Shown in pieces: positions 1-64,000 of a stretch of 64,000 nt of DNA (positions within the stretch are counted from its first letter, which is position 1; every line of letters starts with the position of its first letter). The notes below the pieces were generated by a model. The model did not search any database. It saw only the letters and a list, made by a program, of their open reading frames with translations, and had not been told where the DNA came from. The DNA comes from Pyropia yezoensis (lineage: Eukaryota > Rhodophyta > Bangiophyceae > Bangiales > Bangiaceae), in contig CM020620.1 in assembly GCA_009829735.1 (NCBI GenBank), positions 13,203,420-13,267,419 on the forward strand, given 5' to 3'. A program made the position numbers and the translations under genes.

Positions 1-216
1 TTTTTAACCAATCGTACGCACAGACACACACACATCACACGCTGAGCACTCCCGTAGCCTAAGGAAGGATAACTTCTGATATTATATCTGTCTTGTCGTC
101 GGGAGCCTCATGGCCAGGATCCGTGTTGAAGTGCAGCGTTGACAAGGGTGCATCACAGGTAACGGCGTTTGTGCCTAATCAAATAAAGTCACACTCAGAA
201 CACGCTACGGTCCCTG

Positions 217-283
217 CTATGGAGTTCCCGCTGCTGGAGCACCGCTTGAGGGAACAGGCCCAGTAAGGTGATGTTTCTCACGC
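217..283 (-). pseudogene. 3' tail of the reading frame split by element A
   Basis: Left flank of retrotransposon A. When the element and one copy of the 5-bp duplication are ignored, the minus-strand frame of the large ORF at 9087-11794 continues here for about 18 codons (EKHHLTGPVPSSG...) and ends at a TAG at 217-219. The continuity of the frame across the duplication supports this being the displaced 3' end of that gene. The tail itself is too short to identify. Confidence 0.5.
279..283. repeat. Target-site duplication of element A, left copy (CACGC)
   Basis: CACGC lies directly before the first base of the 5' LTR and again directly after the 3' LTR at 9082-9086. A 5-bp duplication is normal for Ty3/Gypsy integrase. 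Confidence 0.9.
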
Positions 284-752
284 TGTGGCAGTATTGACCC
301 CCAGGTAGGGGGGCAACACGTGCCATGCAAGGGGCGGCAGGCCACTAGCCTGATCCGTTCCTCCCCCTGCATTTGGGTCCATATTCCGTAAGTTTGGGAT
401 AGTTAGCTTAGTAGTAAATCCAACTTGGATTTGAGGGTTTTCTGCATTTATCGTCTTGAATTTTCGTGTGGCCCGGTGGGCAGGTGCTGGGGTGGGAAAT
501 TCTGAGTGGCGAAATTCTGAGTGGACCCTGGGGGGATAAGGGGAGGGACAGCGGGGCTTGGCCCTGCGTCCCCGTCCCGACCAAGAAACTGTTGGACCAC
601 ACACCATCCTCTTGTTTGTCAGTGGGGGGTTTGCCCCACAACAGGGACAGAGTGTGTGCGACTTGCACTTCTTCCGGTTCCCCCGACACGGGAGGCAGCC
701 CTTGTACACCGCCCCAACTTGGGTGTCGTGTGTGCAAGTGGTTTTTGCCACT
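284..752 (+). repeat. 5' LTR of element A
   Basis: 469 bp, starting TGTGGCAGTATT and ending TTTTGCCACT. The 3' copy ends TGCCACA, giving the 7-bp terminal inverted repeat TGTGGCA/TGCCACA. The final T here is one of about eight substitutions relative to the 3' LTR. It should contain the promoter and poly(A) signal of the element. I did not identify a clear TATA box. Confidence 0.93.
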
Positions 753-757
753 TTTAG

Positions 758-775
758 TGGAGCAGCAGGGGACAG
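758..775 (+). other. Candidate primer-binding site of element A
   Basis: TGGAGCAGCAGGGGACAG begins 5 nt after the LTR with the TGG expected to pair with a tRNA CCA end. Family B has TGGATCAGCGGGGGAGAG at the same 5-nt offset, 15 of 18 identical. The tRNA was not identified; it is not the initiator-Met type (TGGTATCAGAGC) common in plant Gypsy elements. Confidence 0.55.
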
Positions 776-871
776 AGGTAAACTTTACTTCCGGGTGCAC
801 CCGGGTGTAGGGGGCCCTCTGTCTCAGAGAAACGGTGGACTTGGACCGTGTCGTACGGATCGTCAGCCAAC

Positions 872-2818
872 ATGGCTAGCTCGGATCCCCCGTCGTCCGG
901 GGAGTACACGGGTGACGCACGTACTTCAGTGCCTTTGAATACTGGTGAGACACAGGTGGGTTTACCTGGGGTCGCAGAGGGACTAGAGGTCCCTCAAGCC
1001 AGCAGGACTGGAAGTACGGGCGGGCAACAGGCCACCCCGACTCAGTCGGGAGTTCACTCGGGTGACACTTCTGATGTGGGTGGGCCGAAGTCTGGCCACC
1101 GTGTGGTATACTCAACGGGAACGTCCCAAGGGGTGAGGACTGTCCCCGCGGGCTCCACTCGGGTTGGAGCCAACTTTGGCTTGGAGCCGTCGCCAACTAG
1201 GCTTTCGGAGGACGGCGGACCTCCGTTGGTCGGCGATGGGCTCGCGCCCATGCCCCCGGTTGAGACCCCTGAGGAACGTGGTTACCCCTCAGGTGGACTC
1301 CCGGAGGCGGACCGAGACTCAACTGGAGTCGTCAATCCACTCCTCGCGGAAACTGTCCGTCGGGAGGCGACCAATGTGTTGCGGCAGACTTTGCCGGACC
1401 TGGTGGTCACGATGACGAATACTATTCTGAATCAAATTGTGGCGAGTTTGCCAGATGGCCTTAATGTCCAGACCGGATTGGGGCTTTCGAGCCCGCAGGC
1501 GCAGGGGGAATCTCCCCTGACGCCTATTCCGGGTTGCCCCGAACAGGGGGGGACCCCTGTGACTCCCAACGTGGGAGTCGCACCATTCTCGGTGGGGCGT
1601 ACGCCCTTCACGGGGGAGTTCCCCTCGGAAACGCCGGCGGCTACACCAAGCTCGCCGTACCAGACTACAGGCGCTGAGGGTCAACTTACCCCAGTGCCAC
1701 AGCGGCTGTTCCCTCAACGTGAGGTGCCGCCCAAGATCCAGGTAGCCAACCCGGTCTACCAGGGGATCTTTGACTGCGCGACCTACGCCCTCCAAAACAA
1801 GTCCGTGGTGCATGGTCCTGTCCAGGCCCGAGCCATGGGTCGTGCCAAGAAGAATGCACTTCATTCATTTGGGCACAAAGCGGAGTGGGATGGAACTCCC
1901 CCCCTCCGTGTCTTTGAGTTCCTACGTCGTTTCACAAAAGCCTGTGACGACAATGCCATAAGTGAAGGCATGGCTTTTTACATGCTACAGGAGTTTACGA
2001 AGGGAGACCTGCGGACAGAACTTATGTCCGTCATGCCCAGCTCCTCAAGTGGGGGCGCTGGGGAGGTGACGTCCTATTTGGAGCTCGTCAACTGGTTGTT
2101 GAGGGCCATGGTTGATGAAGCGGCGCTGGCTTCTCAAGTCGAGGAGTTTACGCAAGCCCATCGGGAAGAGGCGGAGGACGAGTTTTCCTTCGCGGAGCGA
2201 GTCCGTAAGCTCAACAATCTTTGTGGGTTTCTTCATCCACAAGCTGTGGTGAAGAGTCGGTTTGTGGAGGGACTCCACTGGTCAGTCCGGATGGAGACCC
2301 GGGAGCATAACACTGCCAGGGCGACCCTGGCCGAGTTGGCTAGGTTCGCCTACCGCAGAGGTGAGGCCTACCGCAAGTTGCGGGAGGAACAACGCCAGGA
2401 GCGTCAGGCCGAGTTGGCCAAGGAACGGGAGGAGGCGCGCCGAGCCAGAGAGTTGAGAGAGGCACGCCGAATCCGCAAGGAGAGGGTGGTAGCTGCCGTG
2501 GGAACTTCCCAGGGTACCTCTTCGTCTTCCCCAGTCGGGAAGACCCCTCCCGGAACAGACAATCGGTGTTGGAACTGCAACTCCGATGGACACTGGGCAT
2601 GTGATTGCCCCAAGTTGAGTAAACGCATCCAACAACTTGTTAGGAATGCGAGTAAGAAGTCGGCTACGAACGAAGTACGTTCACGCCGCGAGGGTGGACC
2701 TCGACCGGTAGTGGCGGTCGCCACACCCTCGGCGGAGGAGGCGGACACGTCGTCCTCGGACTCGTCGTCTTCCCCCTCGCCCTCAGATTCGGACGCCAAG
2801 TCGGCGGGAAACGAATGA
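872..2818 (+). CDS. gag: Gag polyprotein of element A
   Basis: Structural protein that packages the retrotransposon RNA in cytoplasmic virus-like particles. From the ATG at 872 it is 648 residues. The open frame extends a little further, but only with a GTG. Residues 1-290 are Pro/Gly/Thr-rich and probably disordered. The middle (about 300-480) matches the retrotransposon-Gag capsid pattern (FEFLRRFTKAC, ELVNWLLRAM, RVRKLNNLCGFL). It is followed by a highly charged helical stretch (about 500-545). One CCHC zinc knuckle, C-x2-C-x4-H-x4-C, starts at residue 566 (CWNCNSDGHWACDC). The tail is Ser/Asp-rich. The TGA overlaps the pol ATG (ATGA) just after the frameshift heptamer at 2806-2812. Family B gag shares the layout and core motifs. 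Confidence 0.9.
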   Translation: MASSDPPSSGEYTGDARTSVPLNTGETQVGLPGVAEGLEVPQASRTGSTGGQQATPTQSGVHSGDTSDVGGPKSGHRVVYSTGTSQGVRTVPAGSTRVGANFGLEPSPTRLSEDGGPPLVGDGLAPMPPVETPEERGYPSGGLPEADRDSTGVVNPLLAETVRREATNVLRQTLPDLVVTMTNTILNQIVASLPDGLNVQTGLGLSSPQAQGESPLTPIPGCPEQGGTPVTPNVGVAPFSVGRTPFTGEFPSETPAATPSSPYQTTGAEGQLTPVPQRLFPQREVPPKIQVANPVYQGIFDCATYALQNKSVVHGPVQARAMGRAKKNALHSFGHKAEWDGTPPLRVFEFLRRFTKACDDNAISEGMAFYMLQEFTKGDLRTELMSVMPSSSSGGAGEVTSYLELVNWLLRAMVDEAALASQVEEFTQAHREEAEDEFSFAERVRKLNNLCGFLHPQAVVKSRFVEGLHWSVRMETREHNTARATLAELARFAYRRGEAYRKLREEQRQERQAELAKEREEARRARELREARRIRKERVVAAVGTSQGTSSSSPVGKTPPGTDNRCWNCNSDGHWACDCPKLSKRIQQLVRNASKKSATNEVRSRREGGPRPVVAVATPSAEEADTSSSDSSSSPSPSDSDAKSAGNE

Positions 2819-2851
2819 CCGTTGGAGCTGGCCGTCCGAAGCTCACAACGG
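2806..2851 (+). promoter_or_regulatory. -1 ribosomal frameshift signal at the gag-pol junction (element A)
   Basis: GGGAAAC (2806-2812) is phased G-GGA-AAC in gag, so slippage by -1 enters the pol frame. A 6-nt spacer (2813-2818, containing the gag stop) precedes a stem. CCGTTG (2819-2824) pairs with CAACGG (2846-2851) and GAGCT (2825-2829) with AGCTC (2840-2844), with one bulged A and a 10-nt loop. Heptamer, spacer and stem match known -1 frameshift sites. Reinitiation at the overlapping ATGA is an alternative. Confidence 0.8.
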
Positions 2852-5800
2852 CAGCCTCGGCCAAGTGGGCCAAGAGGACGAACCAACCGTGCCGGATACT
2901 GCGGCGACCAAAGCGAGTCCGCCCACTTCGGGTAGGACTCCCCAAGAACGTAAACCCACGTCGGGTCATCGCGGTGCTGACGGGTGAGAACTTCCAGGTG
3001 GCTGGACGGGTGCAACTTGCCCCCGGCCGCGCCTGTTGTGCCCGTATCGTACTTGATACCGGGTCAGGAGCCTCCTTGATACGCAAGTCGCCATTATCAA
3101 AGGAGGTGAAGCTCCAACGCTGGAGGTCCAAAGCTGACCATATGATGGACATCAATGGTGGGGTACTTCCCATCGTTGGTGCCGTGACCCTACCAACTAG
3201 GTTGGGGACCCATGAGGTCGACGTGACCTATGGTGTAGTTGAGAATATATCGGTACCCCTGCTTCTGGGTACCCCTTATGTTGTTACACAAGTGCCTTTG
3301 ATTTGTGGCCCTGAGTACTGGGTCAAGTTGATGAATGGGGAGACTATCCCCATCCTTGGTAGGGGAAAGTCTGTGGCTCCTGTGACAGTCTCACAGTCGA
3401 AGCCTGTTTGCTCTGTGAGAGAAGGGTTTACTGCTACCCTGCGTTTAGCCCGTAAAGTCACGTTGCCCCCCAACTCGGTGGCGCACGTTGACGTTGTAAC
3501 TGATTATACGGGGAACGGGTTGGTGCACCCTTACCCCCGTCTTGCTCGCAAGCACCAAGTGCATGTTGCCCTTGGCACGATGGACTCCAAAGCCGGAGTC
3601 CCGTGGAGGATCCAGGTGATGAACCTGAGCTCGTCGCCCCAGTACTTCAAGTCGGGAGCCAAGTTCGGCTATATCGACCAACACGAGGGACCGGTAGTAG
3701 CGGTCACCCTCAACGCGGGCGCAAGTAGCGACCCGAAGTCCGGAAAGGAGAAGCATCAAGCCAAGTCGGCCGCCTCTCCTCGACCCCATGTGAACATGGA
3801 GGGTGTTCCCCCCAGGTTGAGGGTTCAAGTTGAACGCCTCTTGGACCAGTATCACAAGTTGTGGGATGGTCAATTGGGACTCATGAGAGCTACCCAACAC
3901 CGGATCGAGTTGAAGCCCGGTGCACCCCCTATACGCCAACAACCGTATAGGGGAGGACCCCGTTCAAGGGCCCTCGTTAAGGAGCAAGTTGCTCGCATGG
4001 AGGCCCTCGATGTGATCGAGGCCAGCAACGCCGAGTGGGCGAGTCCGGTGGTTATCGTCCCCAAAGTTGATGGGACTCCCCGGTTCTGTATCGACTACCG
4101 TAAGCTCAACGAGAGCACGGTGAAGGACAGTTATCCCCTACCTAGGATGGACGACTGTCTGGACTTTCTGGGGGAGGCGAACGTGCTCTCCACCCTGGAC
4201 TGTAACGCGGGGTACTGGCAAATTCCCATTGCCCCGGAGGACAGGCATAAAACTACCTTTACCTGTCACTGTGGTACCTACCAGTGCAAGCGTCTACCGT
4301 TTGGTCTGTGTAACGCGCCGGCAACTTTCCAGCGCGCTATGGACATGATTCTGGCCGGAGTACGGTGGCAGATCTGTGTTGTGTACCTAGACGATATTAT
4401 TGTGTTCTCCCGAAGTCCGGAGGAACACATTGGCCATCTTGGCCAGGTGTTCAAGCTACTTGCTGACGCCGGTGTGTCACTGAAGGCGAGTAAGTGCCAC
4501 CTCTTCACTCTAGAGGTGGAGTACTTGGGACATGTTGTCCGTCCGGGGCGTCTCAGTGTTAACGAGAAGAACTTGAGGGCCATCCGTAAGGCTCAGTACC
4601 CCCGGACTCAGACCCAGATGAGGAGCTTCCTCGGGATGTGCAACGTGTACCGACGTTTCACCAAGGGCTTCGCCAAGGTGGCGAAACCGTTGAATGAGCT
4701 AGTGAGCTCAACGCTACCGAAGAACCTGCCTCCCCCAAGTCGGGTGGAGCAGGAATCCTTTGAGACTCTTCGGGACCTTCTGATGAAGCCCCCTATCCTG
4801 GCTATTCCCAAGTTGGGAGGCTACTACATCCTGGATGTGGACGCTAGCTACGATCAACTTGGTTGTGGGTTGCTTCAGCCGCAGCCGGACAAGGAGTACT
4901 TGCCGGTGGGATACTTCAGCAAGGGGCTGAACTCGGCCGAGAAGAACTACGGAGTCACCGAGTTGGACGGACTCGCAGTGGTGTGGGCGGTGACGTCACT
5001 TCGTCACTACCTGGAGGGTGAGAAGTTCCTCATCCGCTGTGACCACCGCGCGTTGCAGTTCATCTTTAAGACGGACTGTACGAACACTCGTCTCAATCGG
5101 TGGAGGGTGCGACTGGCACCCTTCAACTTTGATATTGAGTACCAACCTGGCAGGCAACATGCCCTTGCCGACGGCCTCTCTCGGGTCCCTACCGAGGGGC
5201 TGGACGCTAACCCATTCGATGAGGACATCCCCATCGTGGGGGTAGTCACGCGCTCGGGTCAGGCGTTGAACCCCGAGGCGCCAGGGAACAAGAAGTACTT
5301 GCCCCTGTCCCTGGACGAGGTGGTGAAGGCCCAGGCCGAGGATCCCTTCTGCAAGTCGCAGAGGGATACACTGGATACAGTGGCGGAGACGCGGTTCTTC
5401 CTGGGAGACGATGGCCTCCTCATGAGGAGGGGGGTATTCCAGGGGACCGAACAACTTGTCGTCCCCGCATCCCTCAAGGGCAGTATCCTTGAGAGGGAGC
5501 ACAACGCTCCCACGGGTGGACACCTGGGGTCTAGTAAACTGTACCAGACCCTGAGGACCAGGTACTACTGGCCGTCCATGGTGGTGGACATCTACAGTTG
5601 GGTGGCTGCCTGCACAAGTTGTGCACAGAACCGTCTGATGGAACGGCGGCCTAGTACGGCTATGCTATTGTTCCCGGCCAAGGAGCCCTTCGCCGCGTTG
5701 GCGATGGACATCCTTGGGCCACTGCCAGTGACCGAGGAGGGCAACCAGTACCTCCTGGTCATCTGTGACCGCTTCACAAAACTTACGCGAGCGATCCCAC

Positions 5801-6798
5801 TGGCAGAGATCACGGCCATGTCGGTCGTGTCAGCCTTCCTTGATCACTGGGTTGCCGCGTATGGCATTCCGGATAGTACACTATCGGACAATGGACCGCA
5901 ATTTGCGTCTGTACTGTTTCAGGGAGTGCTGGATATGTTGGGGGTTAAGGCAAACTATGCTACCCCCTACCACCCACAAACTAACGGGCAGGTGGAGCAC
6001 TTCAACAAAACTATTGTTCGGCAGCTGCGCCACTATGTGAGTGAGCACGTGAAAACGTGGGACCAATACATTTCTATTCTTACTACTGCCTACAATTCGC
6101 AGGTTCACTCATCTACCGGGGAAGTACCCCTCGCTTTTGTGACCCCCCGTCGCGTGCGGTCTATTGCTGTGCGGCGGTCGCTCCCAACTAGGGAGGATGG
6201 TGGCAGTACGCCTACTCCTACTGAGAGTAAGGCGGAGTTCGCTGCTAGACTTGAACACCTCATCCCTAAAGTCAGGGCTGAGATGGACAAAGCACAAAAG
6301 CGCTACAAGCGTACCTTTGACAAAAAGGTGCGCAACGCCAAGCATGTCCCCGAGCAGGGTGACTGGGTATTGGTCCACTCACACACCCCAACTGGGGGTA
6401 AGTTGGTATTCCAGACGAAGGGGCCGTACCAGGTCCTTCGTACTGATGGGCGGCGCTTCACCATCGAAAGTGACGATGGGGTCCGCACAGTGAACGGACA
6501 GGACGTGGTCAAAGTTGCACCACCGCCTGCAGGCGACCCAGCTTGGGCGCGTGCTTTGGAAGCGTGGCGCCTCCCCTCACTGCCTGTGGCCAAACAGGGC
6601 CCGCAGGAGTACGTGTTCGATAAGTTCATCGACCACGGATGGGATGAGGACACTAACCGCCTCATGTTGAGGGTGCGTTGGTTTGGCAACAAAGCCAAGG
6701 ATGATACGTGGGAGTATGTGGAGGACCTTCCCGCTGAGAAGGTCCGGGCGTACTGTGCCCGGAATGAGATAGACCCTAACAGCCCTCCCTCAACGTGA
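2815..6798 (+). CDS. pol: Pol polyprotein of element A (PR-RT-RH-INT-chromodomain)
   Basis: 1327 residues counted from the ATG that overlaps the gag stop; in vivo it is probably made as a Gag-Pol fusion by -1 frameshifting. Aspartic protease DTGS starts at residue 81. Reverse transcriptase spans about 390-570 with the catalytic YLDD at 524-527. RNase H begins near 670 (DVDAS). Integrase has an HHCC zinc-binding region near 895-930 (EHNAPTGGH...CTSC). Its catalytic core has D965, D1025 and E1061, a DD35E spacing. A chromodomain-like module (about 1265-1315, VFDKFIDHGW...LRVRWFG...DTWEYVEDL) marks it as a chromovirus and would direct integration towards particular chromatin. The frame is fully open, so this copy may still encode active enzymes. 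It ends 111 bp before the convergent antisense ORF. Confidence 0.95.
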   Translation: MTVGAGRPKLTTAASAKWAKRTNQPCRILRRPKRVRPLRVGLPKNVNPRRVIAVLTGENFQVAGRVQLAPGRACCARIVLDTGSGASLIRKSPLSKEVKLQRWRSKADHMMDINGGVLPIVGAVTLPTRLGTHEVDVTYGVVENISVPLLLGTPYVVTQVPLICGPEYWVKLMNGETIPILGRGKSVAPVTVSQSKPVCSVREGFTATLRLARKVTLPPNSVAHVDVVTDYTGNGLVHPYPRLARKHQVHVALGTMDSKAGVPWRIQVMNLSSSPQYFKSGAKFGYIDQHEGPVVAVTLNAGASSDPKSGKEKHQAKSAASPRPHVNMEGVPPRLRVQVERLLDQYHKLWDGQLGLMRATQHRIELKPGAPPIRQQPYRGGPRSRALVKEQVARMEALDVIEASNAEWASPVVIVPKVDGTPRFCIDYRKLNESTVKDSYPLPRMDDCLDFLGEANVLSTLDCNAGYWQIPIAPEDRHKTTFTCHCGTYQCKRLPFGLCNAPATFQRAMDMILAGVRWQICVVYLDDIIVFSRSPEEHIGHLGQVFKLLADAGVSLKASKCHLFTLEVEYLGHVVRPGRLSVNEKNLRAIRKAQYPRTQTQMRSFLGMCNVYRRFTKGFAKVAKPLNELVSSTLPKNLPPPSRVEQESFETLRDLLMKPPILAIPKLGGYYILDVDASYDQLGCGLLQPQPDKEYLPVGYFSKGLNSAEKNYGVTELDGLAVVWAVTSLRHYLEGEKFLIRCDHRALQFIFKTDCTNTRLNRWRVRLAPFNFDIEYQPGRQHALADGLSRVPTEGLDANPFDEDIPIVGVVTRSGQALNPEAPGNKKYLPLSLDEVVKAQAEDPFCKSQRDTLDTVAETRFFLGDDGLLMRRGVFQGTEQLVVPASLKGSILEREHNAPTGGHLGSSKLYQTLRTRYYWPSMVVDIYSWVAACTSCAQNRLMERRPSTAMLLFPAKEPFAALAMDILGPLPVTEEGNQYLLVICDRFTKLTRAIPLAEITAMSVVSAFLDHWVAAYGIPDSTLSDNGPQFASVLFQGVLDMLGVKANYATPYHPQTNGQVEHFNKTIVRQLRHYVSEHVKTWDQYISILTTAYNSQVHSSTGEVPLAFVTPRRVRSIAVRRSLPTREDGGSTPTPTESKAEFAARLEHLIPKVRAEMDKAQKRYKRTFDKKVRNAKHVPEQGDWVLVHSHTPTGGKLVFQTKGPYQVLRTDGRRFTIESDDGVRTVNGQDVVKVAPPPAGDPAWARALEAWRLPSLPVAKQGPQEYVFDKFIDHGWDEDTNRLMLRVRWFGNKAKDDTWEYVEDLPAEKVRAYCARNEIDPNSPPST

Positions 6799-6909
6799 GG
6801 GAGGGCCGAGCAACAGTGCCAAGAGAGTGCTTCACGTCGAAGTGGTACGCAGAGTGGCTTTTAACTACAGCCCTAACACTCACACTCTCACAACGAAGGC
6901 AGCTGCCAA

Positions 6910-8274
6910 CTAGGCATGCATGCTAGACTCTCCCACCCTACGGCCCTCGCCCTCACGTAGAGGCGAGCGGCGAGACCCACGGCGATCCACCCCCGGGGCG
7001 GCCCCGTGGAAGGGGACAGGAGGAAGCCGAGGGGCACGCCGAGGTGGCGGGACCCGGGTGTAACTGCGACCCCGACTTGGGGCCCCCGCAGTAGGTTGAG
7101 TCATATGGTCATCATATGAGGGCACAGCCATAACTATGGGCTTTTCCGGGGGTGGCGCAGTGTGGCGATCCACCCCCGGGGCATACGGGTAGTCCCCGAT
7201 GCCCAACCCCTCTCGTAGGACCACACGGCCGTCGTGAAGCTCACGAGCGACCCACACGAACTGGCGAAGTGCGCCATCGTCCTTGGGCCCACGAGTGGGG
7301 CGGCTCAACATGTGCTCAATGCTCTCCCACTCGATAAACTTGTGGAGGCGGAGCATCTCCTCAAGTAGAGTGAGTTGTCCTGATGAGCACTCCTCAGCAA
7401 CTAGCTGAGGGGTGAGCTGTTCCAGACCTTGGATAAGCCGGAGGGGGAGGTGCCAGAGCATCCCCCGCCGCTGAACACAAGACACCCAGGTCGACATGAC
7501 CTCGAGGAGCCACTGGGTGGCCAACATGGCCCACACCAGGTGATCAGGGCCAGCCGTCAACATGACGGAGCCGAAGTGGTCAAGCAACCGTGGCAGCAAC
7601 GCCGGGAACCCGTAGGGGACCTCAACTTGAGGCCACCACTCGGGCTTCTTCGGATAGTATTGCTCCTTCCTGGCAGCATACTGCTGAGGGAACTCAGGTT
7701 GAGCCGAGGTCACCAAGTAGGGACCTCGCCGGAAGTCCTTCTCCATCCGCACATCAAAGTGATGAGTGTGCGGATCGGCCTCGTGGAGGTACGGTGGGCG
7801 AGCTGCCACCGCGTCCCAAGTAAAGGTCGGCAAGTCGCCGGGACCCGGGATAGTTCCCCCGCGGTCCACCATGGCCTGGGCACGCTGAACGTCCTCAACC
7901 GCCTCATCGTCCAGGAAGGCAAACTGGTCCGTCCTGAAGCCGGCAGGGAACCCGACCCTACGGGGATACTTCTCCCGTAGGCGGTCCCATACCCGACCCA
8001 TCGCTGCGCCAAGTCGGCCACAGCGAAGAACAGTCAACCCCTCCTCATAGAGAGGCCAAGCGGGGTAAAACCACCGCCCCAAGGCCTCACGCGGGACAAC
8101 TTGTCCCGCCTCCGGGGAAGATCCCGCCGTCAACCCAAAGCCGGGTGACGCGGGAGTCCCATCCCCCGGAGCAATCGCGGAGCCCCCGCCAGAAGTCCCG
8201 GCGGGTGCTGCACCGTAGGTGGTGTCCTCCATACGCTCGTCAAGAGAGTCCGTCTCCACTCCCGGGGTCGCCAT
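6910..8274 (-). CDS. Antisense accessory ORF of element A (internally deleted)
   Basis: 454 residues from the ATG at 8274. The frame is open to 8445, but homologues share the context GR-x-MATPGVE, so this start is preferred. It lies between pol and the 3' LTR on the opposite strand, convergent with pol. The central core (about 205-370) is shared with the ORFs of elements B and C. It contains WWPQVEVPYGFPALLP, a DHFGSV segment, ATQWLLEVMSTW, RRGMLWHLPLRL, LHKFIEWESIEHML and LREGLGIGDYPYAPGV. I see no signal peptide, membrane segment or known catalytic motif, so an envelope is unlikely. Relative to element C it lacks roughly 200 residues near the C terminus, including most of an Arg/Ser-rich tail; the junction at 6981-7013 holds duplicated filler. 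Function unknown. Confidence 0.75.
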   Translation of the reverse strand: MATPGVETDSLDERMEDTTYGAAPAGTSGGGSAIAPGDGTPASPGFGLTAGSSPEAGQVVPREALGRWFYPAWPLYEEGLTVLRCGRLGAAMGRVWDRLREKYPRRVGFPAGFRTDQFAFLDDEAVEDVQRAQAMVDRGGTIPGPGDLPTFTWDAVAARPPYLHEADPHTHHFDVRMEKDFRRGPYLVTSAQPEFPQQYAARKEQYYPKKPEWWPQVEVPYGFPALLPRLLDHFGSVMLTAGPDHLVWAMLATQWLLEVMSTWVSCVQRRGMLWHLPLRLIQGLEQLTPQLVAEECSSGQLTLLEEMLRLHKFIEWESIEHMLSRPTRGPKDDGALRQFVWVARELHDGRVVLREGLGIGDYPYAPGVDRHTAPPPEKPIVMAVPSYDDHMTQPTAGAPSRGRSYTRVPPPRRAPRLPPVPFHGAAPGVDRRGSRRSPLREGEGRRVGESSMHA

Positions 8275-8276
8275 GA

Positions 8277-8297
8277 CTCTCCCCAAGTTGGGGAGAG
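8277..8297. promoter_or_regulatory. Palindrome just upstream of the antisense-ORF start
   Basis: A perfect inverted repeat, CTCTCCCCAA / TTGGGGAGAG with a 1-nt centre, 2 nt upstream of the ATG. The same 21-bp palindrome occupies the same place in element C (57423-57443). It could be a protein-binding site or an RNA hairpin affecting initiation. Not seen in family B. Confidence 0.5.
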
Positions 8298-8599
8298 ACG
8301 CCCTCGCTACAGCGGCACGAGACCCGCCTCGAGTTGAGGGGGACTCGGATCGTGGGTAGACAGGTGGCCTCCCCAGTGTGGGGCGGCCCCGTGGAAGGTG
8401 AAGGGAAGGTGAAGGTGATGGTGAGGTGTGAACTGAGGAGAGCAAGCTGCCGAGTGGGCAAGCTTGAGGAGAGGGGCGGTCAACGTGACCGCCTCCACAT
8501 CCGCGTTACGTACTCGATGGGGGACAGCAAGTCGCGCCCCCAACGCCGAGACGTGCGTTTACGCACCCCCTCACAGGGCCGACCGGGTCGGTCCGAACT

Positions 8600-8612
8600 G
8601 AGGAGAGGGGAG
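8600..8612 (+). other. Polypurine tract of element A
   Basis: GAGGAGAGGGGAG, 13 purines directly against the 3' LTR, where plus-strand DNA synthesis is primed. Element C has the identical tract. Confidence 0.85.
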
Positions 8613-9081
8613 TGTGGCAGTATTGACCCCCAGGTAGGGGGGCAACACGTGCCATGCAAGGGGCGGCAGGCCACTAGCCTGATCCGTTCCTCCCCCTGCA
8701 TTTGGGTCCATATTCCGTAAGTTTGGGATAGTTAGCTTAGTAGTAAATCCAACTTGGATTTGAGGGTTTTCTGCATTTATCGTCTTGAATTTTCGTGTGG
8801 CCCGGTGGGCAGGTGCTGGGGTGGGAGATTCTGAGTGGCGAGATTCTGAGTGGACCCTGGGGGGATAAGGGGAGGGACAGCGCGGCTTGGCCCTGCGTCC
8901 CCGTCCCGACCAAGAAACTGTTGGACCACACACCATCCTCTTGCTTGTCCGTGGGGGGTTTGCCCCACAACAGGGACAGAGTGTGTGCGACTTGCACTTC
9001 TTCCGGTTCCCCCGACACGGGAGGCAGCCCTTGTACAGCGCCCCAACTTGGGTGCCGTGTGTGCAAGTGGTTTTTGCCACA
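8613..9081 (+). repeat. 3' LTR of element A
   Basis: 469 bp, starting TGTGGCA and ending TGCCACA, followed by the CACGC duplication. About eight substitutions separate it from the 5' LTR. Confidence 0.95.
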
Positions 9082-9086
9082 CACGC
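9082..9086. repeat. Target-site duplication of element A, right copy (CACGC)
   Basis: Matches 279-283 exactly and fixes the element boundary. Confidence 0.9.
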
Positions 9087-11794
9087 CGTTGATCGGGCAC
9101 GACGGGGCGTGCCTGCAGTCGCGGAAGCGCACCCATCGCGGTCAGGCCGCTGTGCGTCGCTGCCACGGTCGCTGCCACCCGTCGACGACTCTCTGCCCTC
9201 TCTTGCGCGGACGGAAAGGCCAGCCCAACGTCCAACGACAAAGAAGACACAGCTTCATGTGCAGCGCCTGCAGCTCTGGCATTGGGTGGAGATGCACTCA
9301 GTGAGCTTGGCAACTGGTCGGAGCCAGCAAGAGAGGAGGCACAGCTGCCGCCTCCGTCAAACATTGCCGGGTTAAAGCGAGGCGGGGTCTCAAACAAGGA
9401 CGGAAAAGGAATGGAACAGTCACTTGATGTGGCCACGCTCGCGTCCTGACGACTGGCAGCAATCTCGAGTGAAGAACGCGCCGGTCTACCCGGACCGCCG
9501 CTCGGATTTGCGGCATCGCTTGCTACGCCCGCGTCCACGAGAGAGTGGCCACTAGCGCGAGCAGGGACTCCATCCCGCGCCGCTTGACCGGAACCAACCA
9601 CAGCGGACGCCTTGGATCCCGGGCGGGCGGCCGGTCTCCTTGTCGCAACATGGCCAGCTGGTCGGCGTGGCGGGGCAAGATGCAGCGGGGGGCCGGCCTC
9701 AGCACCTGAGGGGCGTGGCGCTTGGGGAGAGCCTTGGCTGGGAGCAGGATGGCTGTCCACCCGCCGCCTCTTTGGAGCTTGCACGATCTGTGGTGTCGCG
9801 TCCGCAGTGGGGGGATTGATGGTGGAATAAGAGGGCAGCGTGCTTGGTTCCGCGGCATCTTCTTGCTCAAGATGTTGACTGCGCGATGGATCCACCATTG
9901 GACGCGAGAGGCGGCGCACTGCGAGACGGCGGGATCTGCTCGCAGCCGCCTCTGACTCCTTCTCTTGAGCAAGCAGCTGTTCCATCTCATTGTAGCGATC
10001 CAGCAAAGAGAGCTCGTCCAAATCCCCATCGCTCGCTGCACGGCCCTCGTCGTAGTCCGCAGCGTCCGCGGTGTCGACAACGTCTGTAATATTTGCTGCA
10101 AGCGCACCGTCCACGGCTTCCTCACCTACGCCAGTAGGCGCTGCAAGATCTCCGGCAGCCGCGCGCGCAGCCCGCGGGAGGGTAGCTGAGCCTTGATCCG
10201 GCGCCGGGGCTTCGCTCGGCACAGGCGCCACGGGCACCACCACGTCGGGGTAGTCTAGGCCAGCGGTCTCGAACTCGTGGCACGTCGCCGCCATGACAGG
10301 GATAGATTTGGGGGCTGGCGCGCGACCCACGGCGACTAACTCGTTCAAAACGTTGCAAAACGTAGCTTCTTTGGTGCCCATCAGCAACAGTGTCGCCACA
10401 GACGTCCCGAGCGGGGCCACGGTGTTGACGCACTTCGGACCAAGCCGAGTGACGCACTCGCGGACTGGCAGGTTCGACTTCTCAAAGTAGCGCTCCGAGT
10501 CGACATTCAGCGCCCGGATGGCGTCGTTGACGCCCGTCATGTCAACTTCAATCGCCCACTTGGAGGACCTCACAGCGCGACAGGGGTGCGAGAGGTAGGA
10601 CACCGTCCCAGGAGGTGGCAATGGCTTGACGGAGGAGGCCGGTCCCTCCCAGACAGGCCACCAGCGATGTGCAATCTTCCTCACGGACTTCCACATGAGC
10701 TGGTCGTCTGCCGCCGGTAAACTGGAAGAACCATTGACCGCTGCCCCGCTGTGCAAGCGCGAAAAGCACAGCAGGCTTTCGATCACAAGCTGCTCCAAAA
10801 GACCTCGCACGTCCTGCCTGACTTTCATTACCTCCAGCACGGTGTTGACGCAGTTGATCGCACCCACGCTTGGGGTGACAAGAGGCTGGGATGCGCTGAC
10901 CACTGGCCCAGCTGCGTCGTCGACATAGATCACGCTGCGCACCGCAACGCTAGGGGCAGCAGGAGCGCCAGTAAGGCCTGAACCCGCCGCCGCAGGTCCG
11001 TAGCCCGCGTTCTTAGGACCTGATGATCGTCGTGCAATAACAATACCGCCGTTCTGCAACAGAGCATCCATGTCTGCAGGATGGGCGGCGCCAGCCGCGC
11101 CTGCCGCCTGCTGAGCCGGACCGGCGCCTGCGACATTCGGCGCGTCGGTCCCAACTTCACCCAGGCCGTCGCCATGCCGCCTGACCACGACACCCCCAAG
11201 AGGTACAGATATGTCGGCGTCATCGTTCGTTGCCGGAGGGGGGCCGACTCCTGGCGTGCCAACCGCGCGAACACAACCCGCCTGACCGCTTGGAGATTGT
11301 AGAGGCCCAGCTCCAGGCCGTCGGTCAGCCACAATGACTCCCGCAGGCGGCGGCTGCGCCAATGCGGCGTCATCATTCGGAGGATGGAGGCCATTGTCAG
11401 CGTCGGGGCGCACATTGCTCAAGCGAACGGCATTGGTGGCGGTAGGATCGTGCACGTCCTGGTGCCGATACGCGTAGGACAGACCGACGTTGACGACACG
11501 GCTGGCATGGTCGTCCGCGTCGCCGAAGAACTCAAGCCGATCTACAATGCGGATCCACCTGTGCTGAGGTGGTGCCCGTGGGTTGTAGGACTGGACCATG
11601 CGACTAACTGCTGAGTGAACAGTGGCGCCAACAGGCGCCAGGTGGATGTCAAGCTGCTTGGCGACGACGTAGAACCGCTTCAGCAGCCGAGCCAACGTCT
11701 GCACCTTCGGCCCGTCATTGATGCCCAACGTCTGAAAGAAGCGCCCGTACTGAACACCGACCTTGCCGGGGATGGGATCCGGCACGCGATCCAT
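9087..11794 (-). pseudogene. Large unknown protein gene, disrupted near its 3' end by element A
   Basis: About 900 codons from the first ATG (11794); the open frame continues upstream only with a TTG. The first ~130 residues look folded (YGRFFQTLGI, LLKRFYVVAKQL, HRWIRIVDRLEFFG), as does a segment around residues 300-500 with motifs such as INCVNTVLEVMKVRQDV and KSVRKIAHRWW. The rest is Ala/Pro/Ser-rich and probably disordered, with basic patches. Element A entered 18 codons before the original stop (see 217-283), so the present frame reads into the LTR. I do not recognise the family. It could be a host gene or an ORF of another mobile element. No introns are obvious. Confidence 0.5.
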
Positions 11795-13302
11795 GACATG
11801 ACAGCACAATCAGAAGAGAAAAACGATACACGAGCGGGAGGAACAAAGGAGAGGCACAACATGTCAGCACGACGGAGAGCACACTGGCACGATTGCAGGA
11901 ACCACTTCGCTTGTGCCGCGAGTACCACTGCACCCGAACCGCAGCCCACCTGAGGCGCCCACAGGCAGCATGAGAAGCAGCCCGTGGTAGCAAATCATAC
12001 GCGATGCTCGCCCGCATAACAACGCACGTACGAAGACACAGGTCAATGCCCGACGCCTCAAATGCCCGGGACTCAGGAGGGTCTACGCCAGCAGCGCGCA
12101 ACAAGGTGGTGGATCGGTGCAAGCAGGACCGCCGCGAAGATGACGCCATGCCGGGCAATGCGCCTGGGTGCCACGTTGGCAGAGCGCGAAGCGCGCGAAG
12201 CGCACCGATTTCGTCGCCAGTGACGTCAGTGCGCGCGCCGCCGAAGACGTGGCCTCGGTCGAGATATGTAGGGCCCCAATCCCCGCCATGCTCAGTCCGC
12301 AAGGTGGCTCCGATTCCAGGCACTGACCCGAAAATCATGTACTCTCTCTGAGGCAGAATCACCCCGAGGCCTGTGGACGAGTGCCGCACACGAGGGGCTG
12401 AAACCGCCACCCCCCGCCGGCAGGCGTGCCGCGCGGGCGCGGGCGCCAGCCGCCCACCCGCCAGCGCGGGCGCGCCCCCCCCCCCCCCCCCCCCGGGCGC
12501 GCGCGGCGCGCGCCCCCCCCCCCCCCCCCCCCCCGACTGAATTCACCAGTCAGATTCACCATAAATGTGGCGGAAGCTATTCGAGGCAATTCCTAGCTCC
12601 TTTGTTGAGCTGAGAGCAGGAGCTCGATGCGAACGTGCCACACTTATTGTGCGTCCCGTAAAAAGTGGACGTGCACAAGTCGTGCAGTGTGGGTTTGATT
12701 GGTCCAGTGACTGATCCTTGACATGATCATGCAGAGGGAGTCAGGGGGAGCGAGGACCGCGGAAACGCCTCGTTCACGTCATTTTAGAGGTGTCCGGGAA
12801 CGCAGTGAGCGGGGGATATCCACCGTCATGGCCCGCAATGGCCCGTGCAGAAGCGATTCCGCAACAAGCTCTGTGGGGCCCACAGTACGGCTTGTGGTCG
12901 TCGGTTGCGCCCCCAGCCGCGTCTTACATGGAGCGCTACAACAAAGCGTTCTGGTACGTTTCCATCGCTGCTTCTTACACACTGGACAGCTCTGCTCCCG
13001 ACGCTTCTATCCGTATGAGATAAGCAGCGTCGATGGACCTAAAGGCCCCTATGTAAAGCACAAACAAAAAACTCAACAGAAAGATGGGCCCACGATGCCA
13101 AAACAATGGCTGCCCTTCAGCCATCGCACTCCCGGGCTTTACCAGCCGCACCCCATCGACTACAACGCTCCCCTGTCGTCCCCCCCCTCGAGGTCCGTAT
13201 CGTCCTTCCCCTGCCCCCCGCCGCTGTGTCCAGTTCTGCGCTCCTTTATCATCTGTGCCCCCCCCTTGGCACCGCCGGTTTCCCTTGCTCATCCCCCTCT
13301 TC
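11795..13302. other. Intergenic stretch with long C runs
   Basis: No supportable gene. It includes two C homopolymers of roughly 20 bases (about 12477-12496 and 12513-12535) separated by GC-rich sequence, then a lower-GC stretch from about 12540. It may contain the promoters of the flanking minus-strand and plus-strand ORFs. Confidence 0.5.
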
Positions 13303-13721
13303 ATGGCCAACCGCGGGAAAGAGCGACTTTGCCTGTGCTGGTGGTGCACCGATGACAGGACCGCCGACGGCCGCATGGTGTCGAGGGCGACGTTCTTCAA
13401 GCACCGCGGCCACAAGCGGCCCCGAGCGGGAGGTGCTGAGAGCGGTGAGTGCGCAACCAGCCGCGGTGGAGCGGCCGGTGTGGGTGACGCGCCCAACGGC
13501 GGCGGCGGGGCGGAAGTCAGCCTCCTACCCCCTGGCTTTCAAGATGATGAAGGCGGTGGAGAGGAGGAGGGGGGCCGGGGAGGCCCGCGGGCGGGCACTG
13601 CGACGAGGCTTATTGAGGCGGAGGGGGGTGTTGAGGACGAGAGGCTGAATGGGGCGCCTGTTGAGGGAGGGCATGTAAAAGACGGCAGCAGGGAGGGGGG
13701 TGGGGGGGAGGGATCGGAGGG

Positions 13722-14145
13722 GGGGGGGCTCTAGACCTTTGGGATGGAGAGGAGGACGGGCTGGGAGGCTGTCCCACGGGGGGGGGGGGGTGGGGGGGTG
13801 GGATGGGAGGGGGGGGGGGCTCTCGATCTTTGGGATGGAGAGGAGGACGGGTTGGGAGGCTGTCCCACGGGGGGGGGGGGGTGGGGGGGTGGGATGGGAG
13901 GGGGGGGGGGCTCTCGATCTTTGGGATGGAGAGGAGGACGGGTCGGGAGGCTGTCCCACGGGGGGGGGGGGGTGAGGGGGTGGGATGGGAGGGGGGGGGG
14001 GCTCTCGATCTCTGGGATGGAGAGGAGGACGGGTTGGGAGGCTGTCCCACGGGGGGGGGGGGGTGGGGGGGTGGGATTCGAGGGGGGGGGGGCTCTTGAC
14101 CTTTGGGATGGAGAGGAGGACGGGTTGGGAGGCTGTCCCACGGAC
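13722..14145. repeat. G-rich minisatellite, about 91-bp period, ~5 copies
   Basis: Units run from a long G tract through CTCTCGATCTTTGGGATGG, GAGGAGGACGGGTTGG and AGGCTGTCCCACGG to the next G tract. Copies of the CTTTGGGATGGAGAGG motif start near 13737, 13828, 13919, 14011 and 14102. G runs of 8-14 make it a strong quadruplex candidate and a place where read lengths are unreliable. Confidence 0.85.
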
Positions 14146-14197
14146 GGGGAAGCGGAAGAGGAGTGGGTGGAAGACGACGAGGAGGTGGACGCCGGTG

Positions 14198-14202
14198 AGG
14201 AC
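14198..14202. repeat. Target-site duplication of element B, left copy (AGGAC)
   Basis: AGGAC precedes the LTR at 14203 and follows the other LTR at 26172-26176. Confidence 0.9.
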
Positions 14203-14741
14203 TGTAGCAGTACTCCCAACCACCAACCCCGAGTCAGGGAAGGAAGAGGAGTATTGCCGATATCCCAACTTGGGACACCGGAAGCAAGCACCTCCACACA
14301 GCCGAACACGGAACTTGCGTGTGGTGAGCGGGTCCACTCACCAAGGCACGAACAAGATGTGTCGGAGCCAGACGGTGTTTTCTTGCTTGGCCAGCCAAGG
14401 TGGGCCCTCCCCGCCTTGCTGTCCCTCCTTATCAACCCTCCTCACACGCTCACGCAACCCCTCAAAACACTCAGAAAATGAACCCTCAAACAAACCAATC
14501 AAAGCACTCCACATGCAAAGAACTCAAAGCGTAGAAATCCGTCTGGCTCCCGTGCAAAAATCCCAAGAAACAAATACCAGCAGCATTACCCTGCTCTAGT
14601 ATGTCGGAAGTCCTAGTCGAATTTCCGTCCAGAAGTCAGAAGTTTCACCATCGTGGGTCGGGTGAATTTCGACTTCCGGTCAGGTCCACTTGACCCGAAT
14701 CTTCAAAGTATTGGTACCGAATTCCGGCCCAATCTCCCACA
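14203..14741 (-). repeat. 3' LTR of element B
   Basis: 539 bp; on the element strand it starts TGTGGGAGATTGGG and ends GTACTGCTACA. Two substitutions relative to the 5' LTR at 25633-26171, both in the AATCAAAGCAC/AATCATATCAC segment. Confidence 0.93.
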
Positions 14742-14754
14742 TTTCCCCCTTCTC
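14742..14754 (-). other. Polypurine tract of element B
   Basis: On the minus strand GAGAAGGGGGAAA lies directly against the 3' LTR, as required for plus-strand priming. Confidence 0.8.
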
Positions 14755-15743
14755 AAAAGTCCAGCCGTCCCGGTGGACGTCCAATCAGCGCGAGTCGCAG
14801 TGACCGGGAGAGGAGGATGCAATTCCCGAGTTGAGATGCAAAGTACGGTGCATCGCTGGCGTCTAGCGTGCACCAGGGTTACGCCGGGGTTGCACTCGCG
14901 TCCGGCGGGGCCCTCCGGGAGAGGCAGTCCCTCTCCGTGGGGTGCGCTCTCTGCCCTGACACTGGGTAGAGGAGCCCCCTCCACGCGAAACAGGTGTGGG
15001 GGAAAGTCGTCCCCCACCTGGTCAGGGTGCTCCACGGGTGGACTCACGTGTGGGTGAGCCCCCTAACCTGGGTGTCGGCGTACCTCCGCCACACCCCCTG
15101 CCCCTCAACTGGAGGAGTAGGGCGTCGACGTTCTCACTCGGAACGTCGACCTGCACCTGCCCCTTCAGTTGGGGTACGGTTGCTCTCGGGGGGTCGGGTT
15201 GTGTCCCCCCTTCAGCTCGATCCACCCCCAGCTGGCTCTCTGCGGGGTGTTCCTCACTCCTCCCCTCCCTTTCTAGTCAGGGTTGAGGGGTGTGCGCACC
15301 CCGAGTTGGGGGTGTTGCACTCGGTCGCCGGCGGTGGGACTCGGCCGCCGGTGCGGGGTCTTCTCTCCCCTTCGTGTGTGCGGGCGGGTGTGTGCCTTCC
15401 CGCCGCTGCTCCCTCGCGTCGGCGGGTCTGTCTCTTCCCGCCGTGCGGTTGGTGTCGTTGGTTGGGGTGGTGTCTTCCCCCTTCCGCCCCTGTGTCGGGC
15501 GTCTTCGTTGTCGGTGGGGGCGTGGGTTGTGTTCCCCCCCCTTTGTCCTCGTTGGCGGGGTTGTGTCTTCCCCGCGCTGCCCCTTGTGTCGGGCTTCTTC
15601 GTTGTCGGTGGGGGGTGTGGGTCGTGTCCCCCCCCCTTGCTCTACCTCACCGAGTCGGTCAAGGTTGGTTGTCGTCGGAGGGGGAGCGGGTCGTGTCCCC
15701 CCCCGTGCTCAACCTCACCGAGTCGGTCAAGGTTGGTCGCGTG

Positions 15744-17660
15744 ATGGCGGGTGAGCCGAGTCGGCTTTTGTCCCCGTCTCCGACGTCTCTGTCGGACAAG
15801 CGACGGACGGGAGAGGAGGCCCTCGGGACTGAGGAGTCTCTCAGCCGGGGGTCGGCCATGGAGACGACTCGTCCCGGGCGAGGGTCGGAGGCGGCCGCCT
15901 CAGCCGTCCCCGCCCCATCACCTCCTACTGCCCCCTCGGCCGTGGTCCCACCGGGGGATGGGTCTTCCAACCCGGTGGCGGAAGGGGATGTGACTCCCAT
16001 CCCCCGCTTTCCTGAGTCACGGCTGCTACTCCCGCCGCGGCCCCGTCCTCCTATGGGGCCCCGAGCCTGGGCGCCTCCCAAGTCAGTCGGGGAGCTTCCC
16101 GACTGCAAGCTCAAGGATGTCTACTTGATCATCCCCGAGCCACGGCGGACCGACGTATGGTACCGCCGGACTCGTCGGTACCCCAACCAGGTGACTCTAC
16201 CTGATGGGGTGGTCTGCGACCTACCAGCGCTACTCTGCCTGGCGGACGCGCCTGAAGTCCAGGCGTTGTCAACCTCCCTCGCCTTGGGGTCGGGCGACGT
16301 GGAGATCGACGACACCCACGCGGTTGTGTCTACCGAGTGGTGTGCCCTTCCCCGTCCCTACCTGGGCGGAGAGGACGCCCACGCCCAACACGGCGTGGTG
16401 CGAGAGGAGTTCCGACTCCGGGGCTCCTCGGGCTTCCTCATCCACGGGTCGCGGGTGGAGTTCACCCACGTACCTCTGGAGGAGCGTGAGCACCAGTACC
16501 CTTTTCTCCCAGGGTGGTGGGAGACAGTGGAGGTACCTTGTGGGTTTCCGGCTCGGATCCCCCTCCTCGTTGCCTACTTTGGCTCCGTGCTACGCTCCAG
16601 CTCGGAGGGTAACCGGGTCTTCGCCTACCTCGCCACGCACTGGGTGGTCGTGGTGGCTCGGGGCTGGTACTCCGATGTAGTCCATCGGGGTTACCTGTGG
16701 CACCTCCCACCGGCTCTGGTGGAGGGTATGGAAACCCTTGGCTTCCACTGGTTAGCCTTGGGCGCGGGGGACCTGGCTCCGTTCCTCCTTAAGGGTATGG
16801 TCACCCTGCACAATCGACTCGATTGGGCGCAGCTGGAACCCTTCCTCCGCCGCAACAAGCGTCCAGAGCCGGGGTTGGAGAGTGAGCCACCCCGGGAGTT
16901 CGTCCATGTCACCCATACTCTGGTGCAGGGGCAGCTGCTCTTGCGTGAGGGGTTGGGGGACTCTTCCCTTCCCTACGCAGAGGGGGTTACTCCCTCTACG
17001 TCGCCCCCTGGCTCTGGGTGGGCGACATCATCGGCGACGACTCGTCGTGGTGCTCATCGAGGAGCCCCTCGAAGCCGCGGGCGAGCTGTGCCGACGACTT
17101 CCCCGCGGGTCGCGACTCCGACCTCGGGGGGTGTGGAGCCGACTCAGGCTCCACCCTTCCAGTTCCTCGAGCCCTTCCCCGACGTGGCGTTGGGTTCGCT
17201 ACGGGTCCGAACTCCGGTACCCATGCCGATTGCGCGTGGCGTCGGCGAGATGCTTCCCAACTTGGGAGCCATCATGTATGACGCCACGGTGGAGGCCTCA
17301 CTCGTGGCCTCCCTTGACACGTTGGCTTGGGTCACCCGGCGTGTCAGTCACTTCCTCGCGTCGGGCGACTCAGCCACGGCGCGACAGTCATTGGCAGCTG
17401 AGGTCACTCGCCTCGCGGTTGGACACGAGTTTATCCAACGACTGCTGTCGACTCAGCAGCAGCTTCCGCGTCACGGAGGGAGTACCTCCGGACATCTATC
17501 TTACGACGGGGATGGGTCCGCGAGTCGGCGGGCCCCTCCCAGTGCTTCCACTCCGGGGCCCTCCCGAGTGGGTTACGCCCCTCCGCTACCGGCCTACGAC
17601 CCTGGGGGTTCGTGGTCGGGCGGTCCCTATAGTGGTGGGGGTGGGCATATGGAACGCTAG
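15744..17660 (+). CDS. Antisense accessory ORF of element B
   Basis: 638 residues from the ATG at 15744. The frame is open from 14994, but VGRVMAGEP here aligns with LGRVMATPG in element A, and upstream sequence is repetitive. Antisense to gag-pol, starting near the 3' LTR and ending 128 bp from the pol stop. The core (about residues 255-410) aligns with elements A and C: WWETVEVPCGFPARIP, AYFGSV, LATHWVVVVARGW, HRGYLWHLPPAL, LHNRLDWAQLEPFL, LREGLGDSSLPYAEGV. A second shared region follows (PNLGAIM ... SLDTLAWVTRRVSHFL). The C terminus is Gly/Ser/Pro-rich and lacks the Arg/Ser tail of element C. Function unknown; an intact long ORF retained in two diverged families implies selection. Confidence 0.8.
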   Translation: MAGEPSRLLSPSPTSLSDKRRTGEEALGTEESLSRGSAMETTRPGRGSEAAASAVPAPSPPTAPSAVVPPGDGSSNPVAEGDVTPIPRFPESRLLLPPRPRPPMGPRAWAPPKSVGELPDCKLKDVYLIIPEPRRTDVWYRRTRRYPNQVTLPDGVVCDLPALLCLADAPEVQALSTSLALGSGDVEIDDTHAVVSTEWCALPRPYLGGEDAHAQHGVVREEFRLRGSSGFLIHGSRVEFTHVPLEEREHQYPFLPGWWETVEVPCGFPARIPLLVAYFGSVLRSSSEGNRVFAYLATHWVVVVARGWYSDVVHRGYLWHLPPALVEGMETLGFHWLALGAGDLAPFLLKGMVTLHNRLDWAQLEPFLRRNKRPEPGLESEPPREFVHVTHTLVQGQLLLREGLGDSSLPYAEGVTPSTSPPGSGWATSSATTRRGAHRGAPRSRGRAVPTTSPRVATPTSGGVEPTQAPPFQFLEPFPDVALGSLRVRTPVPMPIARGVGEMLPNLGAIMYDATVEASLVASLDTLAWVTRRVSHFLASGDSATARQSLAAEVTRLAVGHEFIQRLLSTQQQLPRHGGSTSGHLSYDGDGSASRRAPPSASTPGPSRVGYAPPLPAYDPGGSWSGGPYSGGGGHMER

Positions 17661-17788
17661 AGTCAGCGGTCGAACGACTTGTTCTTTCCTTGGTGAGAAG
17701 AGTGGTGGGTATTCTTCTCGTTTTGTATTGTGCCATAGTCGGCTTTGTTAGTAGAGAATCTTTGAAGAACCATGGTATGTGTTTGTAC

Positions 17789-20700
17789 TCATGGTTGGCT
17801 TGCCGCTCTGCTCTGACTTGGAGCAGGGACTTCATCCCCCGACGTACGAGTGCTACGTCGGCGTATAGATATGCCCACAGTCTGGCAGTATCTACGGACC
17901 TTCTCTACTGGTAGGTCCTCTACAAACTCCCATGTGTCGGAAGTTGGTCCATACCCGAACCACCTGACTCGGAGCATGAGTCGCCCCGACTCATCATATC
18001 CGTGCCCGACAAACTTGTCGAACACCGCCTCCAATGGCTTATTGGAAGAGGTCGGCAAGGATGGGACTTTCCATGCTTGCAAAGCCCTTTCCCAAGCGGG
18101 ATCTCCCTCTGGGGGTTCGGGTGCGCGAGTCGCGTGATTCCCATTTATTGTCCGGATACCATCATCACTCTCGATGGTTAACCGACGTCCATCCGTTTTA
18201 AGGATGTGATATGGTCCCAGAGTCTTGAAGACCAATTTCCCTCCCTTATTGTCGTGGGAGTTAACATAAATCCAATCTCCAACTCGGAGCGGATCGCGAC
18301 GATGTCTGACTCGGACATCGAAGTACCTCTTGTAACGGGCTTGGGCCTTCTCCATAGTAGCCCGGACAAGGGGTATCATCTCCTCCAGTCTCTGGAGTAG
18401 GGAGGCTTTCGCCTGACTCGGTGTTTGAGTCGAAGTCTCACCCTCAGTCTGGGTGAGACGCTCCACAGCTACTGACGGAAGTCGTCGGGGGCAGACGAAG
18501 GCAAACGGTGCCTCTCCCGTACTACTATGTATCTGGGAGTTGTATGCTGTCACGAGTAGTGACGCATAACGAGCCCATGTGACTACATGGTCATGGACAT
18601 AGTGACGCAACTGGCGCACTAGAGTCCTGTTGAATCGTTCCACCTGCCCATTAGTCTGGGGATGGTAAGGGGTGGCGAAGTTCGTCTGCACCCCCAACAT
18701 CTTCATGACTCCCTGATACAGGACGGACGCAAACTGTGGTCCGTTATCCGAAAGGATAGAGTCGGGGATGCCATAACTGGCAACCCAGACGTCGAGTAAC
18801 TCACTCAGAACGTCCACGGCTGTGATATCCTTGAGTGGGGATACCCGTGTGAGCTTAGTGAAGCGATCACACATCACCAGAAGGTACTCATATCCTTCAG
18901 GTGTTCGTGGTAGTGGACCGAGTAAGTCCACTGCTATCGCTGCAACCGGCTCTGTTGCAGGAAAGAGTCTCATGGAAGAAGTCTGCCTGGACTCCATGAG
19001 TCTATTCTTTGCGCAAGTCGCGCATGCGGCTACATATCCGTACACATCAGCCACGAGTGATGGCCAATAGTACTTCTTACGTAGGGTCTGATACATTCTC
19101 GTAGACCCTGGGTGTCCACCCAACGGTGAGGAGTGCTCCCGTTGGAGGATACTCTTGCGTAACTCCTTGGGGACGACGACTTGCTTGTCCCCCTGGTATA
19201 TCCCTTACGGCAGAGTATGCCGTTGTCATTCAGGAAGAACCGAGTCGGTTGAGCCTGGTCGAGCTCCTTCCTGAGTCGTCGACAAAGTTTGTCGCTCTCC
19301 TGTGCCTGGACAAACTCATCCAAAGACACGGGTAATAATTTTGGCCATGCCAGGCATCCTCGGGTCGAGGACAGTTCCGGAGCGAGTGGTCACTGCCACA
19401 TGAGGGAGTTCCTCAGGGATAGGGGAAGTGTCTTTCCCATCCGTCGGTATGCGAGACAACGCGTCCGCAACCGCATGCTTCGGGCCTGGCCGATATTCAA
19501 CATCATAATCGAACTCAGCGAGGCAGAGTCGCCATCGATTGAGTCGGTTATTCGTACAGGCTGTAGTGGTGAGTATCCACTTCAAAGCCTTGTGGTCACA
19601 TCGAATGAGGAACTTCCTTCCTTCGATGTATGGCCGTAGCATGGAGACTGCCCATACCACGCCAAGACCCNNNNNNNNNNNNNNNNNNNNNNNNNNNNNN
19701 NNNNNNNNNNNNNNNNNNNNNNNNNNNNNNNNNNNNNNNNNNNNNNNNNNNNNNNNNNNNNNNNNNNNNNNNNNNNNNNNNNNNNNNNNNNNNNNNNNNN
19801 NNNNNNNNNNNNNNNNNNNNNNNNNNNNNNNNNNNNNNNNNNNNNNNNNNNNNNNNNNNNNNNNNNNNNNNNNNNNNNNNNNNNNNNNNNNNNNNNNNNN
19901 NNNNNNNNNNNNNNNNNNNNNNNNNNNNNNNNNNNNNNNNNNNNNNNNNNNNNNNNNNNNNNNNNNNNNNNNNNNNNNNNNNNNNNNNNNNNNNNNNNNN
20001 NNNNNNNNNNNNNNNNNNNNNNNNNNNNNNNNNNNNNNNNNNNNNNNNNNNNNNNNNNNNNNNNNNNNNNNNNNNNNNNNNNNNNNNNNNNNNNNNNNNN
20101 NNNNNNNNNNNNNNNNNNNNNNNNNNNNNNNNNNNNNNNNNNNNNNNNNNNNNNNNNNNNNNNNNNNNNNTCACCCTCAGTCTGGGTGAGACGCTCCACA
20201 GCTACTGACGGAAGTCGTCGGGGGCAGACGAAGGCAAACGGTGCCTCTCCCGTACTACTATGTATCTGGGAGTTGTATGCTGTCACGAGTAGTGACGCAT
20301 AACGAGCCCATGTGACTACATGGTCATGGACATAGTGACGCAACTGGCGCACTAGAGTCCTGTTGAATCGTTCCACCTGCCCATTAGTCTGGGGATGGTA
20401 AGGGGTGGCGAAGTTCGTCTGCACCCCCAACATCTTCATGACTCCCTGATACAGGACGGACGCAAACTGTGGTCCGTTATCCGAAAGGATAGAGTCGGGG
20501 ATGCCATAACTGGCAACCCAGACGTCGAGTAACTCACTCAGAACGTCCACGGCTGTGATATCCTTGAGTGGGGATACCCGTGTGAGCTTAGTGAAGCGAT
20601 CACACATCACCAGAAGGTACTCATATCCTTCAGGTGTTTCGTGGTAGTGGACCGAGTAAGTCCACTGCTATCGCTGCAACCGGCTCTGTTGCAGGAAAGA

Positions 20701-23513
20701 GTCTCATGGAAGAAGTCTGCCTGGACTCCATGAGTCTATTCTTTGCGCAAGTCGCGCATGCGGCTACATATCCGTACACATCAGCCACGAGTGATGGCCA
20801 ATAGTACTTCTTACGTAGGGTCTGATACATTCTCGTAGACCCTGGGTGTCCACCCAACGGTGAGGAGTGCTCCCGTTGGAGGATACTCTTGCGTAACTCC
20901 TTGGGGACGACGACTTGCTTGTCCCCCTGGGTATATCCCTTACGGCAGAGTATGCCGTTGTCATTCAGGAAGAACCGAGTCGGTTTGAGCCTGGTCGAGC
21001 TCCTTCCTGAGTCGTCGACAAAGTTTGTCGCTCTCCTGTGCCTGGACAAACTCATCCAAAGACACGGGTAATAATTTGGCCATGCCAGGCATCCTCGGGT
21101 CGAGGACAGTTCCGGAGCGAGTGGTCACTGCCACATGAGGGAGTTCCTCAGGGATAGGGGAAGTGTCTTTCCCATCCGTCGGTATGCGAGACAACGCGTC
21201 CGCAACCGCATGCTTCGGGCCTGGCCGATATTCAACATCATAATCGAACTCAGCGAGGCAGAGTCGCCATCGATTGAGTCGGTTATTCGTACAGGCTGTA
21301 GTGGTGAGTATCCACTTCAAAGCCTTGTGGTCACATCGAATGAGGAACTTCCTTCCTTCGATGTATGGCCGTAGCATGGAGACTGCCCATACCACGCCAA
21401 GACCCTCTACCTCCGTCACAGAATAGTTGTTCTGGGCGGGTGAGAGTCCCTTACTGAAATAGCCAACGGGTAAATACTCCTCCGAAGGCTGTTGTTGGAG
21501 TAAGCAACAACCGAGTTGGTCGTAACTTGCGTCCACATCAACGATGTAGTGAGCCCCCGGTCTCGGGATCGCTAACACCGGTGGGTTGCAGAGGAGCTCT
21601 CGCAACCTATCAAACGCTTCTTGCTCCGGGGGTTTGGGAGCATCCAAGCGCTTGGGCATCTTGGAACTTACCAAGTGGTTCAACGGTGCAGACACTTTGG
21701 CATAGTTCGCCACAAAGCGTCTGTATACGTTACACATACCCAGGAAGCTCCTGAGTTGTGTCTGCGTCTGGGGGAACTTCGCCCGACGGATGGCCATGAG
21801 GTTCTTCTCATTGACCAGAATGCGACCTGGCCGGACTATATGGCCGAGGTACTCCACCTCATTACTAAAGAGGTGACACTTCGTAGGTTTGAGTGTTACT
21901 CCTGCTTCACCCAACAGGGTAAACACTCTGTCCAAGTGGGACAAGTGTTCTTCGGCAGTCCCGGAGAACACAATGATATCGTCCAGATACACCAGGGCGA
22001 TCTGCCACTTGACTCCGGCAAGTATCAAGTCAATAGCACGCTGGAAAGTCGCAGGTGCATTGCAAAGCCCAAAAGGGAGCCGTGTACACTGATAAACTCC
22101 ACAGTGACACGTGAAGGTGGTCAAGTGTCTGTCCTCCTTGCGGATGGGTATCTGCCAGTACCCCGCGTTGCAGTCCAACGTGGAAAAGTACTGTGCCTCA
22201 CCGAGTGAGTCAAGGCAATCGTCCATACGGGGTAAGGGGTAACTATCCCTTACCGTCCGCTCGTTTAGCTTACGATAATCGATGCAGAACCGCATCGTGC
22301 CGTCTGACTTGGGCACCAAGACTATGGGACTGGCCCACTCACTTGAGCAAGGCTCAATGACACCCATGTCTTGCATCCGTTGGACCTGCTCTCGGGTGAG
22401 TTCCCGTGAGTCTGGTCCCATACGGTAGGGACTCAGGCGAACTGGCCTAGCCCCTGGCTTCAACACGATTCTGTGTTCGGTGGCCTTGATGAGCCCAAGG
22501 TCACCATTCCACAACTTGTGATGCTTCTGGATTAACTCATCCAGTCGTCCATGTAAACACTCCGGGATGTTCTCCCGATGTACCGTCGGCGACTTAGCCG
22601 TCGATGAACTCGATTGGTCGGCAGAGCCTGCCATTCCAATATCCTCCCATTGCTGTTGAGTCACAGCAACGACATTCCCCTCAAAGGTAGAGATCGACGC
22701 AATCTTCATGCCTCCGGGGAGTCGTCGAGGTTCCTCCGACGTGTTGAGGACCTCCACCCACCAGGTTTGGTCATCCCCACAAGTCATGGGGCCCCAAGCA
22801 ACTTGCACTTGGTGAGTATAATAGACTCGGTCCACGGGGGAAACAAGTCCATTCCCTCGAAACCGTGTGCGTACTCGCACAAAGGTCCTTGATCGGGGCG
22901 GGACTACCGTACCCTTACATACTCGTACATGGGTCGTAGAGCCTCCACCCTTGGGAGAGTTTTCCCTAGGTTGATGAGTCGTAGGGGAAACAGTCCTCCC
23001 TTTACGCAATATGGGGACAGTCTCTCCATTACGCATTCGGATTATCCCTTCCGGTCCACAGACGGCCGGGACATGGAGGTCCAGATAGTCAGTTCCCAGG
23101 AGTACGGGGACTGACATATTGGAGACTACTCCAAAGTTCACCTGCGTCTGGTAGAACCCAATGCAAACAGTCAATGCAATAGACCCAACAATGGGGAGGA
23201 GTCCCCCATTGACATCAAACATACGCCACTCGGGTGAGCCGGCGGGGCTCACATCCGTCCCCTCTGGCAATAAGTCTTGCCTAATGAGAGAGGCAGCAGA
23301 GCCTGTGTCGACTATGACACGAGAGGTAAACTCATATCCATCCTGCAGCCAGAGTCGAGCTGCGACCTGGTAGTTACTCCCTACCAGCACTGACACAATC
23401 CGACTCGGGTCGTGCTTCTGAGGAGGGGCCTTGTCCCTAGGTCTCACCCCTCGAGGTCGAGTCAGGACCTTCACTCTCCCATGGGTCGGTGAGCGTGAAG
23501 CAACCCGCTTCAT
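17789..23513 (-). CDS. pol: Pol polyprotein of element B, broken by an assembly gap
   Basis: Reads from 23513 down to 17789. Protease (VDTGSAASLI), reverse transcriptase with YLDDIIVF, RNase H (DVDASYDQLGC), integrase with an H-H-C-C zinc region (HSSPLGGH...CATC), the catalytic LSDNGPQF and NGQVERFN, and a C-terminal chromodomain (VFDKFVGHGY...LRVRWFG...DTWEFVEDL). The segment from RNase H into integrase occurs twice, on both sides of 500 Ns. Each copy has one-base homopolymer changes that break the frame, but at each such site the other copy keeps it open. The likely reality is a single intact pol gene. Expression is by -1 frameshifting from gag. Confidence 0.85.
18438..19670 (-). repeat. 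Left copy of duplicated pol segment flanking the gap
   Basis: 1233 bp, nearly identical to 20171-21405. Differences seen are single-base homopolymer indels, for example a missing G in CCTGGTATATC and an extra T in AATAATTTTGG. Read as overlapping contig ends that were not merged. Confidence 0.9.
19671..20170. other. Assembly gap (500 N)
   Basis: Exactly 500 undetermined bases, a typical placeholder size. Because the flanks duplicate each other, the real gap is probably zero or negative. Confidence 0.95.
20171..21405 (-). repeat. Right copy of duplicated pol segment flanking the gap
   Basis: 1235 bp matching 18438-19670. It carries an extra T in CGGTTTGAGCC and in GGTGTTTCGTGG, each of which shifts the pol frame. 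Confidence 0.9.
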
Positions 23514-23515
23514 TA

Positions 23516-23564
23516 CCGCTGGAGCCTTTGGGTCAGTCTTAGTCCCAGCGGCTAGGCGTTTCCC
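23516..23564 (-). promoter_or_regulatory. -1 ribosomal frameshift signal of element B
   Basis: On the minus strand GGGAAAC (23564-23558) is phased G-GGA-AAC two codons before the gag TAG. A 6-nt spacer leads to a 7-bp stem, CCGCTGG (23551-23545) with CCAGCGG (23522-23516), and a 22-nt loop. The pol frame is open from the heptamer. Stem sequence differs from family A while the geometry is kept. Confidence 0.8.
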
Positions 23565-25315
23565 TCATCCGACTCGGATGATGGAGTATCCTTGCCACTT
23601 GAGCTGGGGGAAGAGGTTTCCCCCTTCTCAAGCGTGGACTCATCCTCTGACTTAGGTTGAGTCATGGCCGTCACACGTGTGGTGTGTGGCCGGGTATCCG
23701 AATCAGTCCTCGGAATACCGAGCTTCCCAATACGAGCCAACAGGGCTCTCAAACGAACGTCCAGAGTGGGGCATTGGGCTGCCCAGTGTCCCGACTTGGA
23801 ACACTGCCAACACGGCCGATCACTCATCGACGCCGATGGCCCCGCTTTTCCCTGTGACTTATCAGGGATGGCGGCCACCATACCTTCCGTCTCTCGAGTT
23901 GAGGACGAAGGTACTGCAGGGTACGTCCGCGTGTAGGAAGGCACCCTTGCAGTTCTGCGGAAGCGACTTGCTTCCATTCCCTTAACTTCTTTCTCTCGTT
24001 CCTTCCGCTGCTCAGACATGAGCCAGCGGTACTCATCACCCTTTGTCTGGGCGATGCGTGCCAACTCCGCCAGAGTCATGGTAGGAGTATTACGCTCTCG
24101 CACAGTCGCTCGAGCTGCTCGGTGGACACCCTCCACAAAGCGTCCCTTAATGACTCCTTGGGGATATAGGAATCCACAGAGGACGTTCAGCTGACGGAGT
24201 CGTTCAGCGAACTCCCGTTCCTCTTCACCCTTAGTCTGGGTGGCGCGGTTGAACTCTTCAACCTGCACAGCCAAGGAAGCCTCGTCTGCGTGAAGACGAA
24301 GGATCCAATTAACCAACTCCAGGTAGGAGGTCACCTCACCCGGATTCCCACCATGCCGACTTGGCATGACGTTCATCACCTCGGAGCGGAGTGGCTCCTT
24401 GGTGAAGTCCTGAAGCATGAAAAACGCTTCAGCTTCAGAGACATCATTGTCATCGCAGGCTTTTGCGAACTTCCGCAAAAACTGGAAGACCTTCAGGGGT
24501 GGAGTCCCGTCCCATTCTGAACGGACCCCGAAGGATTGCGCAACGTGTTTCTTGCGCCGGCCCAGGGTACGGGCCTGGCTATTTGAGTAGGTCAACGACT
24601 TGTTGACCAACCCATATGTCTCACAGTCGAAGACATCCTTGAACAATGGATTATTCACCACGATCTTTCCTGGGACGACTCTAGTCCCAAGACGGTCCGT
24701 GTGAGTCACACGACCATGTCGAGTAAGATCTTCTTCACCCGACTTGCCACTTGCAGAGGACTCAGACTCCGAGTCCACCTCACGACGGAGAGTACGTCGA
24801 ATCTCCCGTCGCTTCTGACGCCTCGAGGCCTGCTCAGGCGGAGGGGTGCTCCCCTTCAACGCCTTCCCCACCTCCTCTCGCACGACTTGTGCGATGGCAG
24901 TCATCACCGAGTTATCCACGATACCGGATGATCCAGGTGGAGCTTGACTCGAGCTCCCACCCGGTCCTTCCGGCACCAGTCGTGGCGCGGACCCACCAAC
25001 CCGGGGTACAGAACTCCCTGTCCCGTCACCTCTGCCGGTCGGCGGTCCCATGCCGAAGTGAGTGTCGTCACTCCCCGAAGAGGTTGCCGGAGCCTGACGC
25101 TGGCTCGGCGCTCCCACCGGAGAAGGGCGAACTCCGCCCGTCTCTTCCGGTGACGGCCTGGGAAGGAACCTGGCCGACCGCCGTCGGGGTCCAACCTCTG
25201 GACCCACCACATCCGCACTGCCCGGCCTGGGTGGTACTCCGCCCGTCGGGGGAGGACTACGCTCCCCCTCCCCAGGTACACTCGGCGCAATGGGGGGGTC
25301 TCCCTCACCAGCCAT
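23552..25315 (-). CDS. gag: Gag polyprotein of element B
   Basis: 587 residues from the first ATG (MAGEGDPPIAPS); five further upstream codons are open but begin with GTG. Pro/Gly/Ser-rich N terminus, basic/acidic middle (RRQKRREIRRTLRREVDSESESS), capsid-like region with FQFLRKFAKAC, YLELVNWILRL and RLRQLNVLCGFL, then a CCHC knuckle near residue 495 (CWQCSKSGHWAAQC) and an acidic Ser-rich tail. Only two residue differences from the gag of element D were noticed, so the family has moved very recently. Confidence 0.9.
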   Translation of the reverse strand: MAGEGDPPIAPSVPGEGERSPPPTGGVPPRPGSADVVGPEVGPRRRSARFLPRPSPEETGGVRPSPVGAPSQRQAPATSSGSDDTHFGMGPPTGRGDGTGSSVPRVGGSAPRLVPEGPGGSSSQAPPGSSGIVDNSVMTAIAQVVREEVGKALKGSTPPPEQASRRQKRREIRRTLRREVDSESESSASGKSGEEDLTRHGRVTHTDRLGTRVVPGKIVVNNPLFKDVFDCETYGLVNKSLTYSNSQARTLGRRKKHVAQSFGVRSEWDGTPPLKVFQFLRKFAKACDDNDVSEAEAFFMLQDFTKEPLRSEVMNVMPSRHGGNPGEVTSYLELVNWILRLHADEASLAVQVEEFNRATQTKGEEEREFAERLRQLNVLCGFLYPQGVIKGRFVEGVHRAARATVRERNTPTMTLAELARIAQTKGDEYRWLMSEQRKEREKEVKGMEASRFRRTARVPSYTRTYPAVPSSSTRETEGMVAAIPDKSQGKAGPSASMSDRPCWQCSKSGHWAAQCPTLDVRLRALLARIGKLGIPRTDSDTRPHTTRVTAMTQPKSEDESTLEKGETSSPSSSGKDTPSSESDEGNA

Positions 25316-25609
25316 CTCCACAAGAGTCACGTGGAGTCAACCAAAACGACCAAACGGTGTCCAGAGTCGGGGATCGTCAGCTAGGGAGTTCCTAGAGCAC
25401 GTTCCACCCCTCCACCTACCACAAGGAAGGCGGTGAGGTTTCCCGAAACTCCGGGTCTCCCACCAAGGCTCACGGTGGCCAACCTCGTCACCCAGCGAAC
25501 GCTCGGAACGTAGGCGAGTCGATCGTGTCACCGGAAGTCTCGGTGCCGAAGGGGGAGAGGGGCCAACTTGGTCCCGTCTCCGGTCAAGGGAGGTACCAAA
25601 GTCGATATC

Positions 25610-25627
25610 CTCTCCCCCGCTGATCCA
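25610..25627 (-). other. Candidate primer-binding site of element B
   Basis: TGGATCAGCGGGGGAGAG, 5 nt inside the 5' LTR end, similar to element A. A TGG two nt from the LTR (TGGTGGATCAG) is an alternative start. tRNA not identified. Confidence 0.5.
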
Positions 25628-25632
25628 CCAAC

Positions 25633-26171
25633 TGTAGCAGTACTCCCAACCACCAACCCCGAGTCAGGGAAGGAAGAGGAGTATTGCCGATATCCCAACT
25701 TGGGACACCGGAAGCAAGCACCTCCACACAGCCGAACACGGAACTTGCGTGTGGTGAGCGGGTCCACTCACCAAGGCACGAACAAGATGTGTCGGAGCCA
25801 GACGGTGTTTTCTTGCTTGGCCAGCCAAGGTGGGCCCTCCCCGCCTTGCTGTCCCTCCTTATCAACCCTCCTCACACGCTCACGCAACCCCTCAAAACAC
25901 TCAGAAAATGAACCCTCAAACAAACCAATCATATCACTCCACATGCAAAGAACTCAAAGCGTAGAAATCCGTCTGGCTCCCGTGCAAAAATCCCAAGAAA
26001 CAAATACCAGCAGCATTACCCTGCTCTAGTATGTCGGAAGTCCTAGTCGAATTTCCGTCCAGAAGTCAGAAGTTTCACCATCGTGGGTCGGGTGAATTTC
26101 GACTTCCGGTCAGGTCCACTTGACCCGAATCTTCAAAGTATTGGTACCGAATTCCGGCCCAATCTCCCACA
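25633..26171 (-). repeat. 5' LTR of element B
   Basis: 539 bp, ending on its right side with the TGTGGGAG terminus and followed by the AGGAC duplication. Confidence 0.93.
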
Positions 26172-26176
26172 AGGAC
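26172..26176. repeat. Target-site duplication of element B, right copy (AGGAC)
   Basis: Identical to 14198-14202. Confidence 0.9.
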
Positions 26177-26547
26177 GATGAACTTGTCGTTTTGCTTCCC
26201 CTGCCTGCGACCGACGGGTGTGCCAAGAGCCAAGTGGTCTTCCCCGTCGACCAGTTTCGATCCGTTGTACACGACCTCGCTTTTTTCTCTGTGTCGGTGT
26301 ACCATCATCTCTCTGGAGAAGCTGTTGGTGACCTTCTGCGTCGTGAGAGTCATCAACTCCGCTACCGCTCACCGTATCGGCAGCAGAGGCTCGTCAACGC
26401 CGCAGTAGACCTGCACGAGGTGCTCGTCGATACCTGCTACAATGGCTGCGCAGCGTTTACGGCCGCACGGGCCGTCATGTCCGCGTGCGATGTCTGTAAG
26501 CAGTCGCGTTACAAACCCGGTTCGTCCATCCCTCGTCGGCAGGTAGC
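26177..26547 (+). pseudogene. Continuation of the ORF interrupted by element B
   Basis: Begins in the same frame as the ORF ending at 14202 (…GED then DELVVLLPLPATDG). About 123 codons with balanced composition: FPVDQFRSVVHDLAFFSVSV, GEAVGDLLRRESHQLRYRSP, LVNAAVDLHEVLVDTC, a cysteine pair CDVCKQSR. It then runs into the solo LTR at 26548. Sequence after the LTR (27015-27183) stays open in one frame with another Cys pair (KWRTCRPC), which may be its C terminus. Family not recognised; with the Cys/His leader it could be a transposase-like protein, but no catalytic motif was seen. Confidence 0.4.
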
Positions 26548-27014
26548 TGTGGCAAAACCCGCTCACAGTATCCTCCACCAAGTTGGTGGCAACGGTGAGG
26601 GTGTCTCTCGTAACGTTGAGAACCGGAAGAAGTGCAAGTCGCACACGCGCTGTCCCTGTTGTGGGGCAATCCCCCCACTAACAAACAAGAAGATGGTGTG
26701 TGGGCCAACAGTTTCTTGGTCGGGACGGGGAAGCAGGGCCAAGCCCTGCTGTCCCTCCCCTTATCCCCCCAGGGTCCCTCAAAATCTCGCTACTCAGAAT
26801 CTCCCACCCCGGCACCTACCCACCGGGCCACACAAAAATTCAAGGCGATAAAATGCAGGAAACCCTCAAATCCAAGTTGGATTTACTACTAAGCCAACTA
26901 TCCCTACCTTAGGTAATATGAACCCAAATGCATGGGCAGAAACGGGTCAGACGAGCTGCCTGCCGTCCCTTGCATGGCACGTGTTGCCCCCTACCTGGGG
27001 TCAACACTGCCACG
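26548..27014 (-). repeat. Diverged solo LTR of family A
   Basis: Starts TGTGGCAAAACCCG and ends ACTGCCACG, and matches the family A LTR through most of its length with many substitutions, clearly older than elements A and C. No gag or pol sequence adjoins it, and no convincing target duplication is visible (GTAGC on the left, GCAAT or GGCAA on the right). Confidence 0.85.
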
Positions 27015-30000
27015 GCAATCAAACCGCGACGACAGCGTCCACCTGGACCCACGCGTGCGCGACGGCGGTGTCGACACGTACGGCGTGCGCCCACCCCTCC
27101 CCAAGAAGCTCTCGAGCACGACAACTGGCGGGCGAGGGCCCTACACCAAGTGGCGCACGTGCAGACCGTGCGCCTCTGTCTGACCGACCCGGACCGGCGC
27201 TTCACTCGTTACCGCGTGGGTCGCGCCCTCCCGGACTCGGGTTAGACCGACCGCGACCCGCCTGGCCACCCATCGAGTCGCGACCGGTGCAGATTTGCAC
27301 CCCAGCTGACCTCGCCAGGACGGCTCGAGGCTTGTACTGGGGGCATGTACCATATCCGCAGCCCGTCCCGAATTCCGGTACTTACCGGCTTATAGCTCCC
27401 CTGGGTGGCCGGTTGATTTGGGACCGCTTGTGGCTCGCGCTTTGGGGGACTACTTTTGTTTTGCATTGCTTATGTGTCCTTGCCTTGGAGGGATCTCTGC
27501 GTTGTTTGCCATGCTCGTAGCGATCGGGGATCCGGCCTTCGCTCGGTTGACCGACTAGCATGATGTTTCGCCCTTATCTGCGACGAGGAGCACGCCGCCG
27601 CCGTCTGGCTAGCTTGCTCTGCATCGAACGTCCGGGCGATTAAGGACAGTGTTCTTTGCCTGAACGGTAATAGCTGTCGCTTTCCGCTCTTGTGGCTGGT
27701 CGGTCCCATTTCCTCATTGTCGATCGACACTTATTCCACAAAACGAGCCGATAGAGCTGTCCTGACAGCCACTCATTACAGCCCCCGCCAGATTGATGCG
27801 CCGACTGCTGCGCGTGAAAAACGTTCGCGTAGTTCTTTTCACCCGTGCACACTCTCAATCTCACCCCCGCCCAGCGGCCCGCTTCATGTCAGAGTGCTCC
27901 CACCGACGTCACGACCATCTCGTTACCATCTCATATTTTATAAAGCATTGTGTATCCACGTGGATGCCTCTGACTGGCCGAGCGCTCGCGCGCTCGACAT
28001 ATGCAAAGGAGTTGTTCATGAACGGGGGCTACACACTTGTCCACGCCGACAGCCTGTCTTTGCATGCGCCGCTGAGTGCCATTTGGGAAGGTCTAGTTGT
28101 GGCCTCCAAACACTTGAGAAATCGTAGTTGTGGTAGCGAAGCACTTGATTTCGATGTCATTTCCTCGCGCAGGGGACAAAAAAGCAAGAATATGCCACAG
28201 CCCCCCGCTCGGAGTCGCGCCGCGGTCGAAGAAATGGTGCAATAGTCACTTCTGCCCGCACAACATGGAGACACGGAACAGAAGTCGAGACATTGCCGCG
28301 TACAGTCGCCCACCTTTTGCACAACTAGGGCTTCTCAGGTCCCGGTTAAAGAACATACGAGCCACGTGTAGAGTCTTTCGTGCGGCAGAACTTGGCCCTT
28401 ATGCGGCTTTCCAGCACTCACAAGTGCAAGTATGGGCGTTTCGCTTGCTTCCGAGGGCGGCATGACCGGGCATACAATATCTTCGCGCCATACCCATGCA
28501 ATTGCTGGATGGATAACCCTCGTCCAGGCAGAGGAACGAGAACAGTGCCGGGGACAGAGATTAGGGGGGCCGAGCGGTGAGAAAACCATGTGTGCCATCG
28601 AGGCATGGGGGGGGGCATAATGGAGGCGACAGTGCGGCAGAGAGGATAGCCCTGGCGTGTGTCGGGCGTACTGCCGTCAGTCATGGGGCACGCATCCGTG
28701 CCGCAGTGACGCAGTGCAGCGCAACGGGACAGTTCTGGCTGAGGAAGCGGCAACGGCAGCAACCAGTGGGACCAGTGTCAGTGGGACAACGCGACAGCAA
28801 TTGGCTGGACGGCGTGGGAGCACGCGCACCACACACACGTGGCTGCCACGTTCAGCCCAGAGTTGATTCGACGTCCTGGGAAAAACCTACCAGATACCTT
28901 TCCGGGACAACGTCTTGTCGGTTAGCGCACAGAGAGGTGGCTCACAAATACATATGGTCGCCCCAATGTGTCATAGGACGTTTCGGACCTGAGGACCTTT
29001 TCCTCATGTCGTTTTTCCGGTCCTCGGAGGTGTGGCAGTCTGCAGGTCGAATAAAAGCAGGGTTGATATATTTTGCGAAAGCATCCATCGATAGTAAAAA
29101 CATGCGATAATTATTGAAAATGTTTCTGATAGTTATCGCCCAGGAACCACGTGTTAGGATGACAGCAATGAATTAACCAGGATGACAGCAATGAATTAAC
29201 CACGTCGTGCCCAACTCGAGCCGCCTGACGAGCTGCGGACACGGCTTTCGGAAAAGGCGTAGAGCCTAAATTGGGCCGCGTAGTACGCAGGCGGCGGAGA
29301 ACGTGCCGCGTGGGGCGGCCGCACCCGCCGTGTACAGAACGCCGCGGAGGATGTGAAGTCCTAGTCGGCGTACGTAGCTCCTATCGTCCTCGTGGTGTGG
29401 GTCAGGATCTTGGCTGGGCACGCTGCCGTACTGTATCGCGGCTACGTACACAGTTCCGAAGACGACGACAGGGTGCGGCACTGCCGCGTGATCAGGCGGT
29501 CCGGTCTGGTCTGTTGGGCCTCCGAGCCGACACGTGGTGGAACACGTGGACGTCTGATAATCATTATCGTTCCGGTTCTCCTGAACGTTATTCTCTTCTG
29601 ATAATTTACTCGATAATTTTTGACTCAGTAATTATCGCCTCAACCCTGAATAAAAGGCGGCAGTCTAGTGGTGAAGTCCGGGGGGTCTGGATCACGAAGA
29701 TCGGAACGCGTGGTCGCCAAGCTCCATCCTCCAATGAACGTCTGCCACGTTGATTCCTAAATTAAGCCCTCGAAATGGTCGAAACGCCTGTTGATGGCTG
29801 TGCCCTAAGGCTGTCCACATCCTAAATATATGCAGGGCTTCGCTAATTATTTCGGACGCTGTTTTCTTTGTCGTGCTGGTAACTAATTCGGGCGCTTTGC
29901 GACTGCGCGGCGTCGCGCGCATGCACAAGCAGCCCACCTAAGACGGCGCCAACACCACCTCCGCGTCAACCTGCACCCCCTTGCCGATCCTCCCCGCTTA

Positions 30001-30079
30001 TATGCCTCTGTGACTGTTCCCGTCGGCGGCTTGTGTTCGTTCCCTTCCCCCCCCCCCTCTCCTTCCCTGTTTCTGCGCC
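27015..30079. other. Intergenic region, partly AT-rich
   Basis: Apart from the possible ORF tail to 27183 I see no supportable gene. From about 29030 to 29650 the sequence becomes AT-rich with several ATAATTATCG-type motifs. A TATA-like CTTATATG lies near 29997, about 80 bp before the ZNF593-like start codon. Confidence 0.4.
29156..29201. repeat. 23-bp tandem duplication
   Basis: AGGATGACAGCAATGAATTA-ACC occurs twice head to tail without change. Confidence 0.9.
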
Positions 30080-30565
30080 ATGGGCCGTATCAATAAGCGC
30101 AAGGGCAACAACAAGGCCAACCGTGCCCGCCGCAACGCCGCACGGGACGTGGACCTCATCGCCCAGGACCTTCTGGCAGCAACGACCAACCCGCCAGTCC
30201 CCCTTTCCGGCACGGGCCCCGTCGGGTCGTCGGCGGGCGTCGTTGAAGCCGCCGCCGCCACCACCGGCACCGTCCTGGGTGGCGGCACGGACGGGCCTTC
30301 GCCCCTCTCCACCACCCCCGCCGCGGTGACGCACGCGCCCGTGGACGTGGACCTGCCCGGCCTCGGCCAGTTTTACTGCACCCCCTGCGCGCGCCACTTT
30401 GTGTCGGGCCCCGTCCGGGATACGCACGTGGCGGGCAAGCCCCACCGGCGGCGGGTCAAGCTGCTGGCCAAGGGGGACTTTTACTCCCAGGCCGAGGCGG
30501 AGCGCGCGGTGGGGATGGCGCCACCAGACAATGGGGTACGGGGGGCGGGGACGGCGATGGTATGA
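30080..30565 (+). CDS. Bud20/ZNF593-like zinc-finger protein
   Basis: 161 residues. The N terminus is basic and rich in Lys/Arg/Asn (MGRINKRKGNNKANRARRN), followed by an Ala/Gly-rich linker. A single matrin/U1-type C2H2 finger lies at about residues 95-125, C-x2-C-x12-H-x5-H (FYCTPCARHFVSGPVRDTH..GKPH), followed by HRRRVKLL and DFYSQAEAERAVGM. This order and the QFYC..C.R.F and SQAEAE.A.G signatures are those of the Bud20/ZNF593 family. Yeast Bud20 is a shuttling factor for export of pre-60S ribosomal subunits, so a nucleolar/nuclear role is inferred. The internal linker is longer than in yeast or animal homologues. Single exon. Its 3' end faces the MenH-MenC gene 762 bp away. Confidence 0.85.
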   Translation: MGRINKRKGNNKANRARRNAARDVDLIAQDLLAATTNPPVPLSGTGPVGSSAGVVEAAAATTGTVLGGGTDGPSPLSTTPAAVTHAPVDVDLPGLGQFYCTPCARHFVSGPVRDTHVAGKPHRRRVKLLAKGDFYSQAEAERAVGMAPPDNGVRGAGTAMV

Positions 30566-31327
30566 AGAGAGGCGTACGGGGGGGCGGGCTAGGTTGGCGG
30601 AGTGGTGGGGAGGGGGCTGCAAGTTGTGGGGGGGCTTGGCGGGACGGGGAAGGAGGGGGCAGTGAAGTGTTGTGCTGAGATTGCTGCGTCGAAGGCCGAT
30701 GCGGGGATGTTGAGGCCTGGCTTTAGGGAGTGAGATGTGTGAGGGCGTCGACGCTGGGGTGTGGGGCAGGGGCGGGGCTGTGGGCGGCCGCGGCGGACAT
30801 CACGTTGCGCCCCGTCGCTAGCCCGTCGCCCGCTATCGTGCGGAGCGCCACCCGCCCCTGTTGGGCTTCCCTCCCCCACCAGCTGCGGCGGCGACCGCCG
30901 CTGTCGCCGCCTCCGACACCTTTCGCGTACGCGTACGGGTTGCCTGCTGTGCGAACCCGCCAGGGCGACCTCGTTCCCAACTCTTCCCCCTCCCCGGCAC
31001 CACTCACGCATGAGGAGCGGGGCGGGGAGGGGGAGGGGGCGGCGAAGGGAGGCGCGCGGCGGGCGGCAGGGCTAGACAGTGACGAGCTGCCCCACGCGTG
31101 CGCCCGCGCGGCTCCGCCTCCCAACGGGTGTGGTGCTGCACACGCCGCCGCCGCCGGGCGGCGCACCCGGCGCCCCGCCTCGGCCCGGCGCCGCCGCCGC
31201 CTCTCTGAGCGGCGGCGTGACAGCGGCGCGGCGGCGTTGGCACGAGTGGCAAGACCGTCTTTTTTGTTTTTCTTTCGGTCATCGTTGGTGTGTTCTTGTT
31301 TCGTTGGACCTCCCACCCCCCCCTGGG
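30566..31327. other. Intergenic region between convergent genes
   Basis: G-rich then C-rich sequence. Long open frames cross it on both strands but they look like composition artefacts. No poly(A) signal of AATAAA type was seen here. Confidence 0.4.
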
Positions 31328-34154
31328 TCAGCGGGGAAAGAGCTGCGTCAGCGCCGCCGCCGCGCACGCGGGGGAGAGCGCGAACCGCGGCGGCGGCTGG
31401 CCCGGTCGCGGCGGCCGGCTGCCAGCCGGCGGAGGCGCGGTGGCGGCCACGTCGGCCAGCAGCTCCGCGCAGGCGGCCACGTCGAGGGCGGCGGCGTGAG
31501 CGGACCAGGCGGCGGCGGCGAGCGGCGGCACCACCACGTCTGCCGCCAGCGACGCAAATGTGCCTAGGCCGTGGGCAGGCGCGCCACCGCCGCCACCGCC
31601 GCCACCGCCACCACCGCCGCCACCGCGGCCGTCGTTGCCGGGGGGCTCCCTGCCAGGGGGCGGCCAGGCGACGGCGTCGAGGGCGGTGGCGAGGAGCGCC
31701 GCCCACGCGACGCCGACGCCACTATCAAAGCAGGTGCTCGCCACCGCCGCGGCGGGCGCCCACAGTGCCGCCACCCGCAGTGCGGGGGTGAGGCCGCCCA
31801 GGACGGCGGGCTTTAGCACCACCGCCGCGGGCCACGGTGGCGTCGCCGCCCCCGGCCCCGCCGGCCCGGGCGGGACCTGGACGGCGGCGTCTGCGCCGAG
31901 CACCCCCTCCACGAGGCTCTCGTCGAGCGCGTAGGGCAGCGACACTCCCCCCTCGACCGTCAGCGCGGCGGCCATGGCGTGATGTCCACCCGCGGCTACC
32001 GCTGACCTCACCAGCGGCTCCTCCACATACTCGACGCGGCCCAGCCCGGCGGCGCCGGCGCCGACCCGGCCGGCGAGGGCCGCCACAAACGCGCGCGCGC
32101 CGGCGACCGTCCACGCGCGGTTGGCGTCGAGCCGCACCCGCACCGCCGGGGGCAGCGCTGCCAGCACTGCCGCCACGGCCGCCGCGTCGTCGGCGGGCAC
32201 CGCCGCCGCCCCCACCTTGACCTTGACCACCCCCACCCCCGCGGGCAGCGACGACGTCCCCCCCAGCCTGCAGCTGACGCCGACGCCGCCGCTGCCGCCG
32301 CCGCCGCCATCACCGCCTCCCGCCGCCGCCGACGACGGCGGCCGTGGGCCCGCGGGGCGGGGAACCACCGCGTTGACGCCCACGGCGGTGGGAGTGGGCC
32401 CGTAGGCGCCCGCCAGGGCGGCGACTGCGTCGGCCAGCGGCAGGACGCCCGCGGCCAGCACCTGCACCAGCGCGCACTCGACCGCGCAGGTGACGGTGGG
32501 GGAGAGCGCCGCCGCTGCCGCGCGCGGCAGGTGCGCAAAGAGGGGGTGGCCCGCCGCCGCTGTCGTCCCGGGGGTGGTAGTGCTGGTGCCGCTGCCGCCG
32601 CCGATGCCGTCGCCGCTGTCGCTGCGGTCGCCGCCGCTGCTGCGGTCGCCGCCGCCGCCATCGGGTGGCCCCCCATTGTCCAGGGGCAGCGGCACCAGGT
32701 CTGACGGGTAGAGCCCCCCTGGGGGGAGGTGCGCCAAGCAGTCGGCCACCTGCGCCATCGCCACCGGCAGCGTGATGCCGTGAAGGCCCGGCAGGGGGCT
32801 TACCTCAGCCACCCCCACCACCTCTGCCGTGGGGGGGGCGGTGGCGGGGTCCCCCCCACCCACCCCCTCCGTCGCCGCTGTCGCCCCGGCGCCGGGCGGC
32901 GGCGGCCGCCGCCGCCGCCCCCCACCGCCGCCGCGGGAGGCGACCACGTGGAGGAGCACCCCCTCCCGGTCCGCCACGCGCACCCCCCCCACGGTCATGG
33001 CCGCCCGCAGCGGCACACAAAACCGCCGCACGTGTGCGCGCGTCACGGCCACGCCGCCGCCCGCCGGGCGCGCCGCTCGCCACGCCAGGCGCACGGCGGC
33101 GGTGGCCACCGCGGCGGGCGCCTGGGCCACCACATTGTGGCCCACGGCGGCGACGCCCACCACCGCCACGGCCGCGCCGGCCGGCAGGTCTGCCAGCCGC
33201 CGCGCCACGTCGCCGTACCGCCCGTCTTCCTGCCCATACACGTACACGACGGGCGTGGCGCCGCCGGGGCGGCAGCTGCCGCGGCGGCTGCCGCGGCGGC
33301 CGGCTAGCCACGACCACCCCGACGGCGGCGTGGTGTTGGCGGCGGCCGCGGGGGAAAAGGCCGCCACCGCCGCGCCGACGCGGGCGGGCACGCACAGCCG
33401 CACCCGGCGGGTGAGGAGGTCTTCGAGCAGCGCGCCCCCCCTGGTGTCACGGAGGGAGCCCCACAGGGTGGCGGTGTACCAGGTGTGGCGGAGCCAGTCG
33501 CCAAACGCGGCGCCGCCGCCACACGCCCCCACCGCCGCGGCGGTGGCCGCGTCGCGGGCGCGCCGGGCGGGGGCCTCGGCGGGGGGGAGGCCGGGGTGGG
33601 CCGACACCAGCAGCACCCCATCCACGCGCAGCCGCCGGCGCCTTGGCGGGGTGGGGGTGGCGTCACTGACAGCTTCCGCATCAGTGGCAGCGGCAGCGTC
33701 AGCGTCGGCGGAATCGTCGCCGGCAGCGTCGGCGTCAGCGTTGGCGGCAGTGGCAGTGTCGGCGGCAGCGTCGACGTCGACGGCAGCGTCGGCGGCAGCG
33801 GCCATGGCCAGCGCGACGCGCCCTCCCAGGGAGTAGCCCACCAGGATGACCGCCGTCACTGCCGGCAGTGCCGCAACGAGCGCGTCGGCCACAGCGGCGG
33901 CGGCGGCGGGCACGGATGCCGCCGACACCCCCGCCGAGGCGCCATGGTAGGGCAGGTCCACGGCCGCCAGCGGCAGGCGCAGCGGCGCCAGCAGCGGCGC
34001 CACCGCCGCCCAGTCGTCGGCGGTGCCAAAGAGACCGTGCAGCAGCACCACCGCGGTGGTAGGGGGGGGGGGGGGGGGGGCCCTTGCCCCCCGCCGTTGG
34101 GGGGGGAGGGGGGGTGACGTGCACGTGCACCGAGGGGGGGGGGGGGGGGGGCAT
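31328..34154 (-). CDS. MenH-MenC fusion (SHCHC synthase + o-succinylbenzoate synthase)
   Basis: Two consecutive enzymes of phylloquinone/menaquinone synthesis in one frame. The N-terminal half is an alpha/beta hydrolase of MenH type: VVLLHGLFGTADDW oxyanion segment, LPYHGAS, nucleophile elbow GYSLGGR, and a late VGHNVV supplying the His. The C-terminal half is enolase-superfamily MenC: KVKVG lysines, metal ligands in LDANRAW, YVEEPL and LDES, then VLKPAVLGG with the second catalytic Lys. A long Ala/Asp-rich insertion sits after the nucleophile. Plant PHYLLO is F-D-C-H; here H precedes C, the order of the reactions. The frame extends to 34267 only with a TTG. The ATG at 34154 is out of frame unless the ~18-base G/C runs near 34064 or 34136 are mis-sized, so the start is uncertain. 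Plastid targeting is expected but not proven. Confidence 0.85.
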
Positions 34155-34267
34155 GGCGAGGTATGTGCAGTCCTGCGGCGCCAGGCGCTACTGGGCAAGG
34201 GGGGGGTGAGGGATGGAGAGGTGGGCGGAGAGGAGCCACATCCCCGATGCACGCAACGCCCAGCCAA

Positions 34268-35133
34268 CGGCCGCCAGCTCGGCGACCAGCCCAGCCGACA
34301 GCCTGGTAGCGACGCCGGACGAGGCCTCCTGTCGTGTGGAGGGGGGGGGGGAAGGGAGGCCCGTAGGCAACAGGCTCCCAGACCCGGCCGCGGTGCGGTC
34401 GCGGCGGCAGCTGCCTAGGCGCACAGCCGACCGATGAGCGCGGCGGGACGATGTCCTCGCGGAGGGCGGGGCGCGACGTGGTCATGTGAACCTGGCAATC
34501 CAGATGTATAACTCCCGTCTAATTACTGATGTGTGACAGCCAAGAAGGCCGCGGGCCGCTGTCAAGGCTCTTTTCTGTGGTGGTGGTTGGACAGCAGGCC
34601 GGCCAACCACCGCGACCGCTCCCATCGTCTGGCGCGCACGCACCCCTCCCCCCCGGCCGTTCGTCACGCGGCCAGCGTGCTGCTCGTGCCAGACAGCAAG
34701 GCCCGGCAGCACGCACTCGCTGCAGCTTCCCTCTTCCATACGGGCGCTGTGTCATGCAGGACGGCATCGGCCGAGCGCGTCCGAGACTGCCCTTGCCCCC
34801 TCCCCCCCACCCCCCATTCCTCCTCTTCCCTCACGTTCCCCCCAGTTCCCCCCACCCTCCCTCCTTTTCTTTCCTCCCACCCTCCCTTCCCTACTAAGCT
34901 CCCATTCACTCCCCACTTGGTCACCCCCACTGCTTTGGTTTGGCCCCGCTGCCCCCTCCTCCCGCTTTCCCTGGTGCTCCCCCAGCGACCCCGTCGTAGT
35001 TCCCTCTCCCGACCTAGCGCCTTTGCCCCCCTCCCCCCCCTCCCTTCTCCCGTCCCTGCCGTTTCTCCGTCCCCTCGTCGCCCGCCGCATCCCCCGACCC
35101 CTGCTCTATTCTTCCCTCCCTCTCCCCCCCCCC
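34268..35133. other. Intergenic region between divergent genes
   Basis: Probably contains the promoters of the MenH-MenC gene and of the small gene at 35134. A short lower-GC patch (about 34495-34540) includes TGTATAACTC, a weak TATA candidate. The second half is a C/T-rich pyrimidine stretch leading to the ATG at 35134. Confidence 0.4.
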
Positions 35134-35655
35134 ATGACGATGGGCAGGATATGGCCGTGCGCGGGGGCGCCCCCCCCGCCCCCCCCCCCCCCCCACCCCT
35201 TTGCCTGGCTCTTCTCCTCCCCCTTTACGCTCCCCAGCGGGCGTACCTCCCTCTCTGCCGCCGAGGTCGCGGCGCTGTTGTCGTTGGCGCTGGCCGTCCT
35301 CGCGCTGCACCACGTACCACTGCGGTGGGCGGCGCCTGCGCCGCTGGGGGGGGCGGTGGCGGGGGGGCAGTCCGTGGCGGCGGCCTCGGCCGCCACACGC
35401 CCCGGCCGCCTCCTCTTACGGCTGTTGGCGGGAGGCGACGGCGGCTGCCGGCGGCAGCCGCTCATGACGCTGCAGGCGGCGGAAGCGGCGGCGGCCGAGG
35501 CAAAGGCGACGGCCGCCCGTGTGGGGGCCGGCCCGGGGGGTCGCCTCCCCCAGCGGGGGAGGGGTGCGGGGGAGGAGGGCGGTGGCGGCGGGGGGACGGG
35601 TGCGTGGGGGCGGGGCGCCGCAGACGCCGCCGATGTGTACCAGTCCATGGCTTGA
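35134..35655 (+). CDS. Hypothetical small protein with a possible membrane segment
   Basis: 173 residues from the ATG in CCCCATGACGATGGGC. A proline run near the N terminus is followed by FAWLFSSPFTLPSGRTSLSA and a hydrophobic stretch EVAALLSLALAVLALHHV (about residues 47-65) that could cross a membrane. A basic segment (RPGRLLLRLL), an Ala-rich helix (LQAAEAAAAEAKATAARVG) and a Gly-rich tail complete it. An AATAAA poly(A) signal lies 10 bp after the stop (35666-35671), which supports a real transcription unit. Family not recognised. Confidence 0.5.
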   Translation: MTMGRIWPCAGAPPPPPPPPHPFAWLFSSPFTLPSGRTSLSAAEVAALLSLALAVLALHHVPLRWAAPAPLGGAVAGGQSVAAASAATRPGRLLLRLLAGGDGGCRRQPLMTLQAAEAAAAEAKATAARVGAGPGGRLPQRGRGAGEEGGGGGGTGAWGRGAADAADVYQSMA

Positions 35656-35665
35656 GCGCTTGAAA

Positions 35666-35671
35666 AATAAA
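35666..35671 (+). terminator. Poly(A) signal AATAAA
   Basis: AATAAA just downstream of the stop of the gene at 35134-35655, in a locally AT-rich patch. Confidence 0.5.
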
Positions 35672-35839
35672 AGGGAGCGCATCAAAACTTGGCACCCACT
35701 GTCACGACCCCACCCCACCGTCACCTGCCCCTCTTGGCTTGTTAACAAAAACGTCCCTCTCACGACCACCACCACCCCGCCACCCCTCCCCCCCGACTCT
35801 CGGGCCTCAACAACGGTCAACCCTCTCCGTTGGCCTTTG

Positions 35840-36199
35840 TCAACCGCAAGTGAAGCAGTTGAACACGCAGCAACTCAACGAGCTCCCCGTCGCTGCTTCA
35901 TTGATGGCGCTCGGGGCGGAGGCGCCCAGCGGCAGCCGCGGCGGCGGCGGCGGCAGTGGCGGCGCCGCCGCCAGCCCCGACGGGGTGGGCCCGGTGAGCG
36001 CCGTCGCGGTGCCTGCATCACTGACGGGTCCGTCCGCGGCGGGGGTGGACTTGGCGACAGAGAGGGCGGCAGAGAGCTCCGCCACCTGCGCGCGCAGCGC
36101 GGGCGCCTCGGCGTCCTTGTCCAACGGCACCGCCGCCGCGACCGTTGCTCCCGCGGCGGGGGGGATGGGCACCGCCGACACTTCCGCGAGGGACGACAT
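35840..36199 (-). CDS. Possible small protein ending in a cysteine cluster
   Basis: 119 residues from the ATG at 36199. A short helical, possibly coiled-coil stretch (ALRAQVAELSAALSVAKS) and a Pro-rich segment precede the unusual terminus SCCVFNCFTCG. Such clustered cysteines might be acylated or bind metal, but no homologue is recognised. Immediately upstream is a C/G-rich stretch with runs over 8 bases. The gene is only supported by open frame and composition. Confidence 0.25.
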   Translation of the reverse strand: MSSLAEVSAVPIPPAAGATVAAAVPLDKDAEAPALRAQVAELSAALSVAKSTPAADGPVSDAGTATALTGPTPSGLAAAPPLPPPPPRLPLGASAPSAINEAATGSSLSCCVFNCFTCG

Positions 36200-38477
36200 G
36201 CCGGCCGTGAGGAGGGGGGGGGCGGCACGGTGGGGGGGGGGGGGGGGGGAAAGGGAAGATGGTGGGGTTGGGGGGGATGACCGGGGGGGGGGGTAAGAGG
36301 GGGGGAGAGGTAGGAAGAGTATGCAAACCACGCGGCGTTCACTGCCCTGCCGGTGGGACGCGCAGCAGATGAGCAGCGGCGAAAGGGGGTCCCACACGAT
36401 CTGTGGCCGCCCCTTCCCCGCCGCCCTAGATTGATTCACCCCGTCGATCCCACACGAGATTGAAGAGGTGCCGCATGCGGCTGATATGCCAGCATCCTGG
36501 TCACGTGGGCTCAGCGGGGTGACCGCGACGGGCGTACCCCCCGGGGGACCACGACGGGGGTAGTCAACACCCCCGGGGGGCAAGGAGAGGCGGTTGCGGG
36601 GGGGGGCAGGGAGCACGTGCTCCCAGGCCCCCCCCGAGCAGCCGAGCCCCCAGAGCAGCGGCCCCTCCTTCCCGCCGTTTGGCTGTCAACTGGGGACCCA
36701 GTGGCACTGCCGCCGACGGCGGGCGAGTAGATTGCCACAGCAGCAGCCGCCGTCGCGACCAGACGTGGCACGCGACGGGCTGCTCCCCTGGCCGCAGACC
36801 CCGTGGTGGTCCTCCAGGTACCCCGTCTGCCTGCGCGAGGGGTCGACGGCGGGGCTGCTTGTGGTGGGGATGCGGGGGGTGGGGAGGAAGGGATGGGAAG
36901 GGATCGCCCCATGACGGATGGGGGGGGGTGGAGGAGCCCCGCAGGATGGGGGGGGGGCGCAGGAGCATCCTAGGAAGGGGGGGGGGTGGGTGGGACGGCG
37001 GCTGGGTGGCGACGACGCGGTCGCGGTGACCCCGCAGGCGGGCGCGCCGGCCGGTGCGCCGGCCAGCTTCCTGGCCAGCCGCGCCTCCGTCGCGGGGGGG
37101 TCGCGTGAACGGGCGCCGTGAGTGGCGCAGAGCCGCCACCCAGGGCGTGCCACTGCTGCCCGTTGCAGAGGGATCCGGTTTAAACGAGTTTTCCGTTGGA
37201 TTAGCTCTAACCGACTATGAGTATTCGAGATGTGGTCGCCGTTGAGTCTACCCAATACGATACAATTGCACTATTTTCAGTTTAGAAAAATGACCAGCAC
37301 ATCAGACTACTCAGTTAGAAAACAGTTGAGTTCGAATGTACTCTCAAGTAGCCTCAACGAGTCCTCTTGGTGAGACCAGCCGCCGCAGTGCGCACAGCCA
37401 CCAAGCTTTCGCGAACGCGCTGCAACTACTATACTGTCACCACTGTTGCTGCTGCCCTTCCGTGACTGGTCGTCAGTGCTTCCGCCACCTCCAACGCAAC
37501 ACACATTCACTGGTGGTGCCGGGGAAGCCCGTCCGCTGCCGGCGGTTGACGGCAGCGACGGCGTCCATCTCGCCTGTCCTCCCCCCTCTGCTATCAACAT
37601 CGGCGATGGGGGTGGCTGCACGGTGCCCTCCCCACGCCCTCTGCTAGCTGCGCTCATCATCACGGACACCTTCTGGGGGAGCGGCGACACCGCCGCCACC
37701 ACCACCGCCACCTGCCGCCGCATCTGGTGTCGAAGCACGGTGCCCGGACACACCTTGTATGCTGCAGACTCCGCAACCCGCTACACTGCTTGCACCACAC
37801 ACTGCTCACAACGGGCCGCCCCACCTACACCATCGCGCCCGTGGCCATGAGCAGGTGGCCGACCGCAGCGCACGCACTCTTGGTGCCTGATCGCCGACTG
37901 CGGGGATCGGGCGCTGGACAAACTCCCGGGTGGGATGAAGACGTTCGTAATCGACTCTTCTGGTGCTTTGTAAGTGTGCCACTTCAAGGCTCAGTGAACC
38001 ATTTGTGCCAAGCCCATTGGTTTCTCGTAATTGTTCTATCAGCAGCTATCATGTGTAGTTTGTTGAGGTTTTCTTGATCAAAGGGTCAAGAGAGGCACTG
38101 CTCTGTGTCTGCCCTGCGCACCTGTCTCCGCGTGAGCATTCTTGTAAGCCTCTTTCTAACCACGTCGGTTGTCGTCCGCAAATCTATGTAGACGAAGGGG
38201 CCTCAGCGGTGGGTGCCTGACGGGGGGGTCTCGGAGGCTACGGCGGGGCTTGCAGGCTACACTTTCAGGTTGCTGCAAAGGTATTGGCTTGAGGAGGGCT
38301 TAAAGCGGATCCAGCATCAACGGGCACTGCACTGTCGACGTCGTCGTCGTGTCATCCGCCCGGGCGCGTCAGTGAAAGAAACCTTGCACACATCCAAAGG
38401 CTCAAGCGCAACACCCTCGCAACGCCGTACTGCTTCGCTCGAATTCATGCAAGCATACATACACATCTATGTATGTA
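36200..38477. other. Intergenic region
   Basis: GC-rich to about 37150 with many G/C runs, then lower GC from 37180 to 38470. Open frames in the first part lack recognisable motifs. No gene supported. Confidence 0.4.
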
Positions 38478-40678
38478 TGGTACGTTGCGGAAAAAAGATA
38501 CACGGAGCGTTCTTTTCTCTTTCCACCGAGAACCTTCGGGCCACAGACCTGAGCCAATCACGTGCCTTGATGGCATGCCCCGGTGTAATGCGCCCCACAT
38601 GAGCGGTGGTGGGTCCGTTTCGGGAAACCATGCCAGGACGCTCATCAAGTTCAAGTGGGACAGCGGGAGGGGGGTACACGCGGTGGGGTAGGCCACGGCA
38701 GCGTCGACGATGGCGACGACGACGGTGACGACGACGACGACGATGGCGACGACGGCGGCGGCAGCAGCAGCGACGGCGGCGGCGGCGGCGGCGGTGGCTG
38801 CGGCGGCGACGTCGGCGGCGGCGGCGACGTCGGCGGCGGCGGCGACGTCGGCGGCGGTGGCCACGTCGGCGGCAGCGGCTACGACGGCGAGTTTGGGGGG
38901 GGGAGGGGGGGGGCAGCGGTGGCGGCGGCGACGACGGCGATTGCGGCGGCGGCAGTGGCGGCGGCGACGACGAGTTTTGTGGGGGGGAAGGGGGGGACGG
39001 CGGCGGCGACGTCGGCGGCGGCGGCGGAATGAACGGCAGCAGCGACGACGGCGTGCTGGGGGGGGGGGGGGGGGGGCGCTCGGGAACGTCAGCGGCGGCG
39101 GCGGCATCGACGGCAGCAGCGACGACGGCGTGTTAAGGGGGGAGGGAAGGGGGGGCGGCGGCGGCGATGACGGCGGCGGCAGGGACGGCGACGACGCTGG
39201 TGGCGTCGGCGGCTGTGGCGGCCGGCCCGGCGGCCGAGGCGGAGGTGGTGGCCACCCTGCCTGTGCCGGTGCCCGCGGTGGCGGCGACCCCGCGCGCCTC
39301 GGTGCCCCTGTTGGCAGCCGACGTGGCCGACGAGACGGCCATCGTGATCGTGGCTGCAGCGGCGGTGATGACTACGATTTTTGGGGGGAGAGAGGGGCAG
39401 AGGTGGACGGCCTTTCTTCTGGAGGGGGTAGGGGGGGGCGCCTGGTGGCGGCGGCGGGGATGGTTTCTGATCGAGGTAGGGTGCCCGCGATAGCGACACG
39501 CGCTGTTCAATGGCGGTTGCGTTGATAGTGGGAGGGAGGGAGCGGGGGTATGGGGAGAGCTCTAGGCGGCCTGGGGGCACGGCAGCTGGGGTAAAGTATC
39601 TTTTGTACATGGAACGGGGGGGGCGACGGCGTCGATGGTGGCGGTGGTACTGGCGCCGCCGGCGCTGATTTTTTTGTTGTAGGGGGGGCAGGCCTGCCCC
39701 GGCCGAGCCAAGGGTGGCTGCGAGGCGGACGCAGAAGCTCTCCCGGGCAAGAAGGAGCTGTGTGCCTTGGCTGAGCACTCGGCTTGGTGCGGGTGTGAAG
39801 AGGGGATGTGAGATAAAGCTGGAGCAGGGTGTTGCTGGAGCTTTTTTTGGGGGGGTCTCGGGAGAGACACAGTCTGCTTTACGGACAAAAAAGCACCAAG
39901 GGCCTTCGTGCTGCCCGCCTCTCCTCTAATACGACGCATCATCACCCCCATGCCACAGATGCGCGGGGAACGGTCTCCATCGCCCCCACTGGTCGCGCAC
40001 GTTCGCGCGTGCGGACGAATATCCCTCTGGGCCCTGCTCCCGCTCGGCCGCCCTTTGTGCACGGAAGGTGCCCCGCCGACGTCCCGGAGTTGGGGACCGC
40101 CGCGGCGGGCGCGGGGTGGGTGGATTTTTGTCTCCCCAAGGCGTCTAGTCCAGGAGAGGGGTCCAGGAGGGGAAGGGGGGGGAGAGGCTTCTTCATCAAG
40201 AGGCGTGGGGGGCCCTGCCAGAGATGCCTGAACTGGCAAGGGGCACATGAGGACCAAGCTTCTTCGTGGACCAATCAAACGAGCCCATGACATGGAACAT
40301 TTCCCCCAAGAACAGCGTTCTCAGAAACAGGGACCCGCACACGGAAAAATGTCCTCAAAACAATGGCCTCCAGCCTTCCCCGGGCTCCTCCCCAAAATCG
40401 ACTTCCCCTCTTCCAAGCCTCAGTTAGCACATGGGCCAGGACCCACCCCCGAGCCGGGCAAATCAATGCGAAAAGGATGGCCCCATTTCAGGTTCGACAG
40501 CAGCCGGTCCACCCAGGGTGTCCCTGAAAGCGGTACACCGTCCAAGTACCTCATGAGTTCGCATGGCGCTATGTGATCCTTCTGTCAGCATGGCCACCGT
40601 GGGCCCCGCCGCGGCCGATGGGGAGCCCGGGCCCGAGCCGAGAGAAACCTCCATGTATCTTTTTTGTGCAACGTACCA
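38478..40678. mobile_element. Candidate TA-flanked terminal-inverted-repeat element
   Basis: The 30 bp at 38478-38507 (TGGTACGTTGC..AAAAAAGA...) and the reverse complement of 40649-40678 agree at 27 of 30 positions. Each is bordered on its outside by TA (38476-38477 and 40679-40680). A TA duplication is the hallmark of Tc1/mariner-type insertion. The 2.2-kb interior contains GGC/GAC triplet-rich sequence and open frames without any transposase motif I recognise, so it would be non-autonomous. The alternative is two inverted copies of a small repeat. Confidence 0.4.
38700..39310. repeat. GGC/GAC triplet-rich low-complexity tract
   Basis: Interrupted runs of GGCGGCGAC-type triplets, including several copies of GACGTCGGCGGCGGCG near 38815-38875. 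They translate as poly-Ala or Gly/Asp in different frames. I do not treat the open frames here as genes. Confidence 0.7.
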
Positions 40679-40680
40679 TA

Positions 40681-41440
40681 GTACGATGAGATTGTTCTCT
40701 AAATAATATTTTGAGGATCGGTTCGAGGTACCTATATAATGACCTCGGGGACCATGAAACCAACACTCGAGAAGCGCTGTGGTGGTGAGCCATATGTACA
40801 GTACAATAGTTTGAGAACGATGGAAGAAAGGAATACTGTCGATGTTTCCAGTCGGCGTGGTGGTAGGCTTCAATAGGGCCGGCTTCAATGAAGCCGGCTT
40901 CGTTGCCGGAAGCCATCAATGACGCGTCGGCGCCTAAGACGCCGTCGATGACAGTGGTAGGATGGCGCGTCGAGGAGTATGGCTAGCGCCTCCGCCATGC
41001 TCGCTGTTCCCGTTCGTGACAGGCTGGCGTTGATCTGCACACCCTTCCACCACTGGTCCGGTGCACGCGCTGTCACCGCCGCAGCCGCGACCGTCACCAC
41101 AGCCGCGGCCCCAACACTCCAGGCCGCATGCACTGCCGGTGCCCCTCCCCGTCCCGCCCCCCCAAGCACCCACCCCCCCCTTCCCCCCGAGCACAGCCAC
41201 CAACCCCGACCAGCACCAAGCTGAAGAGAGAGAGCAACAGATGGCACCCCAACCATGAACCAAGCTGGACAGCAGCGGGGGCCACCTCGACCCTCCACCA
41301 CAGCTGGTGAGACCGCAGCAGGGACGCGGCACTGTCGCAAACCTCGCAGATTGCCGCTCTCGACCCATTTCCAGCGCATCAAACTGCGTCGCTGTTGCGC
41401 CGCTCCCCGTTTCCGGCCGCCACCTCGTCCTCCTCCCCTG
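40681..41440. other. Intergenic, AT-rich then GC-rich
   Basis: The first 250 bp are AT-rich with CTATATAATG near 40732, which could be a TATA box. The remainder shows no supportable gene. Confidence 0.35.
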
Positions 41441-41452
41441 CTGCCATCCCCG

Positions 41453-41662
41453 CAGGCTCTTTCCCCGCACACCTCTGTGCGGCTATCAAACGGGTCGGGC
41501 GCCACCAGTGACTCCGTGGTGTCGGCCCAACCGCCGGCAGCTGACACCGCATCCCAGCAGGCTCTTTCTCCGCACACCTCTGTGCGGCTATTAGACGGGC
41601 CGAGCGCCACCCGTCACTTCGTGCTGTCGGCGCAACCGCCGGCAGCTGACACAGGCGCCGCA
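41453..41662 (+). repeat. 105-bp tandem duplication, in-frame 35-residue repeat
   Basis: Two copies starting at 41453 and 41558 (CAGGCTCTTTC..CGCACACC). The period is a multiple of three. The frame open from 41255 to 41893 reads QALSPHTSVRL...SAQPPAADT twice with substitutions. It may be part of a gene, but nothing else supports one. Confidence 0.7.
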
Positions 41663-41893
41663 ATCTACCAGCCGCCCCGGCCAGTGCCCATTGCACTCTG
41701 GGGTCGGACCCCACCCTTCCTCCTGACCACTGCTCGAGTTCTACATATCATCATCCGCCTTGAAGTCTCTTTCGAGGGATCTGCACGTCCGCGGTCCATG
41801 CTCAAACGCCTGCACTGCACGTCCTACCACGAGTCTTGGGGGTCCCCTGGCACCACCGCGCCATTAGCCGCTCCTCGGCAGGGGTCATTTTAA

Positions 41894-42660
41894 CCGACCA
41901 CGTGCCCCGCGGGCTCGCGGCGCATGCCCACCTTCAGAGGGATAACGCCGAGCTGCAGCGGTCGACTCACGAAATGGGCCGACCACGAGTCATGACCTAC
42001 GGTCCAAGCATGAGAGCAATCCAGTAACCCACTTTCAGGAGCACAGTGAATAACTATTGAGTAATATCCGCCATCAACACTTAGTCAACCTGCACGATGT
42101 GCATCGAGTGTCTCGGACAAAAGGGAACGACTGCCATTCTGTTGGTGTTGTAAAGTGCCAGCAAGGAGGTAGCTCTTTTGTTACTCCAACAGCATGACAG
42201 TTCTTCGGCGAGGCCTTCCCTCGAGTGTAGTCGGCCTGCGCCGAATAAAAACTGGACCGGCACGAGCGAGGTTACAAGATGACCTGCCGCTTGACAGATG
42301 AAATTGAAGAGGCAGCAGCAGACCATCACATGACGTTGTCTCTCTCGAGCGGCACTATTTGTAGTACAATGTGTGTGTATGACATCCTGTTGGGCTTGTG
42401 CTAGTTTCGTTGGAAACAGGATCTGAAAAGGTTTATTGGGCCACTTGCGAAAGATAGACTGATAGATAGTGGCTCATCTGCGGCGGGGAGACATTTTTCC
42501 GGTGGCAATGCGCCATTCACGCGCCTGGGGGTGCCGGCGCCAGCCAATGGCGGGGCTGCTAAGGGGAAAGGGAGGGAGGGAGGGGGGGGGGTACCCGCGC
42601 CAGCCAATGGCGGGGCTCCGCTCCAGCACCGCAACGGGGACCACCCATAGCAGCATCACC
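41894..42660. other. Intergenic region
   Basis: No supportable gene. Contains the direct repeat listed at 42537. Confidence 0.4.
42537..42617. repeat. 21-bp direct repeat containing CCAAT
   Basis: GCGCCAGCCAATGGCGGGG-CT at 42537-42557 recurs exactly at 42597-42617. CCAAT followed by GGCGGG suggests a promoter-like module; the target gene is unclear. Confidence 0.6.
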
Positions 42661-42689
42661 GCCAGGACGCCTAAACTTTAAATCAACTC

Positions 42690-43160
42690 AATACTCGTAC
42701 GCTTGACCAAAAGTGGTACGCTTGACAACCTGATTTAGAGATCAGCGAACGCGTACCAGCGTGTCGTCGTCTGCGAGCAAGCGACTTTTCCAAACTCGCC
42801 TGAATGAGCGTACTTTCCTCACGTATTTTTGTTCCATGATATCTGGCAAGCGTACTGTCAAAAAATTCCCGCAAATAGCGTACCTCAATCGTACTTTTTG
42901 GCAAAATGGTCAGAACTAAGGCTCATAAAGACTTCCTCAGTGCCCCAATTGTTCTCAATGCGGCTGGTTTGAGCCCGAAAAACGAAGTTAATTACGCAAT
43001 GGCCGTTATGTTTTGCCCGTCAGCGTACCTGGCAAAAGTACGTACTACATATATATGTCTGCGTACCAGGCACATTCGGAGATTCATCGGAGCGCATGTA
43101 CGCGTAGTACGCTAATAGAATACGCGCGTAATACGCTTGCGATGAGTACGCTTGGCAACC
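42690..43160. repeat. GTAC-rich AT island
   Basis: About 14 GTAC tetramers in under 500 bp, mostly as GCGTAC or GTACGC in both orientations, in an AT-rich block within GC-rich DNA. GTACGCTTGACAACC near the left end and GTACGCTTGGCAACCCC near the right end are direct, not inverted. It could be a non-autonomous transposon with subterminal repeats, or a regulatory array. Confidence 0.5.
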
Positions 43161-43323
43161 CCTGCTTTATATATGCGCCCCCCGTCTAGATATTGCAGCA
43201 TGACGACGGAGTGGGGACGTCGCGGAAGGTGGGGTGTGTGAACGCGGGGTATGTAGCTTGCGATGATACCATTCCACCACGGCGGATCCCCCCCTCCTAC
43301 TCCAGTCCCGCTTACCGGCACAG

Positions 43324-44460
43324 TCAGGGCGCCACTCCCCCGCCCTCCACCGCCGCCGCCGCCCGCACGGCCGCCACGCACCTAAACACGACGTCCGCCG
43401 CGGCAAGGCGCACCTCCACCTCGGCCTCGTCGACGTCGTGCCCGCCTTCAACGCGCCCCCACACGCCCGCCTGCCACGCCTCCTCCGCGCGCGCCGCCGC
43501 AATGGCCGCGTCGAGGGGCACAGCGCGGCGCCACAGCGCCAGCCCCACCAGTAGGCTCTTGGCCGCCCCCGCGGCGGTCTCCATTGCCGCCAGCTCCAGG
43601 TCGTCGAGCCCCCCGACCACCGCCGCGGCCGCTGCGACCGCCGCGGGTGGTTGGGTCACGCCCAGCATGACGCCCGGCTCCCCGACGGTGAGCGGGTTGC
43701 CGCCCAGGGCGGTGGGCGCCCACGCGAGAAAGGGCGCCCAGGCCGCCTCTTGGGTGGCGCGCAGCTCGGACGGGTGGCCCGCCCGGTACGCCGCCGCGTC
43801 GTCGGCAAACGTGTCGAGTAGCGAGGACACCATGCGGGGCCGAAAGACAGGCGCAGCGTCGAGGCCGGCCGTCACCAACCGGCACAGCGGCATGGACGAG
43901 GGCCGTACGCGGCCCGCCTGGGAGCCATACTCGGCGGCCAGGGCGGTCGCCAGTGGGAGGGAGGGCGTCGCAAGTGGCCGCCCGTGGGGGGTGAGCACCA
44001 GCGTCCCGTCAAGCGCAACGCCGTACGACGGGGGCGGGGAGGGTTCCGCTGCCGCTGCCGCTGCCGGGGGGGGGGGAGGCACCGCCACCACCGTGACGAC
44101 CTTGTAAAAAACGGTCGGCCCCAGGCCAGACAGGTCGGTGAGGCGCGCACGCGGGGGGGGGGCGGGGGAGGGGGGGGAGGGGGGGGGGGCGAGCGGCGAG
44201 GGAGTACCACCCGCCGTCGCCGCCGCCATTGCCGCCGCGGCAGACGATGGCGCGCGCGCCGGATGGGCCTGCCCAGCCGCCCGGGGCGGGGGCGGGGGCG
44301 GGGGAGGGGACGCCAGCCACCGCCGCGGTGCTGATGGCGTCGTCGCCGACTGCAAGCCAGAGGCTTTGCTGCCATCGGCCCCCGCGGCGGAGGCCGCGCC
44401 GCCGCGCCGCGCCACGGCGGCGGCGGCGGCGGCCGCGGCGGCGGCGGCTCGGCGCATCAT
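43324..44460 (-). CDS. ATP12-like mitochondrial F1-ATPase assembly chaperone
   Basis: 378 residues from the first of two adjacent ATGs. The frame is open upstream, but this start gives MMRRAAAAA...VARRGGAA, a good mitochondrial presequence. The mature part follows the ATP12/ATPAF2 pattern: FYKVVTVV, YGVALDGTLVLTPHGRPLATPSLPLATALAAEY (the L.TP...PLA signature), MPLCRLVTAGLD, DTFADDAAAYRA, RATQEAAWAPFLAWA, GLDDLELAAMETAAGAAKSLLVGLAL, EEAWQAGVWGRVEGGHDVDEAEV. In yeast Atp12p binds the F1 alpha subunit before assembly of the catalytic hexamer. A Pro/Ala-rich insert sits in the first beta strands. It ends at 43324 and is divergent from the plastid-targeted gene at 44969. Confidence 0.85.
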   Translation of the reverse strand: MMRRAAAAAAAAAAAVARRGGAASAAGADGSKASGLQSATTPSAPRRWLASPPPPPPPPRAAGQAHPARAPSSAAAAMAAATAGGTPSPLAPPPSPPSPAPPPRARLTDLSGLGPTVFYKVVTVVAVPPPPPAAAAAAEPSPPPSYGVALDGTLVLTPHGRPLATPSLPLATALAAEYGSQAGRVRPSSMPLCRLVTAGLDAAPVFRPRMVSSLLDTFADDAAAYRAGHPSELRATQEAAWAPFLAWAPTALGGNPLTVGEPGVMLGVTQPPAAVAAAAAVVGGLDDLELAAMETAAGAAKSLLVGLALWRRAVPLDAAIAAARAEEAWQAGVWGRVEGGHDVDEAEVEVRLAAADVVFRCVAAVRAAAAVEGGGVAP

Positions 44461-44968
44461 GGCGCACGAGGCCGCGAAGGCAAAGCCAGCAGCAAACGGA
44501 ACGAAACAAACAAACCAAAAAGGCCGAAGAGGGATGCAAACGCACAAAAAGCGCAGCGGGAGAGACCAATGAGCGGCTTCTAAGGGGGATGTGGGAGTGG
44601 AGGGGCGTGTGGCGGAGGCCGAGGCAGCGTGTCGGTGCAGCGCGACGGGGATCACACGCGAAGCAGCGACGAAGACAGAAAGCATCCTCTGCCGCGCGCC
44701 GTGGACGATGAGGGCCAACTGAACGATCGTCCCGATCGAGTGCACACCTGATCCGTCGCCGGCCGTTGGAGATTCAACCCCTCTGACCTGAGCTGCCCGA
44801 TGATCACCGCGCCGGCCCCCGCTACACTTGCCCCGCAATCATCTTCACCCTTCCCCTTCGACACATCCCAGTTCCTATCCGCCCCCTCCAGCTGCCGCGT
44901 CCCATAGTACGGGTTGGGGCTACTGCTGGTGGTGCACCTTGCAGCTGCGCCGCGACCCTTTTCACGCC
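44461..44968. promoter_or_regulatory. Shared divergent promoter region
   Basis: 508 bp between the ATG of the ATP12-like gene (minus) and the ATG of the plastid-targeted gene (plus). No TATA box is clear. Both products are organelle-targeted, so co-regulation is plausible but only inferred. Confidence 0.4.
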
Positions 44969-46618
44969 ATGGCTCCCTCCCTTCTCTGCCGGGCGTCGGC
45001 GTTTGTGCCGGCCGCGCCCGTTGGCTCGTCTGGTCTTCTGCCTGCCACCGCCGCGTCGACGACGGGCGCGCGCCCGGCGCGGACGCCGCTGGCGGTCCCT
45101 CGGCGGTGTCGGCGGCCATCCGCGGGCGCGGCTGCCCGCCCTGTGGTTGCGAGTGCGTTTTTTTGATCTTTGCGGGCGAGTTTTGACGTCTTGGGGGTCG
45201 GCTCGCGCGACCCCATGGTCGTATGGGGGGGGGCGAGCGATGGGGGACTAGACGTTGGGGGGGGCTCCGCTTGCGCTTGCTTCTCTGGTGATGGTTTTGC
45301 GCGGTCGCCCGGTTGCTGGCCCGCCGGCGCTCGGTTGCTGGCCCGGAGCGCCTTGGTGGCGCGCCGTCGGCGGCCGTCGTCGTCTGTGCGGCCTCTGTCT
45401 GTGGGACCCGCCTCAGCGTCATTGCAGCTGCCCGTTGCGGCTGCGCTGCGCTGCTAACTGGATGCCCTCCTAGCATTTGCACCCCTTTTTTTGCTTTCTA
45501 CTGTCCGCCCCTGGTGGGACTGACTGGGATGTGGTCCGGGCTTGCCTTTCCCCTTTCCTCGTACCCTTCAACCCTGGTGGTGTTGCTGTTATGGGTGACG
45601 CGACGACGCGCAGCAGCCACGGCCGAGAAGTTCTCTGAGGTCCGCTCCGTCAACCAAACCGGTGGCGGGTGGATTGTGCAGCTTGTTGCGACGAACGGGA
45701 AGAAGTCGCAGACTCGGTAGGTGCCATAGACGAGACTCGTTTCCGCTGCGGATGCTATTTCCGGCCTTGTAAACCCGCTGACGAGTCTTGCCGCGGTAGA
45801 GCATGCGGGGCGGGTCTGCTCTGCGGTGGCATTCGTGACGACGTCCTGATGCAGGCTGCTTGTGCACGCGGGGCCCTGTCCAATACTGAGAGCATCTTCA
45901 TGGCTCTCTTGCTGACATTGCTCTGGCGAACCTGTGCTGGGCGGCCTCTTGTTTGTCTTGCGTGCCTCTGGCTGGCGTGGCTGCTGTGCGTGTCGAATCC
46001 TCCGCAACGTCTGGGGGGTGTGCGGCACGCTCGTTCTGACTTCCACCGCCCCCCTGCGCAGCCACACGATCATAATCTCCAAGGAGGCGATGACACGCCT
46101 GACGGCTGACGGCACGCCTGTTACCCCTGGCATGCTGGCCAAGTACATCATGTCCTACCTGCTAAACATCAACGCCACTACCAACACAGAGGGCATGATT
46201 GAGTCGGACATCTTCCCCGTCAACTACTTTCCCATTCGGCAGGTACGTGCCATGCCATCCACACGGTGGGGTGCATACAGTCTTTGCCTCTGCTGCTCGG
46301 GCACAGTTCCCGCGCGCCTCACCGTTGTTTTCTTTCTCTTCGCCTCTATGGTGCGGCACTGCCGTACCAGCACGTGCCTTTTGTGGTAGGTTACTGCTCC
46401 TGCTGGCTCTGGTGCTGACTCTATCGTGCTTTGCTCCTTGTCCACACGAGAGACCCGCTGGTGGCCGTTGCGACCCCCCCTCCCCCGGCTGCCCCTTGCG
46501 TTCTCGCGCGCAATTTGCGGAACCCACGCGCTTCACTCCCGGACAGTTCCTGTTCTTTTACCCCGACTCGGAGGCCAAGCTTATCGAGATGATCAACAGC
46601 CAGGCGGTTGTTGCTTAA
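44969..46618 (+). CDS. Spliced gene for a plastid-targeted protein of unknown function
   Basis: Proposed exons: 44969-45152, 45614-45716, 46062-46242 and a last exon ending at the TAA 46616-46618. Exon 1 encodes MAPSLLCRASAFVPAAP..., rich in Ser/Ala/Arg with an early Phe, as in red-algal and glaucophyte transit peptides. Donors GTGCGT, GTAGGT and GTACGT and two GCGCAG acceptors keep one frame: TAEKFSEVRSVNQTGGGW, then HTIIISKEAMTRLTADGTPV and NINATTNTEGMIESDIFPV, then FAEPTRFTPGQFLFFYPDSE. The last junction should be just before TTTGCGG, but the genome reads GCGCAA there rather than GCGCAG, so that acceptor is unresolved or mutated. The mature part is about 130 residues, non-repetitive and not recognised. 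Confidence 0.55.
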
Positions 46619-47256
46619 AAGGTGTATCCCTTTGCAGTCTGGCCGAGGAGCGCCCCCACGGTCGGGTAGACCCGCCGCGTATGAAGGGGCTATCGCCCGC
46701 GTGTGAAGGGGCTATCACCCGCGTATGAAGGGGCTATCACTGCTGGCAGGCAGTTTGAGCGGGGCGGCGACAGGGGGGGGGGGAGGGCAGCATGGTGGGC
46801 AATGGCGACAGGGCGAGGGAGAGGGGGGGGGGGCGAGGGGGCGGGCGGGGGCCAGTCATCCAGCAGATTGGGCCATAGAGCTGTGCCACACGTCAGCGGT
46901 GCACAGCGGGGCTGAGAGCTCGTGATGCCAAAGCCGCCGTCACGGGGAGCGGCACCCACACGGGAATGGACCCGTCGGACCAGAGCGGACAGCAGCGAAC
47001 GTAGCCTGGCAGCACGGCTGGTCCCCGCACCAGGGCTGCTGCTCCGAGCAGGGGCCGCCTTTGACCGCCCAAGGTGGGCGTGCCGGGCGGGTCGGGTCAA
47101 CACCGACGCGGTGTGGGAGTCCACACGGCGCCCGCAATGACGGAAGCGGTGCACCCGCCCGCCCGTCGGGGCCACCAACCCACATCGCCACCCCATCGTC
47201 CCCAAGCCATTTCCGTCCCCGCGCCAGTGCCGAGGGGGAGCGCAGGGGGTCGGTAT
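46619..47256. other. Intergenic region between convergent genes
   Basis: G-rich stretch without a supportable gene; includes the 22-bp tandem repeat. Confidence 0.4.
46677..46742. repeat. 22-bp tandem repeat, three copies
   Basis: CGCGTATGAAGGGGCTATC-(A/G)CC repeated head to tail with one or two substitutions, directly downstream of the plastid-targeted gene. Confidence 0.85.
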
Positions 47257-47487
47257 TCAGGCCCCGAAAAAGTACTGGGCGGCGACGGCGGCGGCCACCC
47301 CGTCTCCCTCCTCTCGTCCACCCCAGTAGCTCACACACAGCTCCTCCCCACGCACGTGCGGCCGGGTGGTGGTGGCGGTGAGCACCCCAGCGGGGCCAAA
47401 CGTCCACGCCACCCCGGGGTTGGTGGGGTGGTGGTTGAACAGCGCCGCCCTCGCGTACAGGCCTGTGGCCACCCGCCTGTCGCCGCC

Positions 47488-47518
<31 letters not shown>

Positions 47519-49200
47519 CCGTCGCCGTCGCTGCCCCCGCCGCCGCTGCTGTCCGCGCCGCCCCGACCGCGCCCGCGCCCGTAACCGCCCCCAACTCCGG
47601 GGATGCCAATCGCGTTTGTGCGAGCAATGAGCAGCAGCCGCGCCAGCCGCACGACGGGGGGCAGCGCCACGGCGGCGGCCGGGGCGGCGGCGCCGCCAGC
47701 GGTGACGGCGCCCGCGGTGGCGCGCGGCCGCCCGGCCAGGGGGGGCAGCCGCCCCGCGGCAGCAACCACCACCGCGTCGAGGGTGTGGCCGAGCACCGCA
47801 CGCACGCCCGCCGCGGACGCCAGGTGGTCCACCTCGTGGGCGTCGAGCGCCTCGACGGCCGCGGCGGTCGACGGGGCGACCCCCCCCCCGACCACCGCCC
47901 AACGCCCGGTGGGGGGGGCGCGGGGGGGCGCCCCTGGTGGGGTGCTCAGCGCCCGTGCCGCCCGCACGGCCAGGCACACGCCCGGGGGGGCGGCCGCCCA
48001 AAAGGGGTCCCCACACTCGGCAGCGTGGTTTCCCCCCGCGGCGGCAGCCACCACCGCGCATGCCCACCCACAGTACGCCGCCCCACAGACGGCCGACGCG
48101 GTGCACGGCACGGCCGCGGCGGCACCGAGTGGCAACTCCCCGTAGCAGTGGTCACACACGGGGTCGGTGCCGGGGGAGACGGCCGCCACCGCCACCGCCG
48201 CGATGGGCGCCTCGACGAGAACGACCACACCCGCGGGGAGGGGGCGGGTGGCCACGACGCCACGGCCGGCGGCGCCGACGGGCGCCACCACCACCGCGTC
48301 GTCATCAACAGGGGGCGGGGCGAGGGTGCGCACGCCTGTGTTGATGCCTGTGCCAGGGCCGCCATCACTCGCAGCAGGGGCGGAGGCGGCCAGCGCCGGG
48401 CGGTCCATGGCGTCCCCCCTCCACACTGTCGCCGCCGTCGTCGCGTAGGTGGCAGCGGCCGGCAGCGCCGCCGCGCGACGCGCCGCGGCGGCCGCCACCC
48501 CCCCCGCCCCCGCCGCCGCCGCCAGCCGCACGGCGGTTGCGTAGCGGGCGGCGGCGGCGGCGGGCACGGCTGCCGCGGCCGCCGCGTCGGCGGCGCGGAG
48601 CGCCGCCTTGGCCCCGCCCACGCCGCCGCCCGCCGCCCACCCATACGCGACGAGGGCGTCGGCTTCGGCGGCGGCGAGCAGTGACGCCCGGCTGTGGGCG
48701 GGGGTGGGGGTGGGGGCGGGGGCGGCCGTGGACGCCCTCGTCCCCGCCGCCACCGCCGTCAGGGCGGTGGAGCGGTTGGTGGCGGCCGCCACAGCCGCGG
48801 CGGTGACGGCATCCCCCCGCTCCCTCCCCCCCGCACCCGCCCCTCTGCGACAGCCACGCAGGGCGCCGGTGTAGGCAGCGACCGCCGCCCACAGGTCCCC
48901 CCGGTGGTAGGCCGCGTTGCCCGCCGCCCGCGCGGCGTCCCCAGTAGTCGGCGTCATCGCCGCCGCCCCGCCCCCCACCCCCCCCTCCCCCGCCACCGCC
49001 CCATCCCCTGCCGCTGCCGCTGCCGCCGCCGCCACGGCCGGCGACGCGGCGGCGGTGGCGGCAAACGCGCCGAGCGCGGCCGCGACGGACGCTGGCGACG
49101 GCGGCGGCGCGGGGGGTGGGGGGAGCAGCGCCCGCGCGGCGGCAGAGAGGGCGGCCGAGGGGAGGACGTCGAGGAGTGCCGGCCACGCCGCGGGGGGGCG

Positions 49201-49235
<35 letters not shown>

Positions 49236-49237
49236 AT
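47257..49237 (-). CDS. SMYD-type protein (TPR-like, split SET, MYND finger)
   Basis: Putative lysine methyltransferase of the SET/MYND group. An N-terminal TPR-like region (AARAAGNAAYHRGDLWAAVAAYTGAL) recalls SMYD4. The first SET piece is GRGVVATRPLPAGVVVLVEAP. A complete MYND finger follows at about 48156-48011: CDHC, C-x5-C, C-x3-C, H-x3-C. The second SET piece has RTNAIGI, LYARAALFNHHPTNP (the usual NHSC-PN motif altered) and GEELCVSYWG. The frame stops soon after (AAQYFFGA), without the post-SET cysteines usual in SMYD proteins, so either the end is truncated or a 3' exon was missed. The ATG at 49237 is followed by a ~30-base C run; whether it is in frame depends on that run's true length. 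The upstream open frame to 49332 begins with GTG only. Confidence 0.7.
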
Positions 49238-52200
49238 GGCGACGGTGAGGGGGGTCCCCCCAACGAGGCCGACGGCGGGGCACGCTGCCTGACGTACCGG
49301 GGCCGCAGGGCGCCGCGCCAGGGCAGGCACACAACAGGCGCTCTCCTAGCGCGGCGGCGGCGGCGACGGCGGGCCGCCGCGGGCCGCCGCCGCCGTCGCC
49401 GCGGGCGGAAGCCGCACCGCAGCCGCGGAGGGGGACCGTGTCGCCGAGGGGTGACGACGCACGCCAGCGCCTCGCGTGGCCAGCCAGACCCGCGCTCCCC
49501 CCTCTCGCCCCCCTGCTAGTCGCACGCCGCCCTCCGTCGCCACCGCCGCCGCCGCCGCCACCGCCGTCGCAGCCGCCACAGCCGCCGCAGCCGCCACAGC
49601 CGCCGCCGCGGACGCCGCGCCGGATGGTGGTGCGGCGCCCAGAGAGCCGTCGTTCCTATCCAGGATTACAGAGGGGATAAGGAGGTAGCTAACCCCCCCA
49701 CCCCCTCCGTCACCACGGCGGCGGCGTCGTCGGCGGCGAACTAGAGCTCGCCAACGCGGAAGGGGGCGTGGGAAGGAGGACGACAACATTGAATGGCAGG
49801 CCAGGGAGAGAGGACGCGCTCGCTGGATACATGGCGAACTGACGCGCTGTACTTGAATGCACTTATCGACAGCGAGCCGGGGAAGACTTTGCCGAGGTCT
49901 CCAACCGATCCGATCGAATCCACCGCGGTCACCGGAAACCGCGCCACACACTCGCGCCTGTGCGACCGGACTGAACGCTGCGCAATCCAGTCACTGGCTG
50001 CGCCCCCCGCCGCACCACCCGCTGCTCCGCATCCCCCGTCGGGGCACGCTGCCCCACGACGGCAAACACTGTACGAACCGACGATACATCCGCCCCCCCC
50101 CCCCAGACATCCTCCGACCGCTGTGGCGTGGGGCGCTGCCCCACAGGGCACCCCGCCCCTCGGGCCAGCCCGACTCATACACTGGGCGCACCACCACACT
50201 GGCCGCCTCACCGCGCCGGCCCACTCCCCCCACCCTCAACCAAACCCCGCCCCTCCGCTGGGAACCCGCGCACCGCCGTTGCGCGCGGCGCGCGCTGCGG
50301 TCGCTGTTAAAAGCGTGGCCGCGCGCCGCGTAGACGCGGCGGTGGCGCGCGCTCGTGGAGCGCGTCCCCGGGGGTGCGCGGTGTCCCACGGGCTGGGGTG
50401 GGGGGGTGGGGGTGTCGGGGGGGGGGTGGGGTGGGGTGGGGGATTCACATTTCCATGTGTGGCGGCCCTGCCCCCCCGGGGGGGCAGGAGGGAGGGGGGG
50501 GGCCCCCGCGGCGATGCACGCGACGGCGCCCGCAACGCCGCCGCCGCCGCCGCCCGGCACGCCACATCTCTGGATCAATGGTGGGTGCGGCCGGACGAGA
50601 TTGGCAGTGCATACTGTAGGGAGTCCCTTTCATTCGTGGCGTTGCGGGGCTCTCTGCGGAGGGGGCGGGTGTTGCGGTCCTCAATCGTCCTTTGCTTTGC
50701 GGTGACATCCGCCCTCATCCGTGAGGGAATTGATGATAGCGAGGAGTCGCGGGGACGGGCGGGGGCTGCCCACCCCCACCCCCACCCGCACGAGGTGTTG
50801 TGTGGTGTGGGTGTGGGGGGGAATGGCGCACGATGCGGGGCTGATCATCCCGCCAACGGGTGGCCGCACCTCGGCTGGCGGTCCCCAACGCGGTGTCCCC
50901 TGCGGCGGTCAACGCCGCGCATCGTGTGGCCAATGATCCGAGGGCGGAGGGCGGCAGCGGCCGGGGATGATTCCCCCATTCCCCCGACCACCACCGCCGT
51001 GCTGGGCACCCTACGTTTGCACCCGCGGCGCAGCGCAAACGCACACGGGCCTGACACTGGCAACCAGCCCACCGCAGGGCGGCACCCCCCCCCCCCCCGA
51101 GCGAACGGCGGTCGCCGCCCCCGCCCCACCCCGCCTCGCCCGATGGATGCCCCGCCGCTCGGGCGGGTCGCCGCCAGGTTGGGGGGGTGGGGCTCTGTGC
51201 TGGCGGTTGGCGAGGCGCCTAGGCGGTCAGACTGTCTGGAAGTGACTTTGGCGACGGCAGAGCAGCAGAGGCCCATACGACAGGCGTTGCGTGAGGATAC
51301 ATACATACAAACTGCACATATGGTGCGATACCATCATCATCATGATGGTTTGACTCATCCCCCTGCGAGGCTGGACCATCCGTCCAGTGGTGGGCGGAGC
51401 AGCGGCGCTACGCGCGGGGCTGACCTGGGCGGGGGGCAAACGGGCGGGCCCGGGGCGGGCCCTTCACCACCACCACCACCACCACACACCACCACCACCG
51501 GCAGCGCCCGCCGGGCGGGGATCGGCAGGCATCGCGAGGAGGGGGGTGAAGCCACAACGCGGCACACACGCACTCACAGCCCCCCTCTGGCGGCTGACGG
51601 GGTGCCCCAGCCGTCGGCGACGGTTTTTCTATTTGGTATATCCCCCTTTGCCCATGGCAAAGGGGCGGTCCAGGGATGGTCTGACCGTGGGGCCGCCCCC
51701 CTCCCCCAGGGGGCGCCCCTTCCCCCCCCTCCCCCGGTCATCGGATAAGAATGATTCTTTGTCCTTCGTGCGGGTGACCCCAGCCCGACAGGCCGGCGGC
51801 GGTGGGCGGGGGGTGGCGCTTTCGCTGGGCGGCTTGTCCGTTTCTGGACGGAGAAGACAGCGGAGCGAGGGGGGGGGTCACGCATCGTGGGCGTGACGGA
51901 GCTCGGGCGGGCGAGGGCGGGGAGGGGTGGTGGTGGGCGTCGTTGTCGTGGCGCGGAGGAGCGAGCGAGTCCCTGGGGGAGCACCCGCGCGGCCGATGCG
52001 TATGTGGGCGGTTGCGTGGGCGCTCCTGCGGGCGGCCACGTGGGGCGGGGCGGTGGTGGGGTTGGGGAGGGAGCCTCGCCTTCCTCTCCTCCTCCTGGGA
52101 CGAAGGACCCACCGCCCCCCCCCCCAGCAGGCGGCGGGGAGCGTGTTGCCGGGGGAGGAAAGAGAGGGGTGGCAGGCCCTCTGCCGCGGCGGCGGAAAAA

Positions 52201-53178
52201 AGGGGAAGCGTGGGCGCTGGCCGGGGGGGGGTGTCGCCGGTCGCGCGGGCGTGGCGCCGCCGCCACCGCCCATTGCCGGCGGTGGTGCGCCAGGTGACCG
52301 GCACGTCCTTCCCCCCCTCCTCCACTCCAACTCCTCCGCCCCCCAAGCACGGCACAGCGCAGCGGTGTAGACCAGTCTCAGCTGCGCCGCAGCCGCCGGG
52401 AGAGCTCTCCCATCCGCCGCAGTGCAGCCTGCAGGCGGTGCGCGCGTGCCAGGTGGTATATGTATGTAGGTAGATGTACTGTACGTACTCCTCCCCCCCC
52501 CCTTTCCCACTGTTGTTCGCAGACCGACCAACACCGACACCCCCCGCGCGCCCCCCGGCAGTGGTGGCTGCCCGCGTCCCGGTTTATGCGCGCAACGCCG
52601 CCGCCGCGGGGGTGTGGGAGTTGGGGGGTGGGGGGGGGGGGGCAAAGGGCATTGGGGAGGGGAAGACATCAGCCGAGTGGCGGGGGGGGTGGGCGGTCGT
52701 TGTCGACCGCGTCCTCCACCGTCCTCTCCGCAACGGGCGCCTCAAAAAGCGGTTGCCGAGACGCCCGACGCAGCCGACGAGTCACCCGCAACGTCGCGAC
52801 GCTGCTCTGGTCGGCACCCCCCCCACCCCCCCGTCCCCCGGCTCCCGTTTCCCCCCTTGCTCCCCCTCCGTCTCTCCCCTTCCACACCAATCTCGGTGCC
52901 TGGTGCCGCGCCCGCCCTTGATCGCTGCGTCGTCGCGGTTAAGACTCTGCCGCCTGTCCGCGACGCCCGCCCCCGCCCGCCGTAGCGGCCGGCACGCGCT
53001 GCTCCGCCGCCTTGGACCTGGAAGACACGCCGCTGCTGTCGCCTCCTCCTCTTCCTGGTTCGCGTGTGCCGCACCGCCCCCGACTCCTCTTTGGCCGCTG
53101 CCTCTGCCCACCTGCCCCCCCCCCCCCCCCCCCCCCCACCCTCCAGCCCCCGCATCCCCACAAAGAAACAGCCGGCCG
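49238..53178. other. Long GC-rich region without a supportable gene
   Basis: Several frames of 150-650 codons are open on both strands, but they consist of Pro/Gly/Arg/Ala-rich sequence, contain G or C runs and show no motif. They are attributed to high GC content. A brief AT-richer patch lies near 51290-51360. Confidence 0.4.
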
Positions 53179-53445
53179 ATGGAACTGCCAGCGGGTGGGC
53201 CCCCCCCCGCGGCGGCCCCGGCGGCGGCGACGCCCCCCCCCTCGTCCGCCTACCGGCGACCAGGCGCGGCGGCCGCGCCGCCCACCGCTCCCGCCGCCGC
53301 CGCCACCACCCCCCCCACCGACGACGACGCGGCGGCGGCCGACGACGGCGGCGCCCTCTCCTTCCGCTGGGCGTCGGCCCTCACCGACGCCGACGCGCCG
53401 CCGCCGACGACGAAGCCCTTCCTCCCCTGGCCGGCCGCCGCTGCC

Positions 53446-53478
<33 letters not shown>

Positions 53479-53986
53479 GCGACAGCCGCCGCACCCGACG
53501 CGCCCGTCTCGCTGAGCGCGGTGACTCGCCGGTGGGAGGGCGGCGTCACCGCCGCCGCCGCCGCCGTCGCCACCCCCCGCTCCTGGGCGGCACCCGGCGA
53601 CGGGGGCGGGGATGGGAACGACGGCGGTGGTGGTGGTGGTGGCGGGGCGGGTGGCGGCTACCGCCGCCGCCGTGGCCGCGGCGGCCGGCCGCCGTCGTCG
53701 CAGCGGTGGCGGCTGGTGTCGCCATCGTCGTCGGGGACAACGTCGGGCACCCCGGGCGGGGGTACCCCCACCGCAGCAGCGGCGCCGCCGCCGCCGTCGG
53801 CGGCCTCCCCCGGCGGCTACTCCTCCTCCTCCCTGTCCAGCAGTGTCACGTCGGATGGGGTGGCGGCGGCGGCGGCGGCGGCGGTCAAGGCAAAGCCGTC
53901 CGCCCCCGCCCGCACGCCCCACGACGCGCGGGACGGCCACCCGTCCCCGCCTCCCTCCTGGCAGCGTCAAGCGCCGGGTGCCCCGC

Positions 53987-54018
<32 letters not shown>

Positions 54019-54933
54019 GCCGCCGTCGCCGGCGGGACGCTCCCCCGGTGGGGCAACGGGGTGCCGCTCGACGCCGACGTTAGCAGCAGCGACACGCTGC
54101 CCGTGCCGCTGCCGCTGCCGTCGCCGCGGGCACCGGCCGGCCACCCCCCCCGCCCGCCGTCACCGCCGGCGCCCCGCCTCCGGCGGCTGCTGTCGGCAGT
54201 CGCGCCCGCGTCGCCGCCCGCATCGCCCGGCGACGCCGCGCCGTGGGGGGCCCCCGTTCCCCCGTCGCTACCACCACCGCCGCCCGCAGAGACGGTGGCG
54301 ACCGGCGACAGTGGCGCCGGCGCCGGCGGCGACGCCGGCAGCAGCGGTGCGCGTGGTGCCGAGGGCGGAGCAGCGGCTGTCCTCGGCAAGTGGCGGCAGC
54401 GCGCGGCGGGCCGCCTGCTGCGGGCGGTGCTGTGCCTGCCGGCGGCCGACGCGGCGGCGCTGGCGGCGGCCATAGGCGGCGGTGGCGGTGACGCGGTCGA
54501 GGGCGTCCCGCCGCCGCCAGCGACGGCTCTTTCCGCTCCCCCCTCCCTCTCGCCGCCGCCACCACCCCCACTACCACCACCACCCCCGCCGTCGCTGTCG
54601 TCACCACGGTGGGTGACTACGACGGTGAGAACGTCAGCGTCTGCGTCGACGGCGGCGGCAGCGGCGGCCCCCCCCCCACGCACCCCCCGGTGGACTGCCG
54701 CCCCCCCCCCCCCTCCCCCTTGCGCGGCGGCGGCAGCGGCGGCGGCTGCTCTATCCCCCGCCCCCGCCCCCGCCGTTGGCGGCGGCGGCGGCGGCGCCGT
54801 GCGGGGCCGCTGGGCGGCCGGCGCGCACTACCCCCCACGCGGGGGGGGCGGCGTCCCCGACGCGCGGTCGTCGGGGGCGTCGACGCTGCTTGACGAGGAC
54901 TCGATGCTCCTGCCGGCTCCGTCGTGGGCGTGA
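53179..54933 (+). CDS. Long low-complexity Ala/Pro/Gly/Ser protein
   Basis: 584 residues from MELPAGGPP. Nearly all of it is Ala, Pro, Ser and Gly runs with patches such as GALSFRWASALTDADAP and RWRLVSPSSSGTTSG. A more structured helical piece, KWRQRAAGRLLRAVLCLPAADAAALAAAIG, lies near residues 400-430. The end STLLDEDSMLLPAPSWA is less biased. A poly(A) signal AATAAA occurs at 55144, 211 bp after the stop. Frame choice follows consistent third-position G/C and this signal. It may be a disordered nuclear or scaffold protein, or not a gene at all. Confidence 0.35.
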
Positions 54934-56050
54934 CTGGGGGGGGAAGGTGTTCGGGGGGGGGGGGGGGGGGGCAGGGGAGGGGCTCGTGTGGGGTCGAGGT
55001 GGGGGAGGTGGAGGAGGGAGAGGGAGGGCAGAGGGAGGGGAGAGGAGGGATGCGAGGGTGTGGCAGGTGGCGGGGACAGGGGCTCACCCTGTTGGCCGAG
55101 AAACGAAATCGACAGGATGGTTGATGGGCTGCTCGAACGCCGAAATAAAAGACACGTGGAAAACGTGGGATGAACAGCCAATCAAAACGCCTCCTCAGCT
55201 CAGTGTACGGGCGTTCGGCCCGAAACCCGTGGGTGTGTGGAAAGAGGCAGCCGAAGTCAGTTTGACTGGGAGGTCTGGGCAACTTGACAGCCATAGTCTT
55301 GTGGCACAAATGAACACGGCACGCACACACGAAGGTAGGATGTAGGTAGTCACGCCGTGGTCCTGGCCTGCCGTCAGAACCACCCTGGAACCAGGAAGGT
55401 TCCGGAGGTTCCGGTCAGCCGTAACCAGGACGGGGCCAAGCCGCCGCGACGCCTCCCACGGCCGTAGGCACTGCCACCCTGCAGGGGGCGCACCACGCCC
55501 CGCCACCACCTTTCGTGCATCCGCGCCGTCTACACGCACTGAGCTGGGGCTTGTCAGACTGTTGGTGGGGGGTGGGGCGGATGGGGGGAACGAGAGGGAG
55601 GGCCAGTGAAAGTGCTGCCCGTCGTCCGCCCTACCCTCGGCAAATCCGCTGCCACCCTCGGGGGGGAACGTGGGCCCCTCTGTCTTCACCCCCCAGCCCC
55701 ACGCTCTTTGGTTCCCCTTCTTTTTTTCTTTTTCCAACCCGCTGCCCGCCACGGCGCCAGCCACAGGTGGCAGGCGGCGCCGCCTCGTGGTCGAGCACGG
55801 CGAGCGCGCCAAGCCAAAACAGACCCGACCGCCGTGACCAGGCCGGGGGGGCGGCGAGCCACCTCGACATTACCCACACCCAACCGCGGCGCACACAAGC
55901 AAACAAATTAAACGCGCTGCCGCGCTGCCAGGCCAGCCCCCACACCCCCCCCTCCCCCCCAGCATCGCCTGTTTCTTTTCCGCCCAGCTGACCGCCCCCT
56001 CCACCGCACCCCATCCGGCTCTGCCACCCCTGCAGCCCCCCCCCCCCCCG
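54934..56050. other. Intergenic region
   Basis: Contains AATAAA at 55144-55149 on the plus strand and G/C-rich repeats. No gene supported. Confidence 0.4.
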
Positions 56051-56638
56051 CTACCCCCGCCACCACCCCCGCAAGCGGTGCCACCACCACCACCCCCCCC
56101 CCTCCCCCCGCGGGGGCAGCTGCTCCTGCGCGCCGCCCTTCCCCCCCCGGGGCACCGCGTCCCAGGCGGTCCCCCACAGCGCGTCCATCAACGACGGGGA
56201 GCCGACACCGTCGGCAAACGACACCCCCCCCCCCCGGGTGTGGTGCTCCCCGTGCGGGGTGGTGTCCAGGCCCGGCACCCCCCGCAGCAGGTTGTACCCC
56301 GAGTGCTCGTATACGCCCCCCACGCACCCCGCCGCGAGGAGGGCGGCGTGCCACCGGGCGTCGAGGCGGGGGGATACGGCCCCCAGCGGCAGCAGGTAGG
56401 GCCCGACGATCTCAATTAGGTAGTCGGCAGGCGCCATGTACATGGCCGACACGGCCGTCGCGGCGCGGGTGGTGTGGTGGAGGTGGTGGCCAAAGGCGCG
56501 CCAGCCCCACCCCGAGTGCAGCAGGAACCGGTGGCCAACGTAAAAGAGCACGTCGTGCGCGACCGCCATCCACGCCGCCACCACCAGGAGGGTGCCCACG
56601 GTGGGCGCCACGGGGGGGCCACCCGCATAGGCCCAGCC
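56051..56638 (-). pseudogene. Fatty-acid hydroxylase/sterol-desaturase-like gene truncated by element C
   Basis: About 195 codons of the C-terminal part of an integral-membrane di-iron enzyme of the fatty acid hydroxylase superfamily. Three histidine boxes are visible in order: HDVLFYVGHR, HHLHHT and HGEHHT. There are hydrophobic stretches between (TLLVVAAWMAVA, YLIEIVGPYLLPLGA). The conserved AMYMAPADYLIE segment lies between boxes two and three. The reading frame runs straight into the element C LTR at 56639, so the N-terminal membrane segments are displaced to the far side of C and D, outside the window. Substrate cannot be told. The C-terminal tail is Gly/Trp-rich. Confidence 0.75.
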
Positions 56639-57107
56639 TGTGGCAAAAACCACAAGCACACACGGCACCCAAGTTGGGGCGGTGTGCTAGGGCTGCCTCC
56701 CGTGTCGGGGGAACCGGAAGAAGTGCAAGTCGCACACACTCTGTCCCTGTTGTGGGGCAAACCCCCCACGGACAAACAAGAGGATGGTGTGTGGTCCAAC
56801 AGTTTCTTGGTCGGGACGGGGACGCAGGGCCAAGCCCCGCTGTCCCTCCCCTTATCCCCCCAGGGTCCACTCAGAATCTCGCCACTCAGAATCTCCCACC
56901 CCAGCACCTGCCCACCGGGCCACACGAAAATTCAAGACGATAAATGCAGAAAACCCTCAAATCCAAGTTGGATTTACTACTAAGCTAACTATCCCAAACT
57001 TAGGGAATATGGACCCAAATGCAGGGGGAGGAACGGATCAGGCTAGTGGCCTGCCGCCCCTTGCATGGCACGTGTTGCCCCCCTACCTGGGGGTCAATAC
57101 TGCCACA
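56639..57107 (-). repeat. 3' LTR of element C
   Basis: 469 bp, same length as both element A LTRs and closely similar; starts TGTGGCAAAAACC and ends ATACTGCCACA on the plus strand. Confidence 0.95.
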
Positions 57108-57120
57108 CTCCCCTCTCCTC
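57108..57120 (-). other. Polypurine tract of element C
   Basis: GAGGAGAGGGGAG on the minus strand, identical to element A. Confidence 0.85.
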
Positions 57121-57422
57121 AGTTCCGACCGACCCGGTCGGCCCTGTGAGGGGGTGCGTAAACGCACGTCTCGGCGTTGGGGGCGCGACTTGCTGTCCCC
57201 CATCGAGTACGTAACACGGATGTGGAGGCGGTCACGTTGACCGCCCCTCTCCCCAAGCTTGCCCACTCGGCGGCTTGCTCTCCTCAGTTCACACTTCACC
57301 ATCACCACCACCTCCCCTTCACCTTCCACTGGGCCGCCCCACGCTGGGGAGGCCACCCGTATACCCACGATCCGAGTCCCCCTCAACTCGAGGCGGGTCT
57401 CGTGCTGCGATAGCCAGAGCGT

Positions 57423-57443
57423 CTCTCCCCAACTTGGGGAGAG
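57423..57443. promoter_or_regulatory. Palindrome upstream of the element C antisense ORF
   Basis: CTCTCCCCAA / TTGGGGAGAG arms around one base, ending 2 nt before the ATG at 57446, as in element A. Confidence 0.5.
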
Positions 57444-57445
57444 CC

Positions 57446-59390
57446 ATGGCGACTCCGGGAGTGGAGACGGACTCTCTTGACGAGCGCATGGAGGACACCT
57501 CCTACGGGGCAGCACCCGCCGGGACTTCCGGCGGGGGCTCCGCGATCGCTCCGGGGGACGGGACTCCCGCGTCACCCGGCTTTGGGTTGACGGCGGGGTC
57601 TCCCCCGGAGGCGGGACAAGTTGTCCCGCGTGAGGCCTTGGGGCGGTGGTTTTACCCCGCTTGGCCTCTCTATGAGGAGGGGCTGACTGTTCTTCGCTGT
57701 GGCCGACTTGGCGCAGCGATGGGCCGGGTATGGGACCGCCTACGGGAGAAGTATCCCCGTAGGGTCGGGTTCCCTGCCGGCTTCAGGACGGACCAGTTTG
57801 CCTTCCTGGACGATGAGGAGGTTGAGGACGTTCAGCGTGCCAAGGCCATGGTGGACCGCGGGGGAACTATCCCGGGTCCCGGCGACTTGCCGACCTTCAC
57901 GTGGGACGCTGTGGCAACTCGCCCACCGTACCTCCACGAGGCCGATTCGCACACTCATCACTTTGATGTGCGGATGGAGAAAGACTTCCGGCGAGGTCCC
58001 TACTTGGTGACCTCGGCTCAACTTGAGTTTCCTCAACAGTCTGCTGCCAGTAAGGAGCAGTACTATCCGAAGAAGCCCGAGTGGTGGCCTCAAGTTGAGG
58101 TCCCCTACGGGTTCCCGGCGTTGTTGCCACGGTTGCTTGACCACTTCCGGCTCCGTCATGTTGACGGCTGCCCCTGATCACCTGGTGTGGGCCATGTTGG
58201 CCACCCAGTGGCTCCTCGAGGTCATGTCGACCTGGGTGTCCTGTGTTCAGCGGCGGGGGATGCTCTGGCATCTCCCCCTCCGGCTCCTCCAAGGTTTGGA
58301 ACAGCTCACCCCTCAGCTAGTTGCTGAGGGGTGCTCATCAGGACAACTCACTCTACTTGAGGAGATGCTCCGGCTCCATAAGTTTATCGAGTGGGAGAGC
58401 ATTGAGCACAAGTTGCGCCGCCCCACTCGTGGGCCCAAGGACGATGGCGCACTTCGCCAGTTCGTGTGGGTCGCTCGTGAACTTCACGACGGCCGTGTGG
58501 TCTTACGAGAGGGGTTGGGCATCGGGGACTACCCGTATGCCCCGGGGGTGGATCGCCACACTGCGCCACCCCCGGACAAGCCCATAGTTATGGCCGTGCC
58601 GTCCTATGATGACCATATGACTCAACCCACTGCGGGGGCCCCAAGTCGGGGTCGCAGTTACACCCGGGTACCGCCACCTCGGCGGGCCCCTCCGCTTCCT
58701 CCTGTTCCTTTCCAACCTCACGGGAACATCCCGATCAGCGTGGCCGTGGAGTCTTCCACCCCGGTGTCCCCCAACTTGGGGGCCACCCTCCTGACGGTAT
58801 ACCCCAAGTTGGTGTTGCCGCCCACGCCTCTAACCTCAGAGATGATGATCACCACGTTGGTGCGCACCATTTCCTGGTTGGCCGCGTCGACCGCAACCCT
58901 ACAGAGTTCCGAGACGCCTCAACTTGAGGAGCGCGTTCGTACTGCAGTGGCGACCGCGAGTTGCGAGTCGGTGGCGGAGTTTATGACAGCCGAGTTGGCT
59001 CGCATTGGGGCTATTATGCCCCAGCCAGCCCCACTTGGGCGTGGCAAACGTCGCGCGAGCCGGGCATACTCGCCTCCTCGCCGTCGTCGCCGACTTTCTC
59101 GGCGCTCTCCTTCCGTATCGGAAGACGAGTTGTCTTACTCCGTTTCGGAGTCCTCTACCCCGTCGGAGACGGAGTCTGTCCAGCGTCTGCGTCGCAAACT
59201 TGCGCGCAAGACCAGGCAGAAGAGTGGCCACGGTCGGCGCCACTTGCGCGACCGTGAGGGGCGCGACGGTTCCGACTTGGAGCCGCCGCCCCCTCCAACG
59301 AGTGGAGACCGTTATCGGCGTGGGTCTCGCCGCTCGCCTCCACGTGAGGGCGAGGGCCGTGGAGTGGGAGAGTCTAGCATGCGTGCCTAG
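57446..59390 (+). pseudogene. Antisense accessory ORF of element C, full length with one frameshift
   Basis: The longest family A version. It opens MATPGVETDSLDERME and is in one frame to about 58148, where an extra C (TTCCGG against TTCGG in element A) shifts it. It continues in the next frame to the TAG ending at 59390, about 645 codons overall. It has the same core as A and B, then a second domain (PNLGATL, LVRTISWLAAS) matching B. The C-terminal region is Arg/Ser-rich (SPPRRRRRLSRRSPSVSEDE, RKLARKTRQKSGHGRRHLRD), typical of RNA-binding or nuclear proteins. Whether the one-base change is real or a read error cannot be told. Confidence 0.75.
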
Positions 59391-59501
59391 TTGGCAGCTG
59401 CCTTTGTTGTGAGAGTGTGAGGGTTAGGGCTGTAGTTAAAAGCTACTCTGCGTACCACTTCAACTTGAAGCACTCTCTTGGCACTGTTGCTCGGCCTTCC
59501 C

Positions 59502-60143
59502 TCACGTTGAGGGAGGGCTGTTAGGGTCTATCTCATTCCGGGCACAGTACGCCCGGACCTTCTCAGCGGGAAGGTCCTCCACATACTCCCACGTATCATC
59601 CTTGGCTTTGTAGCCAAACCAACGCACCCTCAACATGAGGCGGTCAGTGTCTTCATCCCATCCGTGGTCGATGAACTTATCGAACACGTACTCCTGCGGG
59701 CCCTGTTTGGCCGCAGGCAGTGAGGGGAGGCGCCACGCTTCCAAAGCACGCGCCCAAGCTGGGTCGCCTGCAGGCGGTGGTGCAACTTTGACCACGTCCT
59801 GTCCGTTCACTGTGCGGACCCCATCGTCACTTTCGATGGTGAAGCGCCGCCCATCAGTACGAAGGACCTGGTACGGTCCCTTCGTCTGGAATACCAGCTT
59901 ACCCCCAGTTGGGGTGTGCGAGTGTACCAGCACCCAGTCACCCTGCTCGGGGACATGTTTAGCATTGCGCACCTTTTTGTCAAAGGTACGCTTGTAGCGC
60001 TTTTGTGCTTTGTCCATCTCAGCCCTGACTTTAGGGATGAGGTTTTCAAGCCTAGCAGCGAACTCCGCCTTACTCTCAGTAGGAGTAGGCGTGCTGCCAT
60101 CATCCTCCCTAGTTGGGAGCGACCGCCGCACAGCAATAGACCG
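59502..60143 (-). pseudogene. pol: 3' fragment of element C pol (integrase C terminus and chromodomain)
   Basis: Last ~214 codons of family A pol, nearly identical to element A (RRSLPTRED...KAEFAARLENLIPK). It ends with the chromodomain VFDKFIDHGWDEDTDRLMLRVRWFG. The frame is cut by the element D LTR at 60144. Confidence 0.93.
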
Positions 60144-60683
60144 TGTGGGAGATTGGGCCGGAATTCGGTACCAATACTTTGAAGATTCGGGTCAAGTGGA
60201 CCTGACCGGAAGTCGAAATTCACCCGACCCACGATGGTGAAACTTCTGACTTCTGGACGGAAATTCGACTAGGACTTCCGACATACTAGAGCAGGGTAAT
60301 GCTGCTGGTATTTGTTTCTTGGGATTTTTGCACGGGAGCCAGACGGATTTCTACGCTTTGAGTTCTTTGCATGTGGAGTGATATGATTGGTTTGTTTGAG
60401 GGTTCATTTTCTGAGTGTTTTGAGGGGTTGCGTGAGCGTGTGAGGAGGGTTGATAAGGAGGGACAGCAAGGCGGGGAGGACCCACCTTGGCTGGCCAAAG
60501 AAAGAAAACACCGTCTGGCTCCGACACATCTTGTTGGTGCCTTGGTGAGTGGACCCGCTCACCACACGCAAGTTCCGTGTTCGGCTGTGTGGAGGTGCTT
60601 GCTTCCGGTGTCCCAAGTTGGGATATCGGCAATACTCCTCTTCCTTCCCTGACTCGGGGTTGGTGGTGGGGAGTACTGCTACA
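60144..60683 (+). repeat. 5' LTR of element D
   Basis: About 540 bp, starting TGTGGGAGATTGGG and ending GTACTGCTACA, with a few small differences from element B LTRs (for example CTTTCTTTGG against CTTGCTTGG). Confidence 0.93.
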
Positions 60684-60688
60684 GTTGG

Positions 60689-60706
60689 TGGATCAGCGGG
60701 GGAGAG
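60689..60706 (+). other. Candidate primer-binding site of element D
   Basis: TGGATCAGCGGGGGAGAG at a 5-nt offset from the LTR, identical to element B. Confidence 0.5.
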
Positions 60707-61000
60707 GATATCGACTTTGGTACCTCCCTTGACCGGAGACGGGACCAAGTTGGCCCCTCTCCCCCTTCGGCACCGAGACTTCCGGTGACACGATCGACTC
60801 GCCTACGTTCCGAGCGTTCGCTGGGTGACGAGGTTGGCCACCGTGAGTCTTGGTGGGAGACCCGGAGTTTCGGGAAACCTCACCGCCTTCCTTGAGGCAG
60901 GTGGAGGGGTGGAACGTGCTCTAGGAACTCCCTAGCTGACGATCCCCGACTCTGGACACCGTTTGGTCGTTTTGGTTGACTCCACGTGACTCTTGTGGAG

Positions 61001-62764
61001 ATGGCTGGTGAGGGAGACCCCCCCATTGCGCCGAGTGTACCTGGGGAGGGGGAGCGTAGTCCTCCCCCGACGGGCGGAGTACCACCCAGGCCGGGCAGTG
61101 CGGATGTGGTGGGTCCAGAGGTTGGACCCCGACGGCGATCGGCCAGGTTCCTTCCCAGGCCGTCACCGGAAGAGACGGGCGGAGTTCGCCCTTCTCCGGT
61201 GGGAGCGCCGAGCCAGCGTCAGGCTCCGGCAACCTCTTCGGGGAGTGACGACACTCACTTCGGCATGGGACCGCCGACCGGCAGAGGTGACGGGACAGGG
61301 AGTTCTGTACCCCGGGTTGGTGGGTCCGCGCCACGACTGGTGCCGGAAGGACCGGGTGGGAGCTCGAGTCAAGCTCCACCTGGATCATCCGGTATCGTGG
61401 ATAACTCGGTGATGACTGCCATCGCACAAGTCGTGCGAGAGGAGGTGGGGAAGGCGTTGAAGGGGAGCACCCCTCCGCCTGAGCAGGCCTCGAGGCGTCA
61501 GAAGCGACGGGAGATTCGACGTACTCTCCGTCGTGAGGTGGACTCGGAGTCTGAGTCCTCTGCAAGTGGCAAGTCGGGTGAAGAAGATCTTACTCGACAT
61601 GGTCGTGTGACTCACACGGACCGTCTTGGGACTAGAGTCGTCCCAGGAAAGATCGTGGTGAATAATCCATTGTTCAAGGATGTCTTCGACTGTGAGACAT
61701 ATGGGTTGGTCAACAAGTCGTTGACCTACTCAAATAGCCAGGCCCGTACCCTGGGCCGGCGCAAGAAACACGTTGCGCAATCCTTCGGGGTCCGTTCAGA
61801 ATGGGACGGGACTCCACCCCTGAAGGTCTTCCAGTTTTTGCGGAAGTTCGCAAAAGCCTGCGATGACAATGATGTCTCTGAAGCTGAAGCGTTTTTCATG
61901 CTTCAGGACTTCACCAAGGAGCCACTCCGCTCCGAGGTGATGAACGTCATGCCAAGTCGGCATGGTGGGAATCCGGGTGAGGTGACCTCCTACCTGGAGT
62001 TGGTTAATTGGATCCTTCGTCTTCACGCAGACGAGGCTTCCTTGGCTGTGCAGGTTGAAGAGTTCAACCGCGCCACCCAGAGTAAGGGTGAAGAGGAACG
62101 GGAGTTCGCTGAACGACTTCGTCAGCTGAACGTCCTCTGTGGATTCCTATATCCCCAAGGAGTCATTAAGGGACGCTTTGTGGAGGGTGTCCACCGAGCA
62201 GCTCGAGCGACTGTGCGAGAGCGTAATACTCCGACCATGACTCTGGCGGAGTTGGCACGCATCGCCCAGACTAAGGGTGATGAGTACCGCTGGCTCGTGT
62301 CTGAGCAGCGGAAGGAACGAGAGAAAGAAGTTAAGGGAATGGAAGCAAGTCGCTTCCGCAGAACTGCAAGGGTGCCTTCCTACACGCGGACGTACCCTGC
62401 AGTACCTTCGTCCTCAACTCGAGAGACGGAAGGTATGGTGGCCGCCATCCCTGATAAGTCACAGGGAAAAGCGGGGCCATCGGCGTCGATGAGTGATCGG
62501 CCGTGTTGGCAGTGTTCCAAGTCGGGACACTGGGCAGCCCAATGCCCCACTCTGGACGTTCGTTTGAGAGCCCTGTTGGCTCGTATTGGGAAGCTCGGTA
62601 TTCCGAGGACTGATTCGGATACCCGGCCACACACCACACGTGTGACGGCCATGACTCAACCTAAGTCAGAGGATGAGTCCACGCTTGAGAAGGGGGAAAC
62701 CTCTTCCCCCAGCTCAAGTGGCAAGGATACTCCATCATCCGAGTCGGATGAGGGAAACGCCTAG
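61001..62764 (+). CDS. gag: Gag polyprotein of element D
   Basis: 587 residues from MAGEGDPPIAPS. Same layout as element B gag, with capsid-like core and CCHC knuckle CWQCSKSGHWAAQC. Only Ser for Thr (TQSKGEEE) and Val for Met (YRWLVSEQ) were noticed as differences. It ends at the TAG two codons after the frameshift heptamer. Confidence 0.9.
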   Translation: MAGEGDPPIAPSVPGEGERSPPPTGGVPPRPGSADVVGPEVGPRRRSARFLPRPSPEETGGVRPSPVGAPSQRQAPATSSGSDDTHFGMGPPTGRGDGTGSSVPRVGGSAPRLVPEGPGGSSSQAPPGSSGIVDNSVMTAIAQVVREEVGKALKGSTPPPEQASRRQKRREIRRTLRREVDSESESSASGKSGEEDLTRHGRVTHTDRLGTRVVPGKIVVNNPLFKDVFDCETYGLVNKSLTYSNSQARTLGRRKKHVAQSFGVRSEWDGTPPLKVFQFLRKFAKACDDNDVSEAEAFFMLQDFTKEPLRSEVMNVMPSRHGGNPGEVTSYLELVNWILRLHADEASLAVQVEEFNRATQSKGEEEREFAERLRQLNVLCGFLYPQGVIKGRFVEGVHRAARATVRERNTPTMTLAELARIAQTKGDEYRWLVSEQRKEREKEVKGMEASRFRRTARVPSYTRTYPAVPSSSTRETEGMVAAIPDKSQGKAGPSASMSDRPCWQCSKSGHWAAQCPTLDVRLRALLARIGKLGIPRTDSDTRPHTTRVTAMTQPKSEDESTLEKGETSSPSSSGKDTPSSESDEGNA

Positions 62765-62800
62765 CCGCTGGGACTAAGACTGACCCAAAGGCTCCAGCGG
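62752..62800 (+). promoter_or_regulatory. -1 ribosomal frameshift signal of element D
   Basis: GGGAAAC at 62752-62758 (phased G-GGA-AAC), 6-nt spacer to 62764, and stem CCGCTGG (62765-62771) with CCAGCGG (62794-62800). Same as element B. Confidence 0.8.
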
Positions 62801-62802
62801 TA

Positions 62803-64000
62803 ATGAAGCGGGTTGCTTCACGCTCACCGACCCATGGGAGAGTGAAGGTCCTGACTCGACCTCGAGGGGTGAGACCTAGGGACAAGGCCCCTCCTCAGAA
62901 GCACGACCCGAGTCGGATTGTGTCAGTGCTGGTAGGGAGTAACTACCAGGTCGCAGCTCGACTCTGGCTGCAGGATGGATATGAGTTTACCTCTCGTGTC
63001 ATAGTCGACACAGGCTCTGCTGCCTCTCTCATTAGGCAAGACTTATTGCCAGAGGGGACGGATGTGAGCCCCGCCGGCTCACCCGAGTGGCGTATGTTTG
63101 ATGTCAATGGGGGACTCCTCCCCATTGTTGGGTCTATTGCATTGACTGTTTGCATTGGGTTCTACCAGACGCAGGTGAACTTTGGAGTAGTCTCCAATAT
63201 GTCAGTCCCCGTACTCCTGGGAACTGACTATCTGGACCTCCATGTCCCGGCCGTCTGTGGACCGGAAGGGATAATCCGAATGCGTAATGGAGAGACTGTC
63301 CCCATATTGCGTAAAGGGAGGACTGTTTCCCCTACGACTCATCAACCTAGGGAAAACTCTCCCAAGGGTGGAGGCTCTACGACCCATGTACGAGTATGTA
63401 AGGGTACGGTAGTCCCGCCCCGATCAAGGACCTTTGTGCGAGTACGCACACGGTTTCGAGGGAATGGACTTGTTTCCCCCGTGGACCGAGTCTATTATAC
63501 TCACCAAGTGCAAGTTGCTTGGGGCCCCATGACTTGTGGGGATGACCAAACCTGGTGGGTGGAGGTCCTCAACACGTCGGAGGAACCTCGACGACTCCCC
63601 GGAGGCATGAAGATTGCGTCGATCTCTACCTTTGAGGGGAATGTCGTTGCTGTGACTCAACAGCAATGGGAGGATATTGGAATGGCAGGCTCTGCCGACC
63701 AATCGAGTTCATCGACGGCTAAGTCGCCGACGGTACATCGGGAGAACATCCCGGAGTGTTTACATGGACGACTGGATGAGTTAATCCAGAAGCATCACAA
63801 GTTGTGGAATGGTGACCTTGGGCTCATCAAGGCCACCGAACACAGAATCGTGTTGAAGCCAGGGGCTAGGCCAGTTCGCCTGAGTCCCTACCGTATGGGA
63901 CCAGACTCACGGGAACTCACCCGAGAGCAGGTCCAACGGATGCAAGACATGGGTGTCATTGAGCCTTGCTCAAGTGAGTGGGCCAGTCCCATAGTCTTGG
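62803..64000 (+). CDS. pol: Pol polyprotein of element D (partial, runs off the window)
   Basis: The ATG at 62803 is the first Met, but the pol frame is open back to the frameshift heptamer. Visible: protease VDTGSAASLIRQ, a linker with the retropepsin-like LLGTDY segment, and the start of reverse transcriptase up to EWASPIVL, where the window ends. Nearly identical to the element B pol start. Confidence 0.9.
   Translation, partial: MKRVASRSPTHGRVKVLTRPRGVRPRDKAPPQKHDPSRIVSVLVGSNYQVAARLWLQDGYEFTSRVIVDTGSAASLIRQDLLPEGTDVSPAGSPEWRMFDVNGGLLPIVGSIALTVCIGFYQTQVNFGVVSNMSVPVLLGTDYLDLHVPAVCGPEGIIRMRNGETVPILRKGRTVSPTTHQPRENSPKGGGSTTHVRVCKGTVVPPRSRTFVRVRTRFRGNGLVSPVDRVYYTHQVQVAWGPMTCGDDQTWWVEVLNTSEEPRRLPGGMKIASISTFEGNVVAVTQQQWEDIGMAGSADQSSSSTAKSPTVHRENIPECLHGRLDELIQKHHKLWNGDLGLIKATEHRIVLKPGARPVRLSPYRMGPDSRELTREQVQRMQDMGVIEPCSSEWASPIVL

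Follow-up and report, generated by a model that had tools for sequence, protein, structure and literature searches.

The window, a 64,000-nucleotide stretch of DNA whose GC content ranges from 45 to 80% by 2-kb window, holds three Ty3/Gypsy elements (A, B and C) traceable from pol into the 3′ LTR. The first, element A, lies on the forward strand. Its 5′ LTR (284–751) and 3′ LTR (8613–9080), as delimited by BLASTN, are 98.5% identical and are flanked by the 5-bp TSD CACGC at 279–283 and 9082–9086; a purine-rich tract is located immediately upstream of the 3′ LTR. The gag ORF (848–2818) encodes a zinc knuckle (zf-CCHC, E 0.0021, under the Pfam cut-off), and pol (2815–6798) encodes RT, RNase H and integrase, together with a protease and a C-terminal chromodomain that are matched more weakly. 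The order RT-RH-IN is clear from the Pfam matches (RVT_1 with E 1.2e-34, RT_RNaseH, Integrase_H2C2 and rve), and the protease match, Asp_protease_2, has an E of 0.14, under the Pfam cut-off. At the integrase C-terminal side of pol, Chromo is matched at E 0.0055 in A and E 0.0017 in B, both under the Pfam curated cut-off.

Element B occupies the reverse strand, with the 3′ LTR at 14203–14741 and the 5′ LTR at 25633–26171 (99.6% identity over a 541-base BLASTN extent), and its TSD is AGGAC (5 bp, at 14198–14202 and 26172–26176). Its gag lies at 23552–25330 (zf-CCHC, E 0.0007, under the cut-off), and the ORFs of its pol at 17789–23513 are split by a 500-N assembly gap with a repeated stretch on both flanks. 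At 18438–20930, about 1.7 kb of the B integrase/pol sequence is duplicated in 100% identical blocks around the 500 N, which is most likely an assembly artefact at the scaffold gap. The paired LTRs and 5-bp TSDs make A and B Ty3/Gypsy LTR retrotransposons, with the RT-RH-IN order shown in A. Element C, also on the reverse strand, shows 94–98% identity to A wherever the two can be aligned (BLASTN), and its 3′ LTR (56640–57107) has 98.1% identity with the A LTR. The C-terminal part of its pol is found at 59502–60143, and the remainder is cut off from it by a nested element of the B family, whose start is at about 60141. This nested copy (60141–64000) is nearly identical to B and exits the window; it is unscorable for the present question because the window ends before its pol–3′ LTR interval.

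Several other features of the window deserve mention. An A-family LTR fragment at 26620–27013, with about 90% identity to the A LTR and no A-family internal-region match adjoining it, is solo-LTR-like. The chromodomains of B (17789–19123) and C (59502–60131) read W-F-G-Y and that of A reads W-F-G-N, a difference that may touch the aromatic cage. On the reverse strand, a 1010-aa open frame at 8777–11809 runs across flanking DNA and part of the A 3′ LTR; its GC3 of 0.63 is closer to the elements than to the presumed host genes, and it has no Pfam match to E 0.01. At 31328–34267 there is an uninterrupted 979-aa ORF with matches to Abhydrolase_1 (alpha/beta hydrolase, 9e-13) and MR_MLE_C (enolase-superfamily C-terminal domain, 7.9e-10), which presumably resembles a MenH-MenC fusion.

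In all three scorable elements, a long frame runs opposite to gag-pol between pol and the 3′ LTR. The antisense ORF of element A comprises 454 codons (6910–8274, reverse strand) in the interval bounded by the stop of pol at 6798 and the 3′ LTR at 8613, and its frame stays open upstream of the ATG at 8274 as far as 8445. That of element B comprises 638 codons from an ATG at 15744 (15744–17660, forward strand, from the ORF list), about 100 bp downstream of two copies of a 94-bp tandem repeat (15455–15639). The start context GRV-ATG-GCG is common to A and B. In element C, a frameshift breaks up the gene at 57446–59390 (forward strand), leaving two ORFs that overlap: a first piece (57446–58177) with 96% identity to A and a second piece in another frame (58023–59390) carrying a C-terminal Arg/Ser-rich stretch that is absent in A. 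The original prediction of one antisense ORF of 450–650 codons per element thus describes A and B correctly and C only as a gene split in two. A and B likewise fall within the size and position definition of aORF-3R genes (at least 250 codons, from pol to the 3′ LTR, opposite strand), with C again split.

Compared with C, the antisense ORF of A is shorter by a net 579 bp close to its C-terminus, an in-frame difference of 193 codons; since C is frameshifted, neither A-family copy in the window is complete for this gene. At the site of the loss in A (6960–7030), a few bases are unalignable to C and by eye are like stretches elsewhere in the ORF; they look as if they had been copied in via template switching. 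As for the divergence between the two copies, the LTRs of A and C (284–751, 8613–9080 and 56640–57107) differ at 8–9 of 468 bases (1.7–1.9%), and the figures are higher outside the LTRs: 49/1268 (3.9%) in the antisense ORF, 17/642 (2.6%) at the pol end and 18/338 (5.3%) in the ORF–LTR leader. The low LTR divergence may reflect either constraint on the LTRs or exchange between the copies.

The window is GC-rich and contains many long ORFs that may not be genes, so ORF length by itself is weak evidence. In order-1 Markov simulations, none of 4000 sequences for the A interval reached 454 codons, the longest being 432 and thus not far short, and none of 2000 for the B interval reached 638 (longest, 478). 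Stronger evidence comes from homology. The A and B antisense proteins share 36% identity over 286 aa (BLASTP, E 3e-43), and the core homology between the A/C and B proteins anticipated in the original prediction, including the VEVP-x-GFPA, LWHLP and LREGLG motifs, is present. In A, the core extends over residues 195–375 (7150–7692, reverse strand, from the alignment and codon test), and its motifs at about these residues are VEVP-x-GFPA, an ATxW stretch, RRGMLWHLP/HRGYLWHLP and LREGLG...PYA. Across 181 aligned codons of the core, 73 residues are identical between A and B, and identity at codon positions 1, 2 and 3 is 0.54, 0.59 and 0.39, respectively. The start taken for the B protein differs by analysis: 14994 in the A–B BLASTP and in the Pfam search with reported domains; 15858 in the gag/pol/ORF identities, the Pfam search to E 10, the NCBIfam search and the B row of the fourfold and codon-position test; and 15732 in the sense-frame stop counts, GC3, the basic-cluster scan and the C-terminal shuffle test.

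The C-terminal parts of the antisense proteins are proline-rich and unlike between the families. A C-terminal domain common to B and C was considered and rejected, since the score of the B–C comparison is equalled or exceeded in 122 of 1000 shuffles, giving no signal above shuffled sequence. As judged from these alignments, homology between the families is limited to the core. The second C piece has three strongly basic, NLS-like clusters in its Arg/Ser-rich stretch, and the same pattern scan, which covered this piece together with A and B, found none in the latter two; a nuclear site is hence unsupported across the family. The claimed mismatch between the LTRs of A/C and those of B holds at a BLASTN E of 1e-5, where a B LTR query matches only B-family LTRs. 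Despite this mismatch the two families are not remote, being 48% identical in gag, 56–64% in pol and 36% in the antisense ORF.

How the frame has been preserved can be read from the substitutions between A and C. Without the deletion junction and the frameshift base, the alignment covers 1268 bases and contains 49 substitutions, of which 33 are synonymous and 16 nonsynonymous, with no stops. When identical base changes were placed randomly on matching bases of equal CpG state (20,000 draws), 14.8 ± 3.1 synonymous changes were expected, with a maximum of 28, and none of the 20,000 draws reached 33. The absence of stops is unremarkable, being expected in 23% of random placements. The resulting dN/dS is about 0.21, a value for one copy pair that is based on the placement null and not on fitting a codon model. 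For the remaining five frames the ratios are 0.42, 1.1, 1.57, 2.0 and 3.63 (2000 draws each), and the same calculation for the pol C-terminus of A versus C, with its 17 substitutions in 642 bases, yields 0.18. Between A and B, only 23 of 66 fourfold third bases at identical residues (A residues 95–375) are shared, which means that synonymous change is about saturated while the residues have been kept. The selection on the antisense frame that the original prediction had claimed is therefore borne out by the dN/dS check named beforehand, in A–C by the ratio itself and in A–B by saturated synonymous sites together with retained residues. A chance ORF in GC-rich DNA was considered and is rejected on the simulations, the A–C codon test and the A–B fourfold sites. 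Judged by its pattern of substitution, the antisense ORF is a real gene under purifying selection at the protein level.

Could a gene on the sense strand have produced the same pattern? Stop codons number 9, 20 and 12 in the three sense frames over the A ORF, and 18, 16 and 18 over its B counterpart. With 9–20 stops in every sense frame, an overlapping sense-strand gene cannot explain the conservation and is excluded, and overlap as its sole cause, the outcome that would have undone the original prediction, is not what was found. The mirrored sense frame does show some constraint (A–C ratio 0.42), and when frame pairs of A and B are aligned with composition correction off, a sense pair reaches 120 bits and another 65 bits, against 164 bits for the antisense ORF frame; the frame numbering of this comparison is not matched to that of the A–C ratio test. 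Because all sense frames contain stops, we read these sense-pair alignments and the 0.42 ratio as shadows both of the antisense constraint and of shared composition.

Another possibility is that the antisense RNA itself matters, for instance as double-stranded RNA or in self-limitation, and that the ORF is incidental. Such roles have been proposed for antisense transcripts of other retrotransposons, according to PMC7264820. An RNA role alone would not yield codon-specific constraint and saturated synonymous sites, which require selection on the protein and so contradict it, and we give this explanation hardly any weight. An RNA role and a protein role could nevertheless coexist.

The composition of the antisense ORFs bears on their origin. 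Their GC3 is 0.69 in A, 0.71 in B and 0.68 in the second C piece, compared with 0.54–0.67 for gag and pol and 0.81–0.92 for four presumed host genes in the window (uninterrupted ORFs with Pfam matches, one of the four, SET, under its cut-off). Being closer to gag and pol than to these host genes, the antisense ORFs are unlikely to result from recent host capture. More generally, one might suppose that a host gene, or a gene of another mobile element, was captured in antisense orientation and is selected for a function in the cell rather than in the element, and the proteins indeed show no similarity to TE proteins in Pfam. Given the GC3 values, and the same place and orientation in both families, we regard such a capture as improbable. 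Since gag, pol and the antisense ORF have all diverged and the ORF keeps its place and strand, the data point to one acquisition before the A/B family split. Most likely, on the sequences compared, the antisense gene was present in the common ancestor of both families and has been kept as protein-coding since.

What kind of protein is encoded? No family in Pfam or NCBIfam matches the antisense proteins; in particular, no DNA-binding domain was detected by Pfam or NCBIfam and no Chromo match by Pfam. Among PDB sequences there is nothing better than E 0.36. No relative was found in viral contigs, in bacterial and archaeal genome contigs or, for the A protein, in phages, and as these collections hold few eukaryotic sequences, the absence of a match there says little. 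One reading of these results is that the proteins are very distant members of a known family, either Transposase_28, as in Retand, or the plant mobile domain found in Ogre. Position and strand agree with those of the Transposase_28 ORFs described in PMC11963269, and there may be a loose likeness in motif layout. Even a Pfam search relaxed to E 10, run on the A and B proteins and on the second piece of C, gave no match, PF04195 and PF10536 included, with the proviso that HMMER filters can lose weak hits; distant membership thus seems a rather poor prospect. Within the libraries searched, the family looks new and is probably undescribed.

Structure prediction offers some hints. AlphaFold gave a mean pLDDT of 32.8 for the whole antisense protein (4 rows) and 49.1 for the core (3 rows), the latter being mostly helical with a strand pair. 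Both models are of low confidence, so no claim is made on the fold. The helical bundle of the core model, as in capsids, and a constraint on the protein nearly as strong as in pol would be compatible with an antisense-encoded protein that serves as a structural component or assembly partner, such as a second capsid-like or Gag-interacting protein. Kinship with the elements' own gag was not supported (hhalign probability 0.2%, a weak test with 2-row profiles), and at a pLDDT of 49 the confidence is too low for fold comparison, the best Foldseek match of the core model, among the best 50 of 71 matches, having an E of 1.4, which is not meaningful. A structural partner therefore appears unlikely to us, if less so than a capture or a distant family membership.

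We propose that the antisense ORF is an accessory gene of two sister chromovirus-type Ty3/Gypsy families, ancestral to both, placed antisense between pol and the 3′ LTR and selected as a protein, which would act in trans and most likely as a regulator; we hold this explanation to be probable, with some reserve. In this scheme, an antisense RNA polymerase II transcript would begin in the leader that separates the ORF from the 3′ LTR, or within the 3′ LTR, and run toward pol. It would be translated into a mostly helical protein, and this protein may serve the element's life cycle in trans, by acting on sense transcription or on nuclear steps, by analogy with plant elements. Among the possible roles, that of a trans-acting regulator would be the likeliest by inference, with particle assembly as its main rival.

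The case matters for several reasons. Two families in one genome with 36% protein identity and saturated synonymous sites provide clear evidence of function, and with one core domain in two families, they make a compact test case for the role of such proteins. If the host is a seaweed, which its base composition would favour, antisense accessory genes extend to another branch of eukaryotes; the GC range of the window and its long unbroken ORFs with Pfam matches and a GC3 of 81–92% would fit a bangiophyte red alga of the Porphyra/Pyropia type. A bolder version of our proposal is that a whole lineage of chromoviruses in red algae carries, in antisense orientation, an undescribed accessory protein family that has no kinship with Transposase_28, the plant mobile domain or chromodomain ORFs and that is required for transposition. 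We consider this version conceivable and somewhat doubtful. If it were true, such genes would have arisen independently in flowering plants, fungi, green algae, red algae and deltaretroviruses, and such repeated origins would suggest that placing a gene opposite the sense transcript is of general benefit.

Turning to known systems, in the open-licence literature searched we found no report of antisense ORFs in red-algal retrotransposons, and a search there for an antisense ORF in a chromovirus returned only the Retand paper (PMC11963269). A 2012 survey reported no retrotransposon chromodomain in the three red algae then available (PMC3350952), and a 2013 account has chromoviruses represented in both green and red algae (PMC3605345), so that the mere occurrence of a chromovirus in a red alga would be no novelty. 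In a survey of plant elements, the extra-ORF proteins of Ty3/gypsy elements fell into 314 groups, and 21.4% of extra-ORF proteins resembled known domains (PMC6317226).

The presence of antisense ORFs in the pol–3′ LTR interval is established for Grande, RIRE2, Retand and PvRetro13, and for the fungal Boty (PMC7264820). A close parallel is with the plant aORF-3R or eORF-3′R genes (Grande gene23, RIRE2 and Retand), which likewise are long ORFs located between pol and the 3′ LTR, antisense and kept across families, as PMC7264820 and PMC11963269 describe them. For Grande, PMC7264820 places a promoter upstream of the antisense gene and its protein in the nucleus, and roles in the regulation of sense transcription or in nuclear steps have been proposed for the Grande gene23 and Retand proteins (PMC7264820, PMC11963269). 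Element B's 94-bp tandem repeat upstream of the ORF also recalls the tandem arrays reported for Retand elements in the same interval (PMC11963269). There are differences as well. Grande, RIRE2 and Retand are elements of flowering plants, and Retand belongs to a non-chromovirus lineage (PMC11963269). Transposase_28 is encoded by 97% of Retand clusters, according to the same source (PMC11963269). The antisense proteins described here have no match to this domain (PF04195), nor to the plant mobile domain of Ogre (PF10536).

In REM1, a chromovirus of Chlamydomonas reinhardtii, a reverse-frame segment reportedly sits downstream of pol. REM1 thus resembles the present elements in being an algal chromovirus with a reverse-frame coding segment, and differs in that this segment carries a GPY/F module and a chromodomain (PMC2774666), whereas here a weak Chromo match ends the sense pol and the antisense protein is without a Pfam domain. 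The claim that no antisense ORF is known in chromoviruses accordingly fails in its general form in view of REM1 (PMC2774666) and needs the limit "with this protein", in which form it agrees with the absence of any match in the libraries searched. Boty-like elements of Botrytis offer a further case of an extra antisense gene, brtn, in an LTR retrotransposon (PMC7264820, PMC8365987); they are fungal, and we liken them by description only. Finally, HBZ of HTLV-1, which is cited in PMC11963269, is an antisense gene of a retroelement and, with no homology claimed, could serve as a working model for the antisense genes of these two families.
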